Shown piece after piece: positions 1 to 64,000 of a stretch of DNA of 64,000 bases; the first letter of the stretch is position 1; each line of letters opens with the position of its first letter. The stretch comes from Succinivibrio dextrinosolvens (GTDB taxonomy: Bacteria; Pseudomonadota; Gammaproteobacteria; Enterobacterales; Succinivibrionaceae). The position numbers and the translations under genes were made by a program. The notes below the pieces were generated by a model. That model saw only the letters and a list, made by a program, of their open reading frames with translations. It was not told the DNA's origin and made no database searches. The stretch spans positions 1,448,747 to 1,512,746 of the forward strand of contig NZ_CP047056.1 in NCBI RefSeq assembly GCF_011065405.1, in the 5' to 3' direction.

Positions 1-1005
1 AATGATCTTCCAATCTGTTTTACCTCTCCTGCCAGCACCGCAATCATCAACAGAAACTGTGTGTTTGCCCAGCTCCAGCCAAATGGAATTGGAGAGATTG
101 CAACTGCAAAGCTGACTTCTGCAAGTCCAATATCCATTCAGTCAGATGCTATCGGAGTTAAACAGTCTAACTACGGCGGCAACTGTGAACTCGAAGCCAA
201 CCTTTATATGAAAAATCAGTACCACATAACAGGATGTGTACCAGTTATAGGAAAGAATCAGCCTTGGCCATTATCTTTATCAGTATCTGATCCTGATCAG
301 TGGGCAGTTGACTGGACTGACCAGATCCTAAAGGAAAAAGGAATCAGAGTTAAATCCATAAAAATCGCACGTTCGCCACAAGATGGATACACAACCGTAG
401 GCTCAATTGAATCAAAGCCTATGTCAGAGCTGGTAAAATATATGCTGTACCGTTCAAATAACCTATATGCAGATGCTATCGCAAAAACCGTTGGAGCAGA
501 ATTCTATAAGCTACCTGCGACTTATCCTCGTACTACCAGAGCCTTAAGAGCAGTTCTTCAGAAATATGCCAATATCAATCTAGGAAACACCTACATTGTT
601 GACGGCAACGGATTGTCTCCTCACAACCTGGTAACACCTCACAAAATGCTGGAAATTCTTGAATTCATCAATCTTAACGATGACAAAATCGGTTTTATCA
701 AACTGCTGCCCGTTGCAGACGAATCAGGAACACTGCATTGGAGAGCTTCAACCAAAAATCCTCCTTTAGGAAAGAACGTTACCGCTAAAACCGGTTCACT
801 ACAGAATGTTTCAAATCTCATGGGATTTATGAGAACAAAATCCGGCACTAGAGTTCCATTTGTGTTCTATACAAATTCTCTGTCATACGATCAGAAAACC
901 AGAGATCTGGTTAAATATCACAAGATCGCGTCTCCTCATTTAGGCTATGAACGTTATGTACTAGAGCAGATTTATGATGAGAAAGTTATGGGAAGAGATT
1001 TCTGA
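1..1005 (+). CDS. dacB: D-alanyl-D-alanine carboxypeptidase / PBP4, 5' end missing
   Basis: Periplasmic class C penicillin-binding protein of the PBP4 (DacB) family, which trims or cleaves peptidoglycan peptides. The frame is open from base 1, so the gene starts left of the window; the GTG at 61 is only the first start-like codon. The SxN motif (Ser-Asn-Asn) is encoded at 454-462 and the KTG motif at 787-795 in an AKTGS context. The upstream SxxK active-site segment and signal peptide lie outside the window. The C-terminal half is full length and intact. It is followed by a terminator-like hairpin and the separately placed alaA. Assignment rests on motif spacing and overall likeness to E. coli DacB. 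Confidence 0.88.
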   Translation, partial: NDLPICFTSPASTAIINRNCVFAQLQPNGIGEIATAKLTSASPISIQSDAIGVKQSNYGGNCELEANLYMKNQYHITGCVPVIGKNQPWPLSLSVSDPDQWAVDWTDQILKEKGIRVKSIKIARSPQDGYTTVGSIESKPMSELVKYMLYRSNNLYADAIAKTVGAEFYKLPATYPRTTRALRAVLQKYANINLGNTYIVDGNGLSPHNLVTPHKMLEILEFINLNDDKIGFIKLLPVADESGTLHWRASTKNPPLGKNVTAKTGSLQNVSNLMGFMRTKSGTRVPFVFYTNSLSYDQKTRDLVKYHKIASPHLGYERYVLEQIYDEKVMGRDF

Positions 1006-1024
1006 TCTTACTTATATTATTTTT

Positions 1025-1062
1025 AAGCCCCGTGAGCTTCATGTTCACTAAAAGGGCTTTAT
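1025..1062 (+). terminator. Probable terminator after dacB
   Basis: AAGCCC at 1025-1030 pairs with GGGCTT at 1054-1059, with a second short GTGA/TCAC pairing inside. The trailing T tract is weak, so this is a moderate call. Confidence 0.5.
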
Positions 1063-1117
1063 GTTGTAAAATCAAGTTTACTCAAAACCAATAATAAATA
1101 CGGTGTAAAAACTTAAT

Positions 1118-2329
1118 ATGAAATTACTACAAAAATCTCACAAACTTGATAATGTTTGTTATGACATCCGAGGAAAAATCCATCAAGAAGCTTTAAGAAT
1201 GGAAGAAGAAGGACAGAGAATCCTCAAATTAAACATCGGTAACACCGCGCCATTTGGTTTTGAGGCGCCAGAAGAAGTAGTCCGTGATGTAATCAGAAAT
1301 ATTCCAAACTCTCAGGGCTACTGCGAATCAAACGGAATTTTCTCTGCCCGTAAGGCTATTGCTCAGTACTATCAGCAGAAAGGACTGAAAAACGTTGATG
1401 CTGATGATATCTTTATTGGAAATGGCGCATCAGAGCTTATCACCATGACCATGAACGCACTGTTAAACAATGGTGACGAGGTGTTAGTTCCTGCCCCAGA
1501 TTATCCTCTATGGACTGCAGCAATCAATCTTGCCGGAGGTAAGGCTGTTCACTACATGTGTGATGAACAGGCTAATTGGTATCCAGATCTTGAAGATATG
1601 AAAAAGAAATTAAGCTCAAGAACTGTAGGTATCGTTCTAATCAACCCAAATAACCCAACCGGTGCAGTTTACCCTACTCCAATTCTTCAGGAAATTGTTG
1701 AGTTTGCAAGACAGAATGATTTAGTTATTTTTGCTGACGAAATCTACGACAAGATCTTATATGATGATGTTGCCCACAGAAGTATCTGCACCCTTGCAGA
1801 TGACGTTACAATTGTAACATTCAATGGTCTTTCAAAGGTATACCGTGCCTGTGGTTTCAGAATGGGCTGGATTCTGATTACTGGTCCAGAGAAGAGAAAT
1901 AAGGGCTTCCTGGATGGAATTAAGATCATGATGGCAATGAGACTATGTGCCAACGTTCCTCTGCAGCATGCCATTCAGACCGCTTTAGGTGGCTATCAGA
2001 GTATCAATGAGCTGATTATTCCAGGCGGACGTCTATATCAGCAGAGAGCAGCAATGTATGAGAGACTGAACTCCATTGATGGAATTTCAGTTGTAAAACC
2101 TCACGGTGCACTATACATGTTCCCTAAGATTGACAAGAAGTTCAATATTAAAGATGATCAGAAATTCGCTATGGATCTGCTACGTCAGGAAAAAATGCTG
2201 ATTGTTCAGGGTACAGGATTCAACTGGCCAGAGCCAAACCATTTCAGAATGGTATTCCTGCCTTCAATTGACATCATTAATGATGCCTGTGATCGACTTG
2301 AACATTTCTTAAAGACATATCGTCAATAA
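1118..2329 (+). CDS. alaA: Alanine aminotransferase AlaA
   Basis: PLP-dependent class I aminotransferase converting pyruvate and glutamate to alanine and 2-oxoglutarate in the cytoplasm. At 403 aa it is within two residues of E. coli AlaA and resembles it along its whole length. The PLP-binding lysine is K240 in FNGLSKVYR. The substrate-site segments NPNNPTGAVY and DEIYDKILYDD are present. It stands alone between dacB and a DUF4357 gene, with a strong terminator behind it, so it is probably monocistronic. No regulatory site is obvious upstream. Function is assigned from close similarity; other small transaminase activities cannot be excluded. Confidence 0.95.
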   Translation: MKLLQKSHKLDNVCYDIRGKIHQEALRMEEEGQRILKLNIGNTAPFGFEAPEEVVRDVIRNIPNSQGYCESNGIFSARKAIAQYYQQKGLKNVDADDIFIGNGASELITMTMNALLNNGDEVLVPAPDYPLWTAAINLAGGKAVHYMCDEQANWYPDLEDMKKKLSSRTVGIVLINPNNPTGAVYPTPILQEIVEFARQNDLVIFADEIYDKILYDDVAHRSICTLADDVTIVTFNGLSKVYRACGFRMGWILITGPEKRNKGFLDGIKIMMAMRLCANVPLQHAIQTALGGYQSINELIIPGGRLYQQRAAMYERLNSIDGISVVKPHGALYMFPKIDKKFNIKDDQKFAMDLLRQEKMLIVQGTGFNWPEPNHFRMVFLPSIDIINDACDRLEHFLKTYRQ

Positions 2330-2355
2330 GCTACGAAAAATCACATTATTAACAG

Positions 2356-2382
2356 AAGGGACTGCCTATGCAGTCCCTTTTC
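2356..2382 (+). terminator. Rho-independent terminator after alaA
   Basis: Ten-base-pair perfect stem (AAGGGACTGC / GCAGTCCCTT) with a CTAT loop, ending in a T run. Confidence 0.92.
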
Positions 2383-2429
2383 TATGATAAAATTGTCATA
2401 AATAACGTAATAATAATCAGCATCTATTT

Positions 2430-2921
2430 ATGGCAGAAAAAGAAGTAAGTTTTATAACAGATCTTCAGGGCAAGAAAACACACGCTATTTTGCCTATCAA
2501 CGTATATAACCAGCTGATTGCCCTGCGTGAGCTTGTAAAAAACACCGCACCTTTGGGAGCTCACGAAATTTATACATTCAGTATCAGAAACATAAGTGCC
2601 AAAGGATACCCTGAAGGGACACGAAGCAAACCTCATTTTGTGGTATTAAAAGGTTCTCAGGCAGTTCTACAGCCAGTCGAATCAGTACCACAGAATATCA
2701 GCAATATAAGAGAAGCTTTGCTTTCTGACGGGACATTGGAATTAGATCCTGTAAATAACTGTTTTATTTTTGCAAAAGATCTCAAGTTCAAAAGTGCAAG
2801 TGCCGCTGCTGCAATAGTTGCAGGCAACGTAAGAAACGGACTTGATGTATGGTTAAACAGAGAAGGATTCACCTTAAAGGAATCTGGTTACGGACTAAAG
2901 AAAAACAAGCGTGCTAAATAA
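2430..2921 (+). CDS. DUF4357 protein with a Phd/YefM-like N-terminus
   Basis: Small cytoplasmic protein of 163 aa. Residues about 55-155 look like the DUF4357 domain: an SAKGYPEG segment, a VVLKGSQA strand, then SASAAAAIV and NGLDVWLN near the end. DUF4357 often ends restriction-type or GIY-YIG proteins, but here it stands without a nuclease domain. Residues 6-40 (FITDLQGKKTHAILPINVYNQL) resemble the opening of Phd/YefM-like antitoxin-type small proteins; this is a weak, short resemblance. The next gene begins 16 bases downstream, so the two may be co-transcribed. No toxin partner is adjacent. The biochemical role is unknown. Confidence 0.6.
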   Translation: MAEKEVSFITDLQGKKTHAILPINVYNQLIALRELVKNTAPLGAHEIYTFSIRNISAKGYPEGTRSKPHFVVLKGSQAVLQPVESVPQNISNIREALLSDGTLELDPVNNCFIFAKDLKFKSASAAAAIVAGNVRNGLDVWLNREGFTLKESGYGLKKNKRAK

Positions 2922-2937
2922 GAATTGAGAGGTCATT

Positions 2938-4401
2938 ATGTCATTTGAAAAGAAAGAAAGCAGAAAAACTTCTGCAAGTTATAAAAACAAAAATAAAACT
3001 GTAGCACACTCAAATAATCAAAAGGATAATCAGACCGAATTCAAAAAGGACAGAAAATTCTCAGGCAGGAAGGATTTTGCAAGAAACAGCGATAACAAGA
3101 GAGCCTCCTTCAAACCAAGAAATACAGATAAAACAAGATTCAGAGAAGAAAGTAGACTTGCTGATACTCAGGCACATACAGAACATGTAAAACGCAAAGG
3201 TTTTTCCGAATTCCAGTTAAGACTTGTAACCTCAATTCTTGAGGATGTACTTGTAATGCACAACTCTCTGGATAGAGCCTATGCGTTCTGGTTTAACAAG
3301 GTAAAGATTGATCCTGTCGAACAGGGATTCCTGATTAAACAGATTAACTTTATGTTCTCAAGACTATCTTTATTTGCCTTTGTGTCTAATTTAAAGAGAC
3401 CTTCCGATTTTGAACGACATGTTGGCAGACTTACCTTTGCCTACTGTGCATACAAAGACTGGCCGCTTCCTGAACTTGAGGGGGAAGAGGGATTTGATCG
3501 AAGAGGTTTAAAAAAACGTATCGCAGAAGCTAAAGACGATCCTTTATACAATGATGGCTGTCCTCTGTGGTTACAAGAACTTGGCTACTCTGAATTAAAA
3601 GCTAAATGGGATGAAGAACGTAAAGCTTTGGGTGGTGAATCTCATCGCTACATCAGAACCAACACTATCAAGGGAACTCGTGATGAGCTTGCTCATAAAC
3701 TGACAGAAGAAGGTGTTGTTACAAAATCTGTAGCAGGAGTACCTCTTGCTTTGGAAGTGACCTCAAATTCTGCACTATTCAGAACCAAGTCCTTTAAGGA
3801 AGGTTTATTCGAGCAGCAGGATGCCGGTTCTCAGGTGATTGGACAGTTTGTCGATGCCAAGAGTGGAGAAAGGGTTATTGATGCCTGCGCAGGCTCAGGA
3901 GGTAAAACTCTCCAGCTTGCAGCATCCATGGAAGGTAAAGGTGTTATCGTTGCCATGGACACCGAAGGATGGAAACTTGAGGATCTGAAAAAGAGAGCAA
4001 AGAGAGCTGGAGCCTTTAATATTGAACCAAGACTGATTGATTCAACTAAAGTTATCAAAAGAATGACCGAATCCGCAGATAAGGTACTGATTGATGCGCC
4101 TTGTTCAGGAACAGGTGTAATCAGAAGAATGCCTGATTCAAAGTGGAGAGATGGTCGCGAACACTTAAAAGAGCTAAGAGAAATACAGGCAGATATCCTT
4201 GAACGATATAGCAAAATGGCTAAAGTCGGTGGATTCGTAGTTTATTCAACCTGTTCAATTCTGCCATCAGAAAATGAAAAGCAGATCGAAAAGTTCCTTG
4301 AAAACAATCAGGGTAAATTTGAACTTGTAGAAGATAAACACATTATGCCATCATCAGGATTTGATGGTTTCTACATGGCAAAATTAAAGAGAATCGGTTA
4401 A
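2938..4401 (+). CDS. RsmB/NOP2-family rRNA cytosine-5 methyltransferase
   Basis: SAM-dependent RNA m5C methyltransferase of the RsmB/RsmF/NOP2 class, 487 aa. The SAM-binding motif DACAGSGGKT lies near residue 315. The two cysteines of the mechanism are in APCSGTG near residue 389 and STCSI near residue 439. Residues 1-70 are a lysine/arginine/asparagine-rich disordered tail, which could bind RNA and is longer than usual. A GAGAGG ribosome-binding site precedes the ATG at 2938. The next feature is a convergent terminator pair shared with deaD. Which rRNA base it modifies cannot be told from sequence; the domain order is not classic RsmB, which carries a NusB domain. Confidence 0.85.
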   Translation: MSFEKKESRKTSASYKNKNKTVAHSNNQKDNQTEFKKDRKFSGRKDFARNSDNKRASFKPRNTDKTRFREESRLADTQAHTEHVKRKGFSEFQLRLVTSILEDVLVMHNSLDRAYAFWFNKVKIDPVEQGFLIKQINFMFSRLSLFAFVSNLKRPSDFERHVGRLTFAYCAYKDWPLPELEGEEGFDRRGLKKRIAEAKDDPLYNDGCPLWLQELGYSELKAKWDEERKALGGESHRYIRTNTIKGTRDELAHKLTEEGVVTKSVAGVPLALEVTSNSALFRTKSFKEGLFEQQDAGSQVIGQFVDAKSGERVIDACAGSGGKTLQLAASMEGKGVIVAMDTEGWKLEDLKKRAKRAGAFNIEPRLIDSTKVIKRMTESADKVLIDAPCSGTGVIRRMPDSKWRDGREHLKELREIQADILERYSKMAKVGGFVVYSTCSILPSENEKQIEKFLENNQGKFELVEDKHIMPSSGFDGFYMAKLKRIG

Positions 4402-4405
4402 CAAA

Positions 4406-4458
4406 AAAGGCCTTACGGCCTTTTCCAAGTTCAAAAATCCCACTGTATTAGTGGGATT
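4406..4458. terminator. Back-to-back terminators between the methyltransferase and deaD
   Basis: Two adjacent hairpins. AAGGCC-TTAC-GGCCTT with flanking A and T runs (4406-4424) can end transcription from the left. AATCCCACT / AGTGGGATT (4436-4458), with five A residues on its left (4433-4437) that read as U on the minus strand, serves deaD. Confidence 0.9.
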
Positions 4459-4479
4459 ATTTATGTCTTATATCAGATT

Positions 4480-6465
4480 TTAAAAGCCTTCTCTTCTTCC
4501 TGAGAATGAAGATCTGAATCCTGATTTAGAGCCTTTATCGCCTCTCTTAAATCGACCTCTGTCTGAGCCGAAATCAAGACGTTCTCTTCTATCAGAACGG
4601 GATCTTCTTGAACTTCCTTCAAATTTTTTGAAATCTCTTCCAGAATGCTGTCCCTGACGATCAAATTTTTCTTCACCAAAGCGACCTCCCTTTCTGTTTC
4701 TATCTCTGCCACCACGGGAACGAGGAGGTTCTGCAGTATATAAACGCAGATCTAAAGGTCTACCACAAACTCTTGCCTGAGCAAGGATATGCATGGTGTC
4801 CTTTGGCATACCGTCTGGAAGATCTACTGTGGTAAAAGTATCGAAAATGGAGATCTCACCAATAAACTTAGACTCGATATTACCTTCATTAGCGATAGCA
4901 CCAACGATCTGACCAGGTTTTACGCCATCCTTTCTTCCAACAGCAACTCTGAAACGAACCATTGCCATCTCAGGATACTCACGTAATGGAGCGGCTTCAG
5001 CTGATGGAAGACCTCTTCTCTGACCTCTTTCTGAATAATTGTCATCGTCAAAGGTTCTCATACGAGGCTCTGGCTTAGAATCATCTAAAAGTAGAGTGCC
5101 ATCCTTCTGAACCATCTTTGCTAAGGCTGCACACAGGGTTTCAACCTCAATTGAGTCATCTGACAGAAGTTCTGAGATAACCTCTTCATACATTTCAAGA
5201 TTGCCCTCGGCAATGGTTTCCATAACCTGATTTTTGAAGTTCTCAAGACGAGCTTTGTTAACATCGGCAACAGAAGGCATCTGCATAGGTTCAATCTTCT
5301 GACCGGTTACTCTTTCAATCAAGCGAAGAGCTCTTCTCTCTCGAGGTGATACAAACAGAATTGCCTCACCAGTTCTGCCGGCACGTCCTGTTCTGCCGAT
5401 ACGGTGAACATATGACTCGGCATCATAAGGAATATCGTAGTTAAATACGTGAGTGATTCTATCGACATCCAGACCACGGGCTGCAACATCCGTTGCAATA
5501 ATGATATCAAGTTGACCAGCCTTCAGTCTGTCGATAATCTTCTCACGTTGACGCTGAGGAATATCACCATGTAAAGCAGCACAGGCAAGACCACGGGCCA
5601 TAAGCTTATTAGAAACATCTTCAGCATCAGTTTTGGTTCTAACGAACACAATTACTGCGTCGTAGTTCTCAACCTCCAGAATACGAGTCATTGCATCAAT
5701 TTTATGAGCTCCTGATGCAATCCAGTATCGCTGATGAACGGTTGTTGCTGTTGTAGTCTTAGACTCAATTCTCACATCAACAGGATCTGTTAGATGATTC
5801 TTGGCAATCTTAGCGATAACAGGAGGCATGGTTGCTGAGAAAAGTACAGTCTGTCTTGAATCAGGTGTATTGCTCAAAATCCAGTCCACGTCATCAATAA
5901 AGCCCATTCTAAGCATCTCATCAGCTTCATCAATAACCATAAATGAAAGATTGGACAGATCTACCTTGCCGCGCTCAATCAGATCGATAAGACGACCAGG
6001 TGTTGCAACAACAACCTGAGCTCCGTGTCTTAATGTTCTGATCTGATTCTCGTATGAGGCACCACCATAAATAGGTGCAACTCTAAAATCCTTAATATAC
6101 TTTGAAAAACTCTGGCATGCTTCAGCAGACTGAATTGCAAGTTCACGAGTAGGCTCAAGAATTAAGGCCTGAATGCAGTTTCTTTTGCAGTCTATTCTAG
6201 AAAGAATTGGCAGTGAGAAAGCTGCTGTTTTGCCGGTACCGGTCTGAGCCTGACCAATCATATCTTTTCCAGATAGAACAACAGGAATTGATCTTTCCTG
6301 AATTGGGGTTGGAGATTCAAAACCAAGGTCGTGAACAGCGTGAAGTACTTCTTTACTTAAGCCTAAATCGTCAAATGTAACGATTGCCTCTTCAGACTGT
6401 GAAACCAATAAACTCTCGTCGCCGCCAACGGTGGTAGCGATATTTTTTTCAATTAACTCTGACAT
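4480..6465 (-). CDS. deaD: DEAD-box ATP-dependent RNA helicase DeaD/CsdA
   Basis: Cold-shock and ribosome-assembly RNA helicase of 661 aa. Motifs in order: Q motif around 50-57, Walker A AQTGTGKT at 73-80, PTRELA at 105-110, TPGR at 155-158, DEAD at 179-182, SAT at 210-212 and HRIGRTGR near 358. A DbpA-type RNA-binding domain occupies roughly 500-575, and a basic Arg/Gly-rich tail runs from about 580 to the end. This is the full CsdA layout. The promoter side is a 550-bp gap shared with leuA. A TATAAT match on the minus strand near 6622-6627 would give a leader of about 150 nt, as expected for cold-shock genes, but this is inferred. Confidence 0.95.
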   Translation of the reverse strand: MSELIEKNIATTVGGDESLLVSQSEEAIVTFDDLGLSKEVLHAVHDLGFESPTPIQERSIPVVLSGKDMIGQAQTGTGKTAAFSLPILSRIDCKRNCIQALILEPTRELAIQSAEACQSFSKYIKDFRVAPIYGGASYENQIRTLRHGAQVVVATPGRLIDLIERGKVDLSNLSFMVIDEADEMLRMGFIDDVDWILSNTPDSRQTVLFSATMPPVIAKIAKNHLTDPVDVRIESKTTTATTVHQRYWIASGAHKIDAMTRILEVENYDAVIVFVRTKTDAEDVSNKLMARGLACAALHGDIPQRQREKIIDRLKAGQLDIIIATDVAARGLDVDRITHVFNYDIPYDAESYVHRIGRTGRAGRTGEAILFVSPRERRALRLIERVTGQKIEPMQMPSVADVNKARLENFKNQVMETIAEGNLEMYEEVISELLSDDSIEVETLCAALAKMVQKDGTLLLDDSKPEPRMRTFDDDNYSERGQRRGLPSAEAAPLREYPEMAMVRFRVAVGRKDGVKPGQIVGAIANEGNIESKFIGEISIFDTFTTVDLPDGMPKDTMHILAQARVCGRPLDLRLYTAEPPRSRGGRDRNRKGGRFGEEKFDRQGQHSGRDFKKFEGSSRRSRSDRRERLDFGSDRGRFKRGDKGSKSGFRSSFSGRREGF

Positions 6466-6916
6466 TTTTGCTCCGAAAAAAGAGGAGCGTCCCTTCTTAA
6501 CGATAATATGATCTATATGACCTATAGATTAACTAATCTGAAAATACTATACAGACACACATAAATGAGCCAAAAACCCGCGGCTCAAGAAAAGAAAAAT
6601 AGACACGCCTCAAAACTAATTGTGCAATTATACTTAAATTGTGACCAATGTTGCAATATTTTATTTAGTTAATTATACAATAACTCTTTTACATATTGAT
6701 TTATAAGCTAAACTTCCATTAGCTTCTTTCACTACAAAAAGCATATTTTTTGCAAATATTTTTCTCTGCGTCACATTTATCAGTTTTTTACAAAATAACC
6801 TGTTTTTGCAATATTAATGCTGCACTAAAATATTACATATTTAGCACTAATTGTATTATTTTAATTAGTAATTTCAATGAGTTGAATTTTTATTAAATAT
6901 ATTTTTGTATTTTTTA

Positions 6917-6944
6917 TTGAATTGCAATTCTCTAGTGTTATGAT
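6917..6944 (+). promoter_or_regulatory. leuA sigma-70 promoter overlapped by a palindrome
   Basis: TTGAAT (6917-6922), a 16-bp spacer, then TATGAT (6939-6944). The perfect 12-bp palindrome GAATTGCAATTC covers 6919-6930, from within the -35 into the spacer, the placement expected for a repressor or Lrp-like operator. Confidence 0.7.
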
Positions 6945-6976
6945 GTCAAAAATAAAATACACTGTTTAATTTATTT

Positions 6977-7004
6977 TTTTGCAAAACAAACGAATTTTGC
7001 AAAA
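6977..7004 (+). promoter_or_regulatory. Paired TTTTGCAAAA palindromes before leuA
   Basis: Two identical 10-bp palindromes at 6977-6986 and 6995-7004, 18 bp centre to centre, sit in the leuA leader just before the AAGGAA ribosome-binding site. They could be a dimeric operator, or a leader hairpin that occludes the start. Confidence 0.55.
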
Positions 7005-7018
7005 TAAGGAACGGTAAT

Positions 7019-9684
<2,666 letters not shown>

Positions 9685-9722
9685 GCTTTCATAAGATTAT
9701 TAGAACACATAGGTTTTTTAAA

Positions 9723-11126
9723 ATGGGAAAAACACTTTATCAGAAGGTTTATGACAGCCATATTGTCTTTGAACAGGAAGGCGAGTTACCAACCCTATAT
9801 ATAGACAGACAGCTTGTACATGAAGTTACCTCTCCTCAGGCATTCTCAGGAATAGAGAATTCAGGAAGAAAACTTCACAGACCAGATTTACATCTGGCAA
9901 CCATGGATCATGATATCTCCACTAGGGAACAGACAATTGAAGCATGCTCTCCAATGGCTCAGGAACAGATTCGTGCATTAATGAGAAACACAGAGAAGTT
10001 TGGAGTTAAGTTCTTTGGCTTTGGCGATGATAACCAGGGAGTTGTTCATATCATTGGACCTCAGACCGGTTTTACGCTACCTGGTACTACCCTGGTATGC
10101 GGAGATTCTCATACAGCAACACACGGTGCATTCGGAGCCTTGGCATTTGGAATCGGTACCTCAGAAGTTGAGCATGTAATGGCAACACAGACCTTGAAAC
10201 AGGGACGTCTTAAGACGATGAAGATCAACTGCAGAGGCTCTCTCAAAAAAGGAGTTTATGCAAAGGATCTGATCCTGGCTATCATTGCAAAGCTTACCAC
10301 AGCAGGTGGAACCGGATATGCAGTGGAATTCTGTGGTGAAGCGGTAAGAGCTTTATCTATGGAAGGAAGAATGACACTATCCAACATGGCTATTGAATTT
10401 GGAGCAAAGGCTGGCATGATTGCACCAGATGAAACCACCTTTGAGTACCTGAAGGGAAGAATGTTCTCTCCTAAGGGAGAAGAATTCGATAAGGCCGTTG
10501 AATACTGGAGGACCTTAAAATCAGACGATGATGCTGTTTTTGATAAGGAAGTAACCATAGAAGCTTCTGAGCTTGAACCTTTCGTAACCTGGGGAACAAA
10601 TCCAGGACAGGGAGCACCAATCACCTCCACAGTCCCTTCTCCTTCAGATTACACCGATCAGGTTGTAGCAAAATCCTGCTCAGATGCGCTTGATTATATC
10701 GGACTTAAAAGTGGCGATAAACTCATTGGAACACCAGTTGATTATGTCTTCATTGGCTCATGTACAAACGGAAGATTAGAAGATTTCAGAGAAGCTGCTA
10801 AGGTTCTGAAAGGGCATAAGATTGCTAAAAACATTCAGCTGGCAATAGCAGTTCCAGGTTCAGGATGGGTAAAACGACAGGCCGAAGCAGAAGGTCTAGA
10901 TAAAATCTTTATTGAGGCAGGTTTTGAGTGGAGACAACCAGGCTGTTCAATGTGTCTTGCCATGAATGATGATAAGGCTCCTTCAGGCATTCGTGTTGCC
11001 TCAACATCAAACCGAAACTTCGTTGGAAGACAGGGAAAAGGCTCAAAGACTCATCTTATGAGTCCTGCAACTGCTGCAGCCTGTGCTATTAAAGGCGCCC
11101 TTGCTGATGTAAGAGAATTTATCTAG
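9723..11126 (+). CDS. leuC: 3-isopropylmalate dehydratase large subunit
   Basis: Aconitase-family large subunit that isomerises 2- to 3-isopropylmalate together with LeuD. The three cluster cysteines for the [4Fe-4S] centre are C347 in GSCTNGR and the pair in GCSMC near 407 and 410, positions equal to those in E. coli. The 467-aa length is typical. It starts 38 bases after leuB and its TAG stop runs into the GGAGG of leuD. Confidence 0.97.
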
Positions 11127-11135
11127 GAGGAAAAT

Positions 11136-11750
11136 ATGCAGAAATTTACAGTTCATACAGGTGTTGCAGTTCCACTAGACTCAGCAAACATTGATACAGA
11201 CCAGATTATTCCTAAGCAGTTTCTGCTTGCAGTAGACAGAAATGGTTTCGGAGCACATCTGTTTCATGACTGGCGCTATCTTGATGATGAGGAAAAACAG
11301 CCAAATCCAGAATTTAATCTGAATAAACCTGAATTCAAAGGAGCAAGTATTCTGGTAGCAAGAGACAATTTTGGAAATGGCTCTTCAAGAGAACATGCTC
11401 CATGGGCTTTGATGGGTTATGGTTTTAGAGCTGTTATCGCCCCTTCATTTGCAGATATTTTCTACAACAACTCACTTGGAAATGGTCTTCTGCCATTAAA
11501 ACTGACAGCGCAGGAAGTTGATGAGATATTCAAGGTACTGCAAAAGAAACCTGGTACAGAAATAACCATCTCTCTTGAGGATATGACAGTCAAATGCGGA
11601 GAGCTTAATTTTAAATTTGAGTTGGATCCTTTCCGCAGACACTGCATGCTTGAGGGCTTAGATGCAATTTCATTAACCCTGCAGCATGAAAAGGAAATCA
11701 GTGATTACGAGTCCAGAATGCCAGAGTGGATGGCTCACGGGACAAAATAA
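11136..11750 (+). CDS. leuD: 3-isopropylmalate dehydratase small subunit
   Basis: Swivelling small subunit of isopropylmalate isomerase, 204 aa. The conserved [12 protein letters not shown] opening and the [15 protein letters not shown] segment that closes the active site are present. A strong GGAGG site sits 6 bases upstream of the ATG. It ends the leu operon and is followed by a terminator. Confidence 0.97.
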
Positions 11751-11761
11751 ACATATCTAAT

Positions 11762-11787
11762 ATTCAGCACCAAATCTGGTGCTGAAT
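11762..11787. terminator. Shared terminator between leuD and the TSUP gene
   Basis: Perfect 10-bp stem ATTCAGCACC / GGTGCTGAAT with a 6-nt loop. It lies between the two convergent stops and can serve both strands; the T tract is short on each side. Confidence 0.8.
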
Positions 11788-11789
11788 TT

Positions 11790-12554
11790 CTATGAAAGGA
11801 AATCCCAGCAGAGCTTAGCCTCAAAAAGAGCAATCACAAGGAGCATTATCAGTTTTGTTCCCTTCATTCCCTTTCTGACAAAGAAAGAACATCCCACATA
11901 GTTTCCTGCGATATTAAACAAGCCTGCAATTAATCCCATATATATAACAACAGAACCATGGTGAAGGAACACTGATAAAGCGGCAATGTTTGTAGTCAGA
12001 TTAATTGCCTTTGTTAAGCCGTTAGCATTCTGTACTGAGTATTTTGCCAAAGCACAAAAACCTAATAACAGAAAGGTACCAGTACCTGGCCCATAAATTC
12101 CGTCATAGATACCAACAAAGAAAGCTATCATTGCGCAGGTTGAGACTACGTATAGACGACTGTATTTACTCTGATCTGGCTCACCGAATTTTCTGTATCT
12201 TAGAAGATAAAAAGCGGTTAAGGGAAGGATAACCATGATAGAAATCTTAAGAGCCATATCTGGTATCCACAGTACAAGTTCAGCTCCGACAGATGATCCG
12301 AGAATAGCAAAAATTACAGCTACAGCAGCATCTTTATATCTGATATAACCAAGTTTTGCGTATCTTAGAGTCGCAAGAAAGGTTCCCATGGTGCTTGAGA
12401 GCTTGTTTGTTCCCAATGCCAGATGAGGGGGAAGTCCGGATAATAGATAAGCAGGAAGAGAAATGAATCCGCCACCGCCTCCGACAGCATCAATAAAGCC
12501 AGCTAGAAAAATTAGAGGACAGGCGATAATAAAGAAATATATGTCTAAAACCAT
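11790..12554 (-). CDS. TSUP (TauE/SafE/YfcA) family membrane permease
   Basis: Inner-membrane protein of 254 aa with about eight hydrophobic segments in the two-repeat layout of the TSUP family, thought to export sulfite or organosulfur anions. The first half carries the FIDAVGGGGGFISLPAYL signature, and the second half the related GIYDGIYGPGTGTF repeat. The substrate cannot be read from sequence. It is transcribed away from galM, with only a 12-bp hairpin between them. Confidence 0.88.
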   Translation of the reverse strand: MVLDIYFFIIACPLIFLAGFIDAVGGGGGFISLPAYLLSGLPPHLALGTNKLSSTMGTFLATLRYAKLGYIRYKDAAVAVIFAILGSSVGAELVLWIPDMALKISIMVILPLTAFYLLRYRKFGEPDQSKYSRLYVVSTCAMIAFFVGIYDGIYGPGTGTFLLLGFCALAKYSVQNANGLTKAINLTTNIAALSVFLHHGSVVIYMGLIAGLFNIAGNYVGCSFFVRKGMKGTKLIMLLVIALFEAKLCWDFLS

Positions 12555-12583
12555 TTTTATACCTCAGTCTTAGACGGTATTGT

Positions 12584-12613
12584 ACAGGATCTATAGAAAG
12601 ATATAGATCCTGT
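12584..12613. terminator. Hairpin downstream of galM
   Basis: Perfect 12-bp inverted repeat ACAGGATCTATA / TATAGATCCTGT with a 6-nt loop, just after the galM stop and before the TSUP start. It lacks a clear T run on the minus strand, so termination or mRNA stabilisation is possible. Confidence 0.6.
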
Positions 12614-12625
12614 ATTCTTAATAAA

Positions 12626-13648
12626 TTAGCTGAATTTATAAATAATTGACTTAACCAGAGGCTTTTCTGGGGTAACAATTGGATTTAAATCAGCAAACTG
12701 TGGAAGATGAGGACAGTCAGGATAGAATTCTGGCTCAATACATACTGCGCACTGATCCTTATAAATTAAACCATTATCTCTTGCCTCGATAGCACTATCC
12801 CCCTGATTTACATAATTACCGGTATACATCTGGAATGCAGGATAATCTGTATACATTTCAAGAGAAAGCTTTCTGTCGTCTGAAGTCAGCTTGATGAAAG
12901 GATTGTTAATGTCACCTTTAATCAGGAATGGATGATCATAGCCTAAAGCTGCAGTCATCTGGTCATCCTTTCTGAAATCGCGGGCTAAAGTTTTCTCGGA
13001 AGTAAAATCAAAAGCTCCACCTGCTACCTTTCTGACCTCTCCTGTAGGAATAGAAGTGTCATCTAAAGGAAGGAATTCTGTAGAATCCATCTTAACGGTA
13101 TGATTCAGCACAGAGCTGTTAACACCATTCAGATTAAAGTATGCATGGTTGGTAATACATGCATAGCACTTGGCATCGCATTTTCCAACATACTCAACCT
13201 TAAGCTCATTCTCCTCTGACACAGTATAAACAACAGTCAGATCGAAATTGCCAGGAAATCCCATATCACCATCAGGAGAATGCAGTGTATAGGTTAATGA
13301 ACTTGCTGATTTTGAAAGGAGCTTGAAACGTCTCTTGTCAAAACCGTCAACACCACCATGCAGACAGTGTTTTGCCCCTGAATTCAACTTATACTTTTTG
13401 CCATCAATTTCAAATTCAGAATTTGCAATTCTATTTGCAAATCTTCCAATAGTTGCATTGAAAAAACAGCTCTGCTTTGACCAGTCAGAAGGATCTTTAA
13501 GTCCTAATACAACTTCTCTTGAAGATTCGCCCTTTACAGGAACCTTACAGGAAATGATTGTTGCACCCCAGTCCATTACAGTTACAGACATTCCCTTAGA
13601 ATTTGAGATTGTTTCCAGATTTGGATTTACTGAATACTGTTCGCTCAT
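12626..13648 (-). CDS. galM: Aldose 1-epimerase (galactose mutarotase)
   Basis: Interconverts alpha and beta anomers of galactose and glucose. I place the start at the ATG at 13648, which has AAGGAA upstream and gives 340 aa, close to E. coli GalM (346). The frame is open 24 codons further, but that extension is lysine/asparagine-rich and unlike the family. Substrate residues are R69 in GRFANRI, H94 and H97 in HCLHGG, H168 in NHAYFNL, and the catalytic glutamate in IEPEFYPD near residue 305. A GalR-type palindrome lies about 100 bp upstream. No other Leloir gene is adjacent. Confidence 0.93.
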   Translation of the reverse strand: MSEQYSVNPNLETISNSKGMSVTVMDWGATIISCKVPVKGESSREVVLGLKDPSDWSKQSCFFNATIGRFANRIANSEFEIDGKKYKLNSGAKHCLHGGVDGFDKRRFKLLSKSASSLTYTLHSPDGDMGFPGNFDLTVVYTVSEENELKVEYVGKCDAKCYACITNHAYFNLNGVNSSVLNHTVKMDSTEFLPLDDTSIPTGEVRKVAGGAFDFTSEKTLARDFRKDDQMTAALGYDHPFLIKGDINNPFIKLTSDDRKLSLEMYTDYPAFQMYTGNYVNQGDSAIEARDNGLIYKDQCAVCIEPEFYPDCPHLPQFADLNPIVTPEKPLVKSIIYKFS

Positions 13649-13744
13649 TTTGTATTCCTTATCATGTTTTCTATTATTGTGAATATTTTTATATTCTTCA
13701 TTTTTACATACAGCGGTCATTATAAACAGAATTCTTTTGAAACA

Positions 13745-13758
13745 TGTAAACGTTTACA
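13745..13758. promoter_or_regulatory. GalR/LacI-family operator-like palindrome
   Basis: TGTAAACGTTTACA is a perfect 14-bp palindrome with the central CG typical of LacI/GalR-family operators. It lies between the divergent galM and nitroreductase genes, 97 bp from the galM start and 126 bp from the other. Confidence 0.7.
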
Positions 13759-13883
13759 ATAAATAGTGACATGTATCAAAAAAACTAATAAATTCTCTCA
13801 CTAGCTAATAAGAATTATTGATTTTTTTGTAATAAAATATCAAAAAAATTAATAAGTTAATACTATCGATTTCGGAGATAATT

Positions 13884-14528
13884 ATGGATTTTCTTGATAT
13901 ATCAAAGCAACGCTATACAACAAAACATTATGATCCAACAAGAAAAATTTCAGATAAGGACATGAAAGATTTACTAGAAGTGCTAAGACTTGCACCTTCT
14001 GCAGTAAACATTCAGCCATGGCATTTCTTCGTAGGCTCAACACAGAAAGCCAAGGAGAAGATCCTTCCTGCAATTCCAGATTTCAATATTCCTAGAATCC
14101 AGGACTGCTCACATTTCGTGGTTCTTTGTGCAAAAAACAAGATTACAGATCAGGAATTAACAGCAATTACTCAGAAAGAAGATCAGGATGGCAGATATCC
14201 TAAAAAAGAAATCAGAGATACCGTTGATTCGCACAGAAAAATCTTTGCTCATATGCATGAGGAGCAGGGAGATTTTGCACAATGGACTGCCAAACAGACA
14301 TATATTGCAATGACAGCACTGCTCTATGCAGCAGCATCAAAAGACATCGACAGCACTCCTATTGAGGGAATGGATTTTGAGAAAACAGATGAAATCTTAA
14401 ATCTTAAGAATAAAAACCTAAAATCTGTTATGATTGTCGCCCTAGGATATCGAGCAGAAAACGATTCAAATGCCGATAGACCTAAATCACGATTAAGCTA
14501 CGATGAAGTTATTTCATCAATTGACTAG
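13884..14528 (+). CDS. NfsB-type oxygen-insensitive NAD(P)H nitroreductase
   Basis: FMN-dependent flavoprotein of 214 aa reducing nitroaromatics or quinones. It resembles E. coli NfsB throughout: the N-terminal RYTTKHYDP segment, APSAVNIQPWHF where FMN binds, the QEDQDGR loop and the final PKSRL motif before the C-terminus. GGAG precedes the ATG. The next gene starts 8 bases after the stop, so they form a small operon. The physiological substrate is unknown. Confidence 0.9.
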   Translation: MDFLDISKQRYTTKHYDPTRKISDKDMKDLLEVLRLAPSAVNIQPWHFFVGSTQKAKEKILPAIPDFNIPRIQDCSHFVVLCAKNKITDQELTAITQKEDQDGRYPKKEIRDTVDSHRKIFAHMHEEQGDFAQWTAKQTYIAMTALLYAAASKDIDSTPIEGMDFEKTDEILNLKNKNLKSVMIVALGYRAENDSNADRPKSRLSYDEVISSID

Positions 14529-14536
14529 GTTATTAC

Positions 14537-14791
14537 ATGTTTGAATATACAACACACGGAACCTGCTGTAAGAAAATCTTCGTGCAACTGAATGAGAACA
14601 TTATTGAAGATGTTAAATTTATCGGTGGCTGCGATGGTAACCTTAAAGCAATTCGCAAACTTGTTATCGGCAAGGAAGCAAAGGATATAATTGAATTATT
14701 AAGAGGAAATGAATGTAGAAACAAGGGTACCTCATGTGCAGATCAGCTGACATATGCTCTTGAAGAAGCTCTTAAAACCAGTTCAAACTAA
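14537..14791 (+). CDS. TSCPD-domain protein (TIGR03905-like)
   Basis: Protein of 84 aa. The TSCPD domain, also found at the C-terminus of some ribonucleotide reductases, is recognised by the THGTCCKKI start, the GGCDGNLKAI turn and the closing GTSCADQL. Four or five cysteines suggest metal or thiol chemistry, but no function is established. It is coupled to the nitroreductase gene (8-base gap) and ends before a strong terminator. The full domain is present, so it is not a fragment. Confidence 0.82.
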   Translation: MFEYTTHGTCCKKIFVQLNENIIEDVKFIGGCDGNLKAIRKLVIGKEAKDIIELLRGNECRNKGTSCADQLTYALEEALKTSSN

Positions 14792-14814
14792 TTCTTTTCG
14801 AAAAATAACATACA

Positions 14815-14854
14815 TTGGACGATATGGAAAAAAAACTTATCGTCCAACTTTTTT
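14815..14854 (+). terminator. Rho-independent terminator after the TSCPD gene
   Basis: TTGGACGATA pairs perfectly with TATCGTCCAA, followed by CTTTTTT. Confidence 0.93.
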
Positions 14855-14913
14855 CTGTCAAAATCATTGTATTTTATTGAAATACAAGATAATTCATTCT
14901 TGGTTAATCAGAG

Positions 14914-16758
14914 CTCTACTTTCGCAGTTAATTTTGTACTGCAGAATGTTATATAACTCCGATAAACTCGGGAAGTTTGCTCTTTAATAAATTATACAAC
15001 TATCTGTCTTGACTGAATTTATATGGTTTTGACTGGAATTAAATCTTTAAACTCCGTTTTCCAGCGGTTTATAAATTCAACAACGTAACAGGTTAGTCCG
15101 CTGAACCAGTTCCTGATTAGTGATGAGATTTCTTTTCTAACAGCTTTTATCTGTTCTTCCGTTATGATCTTCTTTCTGGCAAGAACCTCTGGAAGAGCTC
15201 TTATCGAAGCAATGAGAATTAGTAAACTCTGTGCTATAGGCATTTCCCTAATTTGCTCCTGTACACATTTTCCAAGAGCGCCAATAGCTCTAACATCAGA
15301 TTCGATTCTCCTTTTGAACTCTAGGAAAGAAGCTCTTATACAAGAGAGATTGGCAAAAGCCGTAAGGTTATCAAACTTAACTGAAATTGATTCAGAGCCT
15401 AATCCAAGATACTGTTTCTGATTTTCAAAATTGACCTCAATTTTCCATCTTCTTGAGCAGTATTTAACAATCTGCTCATCGGATAAAGTGAGATCTGTTG
15501 ATGCAATAACCACGAAATCATCTGGATTGTTACGGTTGCTGACAAAGACAAGTTTCAGCTTGATACCTTCAGAGACTTTCTCGTTTGCTGTCGCAGCAAC
15601 AACTTTTACAGAGAACAGAATTGCATTGTTAATTTTCGTAGTTTTTCTCTTTGATGAGTTAACCTTCATTTTCTCTGCAATACTTTGTAATGTCCTGTAT
15701 TCAGAGGCCTTGCCGCGATTATTTAGCAGGTAATATTTACGATGGTCCTGCTTCAGCATTCCAATAACATGTAAACCTAAAGGGGTAATATTTTTAGCAG
15801 AGACTCGTAATTGAACCAGGAATCAAATAGGACATAGCTTGCCTTAAATCCGTTTTTTATAGCACGTTTTATCCAGCTGACAACAAGTTCGGGCTTAGTT
15901 CGTTCTTCTGCCTCGGTTCTAATTTGTGAGGCGTGTGTTCTTTTGTCCAGACCTGTTTTACAAATAGCATCAGGGCAGGCTTTTTGAGTATGTTTTTTCT
16001 GAAAAGACTCACTCTCTTCATCGGAAGCAAGAAGTTTTGAACCTAGTGGCAGATAGGATTCTCCGTCAGTCCATCCCATCTGTAGACAAGAATAACCTCG
16101 TACAGAACAACCTTCATTATGATCGAAAGTCCATGTACAGAGCTCCATCTTCTTTGCCTTAGGATATTCAAGAATGGAATCATCAAAGACGAAACAGTAT
16201 CTACTCTTTTCTCTGCTTGAATTGAGAGCGTCAATTTTCTTGTAGGCTTCATGGGCAATATTAAGTGACAGCTGTTCCAAATTGCCATTAGTTCCTTCCA
16301 TGAATCTATACATGGATGACTCACATACAGGAAGGAGCTTGCTTGCAGAAGAATTTGCAGCTGCATGAAGATTCTCAGCAATAAAACCAGAGGAGATTGC
16401 TCCAACAATCATGTCATTGTCAGAAGGACCACGTTTTTTCTTAAAGCCAGCTCTTGTAACACATCTTTTCAACTGAAGTTTTTTAAAGAATTTACAAAGA
16501 GGGTTAACATAACACTGTGATTCTTTTGAGTTATTATGTAGAATAGACATCGGTGATTTCCTTGTTGTGATTTCTATTGATTTAACACCTTGAATTATAA
16601 CAGAAAATCACCTTCAATTCAGAAAAAAGTCTTAAAAATCAGATAGTTCTCTCAAAAATAATCTGTCAGATATTTGTATAATTTATTAAAGAGCTACATC
16701 CCAAGTGTATCGGGAGTTCTAACATTTTTTCAGTTAATATTTAACTGCGAAAGTAGAG
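14914..16758. mobile_element. IS4-superfamily insertion sequence with exact ends
   Basis: Element of 1845 bp. Both ends begin with the inverted repeat CTCTACTTTCGCAGTTAA, and imperfect inverted similarity continues for about 80 bp inward. The target duplication ATCAGAG flanks it at 14907-14913 and 16759-16765. One transposase gene, split by a frameshift, lies on the minus strand. The right end is 11 bp from the left junction of the genomic island, outside it. Confidence 0.93.
15019..16550 (-). pseudogene. IS4-type DDE transposase, frameshifted
   Basis: Two overlapping reading blocks (16550-15777 and 15759-15019) together give a transposase of about 510 aa. The first holds an FDDSILEYP aspartate and an LFDSWFNYESLL aspartate. 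The second holds the YCSRRWKIEVNFE glutamate segment, completing DDE. The first ends with a TAG just after KILPL. Moving one base back near the A-run at about 15792 restores a natural junction (GLHVIGMLKQDHRKYY). So either one A was lost, or the A-run supports programmed -1 slippage; loss is simpler because most relatives have one reading frame. Confidence 0.82.
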
Positions 16759-16769
16759 ATCAGAGGAAC

Positions 16770-16783
16770 TGTGGTGCCGAAGA
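16770..16783. repeat. Left attachment site (attL core)
   Basis: Fourteen bases identical to the tRNA-Leu 3' end at 36363-36376, including the encoded CCA complement. Outside it lies chromosomal sequence with an IS4 target duplication; inside is island DNA. Confidence 0.82.
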
Positions 16784-16831
16784 AACAAACAATTATTTTT
16801 TTTATCTTTTAAAATCAAATAGTTCTAAATA

Positions 16832-16853
16832 CAATTCACCATATTTCACCATT
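16832..16853. promoter_or_regulatory. Putative integrase arm sites, left end
   Basis: Two TTCACC words within CAATTCACCATATTTCACC, about 50 bp inside the left junction. The same CAATTCACCAT block recurs at the right end (36193). Confidence 0.5.
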
Positions 16854-16943
16854 TCCAGTCTAATTTCAAACAAATAAATAATGAATACTTGTTACTAAAC
16901 TGATAGTTACTTTCTATAAAGAATAGTAAAAAAATACTAATCT

Positions 16944-17049
16944 AATAAAATAGATAAGCGTAATAATAAAATAGGTAAGCGTAGATTAGATACGTCCAAT
17001 AAAATAGATAAGAGTAGGTAGTTTTTTTTTTTCAACAACTTTATCCACA
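16944..17049. repeat. Three iterons, T-tract and DnaA box near attL
   Basis: Direct repeats of 19 bp (AATAAAATAGATAAGCGTA and close variants) start at 16944, 16965 and 16998. A run of twelve T follows at about 17021-17032. The perfect DnaA box TTATCCACA is at 17041-17049. Together they resemble a small iteron replication origin, though no replication initiator is recognised nearby. The rest of 16784-17105 shows nothing else. Confidence 0.55.
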
Positions 17050-17105
17050 AATGATTTAATTCATCTATATCAGGATAAATAAGCGAAGCCATCCCCACGT
17101 AAAAA

Positions 17106-17993
17106 TTAAAGCTCACGAATCACTTTTTTGGCAATACCATACATGGTAATTGCCTCAGCAGTAATAACAGAATCATTAGAAGATGAATCACCACTAATCC
17201 TATCAGTTACTGATTTAATAATTACTTCATTATTTCTTATAGGAAAAGATCTAGAAGGGTATCTATGGTTTGAATCGGTAATTGTGACGATAGAACCGTC
17301 AAAAAACACTCTTCGTAGCATTACAGGTCCATTATTTATGCTTAAGAGAACAATTTTGTTATTTGTAATCCTAAGTTTTTCTTCTAAAGAAACATCTTTT
17401 ATTGAACGAATATCGAAAGCAACATAACTATCTTTTGGAACTAAAGGTTCCATGACATCATCTGCAACATGGTAGAAAAAATCAATACATTCACTTGCAG
17501 CAACTTCAAAATAAATATCTGGTATATGGTTTGGATCATCAATTATGATCTTTCTACCAGCACGAGCAGAGTTTCTTAGCTCTTGCAACTTTGAATAGAA
17601 TTCTTCAAATGAAAGGGATTCTATATCATAATACGCAAAAAGAGGAACAGACTCTGTAATTCCACTTATATCTAGTTTGTCAAAGTCTAAAAAAACAGAA
17701 GGATCTTCTTCGTAATAATCAGATAACTTCTTTATAAAATCTATTCTAGGAATAATTGAACCTGATTCCACCCCAGAATATGCTGCCTGTGTTATACCTA
17801 AATACTTCGCAACCTCAACTTGGGTCTTAGAGTGTTTCTTACGAATTGAACGAAGTTGCTCTTTAAAGGCATCTAAATTTTTCTGCATAAAAAATAAATA
17901 TCTATCCTCAAGAAGCTGCTCATCATCTCTTAGATTATCAGGACTAAGTTTTGACAGTTTTGATAATAGTAATTCAGAGTCTTTAAAGTTCAT
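17106..17993 (-). CDS. CI/LexA-like island repressor with degenerate S24 domain
   Basis: Protein of 295 aa. An XRE-type helix-turn-helix occupies about 43-100 (TQVEVAKYLGITQAAYSGVESG). The C-terminal half has the fold signature of S24 peptidase repressors. The usual GDSMEP serine segment reads DDVMEP, replacing the nucleophile by valine, and the general-base lysine segment reads VMLRRVF with arginine in its place. Self-cleavage is therefore unlikely, and control may depend on another signal. A 40-residue N-terminal extension is unusual. It is divergent from the AlpA-like gene across 239 bp, the expected switch region. Confidence 0.8.
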   Translation of the reverse strand: MNFKDSELLLSKLSKLSPDNLRDDEQLLEDRYLFFMQKNLDAFKEQLRSIRKKHSKTQVEVAKYLGITQAAYSGVESGSIIPRIDFIKKLSDYYEEDPSVFLDFDKLDISGITESVPLFAYYDIESLSFEEFYSKLQELRNSARAGRKIIIDDPNHIPDIYFEVAASECIDFFYHVADDVMEPLVPKDSYVAFDIRSIKDVSLEEKLRITNNKIVLLSINNGPVMLRRVFFDGSIVTITDSNHRYPSRSFPIRNNEVIIKSVTDRISGDSSSNDSVITAEAITMYGIAKKVIREL

Positions 17994-18232
17994 ATAACAC
18001 CAAAATTATATTTAATTTATAAATATTCCTTTCGAGATTATATTCCATTTATATCTAAATTTCATTTATTGGGATTTTTGGGGATCTTATGGGATAAATC
18101 ATCATAAAAGTACTAGATATTAATTAATATAATTGATATTCAGAATTTTATGGGATATTATTGAATAAAAATAATTTCGAATTTAATAATCAAATGACTA
18201 TATAACATTGTATTTTATATTTAGGGGTAATT
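17994..18232. promoter_or_regulatory. Repressor / AlpA divergent switch region
   Basis: AT-rich gap with repeated GGGAT words: TTATGGGATA occurs near 18088 and again near 18150, and TTGGGATTTTTGGGGATC begins at 18069. A similar pair (ATCCCA on the plus strand) recurs at 36251-36266 near the right end, so these could be sites for the repressor or the excisionase. Confidence 0.45.
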
Positions 18233-18430
18233 ATGGGTAATAAAACAGATAAAATCTCAACGTCAGCAATTCAGCTGATTAATGAAAATATCTTTTTAAA
18301 TTCAATTCAAATAATGAAGATCTTTGGAATAACAAGGTCAACATTTGATAAATGGAAAAAAACAAAGGGCTTTCCTGAAGAGCTATATCTAACTAAAAGA
18401 CCAATATGGAAAAAAGAAGAAATATTGTAA
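18233..18430 (+). pseudogene. AlpA-like excisionase/regulator, 3' end cut by IS66
   Basis: Small winged-helix (AlpA/MerR-like) DNA-binding protein, SIQIMKIFGITRSTFDKWKKTKGFP being the helix-turn-helix. Such proteins activate or assist excision of integrative elements. AGGGG precedes the ATG. The present frame ends at 65 aa because the IS66 end supplies a stop. Removing the IS and one copy of GAAATATT restores 19 more codons (NWAESFNKENPLWKQSEAN) and an 84-aa protein. The truncated form keeps the helix-turn-helix and may still work. Confidence 0.78.
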
Positions 18431-20343
18431 CTACTCAGAACGGTAGCATAAGCCAAAAATTGTTTTGAGTATTTTGACTGACTTTTACAGTCAGATTGTT
18501 CTTTTAGAATTTACATTGTGAATTGTCTCACATTCCTAATCAAAATGCTTTTTTCTTTGCATTTACCAGGAATAGCCCATATTGCTCATATAACGCGAAT
18601 ACAGCGATGTTGTTTTGAAGTGCTTTGTTTTGTCATTTTGACTGCCAATCGATCTGTAGCGATCTGATCAGATCCTTCTCGATCGTTTTGAAGCATATGG
18701 TGTACCTCTGATTTCTATGACGAAAAGTGCTGAAATTCAGGATGTTATAATTACATCAGTAATAGTAACAATCAGGGATTTGCTGTGGATTTAAAGGAAC
18801 TGAAAAAGCAGGTTGAGCAGATAACAAAGGAGCTTAAAAGTAAAGCTTCAGGTGACACTGCTGTACTCGTTGATTCTCTTTCATTCCTTTTCAGCATTAT
18901 GCTTGAAACAAGTACAGGTATTATGGTGCAGAATGAGCGCTTGACTAATACCATCATCGATCTGCAGGAAACCATAAAAGACCTGCGCAGACAGTTAAAT
19001 ATGGATTCCCATAACAGTTCAAAACCACCCTCAAGTGACGGTTATAAGAAGCCAAATAAGGCAAGAAGTCTGAGAAAACCAACAGGCAGAAAGCCAGGCG
19101 GGCAGAAAGGACACAGTGGAGCAAACATGGAGCTACCACATAAGCCTGATGAGGTAAAGAAACATCATCCCAATAAATGTATGACCTGTCCACATTTTGC
19201 CTCATGCGTTGCAAACGGAAAGGTATTTGAGTGCGGTGAAAAGAGATTTATTGTTGAAGCGGTTGTAACCACAAAGGTAATCGAGCACCAGAGCATGAAA
19301 GCGGTAGCCTGTCCATGTGGCGAAAGCAAACTTAAAGGAGAATTCCCTGAAGAGGTTAAAGCCTATGTTCAGTATGGAGATACCTTTACTGCAATGGCTG
19401 GACTTCTAAGCACCTTTGGTGCAGTAAGTACTGAAAGAATTCAGACTATCATTGACGGTATGTTTAATGTAACTCTGTCTGAAGGCACTATCTGTTCAAT
19501 GGTAGAAAAATGCGGACAAAAGGTAACACCGATAGTAGAGAAAATCAAAGAACTGCTGATTGGCTCTTCTGTTGTTAACTTCGATGAAACCGGTGTCAGA
19601 GTCGAAGGCTCTACACAATGGGTACATAACTCATCCAATGCCAAATACACCTACCTTACCGTCAATAAGAAACGAGGACAGGAAGGAATAGAAGATAACG
19701 GAGTAATTCAGAATATCGGTGGTACCGCAGTCCATGACTGCTGGGGAGCCTACTGGAAATTCAAAGATATTCTCCATGCTGTCTGCTGCGCTCATCTGTT
19801 AAGAGAACTTATAGCCAACATTGAGAATAATCCGACTCATTTATGGACAGAAAGATTCAAGACTCTGCTTATAACCATGAAAACCGCCAAGGAAAAGGCT
19901 ATAGAACAAGGCAAAACCACGTTAAGCGAGAATCTAATAAAAGCTCTTGAGCATGAGTATGACGAAATTATGGCTTATGCCAATATGGAATGTCCACCTC
20001 CGGATAAGATAGAGCCTAAAAAACGAGGAAAAAAGAAGAAAGGCAAGGAAAGAGCCTTAATAGACAGGCTGATTAAGCTTAAGGATTCGGTGTGTCTGTT
20101 TATACATAATTTCCTGGTTCCATTTGATAACAATCAGGCGGAGAGAGACTTACGCAATGTAAAGACTAAAGCAAAGGTTTCAGGATGTTTTCGTACAAAG
20201 GCTGGAGCTCAGACCTACCTGAAGATTACATCCTATCTCAGCACCGCCAAGAAGCATGGCATAAATGCATTCGAAGCATTGGCTCTTGCCTTCAAAGGCG
20301 AAACTGAGAAAGTTTTAATTTAAGGGGGGGTCTGAGCAGTTAC
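18427..20343. mobile_element. IS66-family insertion sequence with exact ends
   Basis: Element of 1917 bp. The left end begins GTAACTACTCAGAACGG; the right end in reverse complement begins GTAACTGCTCAGACCCC. The 8-bp target duplication GAAATATT, the size typical of IS66, lies at 18419-18426 and 20344-20351. It carries only the tnpC-type gene. The 350-bp leader before it (18431-18784) has no gene; a perfect palindrome GATCTGATCAGATC is at 18661-18674. Confidence 0.94.
18785..20323 (+). CDS. IS66-family transposase (TnpC type)
   Basis: DDE transposase of 512 aa with an N-terminal coiled coil (about 1-75), the conserved SSKPPSSDG block at about 80-90, a cysteine-rich zinc-binding region near 125-190, and catalytic acidic residues in NFDETGVRVEG, HDCWGAYW and the final NNQAERDLR glutamate. 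Start is GTG at 18785. The frame is intact, so the element may be active. Accessory tnpA and tnpB of classical IS66 are absent, as in single-gene relatives. Confidence 0.94.
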   Translation: MDLKELKKQVEQITKELKSKASGDTAVLVDSLSFLFSIMLETSTGIMVQNERLTNTIIDLQETIKDLRRQLNMDSHNSSKPPSSDGYKKPNKARSLRKPTGRKPGGQKGHSGANMELPHKPDEVKKHHPNKCMTCPHFASCVANGKVFECGEKRFIVEAVVTTKVIEHQSMKAVACPCGESKLKGEFPEEVKAYVQYGDTFTAMAGLLSTFGAVSTERIQTIIDGMFNVTLSEGTICSMVEKCGQKVTPIVEKIKELLIGSSVVNFDETGVRVEGSTQWVHNSSNAKYTYLTVNKKRGQEGIEDNGVIQNIGGTAVHDCWGAYWKFKDILHAVCCAHLLRELIANIENNPTHLWTERFKTLLITMKTAKEKAIEQGKTTLSENLIKALEHEYDEIMAYANMECPPPDKIEPKKRGKKKKGKERALIDRLIKLKDSVCLFIHNFLVPFDNNQAERDLRNVKTKAKVSGCFRTKAGAQTYLKITSYLSTAKKHGINAFEALALAFKGETEKVLI

Positions 20344-20412
20344 GAAATATTAAATTGGGCAGAAAGTTTCAATAAAGAAAATCCTTTATGGAAACAGTCA
20401 GAGGCAAACTAA
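20344..20412 (+). pseudogene. Displaced 3' end of the AlpA-like gene
   Basis: After the right IS66 duplication, codons in phase with the interrupted gene read NWAESFNKENPLWKQSEAN and a TAA at 20410-20412. The link is shown by exact excision of one duplication copy. Confidence 0.75.
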
Positions 20413-20473
20413 CAGAAAGGAAAAACTCCCCAATGCCGTCGTCGAAAATAAGCATCAGGGAGCAACAATAACT

Positions 20474-20646
20474 ATGACAATTATAGATAATGAATTAAAA
20501 AATAGTAAGTCAGAATTAAACAATTTAATAACTATAACAGTTCCAAAGTACTCATTTAAACTGATAGACCTGGAATTATCAGGAAGAATTGCAAAAACTT
20601 TACGAAACGCAAAAAAAGAACTTTCCGGACTCAGTGCTGGAAAAAA
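20474..20646 (+). pseudogene. 5' region of orfX, interrupted by IS21-like element
   Basis: An ATG at 20474 after GGGAG opens a frame that runs into the IS21-like element. A second frame, open from 20568, encodes WNYQEELQKLYETQKKN then FPDSVLEK, and joins exactly to the large orfX frame at 24821 when the IS and one AAAAAA copy are removed. The first frame and this one overlap around 20565, so either a frameshift separates start and body, or orfX used a late start such as the TTG at 20589 behind AGGAAG. Which is right cannot be settled here. Confidence 0.55.
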
Positions 20647-20704
20647 TTTGAGTTCATGAACCTCTTGTAAACAAAGTCTTGAACCAAACGTAGCAAAGTC
20701 TTGA

Positions 20705-20874
20705 TACAGTCTTAAACCTCAATCGTGACACAACTGCAAAATTATTAAGTAATCATGCTACAGTTTTAAACCGTACCTTGCGACACCTGTAAATTAACCT
20801 TAATACAGTCGTAAACAGATATTGATACAATTCAAAACAAATCTTATACCATCAGTAAACAAAAACCTGAGACA
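20705..20874. repeat. 22-bp spaced subterminal repeats of IS21-like element 1
   Basis: A degenerate motif close to TTGATACAGTCTTAAACC recurs with its TACA/GACA core at 20705, 20727, 20759, 20782, 20804, 20826, 20848 and 20870, mostly 22 bp apart (two helical turns). IS21 elements carry multiple terminal repeats bound by transposase, and this fits that role. Confidence 0.65.
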
Positions 20875-20890
20875 CTTTTTTTGTCTCAGG
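20860..20890 (-). terminator. Terminator of the IS21-like element 1 operon
   Basis: CCTGAGACA / TGTCTCAGG 9-bp stem; on the minus strand it is followed by TTTTTG, after the coiled-coil gene. Confidence 0.85.
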
Positions 20891-20917
20891 CTTTATAAAT
20901 AAGCTTTTATAACTCAT

Positions 20918-21322
20918 TCAGAGGCGGAAGCCACAGGCTATTAGATTTTTACTCTGAATATCAATTTTCCTTTTTAGTTCGGCATTCTCTTTTTCAATTT
21001 CGTTATTCCTGAGAGTAAGCTCAATCTCCTTTTTCTTTGATTCCAATACCTGCCTGAGGCTGTCATTGTATTTGCTGTTAAGGCTCTGGTAACTTATCTG
21101 CAGATCTTCATTACGGGCCTTGAGATTACATAGTTCCTGCAAATCCTTACCGTTGGCTATCTTTTTCTGCTCATTGATATAGGTACAGAGCATGGATGTG
21201 ATATCGTAGGTAGAAACCTCAGGATCAGCAAGCTCAGTCAGTAGAGCTGGTGTCAGTTCAAGCCCTTTTTTGTAGGTTGACTCTATAATATTTTCCAACG
21301 TTAACGCTCTAAGACTGAACAC
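20918..21322 (-). CDS. IS21-associated coiled-coil protein
   Basis: Protein of 134 aa with a GTG start that shares its G with the istB stop (TAGTG), so translation is coupled. Residues 1-55 look globular (LTPALLTELADPEVSTYDITSMLCTYI); about 60-125 form a charged coiled coil. A homologue occupies the same place in IS21-like element 2 (38784-39200): shared features are the MLCxYI segment, the GK turn and LESKxxEI. Two diverged copies in the same position argue that it is part of the transposon. Function unknown; a partner or length sensor for IstB is a guess. Confidence 0.7.
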   Translation of the reverse strand: MFSLRALTLENIIESTYKKGLELTPALLTELADPEVSTYDITSMLCTYINEQKKIANGKDLQELCNLKARNEDLQISYQSLNSKYNDSLRQVLESKKKEIELTLRNNEIEKENAELKRKIDIQSKNLIACGFRL

Positions 21323-22113
21323 TATTTTGCTCCTCTTATTTCTTCAGGTCTGCCTCTCCAGGAAGCTCCAGTGAGTCTGATTTCAATATCAGAATTCCTG
21401 AATAGTCTATTACAGAAAGCATCACAAATAGGCCCCTGAGTTTTAATAACTTCCTTCATATTGCTCATTCGCAGCTGAGTGGTAATAATGGTTGCTCCCT
21501 CGTTATAGCGGGCATCAACAATCTCATTGAGTTTAGCAACGATATCATCCTCGAGCATACAACCTCCGAAATCATCAATCAGCAAAACATCTGTGCGATG
21601 CAATAATTCGCGAAAACGAATGAAGGAGTCATCAACCTTGGCATTAAGTATGGAGATAAGCTCCATCATTCTGAAATAACGCACGGTATACCCTTTTCTT
21701 ATAGCCTCAATCGCTGCTGCTATTGATAAAGCTGACTTTCCTACCCCTGTGGCTCCTGTGATTACAATGTTAACGCCCTGTTTTATGTAATTGGTTTCAG
21801 CCAGCAGAGCCAGTTTTTCAGGAAGCAATCCTTTAGGCATACTGGATGCTATCTGTGACAGATATATTTTTCGTGGTAACTTTGATTTTCTGTACAGCTT
21901 TTCAAAAGTCTTGGAGAGCTCTACTGCCTTCTGGCTTTCAAGGCATTTCTTGATCCTTTCCTCAAACTTCATTCCGTTAAATATAACTGGATTTGACATC
22001 TGATCTTCGAGCTCTGCTGCAATGCCATCGAGTTTCAAATCTTTAGCCATGGCAATCAGTTCAGACTGCTCGTTAAGTAATACGACTGGAGCATCGGTAT
22101 TAAATGATTCCAT
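21322..22113 (-). CDS. istB: IS21-like AAA+ transposition helper IstB
   Basis: DnaA/DnaC-like ATPase that loads on target DNA and activates IstA. I start at the ATG at 22113, one base after the istA stop, giving 263 aa; the frame is open 16 codons further but overlaps istA. Walker A is GATGVGKSALS, Walker B is VLLIDDFGG, and an ITTQLRMS sensor-1-like segment follows. The C-terminus SWRGRPEEIRG is shared with the decayed copy at 39181. All motifs intact, so the element may be active. Confidence 0.9.
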   Translation of the reverse strand: MESFNTDAPVVLLNEQSELIAMAKDLKLDGIAAELEDQMSNPVIFNGMKFEERIKKCLESQKAVELSKTFEKLYRKSKLPRKIYLSQIASSMPKGLLPEKLALLAETNYIKQGVNIVITGATGVGKSALSIAAAIEAIRKGYTVRYFRMMELISILNAKVDDSFIRFRELLHRTDVLLIDDFGGCMLEDDIVAKLNEIVDARYNEGATIITTQLRMSNMKEVIKTQGPICDAFCNRLFRNSDIEIRLTGASWRGRPEEIRGAK

Positions 22114-22114
22114 T

Positions 22115-23788
22115 TTAGTCCTTAACATACTGATGTGTATATGATTTATCTCCATTAGCATCTCCGAAAAGAGAAATCTGGATACCTATTTCACGGTTTA
22201 CTGGCATTGGTGGCAGTTCATTAGTGCGCTGTACATACATGCTCTTTATAAAAGGAGTATTCCAGGTCTTAGGATCAAGTTGCAGTACCTTTGCGCAGCA
22301 TTCTGATACCAGATTTTTATGTGCACATTTTTCATAAAATGAAATGACTCCTTTACAGCTTCGAAGAGCATTGAATGCTGAGCCGTTTCGTGCCTTTCCC
22401 AGTTCAATTCTGCTTACACAGAAGCGGTACAGATTTTCGTCTCCGAGATTTTTACATTTCTCGAAAAGAGCTTTCTCATCAGGAATATATTCTTTATCAC
22501 TCAGAATTTTCTGGTGAGCTTCAGGGCGATGCTCCATCAGAATAGTTGATCCACCGTCATGGTCTTTCCTTAAATGACGGGCAATCTCCACGCCTTCATG
22601 TTTAATGATTACATAGTCATTGGTTAGATAAACCTCAACCTGCTTCTTGATATACCTGTAATCAACACTGTAAGTATGCCCCTCAATCGTCAGCAGGTAA
22701 CTTCTAGGTACGGTTTTTATAATGGCATTGCCTTCAAATTCAGGAATAGTTGTTATTACTCTTGCTGCAGGCAGCTCATAGTTATGGAAAAGATAGCTGC
22801 GGGTTTTATCAATACTCTTGCGGAAAGGACCTTCATTGATTTCCTTTTCTACAAGCTCCATCAGGTGCTGACTGTGTTCGACTAAAGTCTTTACCTGAGT
22901 AAAGTCTGTTCTGTATTTTCTACACAGTTTCTCTGTTAAATTTACACTGTACTCCACGGCTGATTTGGCCTGAGGGTGATAAGGAGGCGCGGCGTCAATA
23001 CATATGCCAAGGGATGCCATATACTTTTCGAATGCCGGATTGAGAACTACATCCTTGCCTACATGAGAGGTAACCCAGGCTTTAGTGTTATCACAGACGC
23101 AGAATAAAGGAGCACGATTTTTCCAGTGTCTAATGGCATTACCAAAAACTCTGCAGCTTTCAGCTGTACACTGAGAGGTAACAAACTCTGCATACATATA
23201 ATAGCTTGCAGGCCAGACAACAACACAGCAGTTACAGGTCATTACTCCATTGTGGGTAATAACCTTAAAGGGATCACCAGAAAAATCAATTTCAACTTCT
23301 TCGCCATATTTGAAGTCCTGCGCAAAGTAAAAGTCATCAGCGGTGATTAGCTCATCTATTTCCCGCTGCAGTCGTTTATAAAAGTAAACCTTACTGAATG
23401 GCAGTGCACCGTAGCTTGCAGCGATACTAACGTATTCATCAAATACATCCTTAAGCTCCTGGTGTTTTTCAAGCATAACTTTGCCAATTTCCTTAAAGTC
23501 AGGATTAAATCTGCTGTTACGGTTGATAGTATTAGGTTTGGCATTAAGGCTTGGTTTTAAATCCGGGTAAAATTTTTCCAGTAAAACATGATCATTCATC
23601 GCATTGATTACAGCAGGATCTTTTACCCCTAAATCTGCAGCCCTGCTCAGAACTTTTCTGACCGTGTTTGTTGCAACTTCCGCTTTGCGAGCAATTCTAC
23701 GTATTGAGGCCATATGAGTTAGCCCCAAACTGCATATTAGTCTTATGGTTGAACAGGGAAGCTGTCTTTTATCTGAATTTTCGTTCAT
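22115..23788 (-). CDS. istA: IS21-like transposase IstA
   Basis: DDE transposase of 557 aa. A helix-turn-helix at about 20-60 (ASIRRIARKAEVATNTVRKVL) binds the ends. The catalytic core shows acidic residues in VEIDFSGD, VCDNTKAW and AVEYSVNLTE. GAGAGGATG lies just before the ATG. It follows the LPDF accessory gene by 60 bases and is followed by istB after one base. The core matches the copy at 39965 in order and spacing, but the proteins are clearly diverged. Confidence 0.92.
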   Translation of the reverse strand: MNENSDKRQLPCSTIRLICSLGLTHMASIRRIARKAEVATNTVRKVLSRAADLGVKDPAVINAMNDHVLLEKFYPDLKPSLNAKPNTINRNSRFNPDFKEIGKVMLEKHQELKDVFDEYVSIAASYGALPFSKVYFYKRLQREIDELITADDFYFAQDFKYGEEVEIDFSGDPFKVITHNGVMTCNCCVVVWPASYYMYAEFVTSQCTAESCRVFGNAIRHWKNRAPLFCVCDNTKAWVTSHVGKDVVLNPAFEKYMASLGICIDAAPPYHPQAKSAVEYSVNLTEKLCRKYRTDFTQVKTLVEHSQHLMELVEKEINEGPFRKSIDKTRSYLFHNYELPAARVITTIPEFEGNAIIKTVPRSYLLTIEGHTYSVDYRYIKKQVEVYLTNDYVIIKHEGVEIARHLRKDHDGGSTILMEHRPEAHQKILSDKEYIPDEKALFEKCKNLGDENLYRFCVSRIELGKARNGSAFNALRSCKGVISFYEKCAHKNLVSECCAKVLQLDPKTWNTPFIKSMYVQRTNELPPMPVNREIGIQISLFGDANGDKSYTHQYVKD

Positions 23789-23848
23789 AACATCCTCTCA
23801 TTATTTGAAAAAACATCATCATCTGATGACAGAGAGGATTTTATGGGG

Positions 23849-24442
23849 TTAAGGATAACCTCCAATCCAAAGTGAGTCCATAATGTAGGAGATAACTCTA
23901 ATGGGAGAACCTGCCTCTGTTAAAAGAAATTCTTTGCGTACATTTTCAAATCCTTCACAGGGATTCATTCTTAACCTTGTTCTGCATTCAGCCAGATTGT
24001 ATAAGGCTGATTTGACTCTTTTAAGAAATTGTCCAAGATGAATCCTCAGATAACGTGTACGTTTTGGATGATCATACTCTGCACTGATAAGCGCATCTGA
24101 TGCTGCGAGTGGAAGCTCATCAATAACTTCAGCATTCTGTATTTCTCGATTAGTAGCAATTAAAGTTTTGATGGTGTGGCGGCAGAAAGGAATAAGGAAG
24201 TCTGGAAGGATCCGGTGGTAATGGACTTTTCCATCGTAAAACAAGGCGACTTGAGGAATTTTGATAATCTGAGGAATTCCATCAAAGTCGATATAGTGTC
24301 GTTTTCTGTATCTGCCCCCAAAATACTCAGCCTTAAACTCATTTCTTAGATGACTTATACCTGCATCGGTTAAACTGAAACAATATAATCCTGATTTAGG
24401 AGATCTAGTGATCCTGAAATAATTTTGTGGTAAAGTGAGCAT
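23849..24442 (-). CDS. IS21-associated protein with LPDF motif (DUF6431-like)
   Basis: Protein of 197 aa from the ATG at 24442 (frame open 19 codons further, but that stretch crosses a hairpin). The opening MLTLPQNYFRI matches MIILPYKFFRI of the homologue at 42294. The most conserved part is HRILPDFLIPFCRHTIKTLI (near 98-117), reminiscent of DUF6431-type transposon proteins that share an LPD-F-P segment with ISL3 N-termini. No zinc cysteine pairs are evident. It is the first gene of the IS operon; its role is unknown. Confidence 0.65.
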   Translation of the reverse strand: MLTLPQNYFRITRSPKSGLYCFSLTDAGISHLRNEFKAEYFGGRYRKRHYIDFDGIPQIIKIPQVALFYDGKVHYHRILPDFLIPFCRHTIKTLIATNREIQNAEVIDELPLAASDALISAEYDHPKRTRYLRIHLGQFLKRVKSALYNLAECRTRLRMNPCEGFENVRKEFLLTEAGSPIRVISYIMDSLWIGGYP

Positions 24443-24450
24443 GAGTGTTT

Positions 24451-24492
24451 GGTTGGCCTGTCGCGGTGTGGAAATTTGCAGACAGGTCAACC
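24451..24492 (-). other. Conserved hairpin before the LPDF gene (element 1)
   Basis: Stem of 12 bp (11 matched, one mismatch: GGTTGACCTGTC / GACAGGCCAACC on the minus strand) with an 18-nt loop, ending 8 bases before the ATG. Element 2 has a hairpin of the same geometry at 42307-42346 with an unrelated stem and a similar loop. No ribosome-binding site is visible between it and the start. Confidence 0.7.
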
Positions 24493-24820
24493 CCTCCAAG
24501 TATCCTCAATAAAACATCCCTATTTAAATCCCTTTTTTCATAATTTTCAAATAACTCTCAGATTGGTTATTACAGGATTTTTCTCCCAATTTTTCTTAAC
24601 AACTTTTCACACAGGTTCTCTCCCGTTTTTTCTCCAGGTTGCCACCTAGGAAAAAACGAGGATAACCTATGGAAAAGTCTAAAAAATTGAGGGAAAATCC
24701 CCAAAAGGAAAAAAGATACATATATAGAAGTCTTCAAAAGAGGCTGTTAATAATGAAAATGGGAAGAGGAAATGGTGTATCAAGAATAACTTTATAGATG
24801 GTTCAAGATCTTCTTAAAAA

Positions 24821-25804
24821 ATGTGCTCAGAGTATGTTTTGTTATGTGCGAGATTTAGGATACCACCCATCAGTGCTCCTAACCTATATGATATTCCTGT
24901 TGTATTAAGACTTATTTACAAAGGACTCAAAAGTTATAACCTGGACTGTAATAAAACTCAAACCGTAGTACTCGAAACAGGCCAAATAATCAAAAACCTG
25001 TATGGAGTAGATAATGGTTCAGATACTGTATCTAGAATTCATTTGAGACATATCTTTCTTCTAATAAATGAGTTTTTAACAGAAGATAACAAACCAATTC
25101 TTAACTTTAAGTTGAGAAGAAATTCCCCCTGTATTCTAACCATATACCCTGCGTTTATAGTTTTCGCGAAAGCATTTTTAAACAACTGCTCGCAATATAG
25201 CGTAAGACTGTTCTCTTATGCGCAAAAAAAACTAGATCTTTTAAGAAAAAAAGAACGAGCCTATGCGATCTTTCTTGAAAAACTGTATTTTCAAGGAAAA
25301 CTAAGTTTACAAGGAGTAGCATTAAGTTCAAAGAAATTAAACAAAGAATCATCATTTTATTCTTGTAAAACAAGGATAAAGGATATGTTCAATAATCCGA
25401 AAAGCAAACATTTTTTTTCATTTAGTACATTCATAAATAAAGCAGAACAAATGCTAAAAACTCTTCATTATGATGACCTGTTTTTCTATGAATTAGCCGA
25501 TAGAACTATAAAGGAAACCAATAAATTCGGAGAATCTCAGTTATCACAATACATAAGAGCTTCTATAAAAACAGAAGCCCCTCAGAGTGACCTACCTAGT
25601 GAATCACAGCTTCAGCCACAGGATGAAGGAGCATTAGAGATTGAAAATGATGTTATTAAACAATATGAAGAAGTTCCTATAAACGCAGTGGAGCAAAATT
25701 CAAATAATTGCGAATACGTACCTATATCAATTCAATTAACAGCAGTTTGTCCCCCACCTCCTGCAAATTCCTTCATTTTAAAAAGTAACCAGAAAAGAGC
25801 TTAA
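24821..25804 (+). pseudogene. orfX, island core gene of unknown function, 5' end separated by IS21
   Basis: The 327-codon frame beginning at 24821 is the body of a gene whose first part lies before 20646; the apparent ATG is created at the IS junction, and no ribosome-binding site precedes it. The protein is rich in lysine and hydrophobic residues for about 240 aa (predicted helical), then has an acidic, proline-containing tail (PSESQLQPQDEGALE) to the end. It matches no family I recognise. Position between the AlpA-like gene and the integrase, with a 5-base gap to the integrase, suggests a role in excision, replication or regulation. Confidence 0.6.
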
Positions 25805-25809
25805 TTATT

Positions 25810-27129
25810 ATGAAGAAGTTAATTACACATAAAGAATTTATAAAGGCTGTTGAAAGCGCTATCTCACGAAACAAAAAGGCAAGCATTAACTGCGGAGGAA
25901 ACCTATTCGCAGAAATATCTGCAAAGGGGCTATGTACTTTTTATGTAAGAATCAGATCAACAACAGTTGATACAAAGAAAATGCTTGGAAGATATCCTGA
26001 TTTATCATTAAAAGATGCAAGAGAAAAAGCAAACTTAGAATTAAATAAACTAAGAATACAAAAAGAGGAAAAACAGCGACACTCAGACACTCTAACATTC
26101 GGTGCATATTCATCAATGTGGCTATCTTTCTTTAAAGTTGATCCAAAGAGCAACAATAATACACATAAAAACAATAAACGACACGATAATCTCCGTTCAT
26201 CATTAAAAATTTTAGCTGAATTGAATTCAACTCCAATAGATCTTATCAATCCCAAAACGGTTGATAAGGTGCTTAGTAAATCCGATAAACCTGCAGGAGC
26301 AAAAAGAATTGCAATTAAAGCCCTAAATCAATGCCTAAAAAGTGCTGTTGTAGACGGGATCATTGAAAAAAATCCATGTGAAAACATGCTTAATAGCCAA
26401 GGACTTATATCCCAAAAATACAGAAAACCAAAAGTAATTGGTTATGCATGGGTGGAAGCAAAATATTTGAGAGAAAAGTTCTTTGAAAAACTATCAAATG
26501 AACCATATATGCATAAGGTTTTTTATCTATTTGTTGCAATGACAAGCCTAAGAGTTGGTTCTGTAAGTGAATTAAGATGGAATTGGATTGACTACAAGAA
26601 TAAGGCGATCCATATTCCTGCTGAATATATGAAGATGAGTCGAGATTTTTCTATTCCTCTTTCTGATTTTGTTGCGTCCTTATTAAAAAGATGGGAAATA
26701 CAATGTATAAGAAATGAACAAATCAGTCCTTATGTTTTTTTTGCAAAAAGCTCATTACAAAAACCCATCAGAGTAATACAAGTTCAAGATCCAGTTACCA
26801 ATAATACGCAGAAAGAAATAACACTGCATGGATTAAGAAAATCAGCAAGAACGTGGATGGCTCAGATTGGAGTACCAGAAATCATCGCAGAATACGCTCT
26901 ATCTCATGAAGCTAAATCCTCTATGGTTGCAGTTTATAACAAGTATGATTACTTTCAGGAACGTATACCTGTTATGAGGTTATGGAATTACTACATATAC
27001 ACTCAATTACCAGAATCATTTAAAGATTTAATTGAAGATTTACCTTCAGAATATCTTGATAACTGTAAGAAAGAACTTGACGAGCTTAAATCGAAGATTT
27101 CATTCTTTGAAAAAGAGCGTAACTATTAA
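25810..27129 (+). CDS. Tyrosine-type site-specific integrase
   Basis: Phage-type tyrosine recombinase of 439 aa that would insert and excise the island. Residues about 25-100 resemble the DUF4102 arm-binding domain (RIRSTTVDTKKMLGRYPDLSL), followed by a core-binding helical domain. Catalytic residues are R248, K275, H340 and R343 (HGLR), H366 and the nucleophile Y376 (AVYNKYDY). All are intact. A coiled C-terminal tail follows. It overlaps an operon of AlpA-like gene, orfX, integrase and MobC-like gene. It lies 9 kb from either junction, unusual for an integrase. Confidence 0.92.
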   Translation: MKKLITHKEFIKAVESAISRNKKASINCGGNLFAEISAKGLCTFYVRIRSTTVDTKKMLGRYPDLSLKDAREKANLELNKLRIQKEEKQRHSDTLTFGAYSSMWLSFFKVDPKSNNNTHKNNKRHDNLRSSLKILAELNSTPIDLINPKTVDKVLSKSDKPAGAKRIAIKALNQCLKSAVVDGIIEKNPCENMLNSQGLISQKYRKPKVIGYAWVEAKYLREKFFEKLSNEPYMHKVFYLFVAMTSLRVGSVSELRWNWIDYKNKAIHIPAEYMKMSRDFSIPLSDFVASLLKRWEIQCIRNEQISPYVFFAKSSLQKPIRVIQVQDPVTNNTQKEITLHGLRKSARTWMAQIGVPEIIAEYALSHEAKSSMVAVYNKYDYFQERIPVMRLWNYYIYTQLPESFKDLIEDLPSEYLDNCKKELDELKSKISFFEKERNY

Positions 27130-27165
27130 CACAAACAATACAATCAACACATCATAAGAGTATCT

Positions 27166-27783
27166 ATGGATAACATAAAAAAGAAACGTAAGCAGTTATC
27201 TATCAATCTTGGCGAATACCACGACGATTGGATTGCTATTTCAAATCATTTTGGAGTTAAACCAACCTCTTTTGTTGCTGCAATAATAAAAAACACTATT
27301 GATGAAGTTAAGAAACCAAACGAAAAAATTGTTTTAAAAATAGAAGAACTGGCAGAATATATCCAAGATGAAAGAAAAACCAATATCTATTTGAGATTGA
27401 ATCAAGAAGAAACAGCTGCTCTTGAACATTTTGCAGCACACATTGGTCGTTCAAAAACTCAAGCAGTTATATCTATCCTTAGATCCTATCTTGCAAATCA
27501 ACCAAGCTACACTTTAGACGAAGCAGATGCTCTTGAAACATCCAATGAAGAGCTTCGTATGATTGGAGTTAATCTAAATCAGGTGGCTCACAGAGTTAAT
27601 AAGATGGAATTAAATACCTTCTCAAATCATGATGTTGAGGATTTAAAAGAGCTCATGAAACAATTAAATAAAAAAGCAGATACTCTATCTCAAGAAGTAA
27701 AAGAACACACAAAGAAAGTCTGGAATTTACTAAATGCTGGTCGATATAGAGCATCCTTTATAATAAAAGGAGATGAGAAATAA
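27166..27783 (+). CDS. Tandem ribbon-helix-helix, MobC-like mobilization protein
   Basis: Protein of 205 aa. Two ribbon-helix-helix-like units are visible: about 8-50 (LSINLGEYHDDWIAISNHFG) and about 65-110 (IYLRLNQEETAALEHFA, then GRSKTQAVISILRSYL). The stretch MIGVNLNQVAHRVNK (about 137-151) is the hallmark of MobC-type relaxosome accessory proteins, followed by a coiled coil. MobC-type proteins bind oriT and help the relaxase nick. The iteron array begins 5 bases after its stop and an oriT-like site follows at 28499, but the relaxase gene expected downstream is missing. Tandem RHH units could bridge neighbouring iterons. Confidence 0.75.
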   Translation: MDNIKKKRKQLSINLGEYHDDWIAISNHFGVKPTSFVAAIIKNTIDEVKKPNEKIVLKIEELAEYIQDERKTNIYLRLNQEETAALEHFAAHIGRSKTQAVISILRSYLANQPSYTLDEADALETSNEELRMIGVNLNQVAHRVNKMELNTFSNHDVEDLKELMKQLNKKADTLSQEVKEHTKKVWNLLNAGRYRASFIIKGDEK

Positions 27784-27787
27784 TAAA

Positions 27788-28307
27788 GTGATAAATCTCG
27801 GAGACTGCTAAACGGCATATCTATGCGCTTTATGGGCAATAAAGTGATAAATCTCGAAAAAAAGAGAAAGCCTAAGTAAATGTATCTCTTTAATTTAAAA
27901 AGAGATAAAAGTCGGAATCCAAGAAAGGCTTAAATATGCGCTTTGTAATAAAAAGAGATAAAAATCGGAAAAAAGAGAAAGCCTAAGTAAACGTATCTCT
28001 TTAATTTAAAAAGTGATAAATCTCGGAGACTGATAAACGGTATATATATGCGCTTTATTGGCAATAAAGTGATAAATCTCGGAAAAAAGAGAAAGCCTAA
28101 GTAAATGTATCTCTTTAATTAAAAAAGAGATAAAAGTCGGAATCCAAGAAAGGCTTAAATATGCGCTTTGTAATAAAAAGAGATAAAAATCGGAAAAAAG
28201 AGAAAGCCTAAGTAAACGTATCTCTTTAATTTAAAAAGTGATAAATCTCGGAGACTGATAAACAGCATATCTATGCGTTTTATGGGTAATAAAGTGATAA
28301 ATCTCGA
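27788..28307. repeat. Ten-iteron array with a 225-bp higher-order repeat
   Basis: Ten 14-bp iterons (consensus GNGATAAANNTCGR) start at 27788, 27844, 27902, 27955, 28013, 28069, 28127, 28180, 28238 and 28294. Spacings repeat as 56, 58, 53, 58 bp, so every fourth iteron is exactly 225 bp on. Two iteron classes alternate in pairs (GTGATAAATCTCGG and GAGATAAAAGTCGG/GAGATAAAAATCGG). The spacers are also repeated and contain AGAG/CTCT inverted repeats. Likely a protein-bound centromere, origin or relaxosome platform; the adjacent RHH protein is the obvious binder. Confidence 0.85.
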
Positions 28308-28498
28308 AACATATTCAACAATTATTTATCTAACTTATTATGTTATTAACAACATAAACCTGTTTTAACATACTAATTACCAATAAAAAAAGTTTTTTGG
28401 TGGTAAAAAGGTGGTAAAAAGCAGTTAAAAAACATGCAAATAACATGTTAATTACCACTAAAAAGAGGTAAAAAACAGGTATACAACCACTAAAAACT

Positions 28499-28640
28499 GC
28501 AAGGGTCACTTGCGACAAAAAACTTCAGTTTTTTTGTGTTTTCCATAATCAAAATATTTTTATTTTGCCCTCGGAGAGCAGGAGGCAGCTTTAGAGAAAT
28601 GCAGTGCATTTTGCAACAAAGTGCCTATCCTGCCCTAGTA
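28499..28640 (+). other. Origin-of-transfer-like region with RP4-type nick sequence
   Basis: TATCCTGC at 28626-28633 within CCTATCCTGCCC matches the IncP/RP4 nic consensus YATCCTG|Y, with the nick expected between 28632 and 28633. Fifteen bases upstream lies the inverted repeat AAATGCA-G-TGCATTT (28597-28611), where a TraJ/MobC-type protein would bind. A second inverted repeat GCAAG/CTTGC is at 28499-28513. Between the iteron array and here (28308-28498) there are repeated GGTGGTAAAAA and CCACTAAAAA words but no gene. Confidence 0.65.
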
Positions 28641-28667
28641 TTTTTTGAGTAAATTTAACAATAAAAC

Positions 28668-28681
28668 TTGGTCATGACCAA
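28668..28681. promoter_or_regulatory. Palindrome TTGGTCATGACCAA followed by T-run
   Basis: Perfect 14-bp palindrome followed by ATTTTTT-like sequence, downstream of the oriT-like site. It could be a regulator site or a short terminator. The rest of 28641-28905 is AT-rich with a small GC-rich hairpin (GCC..AAGGAGGC) near 28840 and no gene. Confidence 0.4.
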
Positions 28682-28905
28682 TTTTTTAAATTATTAATTC
28701 CAACGTTTTAGGATGAATTATTACAATAAGGATTTTCACATTATTGTTATGAAAATACACTGAACGACATGTTTTTTTATCTTGCTATTTTTTTATAAAA
28801 CAATACGTTATTCAGGATCTTGAAAAAAAATGCCCCCCTTACAAGGAGGCTCCAAAAATCTCGTTATAGAATTCTGTTTCCAAAGTATTTTAGAGGAAAC
28901 TTACT

Positions 28906-29076
28906 ATGAAACTTTTAAATACACCGTCTATTCATCTTTTCGCAATTGAGCTATATGCAAATTCAAAACAGAATTTAAGGGATTATTTTGGTTTTACTCA
29001 TCCAGGAAAAACAAAATATAGGTTGTTCCTTAATCCTGATTCATCTGTCATCCAATTATATTTGTCGCATTTTTAA
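28906..29076 (+). CDS. Small ORF, 56 aa, unknown
   Basis: ATG at 28906 preceded by AGAGGAAAC, a reasonable ribosome-binding site, opening MKLLNTPSIHLFAIELYANS and ending in SVIQLYLSHF. No signal peptide or known motif. Composition is protein-like, but it stands alone between the oriT-like region and a MITE-like repeat, so it might be a remnant. Confidence 0.4.
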   Translation: MKLLNTPSIHLFAIELYANSKQNLRDYFGFTHPGKTKYRLFLNPDSSVIQLYLSHF

Positions 29077-29123
29077 TTAAGGGAAATTTGTTTAGACTCT
29101 TTTACAAGAGCATTTTTTCTTAT

Positions 29124-29234
29124 TTACTCAAGTTTTGCGTTTCGATTTTAACTAAAAATCGTTGTTTAAATGAGGTGCTAGACCGCATCTTTATAACCTT
29201 TATCAGTTAATATTGAACTGCAAAAGTTGAGTAA
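29124..29234. mobile_element. MITE-like 111-bp element related to the IS4-like ends
   Basis: Ends are inverted: TTACTCAAGTTTTGCGTTT on the left and, in reverse complement, TTACTCAACTTTTGCAGTT on the right. The right end (TCAGTTAATATTGAACTGC and on) is nearly the same as the right end of the IS at 16758 (TCAGTTAATATTTAACTGC). No coding capacity. No clear target duplication. Confidence 0.6.
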
Positions 29235-29370
29235 TTTACAGTGACGGTAAATAAATTAACGATAACTTGGATGAATTAACAGTGGCAGTAATATATGCAT
29301 ATATTGAAACTCGGAGTTTTCTATATATAAACTATAAAATCCGAGTTATTCAAAGAAGTGTTCAATTCTT

Positions 29371-29634
29371 CTAGTGGTCGCCGTAATGACTTCCACATTC
29401 AACTATTTCAATAGTATCTTCTATGATTTTAAAGACGATGCGATTTTTATGATCTATTCTTACGCTCCAGAATCCGGCAAGATTTTCTGATAAAGGTTCA
29501 GGCTTACCTATGCATTTGTAGCCATTTCGCTCAATGCTTTTTATAAGGCTGTTGATCTTTTTTAATGTTTTTTTATCTAACTGTTGCCAATTTAGATATT
29601 CTTCCCATGCGTCGTCATGCCACATTAGTCGCAT
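29371..29634 (-). CDS. YoeB-family mRNA interferase toxin
   Basis: Ribosome-dependent endoribonuclease of 87 aa. It follows the E. coli YoeB pattern closely, keeping the catalytic E46 (GKPEP), R65 and H83, and the NLAGFWSVRID core. The last residues YGDH extend beyond the usual HY end. Its ATG overlaps the antitoxin stop (TAATG), so translation is coupled. All key residues are present, so it is likely active when freed. Confidence 0.92.
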   Translation of the reverse strand: MRLMWHDDAWEEYLNWQQLDKKTLKKINSLIKSIERNGYKCIGKPEPLSENLAGFWSVRIDHKNRIVFKIIEDTIEIVECGSHYGDH

Positions 29635-29897
29635 TATAGATCCTCAATTAACTCATGCTCATGAACATTTTTACTTGCTTTTAGATCTGCAATACGTTTC
29701 TCTAGCATCTCAATATGCTTTGGACTATCAAATGGATCTGCTGAAATCTCAAACGGAATTCGTCTTTCATTTCCAACTTTTCTTGCAAACAGTGTAAAGG
29801 CTGTACTTAAAGATAATCCCATTGCAGCACATGCATTTTCCATTTTCTTTTTTATTTCATAATCTAATTTAAAATTTACGTTTACTGTTTGAGCCAT
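29634..29897 (-). CDS. RelB/DinJ-family antitoxin
   Basis: Protein of 87 aa with an N-terminal ribbon-helix-helix (VNVNFKLDYEIKKKMENACAAMGLSLSTAFTLFARK) and a C-terminal toxin-binding tail. It belongs to the RelB/DinJ family rather than the YefM family that usually pairs with YoeB. AGGAG lies before the ATG. It is first in the operon and would autoregulate through the palindrome at 29919. Confidence 0.9.
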   Translation of the reverse strand: MAQTVNVNFKLDYEIKKKMENACAAMGLSLSTAFTLFARKVGNERRIPFEISADPFDSPKHIEMLEKRIADLKASKNVHEHELIEDL

Positions 29898-29918
29898 ATG
29901 AAATCTCCTACAATTTTC

Positions 29919-29938
29919 TTCTATATATGATTATAGAA
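29919..29938. promoter_or_regulatory. Toxin-antitoxin operator palindrome
   Basis: TTCTATA and TATAGAA are inverted repeats separated by 6 bp, 22 bp upstream of the antitoxin start, as expected for RHH autoregulation. Confidence 0.65.
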
Positions 29939-30339
29939 ATAATAAAGAAAAATACAAGAAAGATTCTTTATATCTTCTTAATCTCGGTCTTATCCTCCTT
30001 GATTTCATTGAGGATAACCTTGATGAATAAGACTACGGCCCACCTCGTAACATTGAAGAGAAAGCAGTTGACCACGATGCAATAAACGTGGTTGTTAAGG
30101 CTGGTAAATCTGTTATTGAATAGTCGTTAAATATTAAGTATCACGAGTAGCTTAAATGACAGGTGAAATGATTTATATCTATATCTTTTTCTAAATCTGG
30201 TCTTTTGTATAACTGAGTCATCTTTTTTTATATTATTTTCTGTTTTGTGACGCACGTCATTGAAACGCCCTGGGGGTAGAATGAAAAATGGCCGTCTTAT
30301 ATTTTTCGCAACTTTAATTATTAAAAAATAAGGAAAAAA
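29939..30339. other. Intergenic stretch with a possible gene remnant
   Basis: About 400 bp. An open frame near 30042-30123 reads YGPPRNIEEKAVDHDAINVV and ends in a TAG; its start is lost, so it looks like the tail of a decayed gene that I do not recognise. No promoter for the next gene is obvious. Confidence 0.4.
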
Positions 30340-31800
30340 ATGAACGAAAATGCAGAAGATATTGAGATAGATTTAGTACGACTTTTCAAATATCTTCTTT
30401 CAAAATATAAAGCTCATTTACTTTTAGGTATCATCTTTTCTGTTTTATTGTTTTCTTATAAGTTTTACAAATTTGAATATTCGGACATACCTCTTGAAGA
30501 AATTAACAACCTTTTCACCATTCAGAGGGAAGTAAAGTTACCGAATGGTCAGAAGAAAACAGAAAAAACAAAGGTTAACTACCGTTTATACAAGCAGAAT
30601 TTTCTTGCACAGGAATCAGAATACAATACAGCTATAAAAAATATTGAATATCAGAAGCAGAAGCTTAATTCCGTAATAGCTAATTTGAGTAACGAAGAAG
30701 ATATTCAGAAAGAGTACATGAAGAATTCTATTCTTTATAACATGCAGGATCCGGCAGCGTATCTTGAATGTGACTTTTTGTTCATTGTGTCTAACAAATA
30801 TCCAAACAGCAATTCATTGTCTAACTATAAAAACAATTCAGATAATACAAAATCACTAACTGATGAAGGGATGTTAACATCACCTGTTGTGGATTTTGCA
30901 AAAGAACTAATCTCTAGTAAAGATTTAATTGAGAAAGTCTCAAACAGACTTAATATTCCTGTAAAAAATTCTAAGAAACAGATTACAGAACTTACAGAGT
31001 TTAGAAAAATTACAAATAACACTTTTGTAATTGTAGCTAAGGGTAATAGTCCAGAAGTAATAGCTTTCCTGAAAGAACATATTAAAGATTTCTATCAGAG
31101 GCTAAATGAAGCTTTCAAGAGTGAATATCAGATTTCCTACTCTCAGACCTACTATGGCTCAATTAACAGTTCATTTATTGAAAAACTGAAAATAAGAGAA
31201 GAAGACAAATTAAATTCAATAATCAATAAGATTGAAAACAGCAAGAATCAAATTAGTAATATTCAGGACCCCGCTCCTATCGAAGAAAAACTTATTGATC
31301 TAGGCACATATAAAATCATCACTTATATAAAATTCGCCATAATAGGTTTTGCAGCAGGAATTTTTGCTGGACTTTCTCTGTTCGGCTGTAAATATCTATT
31401 CGATGGAAAACTAAAGGACGAAACCTATCTACAAAAACTGTTCTCAATAAAGATTCTTGCCTGTATTCATGATGGATCTTTCATAGAGAAAAACCACAAC
31501 GAAGAAAAACGTCTCAGTCAGTCAATTGAGTACTTATGCAAGGATAAAACGAAGATTTCCATCGTAAGCACACTTGATTTAGATGAAATCTATGAGCCCG
31601 TTAAAGTCATTGAGAACACGTTCTATAACACCAATACCGAAGTAATTGTTAAAAAACCTTTTGAAATTAAGGAAATAACAAGTAGTGATGCAGTACTCAT
31701 CATTGAAAAACTTGATAGTACAGACATAAAAGCAGCTGTTTCAGAAATCAATTTTCTAAAGGAAATTGAATGCAAAATCATCGGTATTGCATATGCGTAA
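30340..31800 (+). CDS. Wzz-like polysaccharide co-polymerase (chain-length determinant)
   Basis: Inner-membrane protein of 486 aa with transmembrane helices at about 28-46 and 330-352 enclosing a large periplasmic, coiled-coil-rich domain, the Wzz/PCP layout. The N-terminus EIDLVRLFKYLLSKYK is typical. A cytoplasmic domain of about 130 aa follows the second helix, as in PCP-2 proteins that fuse or pair with a tyrosine kinase, but no Walker motif is seen, so it is kinase-dead or a divergent regulatory part. AAGGAA precedes the ATG. No other polysaccharide gene is nearby. Confidence 0.65.
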   Translation: MNENAEDIEIDLVRLFKYLLSKYKAHLLLGIIFSVLLFSYKFYKFEYSDIPLEEINNLFTIQREVKLPNGQKKTEKTKVNYRLYKQNFLAQESEYNTAIKNIEYQKQKLNSVIANLSNEEDIQKEYMKNSILYNMQDPAAYLECDFLFIVSNKYPNSNSLSNYKNNSDNTKSLTDEGMLTSPVVDFAKELISSKDLIEKVSNRLNIPVKNSKKQITELTEFRKITNNTFVIVAKGNSPEVIAFLKEHIKDFYQRLNEAFKSEYQISYSQTYYGSINSSFIEKLKIREEDKLNSIINKIENSKNQISNIQDPAPIEEKLIDLGTYKIITYIKFAIIGFAAGIFAGLSLFGCKYLFDGKLKDETYLQKLFSIKILACIHDGSFIEKNHNEEKRLSQSIEYLCKDKTKISIVSTLDLDEIYEPVKVIENTFYNTNTEVIVKKPFEIKEITSSDAVLIIEKLDSTDIKAAVSEINFLKEIECKIIGIAYA

Positions 31801-31830
31801 GATTTAACTTTTGAGGTATATGAAAACATT

Positions 31831-31998
31831 ATGAAAAAAAGAAAACTAACAATCTGTGTATTTATATATCTTATTGCAGTTTTATTTTTGGGGAGTTCAC
31901 TCTTTGTTTACGGATGCGACAGTTCATCCGACTATAAAACAATAAAAATGAAACATGGAGATATTCCCCTGCCAAAGCCAATCAAACAACAGAAATAA
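31831..31998 (+). CDS. Small putative lipoprotein, 55 aa
   Basis: Frame of 55 codons beginning 30 bases after the Wzz-like gene. A basic start (MKKRK), a hydrophobic stretch, and VYGC with the cysteine at residue 29 suggest a lipoprotein signal. The mature part is about 27 residues, ending in a proline/lysine-rich tail. GAGG lies about 15 bases upstream, so the site is suboptimal. Probably made with the Wzz-like protein; function unknown. Confidence 0.55.
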   Translation: MKKRKLTICVFIYLIAVLFLGSSLFVYGCDSSSDYKTIKMKHGDIPLPKPIKQQK

Positions 31999-32051
31999 AC
32001 ATATTTGGTTGAGATTTAATCTCATTTTTTATTTAGGTATGAGGAAATATT

Positions 32052-35000
32052 ATGATTAAACAAACAAGAAATGCTATGCATATGCTTATTGAAGCTTATA
32101 AAGCTGTATATAAACAAGCTATGTCAAAAGGCACCGGAGTTAAATATGCTGGAGGTAATTTACTTAAGTTACTATTAATTTTATCTTCAGTAGGCTGTGC
32201 TCATGCTTCAACTTCTATAAACTTACCATTTGGAAACAGAAGTTTATACGACATAACTCCAACTATTTATGAAAACCCTTTAACAAACAATTCTGATGTT
32301 AATGCAGTAGGTAATCTTGGACATGAAATGGCATGGATGCTTTTGGAGGCATACAAACATACCGACAGCAACAAGAACGAATTAAAAGAGGATATAGAAA
32401 GTGAAGGCGGATCTTACCAGAATGCTGTTAATCTTTTAAATCAGGCTAATTTTCAAAATGTAACAACTCTTGATTTGGCTAACACTGCAGAAATAACCTT
32501 AAATAGTGTTACAGTTAATGGAGGTCTAGTTTTCCTGGAGACAGGATTTGGTAATAGTGAGAATCAATCGCTAACCATAAACGGAGATACTAATGTTAAA
32601 CAAGGCTTTTTATACCTCGGAACCAGAACAGATGATAATGCTCCTGCCTCTACTGTTACAGCTACAGGCCTTGTCACCTACAGTGGCATATCAACAGGTG
32701 AAATAAAAGGAAAGACTAATCTAAATGGAGGTCTTTTAATTGAGGATTATGCTAGTGTGGATCTAGGAAGTGGTTCTGATATCACAGGTAATATTAAAAT
32801 TACTTCAAAAGGAACTACAGATTCAAATGCTTTTTCTAATTTAGAAAAACAGTACGGAGTCTGGGGTAAATCTATTAGTGATTTCTTAAAAGTTGAAAGT
32901 GAAACAACCGGCGGATTGAATGTTGGACATGGTTCATCAAAAATTACAGGTGAAGTTGATATTGATGGAGGAAAACTCACTGTCGTTGATTTCGCAGATG
33001 TTTCTTCAGACAAATCTCCTGCACCTGAATTAACCATCACAAAAAACGTTAAAGTATCCAATGCAGGTGAAATCCTAGTCATGGGTACAAAAGACGCAAA
33101 TGGAAATAATTATCCAGGAAAACTGACAATAAATCAAAATCTTACTGTATCTGGTAATGGCTCAAAAGTAACAGTAGGAAGCCTAAAGGATTCAAGCGCT
33201 CAAGGAATACTTATAGTAGAAGGGGATACAATTGTCGATGATAAAGGTAGTATTGTAGTTGGACAAAACGGAATTGCGAAATTACAAGGAAGTGTAACGT
33301 TAGATGGCGCAAATGCTATTGTTACCAATGGTAATGGTAGCGTAGAAATGAAAACCCCAACAATCAAAAACTTTACAGCAAATGATGCCTCTACTAGTTA
33401 TACTCTGGACGGCGAAGCAAACATAACAGCTACCGACATGACATCGAATGAAGTGACATTTAAAGAAGTCGCAAACGTAGAATCATCCAAATTTGCAACA
33501 ACTACCTTAATATTCGAAGGAAAATCAAATCTTAATAAGACTACAGTTACAACAAATACACTAACATTCAAAGATGAAGCTAAAGTTTATGACTCAACAA
33601 TTCAAGCGTCAAAAGTTAACCTATCAAGTCTATTAAAACTTGATCCTTCAACTTTGACCACATCTTCACTTCTATTTAACAACAATGGTAAGTTAGCAAT
33701 CTTAACTGGTTCTGCAACTTATGTAGGAAACAGTAGTGATTTTGAGTCAACAGGTTCTGTTAATGGCAAGGCATTATTATCATTAGCATCAGGAATTTCT
33801 CTAAAGAATACCAATGCAATTTATCTACATGGAACAAAGACAAATGATCAGGTAGATGATATTACCGCCAATACAGTTACCTTAGATGAAGGTTCTACTC
33901 TTGAACTATACGGAGGCGCATTCACCAGCGGTGCAGCTATTACCTTCTCAGATGGAAATGGTACTTTTACTGTTAAGGACGGATCAAAGATTGTTCTTAA
34001 AGGGAAACAGGCCTCAGGAAAGAATGTTGTAGTAACAGGTGCTTCAACAATTGACACACCAGAAGATTGGAAGACTTATTTGTCATCTGACAATATCTTA
34101 TATCAGATTAATGATGCTGCCCCTACTAACGACGGTAGTTATGTTGTTGATTTAGCAATATCCTCAACTGGTGTAGCTGCTGTGAGTGGAGGCATTAGTC
34201 CAAGCTTATCAAGAGCTATTGTTAACCAGGCAAACGGTACTGGTACAGATTCAACCAAAAATAATGGTCTTGGCATCATGACTCAAATGATCGAGAAAAT
34301 CGGTACCGGTTCATCATCTGAAATCAGCAGATTCCGTGACGAGGCAAACTCTGTAACAGGCTTCATCTTCGGCGGTGTTCCTCTGTTAAATGAGCTTGTT
34401 GCTCAGATTGCACACGACAATGTTGAACAGCACAATGGCTTTACAACTACAGGAGCAAACCACGCAGCTGTTAAGGGAACCAATGCAACTGTCTGGGCAA
34501 TGCCATTCTACAAGCACTCTAAGTCAGACTCCTTCAAGATTGAAGGTTCAACCTATGGTCTGAAGGCTAAGATTTATGGCTTAAGTATGGGTACTGATTT
34601 TGAAGTTGCTGACGGCTTCCGTCTAGGCTTTGATGGTATCGTTGGTCATGCTAAGACTGACAGTAAAGGCAGCTTAGATCCTTCTGAGGATGATGCTTCA
34701 TTCTGGGGTCTTGGTACCTATGGTTCATACAACTATGAGAACCTGAAGGTTATGGCAGATATTGGTTATACAGCAATGAATACCGATACTGACCTTCACA
34801 CCTCATATGGTACTCTGACAGCAAAGAACACCAAGTCATATACATTTACAACAGGTGTTAACGCCAAGTACAACTTTGCTCTAACCTATGCTGACGTTGC
34901 TCCTCATGTTGGTATTCGTTACAACCACGCTAACATCGATAAGTACAAGGTTAAGAGACAGGGTGATGTAATGTTGACTGGTGACAGCATCAGCCAGAAC

Positions 35001-35321
35001 TACTTCCAGTTCCCTATCGGTGTAGAGGTTTCAAAACAGTTTGTCTGTGGCGAATGGAACTTAAAGCCAATGTTTGATTTAACAGCAACAGTCAACGCTG
35101 GAGATAAAGATCTTGATGCTAAGACAACACTTACTGGCTTTGACAACAAGTACGGAGAAGTTTCAACTAATGCTGAAGTGTTAGACTCTGTAAGTATTCG
35201 TGGAAGTCTTGGTTTAGAAGCTAAATATGGTGCTTTAGGACTTGGTGTAGGATACTCCTTCACTGGTTCAGAGAACGTAAAGGATCACGTATTTGCGGCT
35301 GGTGTTAACTACACCTTCTAA
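32052..35321 (+). CDS. Type V autotransporter, surface-exposed passenger
   Basis: Protein of 1089 aa. A long signal region (1-52, cleavage likely after AHA) resembles the extended signals of autotransporters. The passenger (about 55-780) is rich in Ser, Thr, Asn and Gly with repeated beta-strand turns (LTITKNVKVSNAGEI type), a beta-helix pattern. The last 275 aa form a beta-barrel ending in NYTF with a terminal aromatic residue for BAM recognition. No protease motif is seen; adhesion is the likely role. Base composition shifts to a less AT-rich style from about 34250, where the barrel starts. Confidence 0.85.
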   Translation: MIKQTRNAMHMLIEAYKAVYKQAMSKGTGVKYAGGNLLKLLLILSSVGCAHASTSINLPFGNRSLYDITPTIYENPLTNNSDVNAVGNLGHEMAWMLLEAYKHTDSNKNELKEDIESEGGSYQNAVNLLNQANFQNVTTLDLANTAEITLNSVTVNGGLVFLETGFGNSENQSLTINGDTNVKQGFLYLGTRTDDNAPASTVTATGLVTYSGISTGEIKGKTNLNGGLLIEDYASVDLGSGSDITGNIKITSKGTTDSNAFSNLEKQYGVWGKSISDFLKVESETTGGLNVGHGSSKITGEVDIDGGKLTVVDFADVSSDKSPAPELTITKNVKVSNAGEILVMGTKDANGNNYPGKLTINQNLTVSGNGSKVTVGSLKDSSAQGILIVEGDTIVDDKGSIVVGQNGIAKLQGSVTLDGANAIVTNGNGSVEMKTPTIKNFTANDASTSYTLDGEANITATDMTSNEVTFKEVANVESSKFATTTLIFEGKSNLNKTTVTTNTLTFKDEAKVYDSTIQASKVNLSSLLKLDPSTLTTSSLLFNNNGKLAILTGSATYVGNSSDFESTGSVNGKALLSLASGISLKNTNAIYLHGTKTNDQVDDITANTVTLDEGSTLELYGGAFTSGAAITFSDGNGTFTVKDGSKIVLKGKQASGKNVVVTGASTIDTPEDWKTYLSSDNILYQINDAAPTNDGSYVVDLAISSTGVAAVSGGISPSLSRAIVNQANGTGTDSTKNNGLGIMTQMIEKIGTGSSSEISRFRDEANSVTGFIFGGVPLLNELVAQIAHDNVEQHNGFTTTGANHAAVKGTNATVWAMPFYKHSKSDSFKIEGSTYGLKAKIYGLSMGTDFEVADGFRLGFDGIVGHAKTDSKGSLDPSEDDASFWGLGTYGSYNYENLKVMADIGYTAMNTDTDLHTSYGTLTAKNTKSYTFTTGVNAKYNFALTYADVAPHVGIRYNHANIDKYKVKRQGDVMLTGDSISQNYFQFPIGVEVSKQFVCGEWNLKPMFDLTATVNAGDKDLDAKTTLTGFDNKYGEVSTNAEVLDSVSIRGSLGLEAKYGALGLGVGYSFTGSENVKDHVFAAGVNYTF

Positions 35322-36071
35322 TCCATGCAACTATCGCAATCTCAAAGCATATAATAAATTTATGCTTTAGATAGCATGAAAACCTCCAGTCAGATTTGAT
35401 TCTGACTGGAGTAAATCAAATTTATTCCCTGCCATTTATTTATCTATTGTAAATCTTTCTGATTGCAGATTATTCCTTATTAGATTTATATGAGATTTTT
35501 ATTTATTTTCCAACACAAATCATTAGTAGATATTGGTAGCAATTAATAAATTCAATTCTGACAGCTAGAGCAATACACAGAGTTCGCAGCGTCAATTTTT
35601 ACATTTACGCCTCGTCCTTTATAAAACATTCATCAGTAAAAGCTTAAAAGAATACGCTTTTATTCACGTCTAAAGAATTTAAAAGATCAAGAAGATTTTG
35701 AGTTGTTATCCTGTTATTTAGAAAAAAAAATAATGAATATTATTCTTGTCTAATTCTCATATTTTATATATGCATCGTTTTTATTCTATACATAAGATCT
35801 TGTGTTCAGCCACAAACAAATATCCATATAAGAAGATCTGCATTTCATAAAGTTGGCAAGTTATTCTGTTATGCATACGCTAAGAGATTAGATAAATTCT
35901 TATGTAATAAAGTATAGGTTTCGCTGTATGCCTTACGTCATTTTTGAATGTATATTTTTAGTTTGATCAAAGATTGTGTATGGATAGATAAAGGTAACCA
36001 AAGAAATTCTCTACACTGTCGAGAATTTTTGGAATACAACAAAGTGTTTATATTCCTCATGCAAAGCTTAG

Positions 36072-36094
36072 TTTTCCACAACGAGTTTTCCACA
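36072..36094. repeat. Two DnaA-box-like repeats near attR
   Basis: TTTTCCACA at 36072-36080 and 36086-36094, 14 bp apart, one mismatch from the DnaA consensus. They mirror the DnaA box near attL. Confidence 0.4.
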
Positions 36095-36192
36095 AAAAAG
36101 TAACTCTATATAAATAAAAGATCTCTATAAGATCTCTATAGGCTTTTTTATTTTTTAATTTTGAAAAAATAGAAGGAAAATAAGACAAGAAT

Positions 36193-36240
36193 CAATTCAC
36201 CATTTTTTATTCACCTTTTATGGTGAATAGAAGGTGATCC
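36193..36240. promoter_or_regulatory. Putative integrase arm sites, right end
   Basis: TTCACC at 36196 and 36210 plus inverted copies GGTGAA at 36222 and GGTGAT at 36233. The block CAATTCACCAT is shared with the left end (16832). Confidence 0.5.
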
Positions 36241-36362
36241 TTGGTAAAAAATCCCAAAAAATCCCATTTAGTATTTTTTATAAAAATAAATTAAATTACA
36301 ATAAGTTAAATAAGGATTTAATGGTATTTTGTTAACTTTGAAAACGTTGAAAAAAGGGATTT

Positions 36363-36376
36363 TGTGGTGCCGAAGA
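36363..36376. repeat. Right attachment site (attR core) in tRNA-Leu
   Basis: TGTGGTGCCGAAGA, identical to 16770-16783, overlapping the 3' acceptor end of the tRNA gene. The tRNA is left intact. Confidence 0.82.
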
Positions 36377-36451
36377 TGGGACTCGAACCCATACGCTTTT
36401 AAGGGCGGCGGATTTTGAATCCGCTGCGTCTACCAATTCCGCCACTTCGGC
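36365..36451 (-). tRNA. tRNA-Leu (anticodon CAA)
   Basis: An 87-nt gene on the minus strand with a 7-bp acceptor stem (GCCGAAG / CTTCGGC), a long variable arm typical of tRNA-Leu, the anticodon loop TTCAAAA reading CAA, a T-arm with GGTTCGAGTCC and an encoded CCA. Its 3' end serves as the island integration site and is preserved. Confidence 0.97.
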
Positions 36452-36628
36452 CTGAAGAGTTGAAAATTTGATAAGTAATGTTAAGCAACTCGCTCATATT
36501 ACATTAAAAAATCAGCTATTTCAATAAAAATCTAAGCAAATACATTCTACTGTCAATCACGATCGGATAAATCCGAGGGATTGCAAGTCAGCATAACATA
36601 GATGAAAAAAGTTCTGTTAAGAAATACA

Positions 36629-37696
36629 TTAAGATTTTCTTTTTAAGAGGTATATGGCCAGAGCTAAAAACACCGCTGTTGCAAAAGTCGCTCCCAGAAT
36701 AGGAGGGACTCCATATACAATGGAGAATGGGGCGACAATCTGATTTAGAACATAATAGCCAAAACCTAAAGCAATACCAGACAGAATTCTAGTACCCATA
36801 TTCATTGATCTTAATGGACCAAATATAGTTGATAAAGCCAAAAGAAGCATTACAAGCATAATAACAGGAGATAAAAGCTTGTTATAGAAAGACAGACGAT
36901 ATCTGGCTGAATCAACTCCGTTCTGCTCGATATAGTTAATATAATCGTGAAGCTGAAGAACAGAAAGCTTATCCGAAATCTCGCTTAAAATTTCAATTCG
37001 TTCTAGATTAACACTAAAAGGCCAAATTTGGGTCTTAAATGTCCTATAAGTAACTCCATCATCAGAAATTACCTGTTCAACCACATCATTCATTACCCAG
37101 TGGTTATCAACATAGTTACCAGTTGCAGCTTTTGTAAATGACTTAAGCTTTGTCCCCTCGTATTCATATTTAGACACACCTGCAATAGTCTTTCTGTTAA
37201 TCATTGCACAGATTCCGATAAAGCTGTCGCCTTCCTTGATCCATGCTCCACTTGTCGTAACAGAAACACCGGTTGAAGCGGAAGCATGTCTGTAGTACTC
37301 ATCTTCTGCATGTTTATCCAGTTTAGGAATAGCAGTTTCAGACAGAGCTATAACCACCATAATCACAGGAATTAAACTTTTGATACAGGAAATTCCAATA
37401 TTAAGTTTGGAAAGACCAATAGACTGTAGAATGATAATCTCAGAATTTCTGGCCATCATTCCAAGACCGATAACTCCACCGATCAGAATTGAAACAGGAA
37501 AGAACTGAACAAAGACAATTGGAATTCTATAGCAGGTATAAACAAGCACAAATCCGAAATCAATATCTCCACGTCCAATATATCTTAGAGCATCAATCAG
37601 GTTAATAAGACCGGCAAACAGAGTTAAACAGACTGAAACCAAAACAACTGAAAAAACAATATTTTTTCCGACGTATCTATCTAATATTCCGTACAT
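36629..37696 (-). CDS. lptG: LPS export permease LptG
   Basis: Inner-membrane half of the LptB2FG ABC transporter that extracts lipopolysaccharide. I start at the ATG at 37696 (MYGILDRYVGKNI), giving 355 aa like E. coli LptG; the frame is open 14 codons further. Three transmembrane helices at each end flank a periplasmic beta-jellyroll domain (about 135-270). The conserved LSTIFGPLRS segment near the end, which touches LptB, is present. Its usual neighbour lptF is 5.8 kb away on the same strand, separated by an AraC-type gene and an IS21-like element. Confidence 0.93.
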   Translation of the reverse strand: MYGILDRYVGKNIVFSVVLVSVCLTLFAGLINLIDALRYIGRGDIDFGFVLVYTCYRIPIVFVQFFPVSILIGGVIGLGMMARNSEIIILQSIGLSKLNIGISCIKSLIPVIMVVIALSETAIPKLDKHAEDEYYRHASASTGVSVTTSGAWIKEGDSFIGICAMINRKTIAGVSKYEYEGTKLKSFTKAATGNYVDNHWVMNDVVEQVISDDGVTYRTFKTQIWPFSVNLERIEILSEISDKLSVLQLHDYINYIEQNGVDSARYRLSFYNKLLSPVIMLVMLLLALSTIFGPLRSMNMGTRILSGIALGFGYYVLNQIVAPFSIVYGVPPILGATFATAVFLALAIYLLKRKS

Positions 37697-38098
37697 AAGA
37701 TCATTCCACGCTAAAACTGACTTAATTCTACCATACAAGCAGGATTTAGATATTAGACATATAAATATATATGGATTTAAAAATATTCACTTTTATTAGG
37801 ACAAATTTATTTTTAAGAAAAATTATTTTTACAAAAACACTTAATTTGTATAGTAAAAATATAAAAAAAGTAACAATAAAATATTAAATAAAAAAAATAA
37901 TGAAATTAAAAGGGAAAAGAACTCGGTTTAAAATATGCCGTTTTCTAAATAATTAATCGAAACATAAAACAAAAATGCGATAAAATTCATATTAATGAAT
38001 ATAAAAAAACACCTTTTGTAAAAAATTCTAAAAATCTAAGTCGCTATGTTTTATAATCTGTCACAGAATAAGACAAGTAATTATAAAGAAATAAAAAA
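37697..38098. promoter_or_regulatory. AT-rich gap between lptG and the araC fragment
   Basis: No gene seen. TATAAT at about 38052 could be the -10 of the AraC-type gene, but no good -35 is spaced with it. Confidence 0.35.
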
Positions 38099-38209
38099 AT
38101 GACACTAAAATTACCAATTGCTTTGAAAGAAAGAACAATTGATTCTCCTTTCACCTATTTCCGCTATGACAGTGCAAAATACTTTAGATCAGGTGCATTA
38201 ATTTTGTAG
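38099..38209 (+). pseudogene. AraC-family regulator, 5' fragment
   Basis: ATG at 38099 opens MTLKLPIALKERTIDSPFTY and continues to ALIL and a TAG contributed by the IS21-like element. Removing the element and one ATTAAT copy carries this frame to 42579 (MVQIK), then a one-base frameshift separates it from the rest of the AraC gene. The fragment is the N-terminus before the cupin domain. Confidence 0.6.
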
Positions 38210-38586
38210 TAAGTGTGCACTTTTTCTTGTTCAATGTGGTCAGCTGATCTTGTTCTTCTGAGGCAGAAAGCTGGTAGTTTTTTTTCAAAACTACCAAAAA
38301 ACAATAAAACCTATTTTTTCTCTTTTATTTTCATTTGTTGCACTTTGTTTGAATACCAGGTTCTAATTTCATATATTTCCTTAAGTATTGAGTTGGCCCC
38401 CATATACATTGTTTCTAATTGTCTGCAGAGCTGTACGGATTTAGCATACAAATCGATATTAAACATTATAGGCATGACTCTGTTTTCTGTTTCGTTTTTC
38501 CTAGTAGCCAGACTCTCGCTATCTTTTGTATAGAGAATAAATCATAATGTATAGAATCTAGAACGCCCTGTACCTGAGATAGCAAT

Positions 38587-38772
38587 TCAGAAATTACTCT
38601 CATTTTTCTGTGTCATCAATGGCAAACAGAGTTTTTCAAGCTCATCTTCATCATTTGGATAACAGTCATAATCTGAATAATTCTCGTCATATTGAGGATT
38701 GAAATTTTCATAACAGGAACTATCCCAGGGAACGCTATCATCAGTAATTTTGCGGTTGTCCAATGCAGTCAT
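38587..38772 (-). CDS. Small acidic protein of IS21-like element 2
   Basis: ATG at 38772 behind AAGGAG gives 61 aa, overlapping nothing but starting just after the coiled-coil gene. It is strongly acidic and aromatic (YDENYSDYDCYPNDEDELEK). No counterpart is seen in element 1. A DNA-mimic or anti-repressor role would suit the charge, but this is a guess. Confidence 0.5.
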   Translation of the reverse strand: MTALDNRKITDDSVPWDSSCYENFNPQYDENYSDYDCYPNDEDELEKLCLPLMTQKNESNF

Positions 38773-38783
38773 TTCATTGCTCC

Positions 38784-39200
38784 TTAACAAATGTCCAGTT
38801 TCATTCTCATCAGTTCACCTTCAAGCTTTGAGATTTCACTTTTAAGCTCGGTGATCTTCTTTACATATTCAATTTCGTTTTTTTTCATATTTATCTCACT
38901 CTCCTTACTCTCCAAGAGGCTTTTGATAGCAGAGTTATAGGTCTGAATAAGAGCTTCGTTATTTTGACGTAACTCAGCATTTTCTAGTTTTAGACCGCTG
39001 ATTGCTTTAATTTCTTTTCCTTTTTGTGCACAGTCACAGGCGGTTATATAAATACAAAGCATGTCTAAAAGCTCATAGGAATTGATATCAGAATTTGTAA
39101 TTCTGACTAAAAAATCTGCTGTTAAAGGAACCTCCTTTTTCAAAGCCTGTTCAATAACAGCATTCATGCTAATCTTTCTGCTATTCATCTTTGAACCCAT
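38784..39200 (-). CDS. IS21-associated coiled-coil protein (element 2)
   Basis: Homologue of the 134-aa protein at 20918, 138 aa here. Shared: LTADFLVRI, YELLDMLCIYI, GKEIKAISGLKLEN, YNSAIKSLLESKESEI. The start overlaps the end of the decayed istB by 20 bases; ATG at 39200 or 39188. The frame is intact although istB beside it is broken. The coiled coil spans about 65-132. Confidence 0.68.
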   Translation of the reverse strand: MGSKMNSRKISMNAVIEQALKKEVPLTADFLVRITNSDINSYELLDMLCIYITACDCAQKGKEIKAISGLKLENAELRQNNEALIQTYNSAIKSLLESKESEINMKKNEIEYVKKITELKSEISKLEGELMRMKLDIC

Positions 39201-39961
39201 TTAATTCTCCTGCAGAGCCTCTCCAGGATGTTCCTTTCAGAACCACCTCAATATCACAGTCTCTAAAAAGTCTGTCAGCCAGCGCATCGCGGATAGGACT
39301 TTCATCTATCACATTTTGAGAGATTTCTTCTTTAGCTGAGTCGTTATAATGGTTGAGCCTATGCCATATCTGATATCAGCTATTTCATTAAGAGCACAAA
39401 CGGCCTTGTCGTGGATGGTCTCTAAACCATAGTCGTCAAGGATAAGTAGCTCTATTTTTCTGAGCCTTTCTTTGAATCTGGAGAACGCAACTGGATTTTT
39501 GCCTCGATTAAACTTATGAAATCAGACATGCGATAAAAAGTACCGAATGTCCCTTAAGCATCGCTTCAACTCCAGTAGCACAAGCCAATAAGGTCTTGCC
39601 CGTACCTGTAGGTCCTGTAATCACTATGTTGATAGCCTTATTTAAAAATCACCATCCTTCAGTTTCAAAAGGAGTTCATTACTTAATCCTCTTGATGGTG
39701 CAGGTGAAATCTGCCTTAAATAAACTTTGTTACGGATTTTTGAATTTAAAAGAAGTCTCTTAAAACGATTATTGCTTACATGCTCGTTATAAGCCTCGAG
39801 GCAGCGTTTTAATCTATCTTCAAAAGACATGTCTTTAAATAAGGCCTCATTACTGAACTGCTCTACAATTTCACTGTAAAACCATCGAGCTTGTTCTCCT
39901 GAATCATCGTTAATATTTCTTTCTGTTCAGGAAGTAAAACTACATTAGATAGACTGCTCAT
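39181..39961 (-). pseudogene. istB of element 2, broken by several frameshifts
   Basis: Translating the three frames gives, in order, MSSLSNVVLLPEQKEILTMI, the FEDRLKRCLEAYNEHVSNN block, a Walker A (ITGPTGTGKTLLA), a Walker B (LLILDDYGLE), the IITTQLKK segment and SWRGSAGELNG. They align with the intact IstB at 21322-22113 but are separated by at least three frame changes and stops. It begins 3 bases after the istA stop. Confidence 0.82.
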
Positions 39962-39964
39962 TGC

Positions 39965-41629
39965 TTAATTCTCCTGATTTTCATCGTTTTCGGTTGTGCG
40001 AATATAGGCAGAATCATCATCCTGAGGCCTGAATATCTCAGTCTGATGCTCATACTGTCGGTCATGCTGATATTGATCTTCTAGCTGTTTATAAAGATCC
40101 TGTATTGAATAGATATTCCAAAAGTTTGTTGACATATTTAGCACAGACAAACAGGCCTCAGAATAAAGAAACTTGTAAGCACTGCGTTTAAATCCATTGA
40201 TCACGGCTATGCACGAACGGATGGTAATTTTTTCTGATCTATTGTTATTCTTATCGAATTTGATTTTTGATATGCAGTAACGATATAAGCCGTCATCCAG
40301 ACTTTTACTGATTTCAAGCACATCATCAGTTGAATTGTAGATGCGGTTTTTTCTGTCAATGTTCTGATGAGCTTCAGGCTTGTGAGAATCGACAACAGTC
40401 CTGCCTTCGCCATCTGTTCTAAGGTGTCGGCATATTTCCTTGCCTTCATATTTAACGATTATGTAATCATTACTGGTATACACATCAACCCGCTTGCCTA
40501 TATACAGATAAGGCACGGAATAATAATGCTCATTAATCTGTATCTGGTAGGACTGAGGAACTATCATGGAGATACTGTCCCCCTGATACTGTGGTATTTT
40601 TGATGCTACTGTAAGTAGGGGCAACTCATGGGTTTTAAACAGATATTCTCTGGTTTTATCCGAGCTTTTTCTGAAAGGAGCCTGATTTATAAGGTTGTTT
40701 ACTAATCCTGTCAGAACCTTGTTATGCTCACTTATAGTTCTCTGATTGTTACTGAATTCGTTGCGTTTAGCTTCAAGTCTACGTTCTATTAAACCAATTG
40801 ATGACTCAACTGCACTTTTAGCCTGAGGGTGTCTTACTGGACATGCCTCGGCACACATTCCTAACTGCTGTATGTAGTAAGCAAAGTTTTCGTTGATTAC
40901 AGCTTCTGCTCCATTATGTCTGTTAACCCAGCAGCGGGCATTATCTACAACCAGAACAGATGGATGTCTATTCTCAATATATCTGCAGGCATTGCCAATA
41001 ACTCTGCAACTTTCGGCAGTAGACTGAGCTGTGACAAATTCGGCATAAACGTAATATGATGCAGGAAAACATATAGCCATTATCCAGCAGGATACTCTAC
41101 CGTTATATGTCAGAAGCTCATATTTATCTCCGCTAAAATCAAGCTGAGCATATACTCCATATGGAAAGGATTGTGCATAATAGTATTCAGGCTCACTTTC
41201 CTTAAGTTTCTTTTCTATTTCGTTAACCCTGGCTGAATAATAAGAAAGGCTTAAAGGTGTTAGCTGTTTTAGCTGTGAATCATATAGATAATCTTTGTAA
41301 CTGTCTTTTATTGTCTGTTTATTCTCATGAATCTTTTCAACAATTTCGTTAAAATCAGGCAAATTTTTACTTTCACTGTCACTTCTTACTGTTTTTCGTG
41401 GTTCTAGTGGATACAGCGTATTGTATAGCTCCTGAGGACTCATATGATTAAATGTCATAGGATCATTTATTTTTAATACCTTAATCTTTTTTCTGATCCG
41501 CTCTACAGAGGTGGGAGATACTCTTGCGATTTTGGCAATATGCCTATTAGAAAAGCTTGAGGAAAGGATATTTGCACAGATCACTTTCAACTTAGCTGCA
41601 CTCAAATATGAATTTTGCTTCGAACTCAT
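39965..41629 (-). CDS. istA: IS21-like transposase IstA (element 2)
   Basis: DDE transposase of 554 aa, homologous to the copy at 22115. Helix-turn-helix near 27-50 (SNRHIAKIARVSPTSVERI); catalytic acidic residues in AQLDFSGD, VVDNARCW and AVESSIGL. GGAG precedes the ATG. The frame is intact, but its helper istB is broken, so this copy would need IstB in trans. Confidence 0.9.
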   Translation of the reverse strand: MSSKQNSYLSAAKLKVICANILSSSFSNRHIAKIARVSPTSVERIRKKIKVLKINDPMTFNHMSPQELYNTLYPLEPRKTVRSDSESKNLPDFNEIVEKIHENKQTIKDSYKDYLYDSQLKQLTPLSLSYYSARVNEIEKKLKESEPEYYYAQSFPYGVYAQLDFSGDKYELLTYNGRVSCWIMAICFPASYYVYAEFVTAQSTAESCRVIGNACRYIENRHPSVLVVDNARCWVNRHNGAEAVINENFAYYIQQLGMCAEACPVRHPQAKSAVESSIGLIERRLEAKRNEFSNNQRTISEHNKVLTGLVNNLINQAPFRKSSDKTREYLFKTHELPLLTVASKIPQYQGDSISMIVPQSYQIQINEHYYSVPYLYIGKRVDVYTSNDYIIVKYEGKEICRHLRTDGEGRTVVDSHKPEAHQNIDRKNRIYNSTDDVLEISKSLDDGLYRYCISKIKFDKNNNRSEKITIRSCIAVINGFKRSAYKFLYSEACLSVLNMSTNFWNIYSIQDLYKQLEDQYQHDRQYEHQTEIFRPQDDDSAYIRTTENDENQEN

Positions 41630-41682
41630 AGGTTAAATTCTCCATTTTCTCCTCAGATTTGAGGTAAAAATAAGGATAAAGC

Positions 41683-42294
41683 CTATCCTGAGTTGTTATA
41701 TGAAACTGTGTTGCTAAGATAAGTTAATGGACTGATATACCATGTTTTATTTGTAATAAAATAGTAAGGTCTCAAGTGGATGCAACTGCCTTTTTGAAGG
41801 AAGTCTCTCAGTTCTTTTCTGCCAATAAAAAAAAGCTCGTCACGAAACAGGATATATCTTTTCAAAAGCTGTTCCTTTCTTGATTTTATATACAGCATTT
41901 TCAAAAGAAATCTGCTCTGGAAACGATGAGAGTTTAGATAATCCCATTGCTTAACAGTAAGTTTGATGGCTGTATGCTGGCTTATAAAATCGGTGAAAAC
42001 CATAAAAAGAGATTTAACTGTATAGTTTGAATAAGGAAGGACAAAGTCAGGTAGTACTACATGGGAGCGCTGAGAAGTTGAATCTGTAAGAACTCGAGGT
42101 AGAAGTAAATTCCTATCGGGAACTGTTACATGCTTTATGATTCTTTTACAGGTACCATTCCGTTTTATCTTATTGCAATGGAGAAGCTTTTTTAACCAGA
42201 CTAAAACCTCATCAGAGATCTCAATTCTGGTAAATATAACCGGTCCCCTAGGGACAAGACTTATCCGAAAGAATTTATATGGTAGAATGATCAT
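41683..42294 (-). CDS. IS21-associated protein with LPDF motif (element 2)
   Basis: Protein of 203 aa, homologous to the one at 23849. Shared: start MIILPYKFFRI, the VVLPDFVLPYSNYTVKSLFM segment near 80-100, and the C-terminal RPYYFITNKTWYI block corresponding to the ISYIMDSLWIG end. It sits 54 bases upstream of istA. Function unknown. Confidence 0.62.
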   Translation of the reverse strand: MIILPYKFFRISLVPRGPVIFTRIEISDEVLVWLKKLLHCNKIKRNGTCKRIIKHVTVPDRNLLLPRVLTDSTSQRSHVVLPDFVLPYSNYTVKSLFMVFTDFISQHTAIKLTVKQWDYLNSHRFQSRFLLKMLYIKSRKEQLLKRYILFRDELFFIGRKELRDFLQKGSCIHLRPYYFITNKTWYISPLTYLSNTVSYNNSG

Positions 42295-42306
42295 GACGTT
42301 AGTCAG

Positions 42307-42346
42307 CCACGATCCCCGGGTCTGCGAAAACTTTGGGGGATCGTGG
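42307..42346 (-). other. Conserved hairpin before the LPDF gene (element 2)
   Basis: Perfect 11-bp stem CCACGATCCCC / GGGGATCGTGG with an 18-nt loop, ending 12 bases upstream of the ATG on the minus strand. The loop shares a CAAA..TTT.C pattern with the loop at 24463-24480 while the stem sequence is unrelated. Confidence 0.72.
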
Positions 42347-42572
42347 TCTATCCAAAAATAACTAAAACTTCTTTAAGTTTAGTTAACTCATCATAAATAC
42401 ACCTTTCAAAGACAATAATCCTAAAGAAATAAAGATAAAAATGTTGATCTATTCCAAGAAAATGCGTTAGAAATAATAGTGTCTGGGGATAAAAATAGAA
42501 GTTTTTCAGTGAACCTGAAAAGCAATAAAAAGTGCACACATAGAACAGTAGAAAGTGATCACTATAAACAAA

Positions 42573-43412
42573 ATTAATGGTTCAGATTAAGAGGATCTTT
42601 CAGACAGTGATGAGGATGATTTTGTTGTTCCATTTCATTATCATGAGGGCCAACAGATATTCAGAGTTATAGAAGGAAGTGTGAGTATTTCCATTAACTC
42701 CAATCCGTTCGTTCTAAAAAAAGGTGACTTTGCTATAGTTCCAGAGAACTGCGTTCACGCCTTGTATCCCCTTGAGAAGGGCACAAAGTTTGAGTCCGTA
42801 GCATTCAGTTTAAGAGAGCTCTTCGATTTGTCACAGAGCCACTATTCTCTTATTAAGAAAATAATTACTCACCAGATTGAGATCAGTCTTTACTACAGCT
42901 ATCAGGATAATAAAGAACTTACCAATATAGCAGAGGAATTAACAGGAATTGTAAACTCCAATGAAATGAGTGCTGGTATCATTGCAACCGCAAAGGTATT
43001 AGAGCTTTTTGGAGAAGCAACAAAATTAAGCAGCTGCAAGATTTACGATAGAGACCTGATAAACAGATATTACAAGTACTACATCAAGTCCACAGTAATC
43101 TACAAGTACATCTGTGATAATTACCGCAGGGAAGTAACTCTTGAGGAGCTGGCAAATGCTGTTGAGCTATCAGAGAAGTATTTCTGTAAATTCTTTAAGG
43201 AACTGACAGATCTCAGACCAATGGAATTTGTGAATATGTTCAGAATTGAGGCTGCAGCTATTGAACTGGCTATTTCAACAGACAGTATCAATGAAGTTGC
43301 TTCAAGATGTGGATTTAAGGATCCTTGCTACTTCACTAAGCTCTTCAGAAGATTCAAGGGAGCTTCTCCAAGAGATTTCAGAGAAAGCATTCCAAATCAT
43401 TTTGCAAAATAA
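42573..43412 (+). pseudogene. AraC-family regulator, 3' part
   Basis: Most of an AraC/XylS regulator. Reading open from 42592 gives DSDEDDFVVPFHYHEGQQI, a cupin sugar-binding start, then at 42681 onward the rest of the cupin. The C-terminus holds two helix-turn-helices (VTLEELANAVELSEKYFCKFF and SINEVASRCGFKDPCYFTKLFRR). A TAA directly precedes the block: one base is missing near the AAG run at 42589, besides the IS21 insertion, so the gene is broken twice. The GTG at 42681 might still make a shortened protein. Confidence 0.75.
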
Positions 43413-43435
43413 ATAAAGTCAACAATTACTATTAA

Positions 43436-43463
43436 GGCGACTGAAAGAGTCGCCTATTTTTTT
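43436..43463 (+). terminator. Terminator after the AraC-type gene
   Basis: GGCGACT / AGTCGCC stem with GAAAG loop followed by TATTTTTTT, ending at the last bases of the convergent lptF. Confidence 0.92.
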
Positions 43464-44562
43464 ACTGCTTCTTTCGCTTTCTGATAAAAACATTCTTATC
43501 AAGATTCAGAGGAATCAGAACAAATAACACAAATATAACTGGAACGATGTACATTCCCGGATATAAAGGGATCTTTTCTGAATTTAAAAGATTTCTTACA
43601 GAAAGAATTGCAAGATAGTAGCATACAAACAGGATAATAGCCGGACCGAGTCTTGCAAATTTTCCCTGTCTTGGGTTAATCATTGATAAAGGAATGGCCA
43701 TGATCGCAAAGATAAAACAGGCAAATATCGGAGCAATTCTCCACTGCAGTTCAATCTTTGCTGCATGAGAGGTTGATCTGATTAAATCAATAGTAGAGAC
43801 ACTCTGAAGAGAATCATCTACGGTCTCTTCTTCAGAATCGTATGGAACAGGTATTGATAAGGTATTGAAATCAACCTTTTCAAGTTCAGGAGACAGTCCA
43901 TCTGACTTATACAGAGAACCATTTTCCAGAACTACCCACTGAGTTCCGCTTCTATCCTTTGACATATGGCCTGTTGTTGCACTTAGAAACTCATACTCAG
44001 GAGAATTCATTGTTCTGGCTTTTGTTGTTTTAATAACAAAAACCTGACCTAGCTTCTTATCTCCATGCTCATCATTCACACCGTGAATATAAAGAGTGTA
44101 ATCTCCAAATTCAGTAAATTTACCACTTTCAATAGGAAGATACTTAGGATTGTTCTGAGATGAATCTGTAAGAGCTGCTTTTGCCTGATTTGAGACAGGC
44201 ATAAAACACAGACAGTTCAAACCGGTAGCAATAGCAGAAATCAGAGCCAGTAGCAGACCGATCTTCATGAAAGAAACGCCTGACAGACCAGATGAACGCA
44301 TTACCACCATTTCTGAATCTGAGGACATTCTTGATAAAGAGACAATTATTCCAACATAAAGACTCATTGGAAGAAGAATGAATCCAATTGAAGGTAAGGA
44401 ATAAATAATCATCTCTGAAACAACTCCAATAGGAATACTTCCGGTTGAAGCCTGTCCCAGAATCTTAATCACAGTCTGGCATAAGAATACAGAAAGAAGC
44501 ACTATCAGAGTTACTATCTGTACCTTTAGAATATCTTTAAATATGTATTTTTTTATAATCAA
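43462..44562 (-). CDS. lptF: LPS export permease LptF
   Basis: Partner of LptG, 366 aa, with six transmembrane helices (three near 15-125, three near 275-355) around a periplasmic domain. The SSDSEMVVMRSSG coupling helix and PLSMINPRQGKFARLGPAI segment are typical of LptF. It begins 9 bases after holB and closes a mltG-tmk-holB-lptF operon, an arrangement unlike the lptFG pair of enterics. Confidence 0.92.
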   Translation of the reverse strand: MIIKKYIFKDILKVQIVTLIVLLSVFLCQTVIKILGQASTGSIPIGVVSEMIIYSLPSIGFILLPMSLYVGIIVSLSRMSSDSEMVVMRSSGLSGVSFMKIGLLLALISAIATGLNCLCFMPVSNQAKAALTDSSQNNPKYLPIESGKFTEFGDYTLYIHGVNDEHGDKKLGQVFVIKTTKARTMNSPEYEFLSATTGHMSKDRSGTQWVVLENGSLYKSDGLSPELEKVDFNTLSIPVPYDSEEETVDDSLQSVSTIDLIRSTSHAAKIELQWRIAPIFACFIFAIMAIPLSMINPRQGKFARLGPAIILFVCYYLAILSVRNLLNSEKIPLYPGMYIVPVIFVLFVLIPLNLDKNVFIRKRKKQ

Positions 44563-44571
44563 AATATATTC

Positions 44572-45663
44572 CTATATTTTCTTTAGCGAGTTTAACCAGG
44601 CACTTATTAGAGATACAGGAGCTCTGCTGTTAAGCATAGGAGAATCTGCCCTTATATACTTCATTTCATTATACGCATCAAGCAAATGTGATGCAGGGAT
44701 TTTTATAAGTTTATCTAAAGGCTGATTTTTTAGTAACGGCAGAGAGCCCTTATCAACTCCTGCCTTACATTTTAACAGCTCCAGAATAACTTCCTGCAGA
44801 ATAAGAGAATTCTGCTCATTTGTAAGCTCCAGAATAAGGGATACCGTTTTAGAGGAATTTCCTTCCGAGGAAACATCCTCTATTAGTGAAGTTATAATTT
44901 CTAAAGCTTTTATATCAAGAGATTCTTTATAGTATTTGAGTGCCCCTCGAGGAGAATTAAAGGATAAAGACAATGCTATCCTTGCGCGGTCCTGTGAAAA
45001 CTCCTCACCAAGATTAGTTTTTAGATAATCAAGAGCAACTGGCTCAGAAACCATTGGAATCTGAATTTTAAAGGCTCTTGAGAGAATGGTTGGAGGAAGT
45101 AGTTCCAGACTCTTAGTAAGCAGAATTATCAGTGTGTTTGAAGTTGGTTCCTCAAAAGTCTTCAATAAAGCATTGGCCGCACCGTCTCCCATCAGGTGAG
45201 CATTTGAAATCACAGCGACCTTGCCATTTCCAAGAACAGATCCCTGAGAAATCCATTCAGTTAGATTTCTGATACCGTCAATTCTTACTGATTTATTCCC
45301 TTTAGAAATCGGGACCTCTGAATCCATGTTCTCAAGAGGAGTCCCCATATCACGAAGAAGTTTTGAAAAACTATGAGAAAGATCCTCTTCCCTATCGGAT
45401 TCTTCAGCAGTAGAAGATAGCAGAGAAATGAAATCAGGATGAGAGCCGTTCTGAAGATCATCAAAAAGATGACAGGATTTGCAAGCTTCACATGCTGCTT
45501 TTCTATTCTTATCGGAGCATAAATACAGTTTCGCAAATTCAATAGCAAGAAATGCGCCGCCAAGGTCAGGAGCACCGGATAGAATTACAGAAGAGGGAAC
45601 TCTTCCACTTTCAAAGGCATTTTTAAAAGCCTGAAAAGAAGAAATCAGCCAAGGATCAAACAT
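44572..45663 (-). CDS. holB: DNA polymerase III delta-prime subunit
   Basis: Clamp-loader subunit of 363 aa. The four zinc ligands are in AACEACKSCHLF (C58, C61, C64 and an upstream ligand). The Walker A segment is degenerate (GAPDLGGAFLAI), as is normal for delta-prime, which does not bind ATP productively. The arginine-finger SRC-type sensor appears as LSRAFKI. It overlaps the tmk end by 8 bases, so translation is coupled. Confidence 0.88.
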   Translation of the reverse strand: MFDPWLISSFQAFKNAFESGRVPSSVILSGAPDLGGAFLAIEFAKLYLCSDKNRKAACEACKSCHLFDDLQNGSHPDFISLLSSTAEESDREEDLSHSFSKLLRDMGTPLENMDSEVPISKGNKSVRIDGIRNLTEWISQGSVLGNGKVAVISNAHLMGDGAANALLKTFEEPTSNTLIILLTKSLELLPPTILSRAFKIQIPMVSEPVALDYLKTNLGEEFSQDRARIALSLSFNSPRGALKYYKESLDIKALEIITSLIEDVSSEGNSSKTVSLILELTNEQNSLILQEVILELLKCKAGVDKGSLPLLKNQPLDKLIKIPASHLLDAYNEMKYIRADSPMLNSRAPVSLISAWLNSLKKI

Positions 45664-46282
45664 TAAACTTATCCAAGCATGAGATTACATTTGCACTCAC
45701 AACATCCAGTGGCTGAGCCCCATCTATAAGAACAATATGTTCTGGGTCTTCCTGTGCACACCTGATATATGTATTTCTTACTCTTATAAAGAAATCCATT
45801 TTTGACTGTTCAAAACGGTCAAGATCGCCTCTCCGTCTTGCTCTTTTCATTCCCTCTTCAGGATCGATGTCCAAAAGGAAAGTCAAATCTGGACGAAAAT
45901 CTCCTAGAACAATATTTCTTACAGCATTGATATGATCCATGTTCATTCCTCTGCCACCGCCCTGATATGCTATGGTTGAGAGGTCATGTCGATCACAGAT
46001 AATATCAAAACCTTCGGAGAGCTTTGGCTTAATAAAACAGTTTACAAGCTGGGCTCGAGCTGCATACATAAGAAGTAATTCTGTGGTGTCACACATAGAA
46101 TCATCATTTCTAGGAGTCTTTAGCAGTGCACGTATATCCTCAGCAATTGGAGTACCACCAGGTTCTCTTACGCAGATTACCTTTCGTCCTTTATTTTTAA
46201 GATAACTGCATATAACCTCTATCTGAGTGGATTTACCTGCACCTTCAGATCCTTCTAGCGTAATAAATAAGCCTTTTGCCAT
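45656..46282 (-). CDS. tmk: Thymidylate kinase
   Basis: Phosphorylates dTMP to dTDP. I start at the ATG at 46282 (MAKGLFITLEGSEGAGKST), 208 aa, as in other Tmk; an ATG 27 bases earlier is in frame but would add a hydrophobic tail. P-loop EGSEGAGKST, the DRx motif CDRHDLST, and the LID region RARRRGDLDRFE are present. Middle of the mltG-tmk-holB operon. Confidence 0.95.
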   Translation of the reverse strand: MAKGLFITLEGSEGAGKSTQIEVICSYLKNKGRKVICVREPGGTPIAEDIRALLKTPRNDDSMCDTTELLLMYAARAQLVNCFIKPKLSEGFDIICDRHDLSTIAYQGGGRGMNMDHINAVRNIVLGDFRPDLTFLLDIDPEEGMKRARRRGDLDRFEQSKMDFFIRVRNTYIRCAQEDPEHIVLIDGAQPLDVVSANVISCLDKFNV

Positions 46283-46389
46283 TTTTAGTAAGTCAACAAT
46301 AATAAACAAAACAGAAAACTGAAGACAATTATATCATCAGCTTTCTGCCAAAAAATAAAAATACAAAAGTACGTTATGCGTACCTTTAA

Positions 46390-47757
46390 CTATTTCTTTT
46401 TAGATGTCGCAGTTTCTGTCCCTCTATTCTTTACTTTCTTTGGAGATACAGTAGCGTCTGTGCTTACAGAGACTTTATCTGCGCTTATATTTTCAGATTC
46501 TGTTGTTTCTTTTAACGATTTAGAAACATTTGTTTCTTTATTCTCGTTCTTTTTTAAACTGTCAGAATCTATTGAGGCATCGTTATTTATGCTTTCAGAA
46601 TTCGAATCAGTCTTATTATCTTTTGGTTCGCCAGAAATGGACTCGTTTTCGGACCGATTATCGACCTTCCCATCAAACAGCTTATAGTTTTTAACCTTTT
46701 TTCTGTATTCAGCAACCGCCTTATTGTGTTCTGTAAGAGTATTGGAAAAGACATGCCCCTCTGTAGGGGAAATTCCTTTGGCTACGAAATACAGAGCCTT
46801 AGATTTGTCTGGGTGTAGTGCAGCATGGATAGACTTAATCTGAGGCATACAGATCGGAGTTGGAGGCAGACCATCCCTGGTGTATGTATTATATGGGCTG
46901 TCTGCTTTTAAATGAGACTTGGTGAGGGTACCTGAAAACTCACGACTAACCCCATACATAACCGCAGGATCGGTCTGCAGTCGCATTCCTTTTGAAAGTC
47001 TGTTCTCAAACACCGCAGCAATTAAATTTCGCTCCTCATCTAAAAAAGTCTCTCTCTCAATCAGAGAAGCCAGTATCAAAGCCTCGTATGGTGTTTTTAT
47101 ATTATTGCTCTCATCCCTGTTATCCCACTCTGTCTTTAAAGATTTTAGCTGTGAAACAATGCCCTGTCTGAATATTGTATAAAAAGGATCTTTTTCATAT
47201 AAAGGGTATGTAGCAGGAGAAATAAGTCCTTCAAGAGAGGTTACATCTTCACCGATAAAATCAAGAAGCTCCTCCTGATCCTTTAACAGTTTCCTGAGAA
47301 AAACATCTTCTTTTGCCAAAGAAGAAAAGAACTTGTCATCAGAAAGTTTATTTTTAAAGCGTTCGGCTTTTTTTATAATCTTTGAAAGGTTCATTCCCTC
47401 CACAATAGTAAAGGTTGGGTAGGTCTTTACAATAACATTACCTTCAGACATATCCTTTAATATGGATATAAAGCTTTTGTTTGGCCCTATTAAATACTCA
47501 CCTTTCTGAATTGAGGAATAAGGTGTAGAAAAACGCAGATAGAATTTTGCAACAAGACGATCCCAGGAATTATCGAGAAGGTCATTTATCACTGTTTTTA
47601 CAGTTGCACCTTTCTTAAGTTCATAGGTTTTTGTTTTAGAGGAAAGCTCACTGTTATTCAGTTTCTCAATTGTTGAATAGGCAAAAAAAGAAACAGCAGA
47701 CAAAGAAAACAGAATAAAGGCAAAAAAGCCAGCAAGAATTTTTTTTGATTTAGTCAT
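46390..47757 (-). CDS. mltG: Endolytic murein transglycosylase MltG
   Basis: Inner-membrane anchored lytic transglycosylase that cleaves nascent glycan strands. A cytoplasmic stub and one transmembrane helix (8-28), a LysM-like domain, then the YceG catalytic domain with the glutamate in ASLIERET and the TDPAVMYG segment. A tail of about 95 residues, rich in Ser, Asn, Glu and Lys (after FDGKVDN), is beyond the usual end (E. coli MltG has 340 aa against 455 here) and may be flexible or wall-binding. It heads the operon with tmk. Confidence 0.92.
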   Translation of the reverse strand: MTKSKKILAGFFAFILFSLSAVSFFAYSTIEKLNNSELSSKTKTYELKKGATVKTVINDLLDNSWDRLVAKFYLRFSTPYSSIQKGEYLIGPNKSFISILKDMSEGNVIVKTYPTFTIVEGMNLSKIIKKAERFKNKLSDDKFFSSLAKEDVFLRKLLKDQEELLDFIGEDVTSLEGLISPATYPLYEKDPFYTIFRQGIVSQLKSLKTEWDNRDESNNIKTPYEALILASLIERETFLDEERNLIAAVFENRLSKGMRLQTDPAVMYGVSREFSGTLTKSHLKADSPYNTYTRDGLPPTPICMPQIKSIHAALHPDKSKALYFVAKGISPTEGHVFSNTLTEHNKAVAEYRKKVKNYKLFDGKVDNRSENESISGEPKDNKTDSNSESINNDASIDSDSLKKNENKETNVSKSLKETTESENISADKVSVSTDATVSPKKVKNRGTETATSKKK

Positions 47758-47928
47758 TTAAAGAAAAAAGTTAATCCAGTTTCAAATGATGTCTTGTGAT
47801 TATAGTTCATTAACTCGATCTAAAAGATCATTAATCACCAAAACGAATGTTAGCACCCAAAATACAAACCAACATTTAGAAAACATATAGGAAACAGAAA
47901 AAAATTAGGTTACAGGTTGATTCAAAAG

Positions 47929-49362
47929 TTACTCATTCTGGCTTAAATCGGTTGTTCTAGAGAAGAATTTCATTGACTTTTTGGTCTCCAGAATAGACTC
48001 AGAGATTTCATTCATTATCTCATTATAGCTACGCCCCTTAGAAATTGTGCTTGATGAGCCGATCACAGCCTTGAGATTAATGCTGACTTCATCAATATTG
48101 AAGTTTTTTTCCATCTCATCATACAGTTCCGACTGAACTCTATCCACATCCACATTAGAACGAATATTCTGCATCAGAACAATAAACTGAGAACCGACTC
48201 GACATATTAAATCGTTATAGCTTACTACGTTTTTTATCCTTCGGGTAACTTCACACAGAAGCTTATCTCCAATCGTGAAATCATAACAGGCGTTTATCTG
48301 GTTGAAATGAATCAGCTCCATTACCACAATTCCATGATCAGCATTCCCATTTATCTTGTCCTTTACAAGCTTAAGAAACTTATCATGACCAATGGTTAGA
48401 GTTATAGGATCAACTTCCTTTGAATTTTTTAGTTCAGAGAAATATTTGAACAGATAAAATACCAAAATTAGAGCAAGTAGATAAAAGAGAAAAAGAATAA
48501 AATAAACCTTGTTGCCAAGCTCCGCAGCTTTGCCTGCGTTTCTAACCTTTAAGGCCAGATCCCAGCGATGTTTTCCAAAGAAAACAGACCTCTGACGATA
48601 AACCAGATCTCTGTGCTTGAATAAAGTACTGTCCCCCCATATAAAATCGCGATCTTCCTTGTTGAGATAAGCCTTTATGGAGTAAACAAATCTTCCCTTT
48701 TCAGAGTTAAGATTCATACAGTCTAAGAGCTTGTAGAAATCAACAATCACACCAACATATCCCCAGTATTTACCCTCCACATATACGGCTTTTCGGTTAA
48801 ATATATTGATTTCATGTGTTCTTGGAGAAACAATAGGACCATGAACAATAACATCTCTTGGATTTCTCCTGGCCAGATCGAGATAAAATTCTGTAGTTTT
48901 ATCACTAAAATTTAACTGGGTAAAATTTTCCTGAGGCTCATCTGACACAATAAAAACCGAATCGTTTGGAGCAATCATGTATCCGATAATAAAATCCTTT
49001 GTATCAGCATTAAAAAAAGCAGAAAGATCTTTTGGCAGAAGATTAAGCTCAACAAAGTTTTTTAATTCTGCGTTGGTTACCTTAGGATTATCTTCAATAT
49101 ATCTCTGAAGAATATCTGCATGATCAATGACCTTATCGAAATTTGACAACAGATCCTTTACCAGATTATCCATTCTCTGGGACGCAAGTTCACTGTTCTG
49201 TTCTTCTAACGTGCCATTAACACTTACATCCAGATAGATTCCGGCAATAAAAAAAATAAGTGTGATTACGAAAAAAACAAATGTATATATATAAAGACGA
49301 AAAGCACTAAATATCACGCACACACCACCTGACCAAATTCGATAGTCCCATCTTATCATCAC
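47929..49362 (-). CDS. Membrane sensor with degenerate GGDEF domain
   Basis: Protein of 477 aa: a transmembrane helix at about 24-44, a periplasmic sensor domain (about 50-290, Cache/CHASE-like), a second helix near 295-315, then a GGDEF fold. The GGDEF signature reads VGSQF, lacking the metal-binding and catalytic residues, so cyclic di-GMP synthesis is unlikely; it may bind nucleotides or regulate a partner. Start GTG at 49362 or ATG at 49359, with TTGAGG upstream. It is monocistronic and divergent from valS across 187 bp. Confidence 0.78.
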   Translation of the reverse strand: MMIRWDYRIWSGGVCVIFSAFRLYIYTFVFFVITLIFFIAGIYLDVSVNGTLEEQNSELASQRMDNLVKDLLSNFDKVIDHADILQRYIEDNPKVTNAELKNFVELNLLPKDLSAFFNADTKDFIIGYMIAPNDSVFIVSDEPQENFTQLNFSDKTTEFYLDLARRNPRDVIVHGPIVSPRTHEINIFNRKAVYVEGKYWGYVGVIVDFYKLLDCMNLNSEKGRFVYSIKAYLNKEDRDFIWGDSTLFKHRDLVYRQRSVFFGKHRWDLALKVRNAGKAAELGNKVYFILFLFYLLALILVFYLFKYFSELKNSKEVDPITLTIGHDKFLKLVKDKINGNADHGIVVMELIHFNQINACYDFTIGDKLLCEVTRRIKNVVSYNDLICRVGSQFIVLMQNIRSNVDVDRVQSELYDEMEKNFNIDEVSINLKAVIGSSSTISKGRSYNEIMNEISESILETKKSMKFFSRTTDLSQNE

Positions 49363-49549
49363 GCATAATTACCTCAAAAGTATATGGAGTAATAACTAGT
49401 ACGAACTTCAAAGATTTTTTTATTCTCTCGCCGATGTGATTTAAACGCAGTTCTACTCGCAGAAAAATAGTGTGAGAGTTGTCAAAAAGTGGTAGAATAA
49501 CGCATATTTTTTTTGCGCAAAAATGATTAACGAAAGGCTGTTAATAATT

Positions 49550-52420
49550 ATGGATATGGAAAAAACCTATACCCCAGAAAATTTTGAAAGCGAAACCTAC
49601 CAGAAATGGGAGAAGGAAGGTTACTTTAAACCTAACTATGACGAATCAAAAGAGTCATTCTCAATTGCACTTCCTCCTCCAAATGTAACAGGTTCGCTGC
49701 ACATGGGTCATGCTTTCCAGCAGACTATTATGGATACACTGATCCGCTACCACAGAATGAAAGGAGACAATACCCTGTGGCAGTGCGGTACTGACCATGC
49801 CGGAATTGCAACCCAGATGGTGGTAGAGAGAAAACTTGCAAAGGAAGAAAATCTGACTAGACATGACCTTGGCAGAGAGAAGTTTATTCAGAGAATCTGG
49901 GACTGGAAAGAGCAGTCAGGCGGTACCATCACCCGTCAGATGCGTAGATTAGGTACATCTGTAGACTGGTCACGTGAAAGATTTACTATGGATGAGGGCC
50001 TTTCTAAGGCTGTACTTGAGGTTTTCGTTCGTCTTTACGATGAAGATCTTATCTACAGAGGAAAGAGACTGGTTAACTGGGATCCTAAGCTGCGTACTGC
50101 AATCTCTGATCTTGAGGTTGAGAACAAGGACGTTAAGGGGTACATGTGGTATGTCAAGTACAAGCTTGCTGATGGCGTAACCACTTCAGACGGTAAGGAT
50201 TATGTGCTGATTGCAACTACACGTCCTGAGACACTGTTAGGCGATACAGCCGTAGCAGTAAACCCTGCAGATGAAAGATTCAAGTCAATTGTCGGCAAAT
50301 TCCTTGAATTACCGCTTGTAGGAAGAAAGATTCCTGTCGTAGCAGATATCCATGCTGAAATGGATACAGGTACCGGATGCGTTAAGATTACTCCTGCCCA
50401 TGATTTCAACGACTACGCAGTAGGCAAGCGCAACAAGCTTCCAATGATCAATGTACTTACTGAAGATGCTCATATCAGAGATGAAGGTGAAGTATTTGAC
50501 ACCAACGGAGAGCCTACAAAAGATGTCAGCGGCTATATTCCAGAAGCATACCGCGGCTTAGACAGATTCGAGGCAAGAGACAGAATCGTCGAAGATCTTA
50601 AGGCACAGGGCCTTTTAGTAAAGATTGAGGATCACGCTCTGTCTCAGCCTTTCGGTGATCGTGGCGGTGTACCAATCGAACCAATGCTTACAGACCAGTG
50701 GTATGTACGAGCCAGTGTTCTTGGCAAACCAGCAGTTGAGGCAGTACAGGACGGTAGAATCAAATTTGTTCCAGCCCAGTATGCAAATATGTATTACTCA
50801 TGGATGAACGATCTTCAGGACTGGTGTATTTCACGTCAGCTCTGGTGGGGTCACAGAATTCCAGCATGGTACGATCAGAACGGTAAAGTATACGTTGCAA
50901 GAAATGAAGATGAGGTTAGAGAGAAATACAAGCTTGGCTCTGATGTAGAGCTAACCCGAGATCCTGATGTTCTGGATACCTGGTTCTCTTCAGCTCTGTG
51001 GACCTTCTCAACCTTAGGCTGGCCAGATAATACCAAGGAACTTAAGATGTTCCACCCAACATCAGCCCTTGTAACTGGCTTTGATATTATCTTCTTCTGG
51101 GTTGCCCGTATGATCATGATGACCATGCACTTTATGAAGAATGAAGACGGTACGCCTCAGGTTCCTTTCAAGACAGTATACGTTACCGGACTAATCCGTG
51201 ATGAGGAAGGCAACAAGATGTCCAAGTCTAAGGGAAATGTTTTAGATCCTTTAGATATGATTGACGGTATTGATAAAGACAGCCTAATCACCAAGCGTAC
51301 TGCAAACATGATGCAGCCTCAGATGGCAGAGAAGATTGCAAAGCGTACCGCAAAACAGTTCCCAGAGGGAATCGCAGCTCACGGTACCGACGCATTAAGA
51401 TTCACACTTTGTGCACTGGCATCAAACGGTAGAGATATCAACTGGGATATGAAGCGTCTTGACGGTTACAGAAACTTCTGTAACAAGATCTGGAATGCTT
51501 CAAGATTCGTGCTTATGAATGTAAGTGAAATGAATCAGAGCAAGCCAAATCCTGCAGATCTTTCTGTTGCAGACAAGTGGATCAGATCAAAGATGCGTAA
51601 GGCTATTGAGAATGTTACCTCTTCAATCAACGCCTACAGATTCGACCAGGTTGCTAACAATATCTATGAGTTCATCTGGAATGAATACTGCGACTGGTAT
51701 CTTGAGTTTACTAAGGCAATTCTGAAGTCTACAGAAGCATCAGACTCACAGAAGAATGCTACTGCATACACTCTGGTTGAAGTTCTTGAAGCTGTAATGA
51801 GAATGGCACATCCTGTAATGCCATTCCTGACCGAGACCATCTGGCAGCAGACTGCCCCTATGATTGGCAAACTGAATGCTGACAAAACCATCATCACAGC
51901 AAAATTCCCTGTGGTTGAGGATTTTGACAATGATGATAAGGCAGAAGCTGACATTGCCTTCATTCAGGAAGTATCAACTGTTATCCGTAACCTGAGAGCA
52001 GAAATGAAGGTTGCTCCTTCAGTAACTCTTGCTCCTATGATGCGTGGTGCCAGTGATGCAGAAAAGAAGTGCGCCTCAGATAATTTCATCTTTATGCAGA
52101 ATCTTGCAAACATTGAAAAGATCAAGTTTGTAGAGGCTAGTGACGAAATTCAGCCTTGTACCTCTAAACCAATCGGTAATGCTGAAATTCTGATTGCCAT
52201 GAAGGATCTGATTAACAAAGATGAAGAAATCAAGCGTCTTAAAGGTATGATCCAGAAGCTTGAAGTCAACATCAAGTCAGGTGAAAGCAAACTTTCAAAC
52301 GAGGCTTTCGTTTCTAAGGCTCCTGCAAAGATTATTGAAGGAGCTAAGGCTCAGCTTGAACTGAACAAAACTCAGCTTGAGAAAGTTGTTGCTCAACTTC
52401 ACGAGATTGAGAATCTTTAA
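49550..52420 (+). CDS. valS: Valyl-tRNA synthetase
   Basis: Class I aminoacyl-tRNA synthetase charging valine, 956 aa. I start at the ATG at 49550 ([13 protein letters not shown]), which fits E. coli ValS; the ATG at 49523 would add nine odd residues. The HIGH motif is [11 protein letters not shown] and the KMSKS motif NKMSKSKGN. The editing domain ([11 protein letters not shown]) and the C-terminal coiled coil are present. A possible extended -10 (TGGTAGAAT) lies at 49490-49498. A strong terminator follows. Confidence 0.97.
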
Positions 52421-52446
52421 AATTAAATAACATATAGAATAATCAA

Positions 52447-52495
52447 AAACTCTCCGCTATGTTTTATACTCACATAGGCGGAGAGTTTTTTTTTA
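52447..52495 (+). terminator. Rho-independent terminator after valS
   Basis: Stem AAACTCTCCGC / GCGGAGAGTTT with inner TATG/CATA pairing, followed by a long T run. Confidence 0.95.
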
Positions 52496-52584
52496 CTTTA
52501 AACTTGATAAGTTACAAAAATTCTATTGTCAGAGTAAGAATTGTTCAATGAACATTAAACATAGTTAGTAATAAAGGGAAACAA

Positions 52585-54768
52585 ATGGATAATATTAAGC
52601 GACAAAATACAACTTCTCAGGAATTAGAGAAATTTTTATCTGATTTCCTTTATTCTAGATTTAAAACAAATTTAGATACATTCCAAAATTATTTTCCTGA
52701 TATTGCAAGTTTATTCAAAAACTATCAGATTAAGAAACCTATCGAATTCTTTTCTACTGAAAATGGAATACCAAATGCAAAAATCGGTCCCAATAAAACA
52801 TTAGTATATCAAGCAGAAGATCCTATTGATTACTGTAGAAAACAAATTACAGAATACCTTTCTACAAATGTTTTAAAACAATCTTATTATAAAGACGTGT
52901 TTGATCCCTTTGGACAAATTCACTATAAATACAATAACAAGATTGCGCAAATCATGTCACATGAACAAAGAGAAATAATAAAGCTAAAAGATCTTAGTTC
53001 AATTCCTATCTGTGTTATGGTAGGTGTTGGTCTTGGTTATCAGTTATCAGAATTATACGAAAGAATTAACGTACTCAATTTAATATTAGTAGAACCTGAT
53101 TTAGATCTATTTTATTTATCGCTTCACACTTTTGATTGGACAAATTTACTGAATTTCATTGTCGAAAATAATTATGGTTTAAATATAATACTTGGAAAGG
53201 ATTCAAAAAATTTTGAACTAGATTTTAAAAGATATTTTGTTGGTCACGGTAAATTCCTTTCTGGAACAGAGATGACCATTGTTCACATAAAAAATCAAGA
53301 AAACTTGGAAATTGCAAAAAAAATTAGAGATAACTATAAATTTATACACAGTTGTCTTGGTTTTTTTGATGATCATCTTTTCGCAACAAGTCACACAATC
53401 TACTCCTTATGCAATAGAAAAAAATTTGTCAAAAAAGGAATACTAGAAAATAAATACAAAGAATACCCTGTATTTATAATTGGCTCAGGTCCGTCTTTAG
53501 ACAATGACATTCCATTCTTAAAAAAATATCAAGATAAAGCTATTATTATAGCCTGTGGTACTGCAATAGATGTTTTGTACCACGTAGGAATCAAACCAGA
53601 TTTTTATGCAAACACTGAAAGGATTCCACAAATTGAACAAGCCTTGGGGATTATTCGAGACAAAAGCTTCTTTAACGACATAATATTGCTTTGCGGAGAT
53701 GTCTGTCACCCTTATACCACGGATTATTTTAAACATACAGCAATATTTGCTAAACCAGATGAGCCAACATTCCCTTACCTGTTTGATTATTTTGATGAAC
53801 TTCGTTGCATTCAAGAAATACAATTCACTAATCCTCTGGTGGGGAACATGGGAGTATCTGGAGCAATACATCTTGGTTTCAAAAATTTATACCTATTTGG
53901 GATTGATAATGGAAAAAAAATAGGAACAGAATCAATTCATTCCCAATATACAACCCTTTACAAAAATAGAGGAAAATCAGAAGATGATCCCGCATATCAT
54001 ACAGATAAAATTATTGATGGCAATTTCGGAGGAAAGTGCTTAACAGGATATTATTTTGAAGTCTCAAACAAGTATATCGGAGAAGCCCTTGTTAACAATC
54101 AAATAATTAATACAGATGGAGTTACATGTTACAACTGTTCAGACGGAGCAAAAATAGACAACACAATACCAATACATAGCGATAATCTCGTAAATATATT
54201 TGAAAAAAAGCCTAATATTGATAAAACAGATTTTTTAAATTACGTGGATAATGTTAGAACTTCATCTTTCAATATAAATAAAACTCAAATAGAAAAAATT
54301 TTTAATAAAAATAAATTTATATGTTTATGCGAAGAAATAAAATCTATTTTACATAAAACTCATTCGTCAAGAATAGATTGTATTCTATCCATGCAAGATA
54401 TTTCCGAAAGGATATTTAACGCAACTTTTAACAAGCAAGAAAGATATATCTCGCAATGTCTCGAAGGTTCTATACAATCTTTTTTTATCACCATTTGTAG
54501 GGTTCTCTATGCATTTTCTGACGAAAACAAATGTATTGAAGAATATAATAAAGTTGCGGATATCATATGTGACTTTCTAACAGAAGCACCAACATTATTT
54601 GCTCATATGCCTGATTACATAATGGGGGAACATAAAAAATACTATCCCGATGGAAAATTGGGAAAAGATATGCCTCACTGCGAAGCTCCAGATCTGCCTT
54701 GCGAATTAAACTTTATTACCAAAGCATATGATGATCCTGTTAAAAGTTTTAAAAAACAGTATTCATAA
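52585..54768 (+). CDS. Maf/DUF115 flagellin-type glycosyltransferase
   Basis: Protein of 727 aa of the motility-associated factor (Maf, DUF115) family, which transfers nonulosonic acids to flagellin. The central domain begins FIIGSGPSLDNDI (about 300) and includes IKPDFYANTERI and NMGVSGAIHLGFKNLYLFGIDNG. N- and C-terminal helical regions of about 280 and 200 aa match the family's length. AAAGGGA precedes the ATG. It is more AT-rich than its neighbours, with no flagellin or sugar synthesis gene near, so it may be transferred. The acceptor is unknown. Confidence 0.82.
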   Translation: MDNIKRQNTTSQELEKFLSDFLYSRFKTNLDTFQNYFPDIASLFKNYQIKKPIEFFSTENGIPNAKIGPNKTLVYQAEDPIDYCRKQITEYLSTNVLKQSYYKDVFDPFGQIHYKYNNKIAQIMSHEQREIIKLKDLSSIPICVMVGVGLGYQLSELYERINVLNLILVEPDLDLFYLSLHTFDWTNLLNFIVENNYGLNIILGKDSKNFELDFKRYFVGHGKFLSGTEMTIVHIKNQENLEIAKKIRDNYKFIHSCLGFFDDHLFATSHTIYSLCNRKKFVKKGILENKYKEYPVFIIGSGPSLDNDIPFLKKYQDKAIIIACGTAIDVLYHVGIKPDFYANTERIPQIEQALGIIRDKSFFNDIILLCGDVCHPYTTDYFKHTAIFAKPDEPTFPYLFDYFDELRCIQEIQFTNPLVGNMGVSGAIHLGFKNLYLFGIDNGKKIGTESIHSQYTTLYKNRGKSEDDPAYHTDKIIDGNFGGKCLTGYYFEVSNKYIGEALVNNQIINTDGVTCYNCSDGAKIDNTIPIHSDNLVNIFEKKPNIDKTDFLNYVDNVRTSSFNINKTQIEKIFNKNKFICLCEEIKSILHKTHSSRIDCILSMQDISERIFNATFNKQERYISQCLEGSIQSFFITICRVLYAFSDENKCIEEYNKVADIICDFLTEAPTLFAHMPDYIMGEHKKYYPDGKLGKDMPHCEAPDLPCELNFITKAYDDPVKSFKKQYS

Positions 54769-54769
54769 A

Positions 54770-55189
54770 ATGATGAACAAAAAATTAAAGTTCCTAGGAT
54801 TTATTAGTGCTAAAAGATTAGTTATCCTTATCCTTTTATGTATCTTCTTGCATTCAGAATGCTATGCCTACACCGATCCTTATCTGTGTTCAAAATACTA
54901 CAAGCTCAGAATTAAGAATGTAGAAAAGGTTCTAGCAGTTGGAATAAGAAAAGTTAACAATACTTCCATCGAAACCTATGTTCTTGGATTTGGGACACCG
55001 ATTCATGCCACCATAAACGGGGCAAAACTAACCGATGCCTATATTTCAAAACGAAGAACACTTCAGTGTAGTGGAGAAACGATCGGTCACGTAAGAATAT
55101 ACGAGCTTGCAGGATTAGGAATAGAAACAGGAGAGTTTATAATCAAGAGTGGAGACAAGAAAGCCTCCACCTATCTTGAAATCGACTAG
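54770..55189 (+). CDS. Secreted protein of unknown function
   Basis: Protein of 139 aa starting at the ATG at 54770, one base after the stop of the Maf gene, so probably coupled. An N-terminal hydrophobic stretch (RLVILILLCIFLHSECYA) is a signal peptide with cleavage near residue 34. The mature protein has two cysteines (LCSKYY and LQCSGE) that may form a disulfide, and a strand-rich pattern. No family recognised. The pairing with Maf may be by chance or may mark a glycosylated product. It converges on metY with a 4-base overlap. Confidence 0.7.
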   Translation: MMNKKLKFLGFISAKRLVILILLCIFLHSECYAYTDPYLCSKYYKLRIKNVEKVLAVGIRKVNNTSIETYVLGFGTPIHATINGAKLTDAYISKRRTLQCSGETIGHVRIYELAGLGIETGEFIIKSGDKKASTYLEID

Positions 55190-56457
55190 ATCTTGTCTAA
55201 TGCCTGCTGGACATCAGCAATAATATCCTCAACATCTTCAAGTCCAACAGAAAGTCTAACTAAACCAGGGGTAATACCGCATTCCTTTAACTGCTCATCT
55301 GAAAGCTGTCTATGAGTTGATGTTGCAGGATGGAGCAGACAGGTCTTAATATCTGCGACATGAACTTCTGGAGATGCGAGCTTAACATTATCAATAAACT
55401 TGGCTCCAGCCTCTCTTCCGCCCTTAAGTTCAATTGACATTACCCCTGAACACAGCCCATCAGTCATGTATTTCTGACCTAATGCATAATATGGATCTGA
55501 CTTTAGTCCAGGATAGATGACACGTGAAATCTTGTCATTATTCGACAGGTACTCAGCTACCTTTAAGGCATTTTCAGAATGCTTACGGATACGTAATGGC
55601 AGAGTTTCCATACCAAGATTGATATAGAAAGCAGCCTGGGCAGACTGGCAAACACCTAAATCACGCATGATCTGAGCTCTGGCCTTAACAATAAAAGCAG
55701 CCTTTCCAAAGGCTTCAGTGTAAACAAGTCCATGATAAGATTCATCAGGAGTTGTAAATTCAGGAAATTTTGAAGATTTAGCCCAGTCAAATTTACCGCT
55801 GTCAACCACAGCTCCGCCTACCTGAATTGCGTGACCATCAAGATATTTGGTAGTTGAATGAATAACAATATCAGCTCCAAAATCAAAAGGCTTGCAAAGG
55901 ATTGGTGTAGCAAAAGTATTGTCAACAATCAGTGGAATCTCTTGCTTATGAGCTATAGCTGCGTATCGCTCAATGTCAAATACAGCAAGAGCAGGATTTG
56001 CTAGAGTCTCTCCGAAAATAGCCTTGGTCTCAGGTCTAATCTTTGATTCAACCTCTGCATCAGTTTCTTCAGGTTCAAAGAAGGTAACATCAATACCCAT
56101 TCTCTTGAAGGTAACTGCCATCAGATTAAAGGTTCCGCCATAAACTGTAGATGAACACAGAATGTGATCACCAGCCTTTGCAATAGTAAGAACAGCAGTT
56201 AAGGTTGCAGCCTGACCGGATGAAGTCAGCATTGCACCAACACCACCTTCAAGCTTTGCCAATCTCTCCTCCACAAAACCACAGGTAGGATTAGCCAAAC
56301 GTGAATAGAAATAACCGTTACTCTTTAAATCAAACAGATCTGCGATTGCTTGTGTACTCTCATATCTGAAGGTTGTACTCTGAATAATCGGCATTGCGCT
56401 TGGTTCACCATTCTTTGGAGTATAACCAGCGTGAATACACAAAGTTGAATCTTTCAT
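55186..56457 (-). CDS. metY: O-acetylhomoserine aminocarboxypropyltransferase
   Basis: PLP enzyme of the Cys/Met metabolism family making homocysteine or methionine from O-acetylhomoserine and sulfide or thiol. I start at the ATG at 56457 with GGGAG upstream, 423 aa. The PLP lysine lies in HSTTKYLDGH near residue 204; the SSGQAATLTA and VDNTFATP motifs are present. The length and GYFYSRLANPTCGFVEERLA segment favour MetY over MetB. It ends the ribF-ileS-lspA-ispH cluster, 46 bases after ispH. Confidence 0.9.
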   Translation of the reverse strand: MKDSTLCIHAGYTPKNGEPSAMPIIQSTTFRYESTQAIADLFDLKSNGYFYSRLANPTCGFVEERLAKLEGGVGAMLTSSGQAATLTAVLTIAKAGDHILCSSTVYGGTFNLMAVTFKRMGIDVTFFEPEETDAEVESKIRPETKAIFGETLANPALAVFDIERYAAIAHKQEIPLIVDNTFATPILCKPFDFGADIVIHSTTKYLDGHAIQVGGAVVDSGKFDWAKSSKFPEFTTPDESYHGLVYTEAFGKAAFIVKARAQIMRDLGVCQSAQAAFYINLGMETLPLRIRKHSENALKVAEYLSNNDKISRVIYPGLKSDPYYALGQKYMTDGLCSGVMSIELKGGREAGAKFIDNVKLASPEVHVADIKTCLLHPATSTHRQLSDEQLKECGITPGLVRLSVGLEDVEDIIADVQQALDKI

Positions 56458-56515
56458 TTGAACTCCCAAAACAAAAATAAATCGCTAGGAAACGACATCT
56501 TGTTTTATCTTGCCT

Positions 56516-57454
56516 TTAGATTTGGACTTCCTGAGGTAATGGGAAACTTTTTTCTTTAAGATCACTACCTACTTCTTCTACTGAGGAAGCTCCATTTTGT
56601 TTTAAATACTCGACAATTTCATCAACAACGTACTGAGGAGCTGATGCACCTGCACTCAGGCCTACTGTCGTAATATTATTAAACCATGAAATTTCAATTT
56701 GTGAACTGTCATCGATTAAATAGGCAAAAGCTCCCTCATTTAGGGCAACTTCTTTTAAACGGTTTGAATTTGAAGAATTAGCAGAACCGGCGATCAATAC
56801 CAACTCGCATTCACGAGCCAGTTCCTTGACAGCATTCTGCCTTACCTGAGTGGCTCTGCAGGTATCATCTGCCCGAGGCCCCTGAATGTTTGGAAACTTT
56901 CTCTTTAAGGCTTCAACTGTAAGTCTGGTCTCATCAATACTTAAGGTAGTCTGAGTTGCAAACATAGAGTTTTCAGCATCAATATCAAGAGATTCAACAT
57001 CATCTGCTTTTATGATGACATGAACCTTAGACTGATCACCTGTATACTGACCGATGGTGCCGACAACCTCCTGATGTCCCATGTGACCGATAACAACTGC
57101 ATCCATTCCTTTTAATCCGGCTTTGTTCATTTTTTTGTGAATAACACTGACAACCGGACAGGTAGCATCAATAATGGTCAGATTTCTGGCTTTTGCGGCA
57201 TTAAAGGTACTGATACCAACACCATGAGCAGAAAAAATAAGAACAGAATTATCAGGAACTTCTTCTAATGAATCGACGAAATGAGCACCGATTGAACGCA
57301 AGTCATCCACAACATGCTTGTTGTGAACAACTTCATGAAGAACGAAAATTTCCTGATCTGGAAATTTTAGAATAGCATTCTTAACTGTTTGGATTGCTCT
57401 TTCAACTCCAGCGCACATGCCACGTGACTTAGCAATTTTGACGGAAAAAGACAT
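56516..57454 (-). CDS. ispH: HMB-PP reductase IspH
   Basis: Last step of the MEP isoprenoid pathway; a [4Fe-4S] enzyme of 312 aa. The cluster cysteines are C14 (RGMCAG), C99 (DATCPVV) and C199 (DDTCRAT). H40/H44 in LHEVVHN and the TQTTLS loop are present. Part of the ileS-lspA-ispH operon as in other proteobacteria; 9 bases after lspA. Confidence 0.96.
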   Translation of the reverse strand: MSFSVKIAKSRGMCAGVERAIQTVKNAILKFPDQEIFVLHEVVHNKHVVDDLRSIGAHFVDSLEEVPDNSVLIFSAHGVGISTFNAAKARNLTIIDATCPVVSVIHKKMNKAGLKGMDAVVIGHMGHQEVVGTIGQYTGDQSKVHVIIKADDVESLDIDAENSMFATQTTLSIDETRLTVEALKRKFPNIQGPRADDTCRATQVRQNAVKELARECELVLIAGSANSSNSNRLKEVALNEGAFAYLIDDSSQIEISWFNNITTVGLSAGASAPQYVVDEIVEYLKQNGASSVEEVGSDLKEKSFPLPQEVQI

Positions 57455-57463
57455 AAAAGACTC

Positions 57464-57979
57464 CTATTTTTTTATAGGATCTTCTTTTCCCAAAAATCCT
57501 ATAATCACCAGAAGGCCTGCGCCACAGCAGACAGCAATATCGGCTACGTTGAATGCCGGATACGCATAGAAAAATGAATCAGTTTTTATATAGAACAGCA
57601 GAAAATCTATAACGTGAGACCATAGTATTCTATCTATAAGATTACCCAATGCACCGCCTATAACAAGAGATATTGCAAGGCAGGTCCATTTTTTTTCGCG
57701 AGATGTTTTTAAAAGACAGAACAGGAGTACAGCACAGATTACAACCGCTATTCCCATAAAGAAATAGCGCTGCCATCCTCCCATTGAGGCAAGAAAGCTA
57801 AACGCCGCACCTTCATTCCAGACATGAACAATGCTGAAAAAAGAGGCAACCTGATAGCCAACTGTATCAACAGGAATAGTTGAACTGATCCAGTATTTGG
57901 TTAACTGATCAAGAACAATAACAAGCAAGCTCCATAAAAGGAACCTGCTTCCATTTTCTTTTGAAAACAAAGAAGTCAT
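57464..57979 (-). CDS. lspA: Lipoprotein signal peptidase (signal peptidase II)
   Basis: Inner-membrane aspartyl protease of 171 aa cutting prolipoproteins. ATG at 57979 follows the ileS stop by one base (a TTG 9 bases earlier is less likely). Four transmembrane helices; catalytic aspartates in GNLIDRI and NVADIAV. Coupled to ileS. Confidence 0.94.
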   Translation of the reverse strand: MTSLFSKENGSRFLLWSLLVIVLDQLTKYWISSTIPVDTVGYQVASFFSIVHVWNEGAAFSFLASMGGWQRYFFMGIAVVICAVLLFCLLKTSREKKWTCLAISLVIGGALGNLIDRILWSHVIDFLLFYIKTDSFFYAYPAFNVADIAVCCGAGLLVIIGFLGKEDPIKK

Positions 57980-57980
57980 A

Positions 57981-60809
57981 TTAAGCAAATTTTCTTACTT
58001 CACCGTTTGACTTGATGTTCTCAATACATCTTGGGCACAGACCAGGATACTCAGGATCAGCATCCACAGCATCCTCATAATGCCAGCATCTCTCACACTT
58101 CTTGGCTGTTGACTTGGTTACAGTAAAGGCACAGTCAATAACCTCTGACTTGAAGACCTCAGCAGGAGCAGACTCATCTGTAATTACAGCTTTAGAGGTA
58201 ATCAGTACGAAGCATAGTTCATTTTCAAGCTTCTTAAGATCCTCAAATAACTGTCCCTTTGCAAATACCTTGACATCAGCCTCAAGAGAACCACCAATTA
58301 CACCGTTGTTTCTAGCAGTTTCGATTGCCTTGTTAGCTTCATTTCTGAAGGTCAGCATTCTCTTCCAGTACTCTGAATTGAATTCTGAGGACTCATCGAG
58401 CTCTTCTAGCTTATCAAACCAGGAAGATGTGAATACGAATTCATCTCTCTTACCAGGCATTGCTTCCCAAGCTTCCTGAGCTGTAAAGGAAAGAATTGGA
58501 GCAATCCAGCGGATCAGAGACTCTGCAATCAGGTATAAAGCGGACTGACAAGAACGGCGAGCTGCACTATCAGCCTTGGCTGTATACTGACGGTCCTTGA
58601 TGATATCAAGATAGAATGAACCTAGCTCAATGGAACAGAAATTCATAAGAATCTGAACAACTTTGTGGAAATCGTACTCATCATAGCAGGCAACAACTTC
58701 TTTCTGAGTCTTTGAAGCAAGAGATACCGCCCACTTATCAAGTTCAACCATAGAGCTGAATGGAACCATGTCGGTTTCAGGATTGAAACCATTCAGATTA
58801 GCAAGTAAGAAACGAATAGTGTTTCTTACACGACGGTATGCATCAGAAGATCTCTTAAAGATCTCATGAGAAACAGCCATATCGCCAGTATAGTCATTTG
58901 AAGCGATCCACAGACGAAGAACATCGGCACCAAGCTTATCAATTACTTCCTGAGGAGCAATTACGTTACCCAGTGACTTGGACATCTTTCTGCCCTGACC
59001 GTCAACAGTAAAGCCGTGGGTTAGAACCTCCTTGTATGGAGCCTTATCCTTTGTTGCAACAGAAAGCATCAGTGATGACATGAACCAGCCACGATGCTGA
59101 TCTGAGCCTTCTAAATACAAGTCAGCACTATGTCCCTTAAACTCTTCACGCTGGTCAACAACACTGAACTGAGTTGAACCGGAATCAAACCATACATCAA
59201 GAGTATTTGGATCCTTGTGATATAGCTTTGCCTCTTCAGGACCAATCAGGTCTTCAACCTTAAGATCCCACCATGCCTGAATACCATCCTTCTCAACTGC
59301 TTTTGCAACCTTTTCAATAATTGCAGGAGTATCAGGATGAATTTCGTTGGTTTCGTTATTGATTAGAACTGCACATGGCATTCCCCAGGTTCTCTGACGG
59401 GAAATACACCAGTCAGTACGCTGTTTAACCATAGCTTCAATACGGTTCTGTCCCCATGCAGGGATCCACTTGGTTTTTGCAATTTCCTCAAGAGCTCTGG
59501 TTCTAAGTCCCTTGCCATCCATAGAGATAAACCACTGAGGAGTTGCACGGAAGATAACAGGAGTCTTATGACGCCAGCAGTGTGGATAACTGTGGGTAAT
59601 AGAAATTGCCTTTACCAAAGCGCCTTTTTCTTTTAGAACCTCAATTACCTTAGGATTTGCCTTTAAAACATTTAAACCTGCAAAGAACTCAACATCCTCT
59701 TTAAAGCAGCCGTCTGGGCCAACAGGATTGTAGATTTCGATACCGTATTTGGTACTTACATTGTAGTCGTCGAGACCATGACCACCAGCAGTATGAACAC
59801 ATCCGGTACCGGCCTCTAATGTTACATGAGCACCTAAAATAACAGTAGATTCAAGATTCAGGAACGGATGCTTGAACTTCATAAGCTCTAAAGCTTTTCC
59901 TGAAACTTCATCACCAAGCTTTTCAAACTTTTCAATACCACAGCTGTTCATTACGGTTTCAATCAGATCTGAAGCCATAATAAAACGCTCTGCTCCACGG
60001 TCTGTTTCAACCTGAACAAGACTGTATTTAAGCTGTTCATTTAGACAGATTGCTCTGTTGGCAGGAAGTGTCCATGGAGTAGTTGTCCAGATTACACAGT
60101 AGATTGGCCCCTGACCTTTACCCTGGGCATTGAAGGTACTCAGGATTTTTTCATCATCGGTTGAAGCAAAACGGACATAAATTGAGTCTGACTTAACATC
60201 AGCGTATTCAACCTCAGCTTCAGCAAGAGCAGACTGACAGTCCATACACCAGTAAACAGGCTTCAGACCTCTTACAAAGTGTCCATTGGCAATAACTTTA
60301 CCCAAAGCTCTTAAGGTATCAGCCTCAGTCTTATAGTTCATGGTCAGGTATGGGTTATCCCAGTCGCCTAATACACCAAGACGCTTGAAATCCTTTTTCT
60401 GACCTTCAACCTGGCTTGCTGCATATTTCCTGCACTCTTTTCTGAAGGTAGCGGGATCAACCTTTGCGCCAGGCTTGCCAATAAGGCTCTCAACCTTAAC
60501 TTCAATTGGCAGACCATGGCAGTCCCATCCGGGGATATAAGGCGAGTCAAAACCTGATAAGGTCTTTGACTTGATAATAATATCCTTTAAAACCTTATTA
60601 ATAGAGTGTCCGATGTGAATATTGCCGTTTGCATATGGAGGGCCGTCATGAAGAATAAACATGTTGGCACCAGCGCGTGCTGTACGGATTTTCTTATAAA
60701 GACAACGCTTTTCCCAGTCAGCAAGCATACCAGGCTCTCTCTGAGAAAGATTGCCACGCATAGGAAAGTCTGTATTTGGAAGGTTTAAAGTATTTTTATA
60801 ATCAGCCAT
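57981..60809 (-). CDS. ileS: Isoleucyl-tRNA synthetase
   Basis: Class I synthetase of 942 aa, from the ATG at 60809 ([11 protein letters not shown], with AGGAAA upstream). HIGH motif [17 protein letters not shown] motif [10 protein letters not shown]; editing segment [13 protein letters not shown]; a C-terminal zinc finger with CERCW and CPRC. The C-terminus is intact. Second gene of the ribF-ileS-lspA-ispH operon. Confidence 0.97.
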
Positions 60810-60833
60810 TTTCCTGTCTACCAAAAACAATAA

Positions 60834-61781
60834 TTAAAATTCGTTAATATCTCGACTATTAAGCACTTCGAGAGCTGAAAGCCTATCCTTTGCGAGCTGC
60901 TCTCTGAGTGTCTCAATATCATTAAATTTCATTTCATCTCTGATTTTTTCTATAAAAAAGACCCTGATACTCTGACCATACAGATCTTTATTCAAATCAA
61001 AGATATTGACTTCCAGAATTGCCTTACTCTGATTTCTGACAACTGTCGGTCTTACACCAACATTTGCCATTCCGTTTTTCAGACCAAATCTAGTTGAAAC
61101 TTTTACAGCATAAACTCCTCTAAGAGGACTTATTCTGCGATTTACATTCATGTTTGCAGTTGGAAAACCAAGATTTCTACCAATCTGATTCCCGTGAACT
61201 ACAATTCCTGACATAGAATAATATCTGCCAAGAGCTTCTTTAGCGTGATCCAGCTGACCTTTAAACAAATACTCTCTGATTTTAGTACTTGAAATGCGTT
61301 CCCCATCCAGGTCCACACCGTCTATTGCACTTGCTTCCATTCCAATTGATGATCCGATTTTTTTCAAATCCTCAATTGTGGATTTTCCACCCTGTCCGAA
61401 ACTGAACAGAGTACCTACGGTTACGCTTTTGACTCCAAGCTTTTTACCCAGAAGCTCAACAACATAATCATGGGCGCTCATTGCAGCAAAATCAGCATTG
61501 AATTTCATACAAAAAACAAGTTCTACACCTGCAGATCTGAGTGCAAGAAGTTTATCTCTTAAGGAATAGATTCTGGCCGGAGATTTGTCCTTGGAAAAAT
61601 ACTCCAGAGGCTGCGGCTCAAAAATCATTACAGCAGGCACAAGATTCAATCTTTGAGCCTTCTCTTTCATACACTCAATTACAGCCTGATGACCTTTATG
61701 AAAACCGTCAAAATTTCCAATCGCAATGGCTACACCATTAGGAGTACCCTTAAAATCAGAAAGACAGCGGATAAGATGCAT
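60834..61781 (-). CDS. ribF: Bifunctional riboflavin kinase / FAD synthetase
   Basis: Makes FMN and FAD. ATG at 61781, 315 aa. N-terminal nucleotidyltransferase domain with IAIGNFDGFHKGH and SSTKIREYL; C-terminal riboflavin kinase domain with GRNLGFPTANM and RGVYAV. It heads the ileS operon and is divergent from rpsT, the usual gammaproteobacterial order. Confidence 0.96.
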   Translation of the reverse strand: MHLIRCLSDFKGTPNGVAIAIGNFDGFHKGHQAVIECMKEKAQRLNLVPAVMIFEPQPLEYFSKDKSPARIYSLRDKLLALRSAGVELVFCMKFNADFAAMSAHDYVVELLGKKLGVKSVTVGTLFSFGQGGKSTIEDLKKIGSSIGMEASAIDGVDLDGERISSTKIREYLFKGQLDHAKEALGRYYSMSGIVVHGNQIGRNLGFPTANMNVNRRISPLRGVYAVKVSTRFGLKNGMANVGVRPTVVRNQSKAILEVNIFDLNKDLYGQSIRVFFIEKIRDEMKFNDIETLREQLAKDRLSALEVLNSRDINEF

Positions 61782-62080
61782 CAAAAAAACCGTTAATTGT
61801 AATTATTATGTAAATGTAGTAAATACTATTTGAATTGTTAATTATATCTTAAAACTAAGCATACATCACGGTTTTTTCATGGTTACAAAAATATATTGTT
61901 TTTCATTTAGTTAGAAAATTGCGCATATATAAGGTGGATCAGATACTCAAAAGTGTTGTAGAATATGGCACAATTTTTGGTGTTCTACTTTAAATTTGAA
62001 AAAAAAATTGATAGAATACTGCGATTATTCACCACTATAAACTGTACGGTGGTAATTTTTTAAGATTTCAGGAGCTATCT
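61782..62080. promoter_or_regulatory. ribF-rpsT divergent promoter region
   Basis: AT-rich stretch of 299 bp with no gene. It contains TAGAAT-like -10 candidates (for example near 61960) for rpsT, without a strict -35. The rpsT leader is likely a binding site for S20 autoregulation, as in E. coli. Confidence 0.5.
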
Positions 62081-62344
62081 GTGCCAAATATTAAATCTGC
62101 AAAGAAGCGCGTTTTAATTTCTGAGAAGGCTCGTCAGCACAACGTTGCTGCACGTTCTAAGATGCGCACTTTAGTAAAGAACGTACTTAAGGCTGTTATG
62201 GCTGGTAACAAGGACGAGGCTAAGGCTGCATTTGCATTAGCTGAGCCTGTTCTAGACCGTGCTGCAGGCAAGGGCCTTATTCACAAGAATAAGGCTGCTC
62301 GTCATAAGAGCAAGTTAGCAGCTAAGATTAAGGCAATGAACTAA
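62081..62344 (+). CDS. rpsT: 30S ribosomal protein S20
   Basis: Ribosomal protein S20 of 87 aa, basic and helical ([19 protein letters not shown] to AAKIKAMN). Start GTG at 62081 with AGGAG upstream. A non-ATG start is also used by E. coli rpsT, where it limits translation. A terminator follows. Confidence 0.97.
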
Positions 62345-62377
62345 TAGACAGTTTCACTGTTAAAAGTTTATATAAAG

Positions 62378-62405
62378 AAGGGAGATTTGATAATCTCCCT
62401 TTTGT
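62378..62405 (+). terminator. Rho-independent terminator after rpsT
   Basis: AAGGGAGAT / ATCTCCCTT stem with a 6-nt loop and T run. Confidence 0.92.
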
Positions 62406-62493
62406 TTCACCCTCTCATATAAAATCACCACAAAATCAGAGTTAGTTTTGAGAATAACACTCGCTCAGTCTCTGCTCTACATTTGCATTTCAA

Positions 62494-64000
62494 CTATTCA
62501 CAAACATTCCACAGGACAACAGCTTTATCTTCAGCACTGATCACCACGCCGACACGAATTATTTCTTTTATAGGAAGAATTTCTCCATAGCGCTTATCTT
62601 TTGACTGTTCAAGAGCTTCTTCTAAAAGCTTATCCTTCGAGTCGTTTGTTCTTGCAAGCTTAAACTCAAAGACAAATCTTGTCTCTGGCATCTCTACAAC
62701 CAGATCTGCCATGCCGATTGAATTAATAACTTCTTTTCTGGAGTTTATTCCAGCAACACACATGGCAAGATCGATAAAATCTCTACAATTGCGTTCATCT
62801 GTGAATGCAACCTTATTGTCGTAACCAAAACTGTTTAAAACAACATTAAAATGTTTTATGAGATTCTCATAATTAAGTTTTTTGAAATCATCTTTCAGAG
62901 CAATTGCTGTCCTTTCCTCTTAAACCGTAATAGGAGTATCTCTTACTTTAATTAGATATAGGCTTGCCAAAGCAGATTTTACTTCAAGATTTGGAGGAAC
63001 TAAAAACAAGCTCTCTCCACCTAAATCATTCTCTTCTGTTCTTACTGTGAGATAACCTGTCTGGTACAAAAGACTTACTGTGGGCACATCAAAGAAATCA
63101 TAGAAAGCTGATAATTCTTCATCCCCAATTTTAACTTTCTGAATCTGAGTTAATGGCGTATTCTGTATACTCTTTATATATTTTGAAATTAGTGTCGGAT
63201 AAGCTCCACCAGTTTCATACCAAAAGTTTTTAAAACCATTCTCTGGAGCTGATAAGAAATTAAGAACTGACCAAGGATTATGAAGCAGTGTTTCATTCTC
63301 GGCATGGAATCTGTATCCGTCATAATGGGATTTTATCTTTGCATAGCACTCTTCTTTTGATAGATTCAGAATACTGGCAGCGTTCTCAACATATTCATCA
63401 AAATACTGATGCATGTCAGATTCCGTATACCCCAACAAAGGCGCAAATTTAGCTTCAAGACCTAAATCTCTTAGATTGTTAAGCTGAGAGAATACAGATG
63501 TTTTTGCAAAACGACCTACACCTGTAATAAAGATGGATCTCATTTTTCCTGTCAGAGATTTAATTGTTCCAAAGAATCCCTGAAGGAAAACTCTGTATTC
63601 ATTAAATAGTTTTTCATCATCAAGAGAATGAGTTAAAGGATAATCGTATTCATCAATTAGAAGAACAAATTCACTAGGTGAACTTGAAATAATATCTGTT
63701 AGCAGTGAATCTGATTTATATGTTCCTGAACTATTTGTTCGAGTGATATTTAGATTATTCGCTATTTTATCGAGAATATCGTAAATCTTAGCATCAAAAT
63801 CAATGGGACTTGTGTACGCAAAAGAAGAAAAATCCAAGTGAATAACTTTATAAGTCTTTCCTTTTTCTCTTTCTTCCCAAAATTTTTCTATCTTTAGGCC
63901 TTTAAAGAACTTGGTTCCATTAGAAAATAAAGATTCAAGAGTTGATATAAGAAGAGATTTGCCGAAACGACGTGGTCTTGAAAGAAAATTAGGCCCCTCA
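62494..64000 (-). pseudogene. AAA-ATPase-like / PD-(D/E)XK nuclease gene with in-frame stop
   Basis: One minus-strand frame runs from the right edge (where SRPRRFGKSLL gives the Walker A-like start of this AAA-ATPase-like family) to 62494, broken by a TAA at 62920-62922. After the stop the same frame continues without shift (EERTAIALKDDF, then FVFEFKLARTND), giving the C-terminal PD-(D/E)XK-type domain with the EFK motif. So a single nonsense mutation separates the ATPase and the nuclease-like domain. These proteins occur in many copies in gut bacteria; function is unknown. The 5' end is outside the window. Confidence 0.8.

Follow-up and report, generated by a model that had tools for sequence, protein, structure and literature searches.

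The region from 28499 to about 28686 of the 64,000-nucleotide stretch of DNA analysed (the window) is very probably the oriT of a relaxase-less IME; by way of this site and its own MobC, the element would engage the relaxase and T4SS that a PromA-like ICE brings into the cell. The 19.6-kb island that carries it (16770-36376) is inserted in tRNA-Leu(CAA) and is probably a hitch-hiker, with both enzyme and channel coming from a conjugative element that visits the cell. Three such relaxase-less islands were found in two species: the window island, a second island in the same genome (3.47 Mb, one contig) and an island of Succinivibrio dextrinosolvens DSM 3072, which belongs to the same genus.

The transfer origin and its type

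The nic consensus, the inverted repeat and the neighbouring MobC-like gene described in a first-pass annotation were all present where it had placed them, and the functional oriT region extended beyond position 28640, at which that annotation had ended (Table 1). The nic octamer, TATCCTGC, occupies 28626-28633, and the nic-proximal repeat ends 14 nt 5' of it. The window contains 12 copies of the octamer consensus YATCCTGY (6.8 expected) and two instances of an octamer with a 6-bp inverted repeat at most 40 nt upstream (0.55 expected in first-order simulations); the motif is therefore not beyond chance and would by itself be weak evidence, the decisive evidence being homology and conservation. 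The oriT region (197 bp) was 80% identical to a second site in the same genome, within the second island, and 75% identical (over ~200 bp) to the DSM 3072 island. The 14-mer GCCTATCCTGCMCT occurred 12 times in 57 family genomes, 10 of these occurrences being beside mobC genes, and its reversed control was absent (0 occurrences); matches in G015 and G054, both inside ordinary coding sequence, were attributed to chance. The ten aligned loci had in common GCCTATCCTGC-CT, the nic-proximal repeat, the outer stem CAGG-GGC...GCC-TAT-CCTG and, farther upstream, as many as three hairpins. With arms marked by hand, pairing in hairpins 1 and 2 was 1.00 and 0.88 for own arms and 0.37 and 0.50 for arms swapped between loci; both hairpins retain pairing despite sequence change. 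The ssDNA fold of the region was better than those of all 200 shuffles (z -3.67). A search of plasmid DNA with the oriT gave no match spanning 80% of the query. The 16-mer AAAGTGCCTATCCTGC had five matches in viral contigs, none with oriT context, which were taken as chance, and a search of viral contigs with the MobC and Rep-like proteins found none.

The region had been called an RP4-type MOBP oriT, of which the MOBP assignment was supported and the RP4 assignment was not: the hairpins, the palindrome 3' of nic and the MobC family are those of IncU RA3 and the PromA plasmids. Because of the match to the RA3 oriT and the MobC family, we class the window oriT as probably IncU/PromA-type, not specifically RP4-type. 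The RA3 (IncU) oriT shares ATCCTGCCCTAG with the window oriT and reads GCGAATCCTGCCCTAG compared with GCCTATCCTGCCCTAG in the window (the RA3 nic strand being that of our own alignment), and pIPO2 (PromA) has the nic core GCCTATCCTGCAATAG and an identical TTGGTCATGACCAA palindrome 3' of nic. The RP4 (IncP) oriT, in contrast, shares only the short nic consensus with the window, whose accessory gene is an IncU/PromA-family mobC. As in that group, the window oriT has a conserved nic core with an inverted repeat just 5' of it. Its position differs. The oriT of RA3 and of the PromA plasmids (pIPO2, pSB102, and pTer331) is found in the promoter of mobC, upstream of that gene and in opposed orientation, with partition genes on one side and transfer genes on the other, whereas the window oriT is 3' of mobC; in the related islands, the second oriT alone has an upstream position relative to a mobC. 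In the plasmids, moreover, the relaxase gene comes immediately after mobC and a full T4SS is present, whereas the window island has neither. TTGGTCATGACCAA was also considered as an attachment site and rejected, the att site being the tRNA-Leu 3' end. In RA3, mobilization is lost when nic is mutated, and without mobC transfer falls about 1000-fold (PMC4175270).

The first-pass call of a MobC-like gene was borne out, the product belonging to a relaxosome accessory family. Its PF05713 score was 34.8 bits (cut-off, 23.2), and its motif, LRMIGVNLNQVAHRVN, fits the published LxxugxNlNQiaxxLn of the RA3/PromA family (PMC4175270). RA3 MobC was 27% identical to it, and PromA MobCs were matched by tblastn. 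The structure model contained two ribbon-helix-helix (RHH) units (mean pLDDT, 64), so that both the predicted RHH fold and the NlNQ motif of the family were present; a PDB profile search gave weak matches to PcfF and EndoAI (E about 0.001), and the best matches in a fold search, also weak, were F-plasmid relaxosome chains (E 0.009 and up). The role of MobC as an adaptor is uncertain, because in RA3 the binding of MobC to its operator is not strictly required for mobilization (PMC4175270).

Table 1. Features of the oriT region and of the island that carries it (window positions)
Feature	Position	Strand	Evidence or remark
attL, 14-bp core TGTGGTGCCGAAGA	16770-16783		Identical to 36363-36376
HTH/S24-peptidase-type repressor	17106-17993	-	47% identical to S. 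dextrinosolvens island repressor (Pfam HTH_3, Peptidase_S24)
AlpA/excisionase-like gene, 5' part	18233-18427	+	83% to intact homologue
IS66-type insertion sequence within excisionase-like gene	18428-20343	+	Pfam DDE_Tnp_IS66, 1.7e-40; 8-bp target duplication GAAATATT
AlpA/excisionase-like gene, 3' part	20344-20409	+	Alignment to intact homologue
Rep-like gene (putative function), 5' part	20474-20641	+	58% to intact homologue
IS21-like insertion in Rep-like gene (IstA/IstB and a further ORF)	20642-24861	-	Mu-transposase C-terminal domain (P0008); 8-bp duplication TCAGTGCT
Rep-like gene, 3' part	24862-25804	+	58% to intact homologue from residue 49
Tyrosine integrase, open	25810-27129	+	Pfam Phage_integrase, 9.3e-20, Arm-DNA-bind_3; 75% to homologue
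MobC, relaxosome accessory protein, two predicted ribbon-helix-helix units	27166-27783	+	Pfam MobC, 2.4e-8
225-bp direct repeats, 2.3 copies, possibly iterons	27785-28309		None in two related islands
oriT hairpin 1, GCAAG-GGTCA-CTTGC	28499-28513	+	Stem retained, sequence altered; 8 loci examined
oriT hairpin 2, then conserved GTG	28516-28536	+	Alignment and stem comparison across loci
oriT hairpin 3	28550-28567	+	Stem comparison across loci
Outer imperfect stem CAGGAGGC ... GCCTATCCTG, reaching nic	28579-28632	+	ssDNA fold z -3.67; conserved in alignment
Nic-proximal inverted repeat AAATGCA-G-TGCATTT, putative relaxase recognition	28597-28611	+	Repeat and spacing as in Succinivibrio ICE oriT
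Nic core, GCCTATCCTG then CCCTAG, predicted cut 28632/28633	28623-28638	+	GCCTATCCTGC-CT invariant in 10 loci
Palindrome TTGGTCATGACCAA, putative accessory-protein site	28668-28681		Palindrome 3' of nic in 10/10 loci
YoeB-family toxin, cargo/maintenance	29371-29634	-	Pfam YoeB_toxin, 9.1e-30
RelB-family antitoxin	29634-29897	-	Pfam RelB, 5.7e-11
Cargo protein, 486 aa, Wzz/chain-length-like by eye	30340-31800	+	No Pfam match
Cargo autotransporter, 1089 aa	32052-35321	+	Pfam Autotransporter, 1.5e-28
attR at 3' end of tRNA-Leu(CAA) (36365-36451, minus strand)	36363-36376		14-bp repeat of attL

The island and its relatives

Site-specific integration was evident from the att repeats and from an empty site in S. 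dextrinosolvens and G032, where the flanking nitroreductase gene, TSCPD-like gene, tRNA-Leu and lptG adjoin one another. In the genome of the window, a ~2-kb transposase stretch lies between the TSCPD-like gene and attL, outside the island. The excision module of the window copy is not intact, the integrase gene being open and the excisionase-like gene split by IS66; it is intact in the related islands, and the intact excisionase-like homologue matched a PHROG excisionase family (1.7e-5). Since the excisionase-like and Rep-like genes are both split by IS elements, the window copy is probably impaired and perhaps immobile; the intact genes of the second island might act in trans for it. An ORF starting at 24821 (P0001) was rejected as a complete gene, as it is the 3' part of the IS-split Rep-like gene and its start is not native. 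The intact Rep-like homologue had no Pfam, PHROG or plasmid match, its PDB matches were weak and unrelated, and its AlphaFold model was of poor quality (pLDDT 37). A ~75-bp sequence at 36070-36140, ~250 bp inside the tRNA-side end, was 86-87% conserved in all three islands (also at L004 3949-4020 and L021 17400-17476) and may contain integrase arm sites.

The second island of the genome uses tRNA-Leu(CAG). Each of the related islands has an additional oriT of greater divergence (L021 9150-9383 and L004 19259-19500) upstream of its first mobC, so that each carries a pair of oriT sites and two types of MobC; mobC-a adjoins the upstream oriT, and mobC-b is on the side of the downstream oriT. We tentatively raise the possibility, itself rather doubtful, that the island family uses exchangeable MobC-oriT pairs as keys for different helper families, of which the window island would keep the mobC-b key only. 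The 225-bp repeats of the window island, built of AAAGTGATAAATCTCGG / GAGATAAAAGTCGG units, occur in that island only. It had been proposed that such an iteron array may have replaced the relaxase gene; this proposal found no support, because the related islands, which are free of the array, also have no relaxase. In the second island, a DUF1016-type nuclease (L004 13943-14968) matched the PADLOC candidate defence family PDC-S02 (E 2e-122), and polysaccharide-type cargo was also present. Further elements with a common tRNA-Leu att core are in tandem with the related islands (L021 17718-20594; L004 and L005 joined, 24778-35941).

Source of the relaxase and alternative explanations

Searches of the island yielded no MOBP relaxase, and the earlier statement that none is present in the island or window was confirmed and extended to the whole 3.47-Mb contig, in which no match to PF03432, PF03389 or a PromA-type relaxase profile was found (the last search having no positive control). 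The PF03432 search found a relaxase in 12 of the 57 family genomes, including relaxases adjoining the same oriT type. These searches covered the single-contig genome record; a plasmid outside the record would escape notice. The classes covered were MOBP and MobA/MobL; MOBF, MOBH, MOBV and MOBT relaxases are not expected to cut a MOBP nic. The absence of a detectable MOBP relaxase from both island and contig supports the view that one would be required in trans. Our annotation of the window likewise agreed that it contains no conjugation gene. Outside the window, the genome has a VirB-type T4SS at 562.6-572.7 kb, in which no coupling protein was detected; VirB4 was identified by PF03135 and its neighbours were read by eye, and the cluster adjoins tRNA-Ser and an integrase gene. 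The genome as a whole yielded neither a PF02534 coupling protein nor a helper element.

Candidate helpers were present elsewhere in the genus. Succinivibrio G033 and G035 contain a ~35-kb integrated ICE with a matching oriT-mobC-relaxase module, VirB1-VirB11, VirD4 and an integrase (VirB and VirD4 names being our reading of ORFs and gene order). The oriT of this ICE was identical to that of the window at 33 of 40 positions on the nic side, with the same repeat and spacing. The exact helper was not seen, because the full ~200-bp oriT matched other islands only, the known ICE being close on the ~40-nt nic side only. Whether relatives carry a conserved relaxase at this position, which the first-pass annotation had considered damaging to its reading, has a divided answer: conjugative ICEs do, with the oriT upstream of mobC-relaxase, but no member of the island's own family does. 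Such a distribution, with relaxases in ICEs and not in islands, is what one would expect if the islands are hitch-hikers and the ICEs their potential helpers.

From these observations we infer nicking, contact between MobC and the relaxase, transfer and the identity of the helper, in the following cycle. The integrase and its excisionase-like partner would excise the island from tRNA-Leu, and the island's MobC would bind its own oriT at the hairpins, the palindrome 3' of nic, or both. A MOBP relaxase encoded by a PromA/IncU-like ICE or plasmid in the same cell would then recognise the nic core and the repeat beside it, both of them matching the helper's own oriT, and cleave the + strand at 28632/28633. 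The 5' end would exit first through the helper's VirD4/VirB channel, with the cargo side leading and the integrase gene and mobC last, and the island would re-integrate into a tRNA-Leu gene of the recipient.

The two IS insertions that split the excisionase-like and Rep-like genes of the window copy, and a genome in which no helper was detected, would also fit a decayed remnant, in which an ICE or mobilizable element lost its relaxase and left oriT and mobC as functionless relics. We consider this unlikely, as the relaxase-less layout is common to three islands in two species and the oriT stems were retained while their sequence diverged. In the related pair, moreover, the integrase (dN/dS 0.035) and ORF244 were under purifying selection, and so were the mobC genes (dN/dS 0.14 and 0.23), which, these islands being intact, argues against mere decay. 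It is considerably less probable that one of the island family's own products, such as the Rep-like protein, the integrase or ORF244, is an unconventional relaxase: the window oriT is homologous to sites adjoining canonical MOBP relaxases, ORF244 is not in the window island and resembles a repressor, and the integrase has ordinary integrase domains, although neither ORF244 nor the Rep-like protein belongs to a Pfam family and SGI1 has unusual mobilization genes of its own adjoining its oriT (PMC6414798). We give very little credence to a MobC-controlled regulatory or operator region in place of an oriT: RA3 MobC does autoregulate via a palindrome adjoining oriT (PMC4175270), but the window region is ~700 bp downstream of mobC, outside its promoter, and the nic core, not the palindrome alone, is invariant.

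Relation to known mobilization strategies

An oriT of a relaxase-less island that, together with its MobC, would engage a foreign relaxase conforms to a strategy already known: recruitment by an oriT and a relaxosome accessory factor is listed for IMEs (PMC5704250), and 'iOriT' is in current use as a name for relaxase-less IMEs (PMC11389934). For the IncU/PromA (MOBP, MPF_T) version, a limited search of the open-access literature found no earlier account. The island would be an integrated relaxase-less hitch-hiker on an IncU/PromA module in a gut/rumen genus whose mobile elements appear little described. Relaxase-based surveys miss such islands; the 14-bp core with an adjoining mobC was a specific signature here (10 of 12 matches in 57 genomes) and allows a systematic search. 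The covarying hairpins of the ten loci form a defined set for studying oriT recognition by RHH accessory proteins.

Among known elements, MGIVchHai6 and MGIVmi1 are, like the window island, relaxase-less and encode a relaxosome accessory factor (MobI), and are mobilised by IncA/C plasmids (PMC5704250); they differ in using the MobI/MobH IncA/C system and MPF_F, whereas the window island would use MobC/MOBP and MPF_T of the PromA/IncU type. MGIVflInd1-type islands are also relaxase-less, with an oriT related to that of their helpers, the SXT ICEs (PMC5704250), but encode no conjugation protein, whereas the present islands have one or two MobC genes. In the staphylococcal oriT-mimic plasmids of the pWBG749 family, the RHH accessory protein SmpO determines the oriT used by the helper relaxase (PMC8136818), although these are plasmids of Firmicutes with an unrelated relaxosome.
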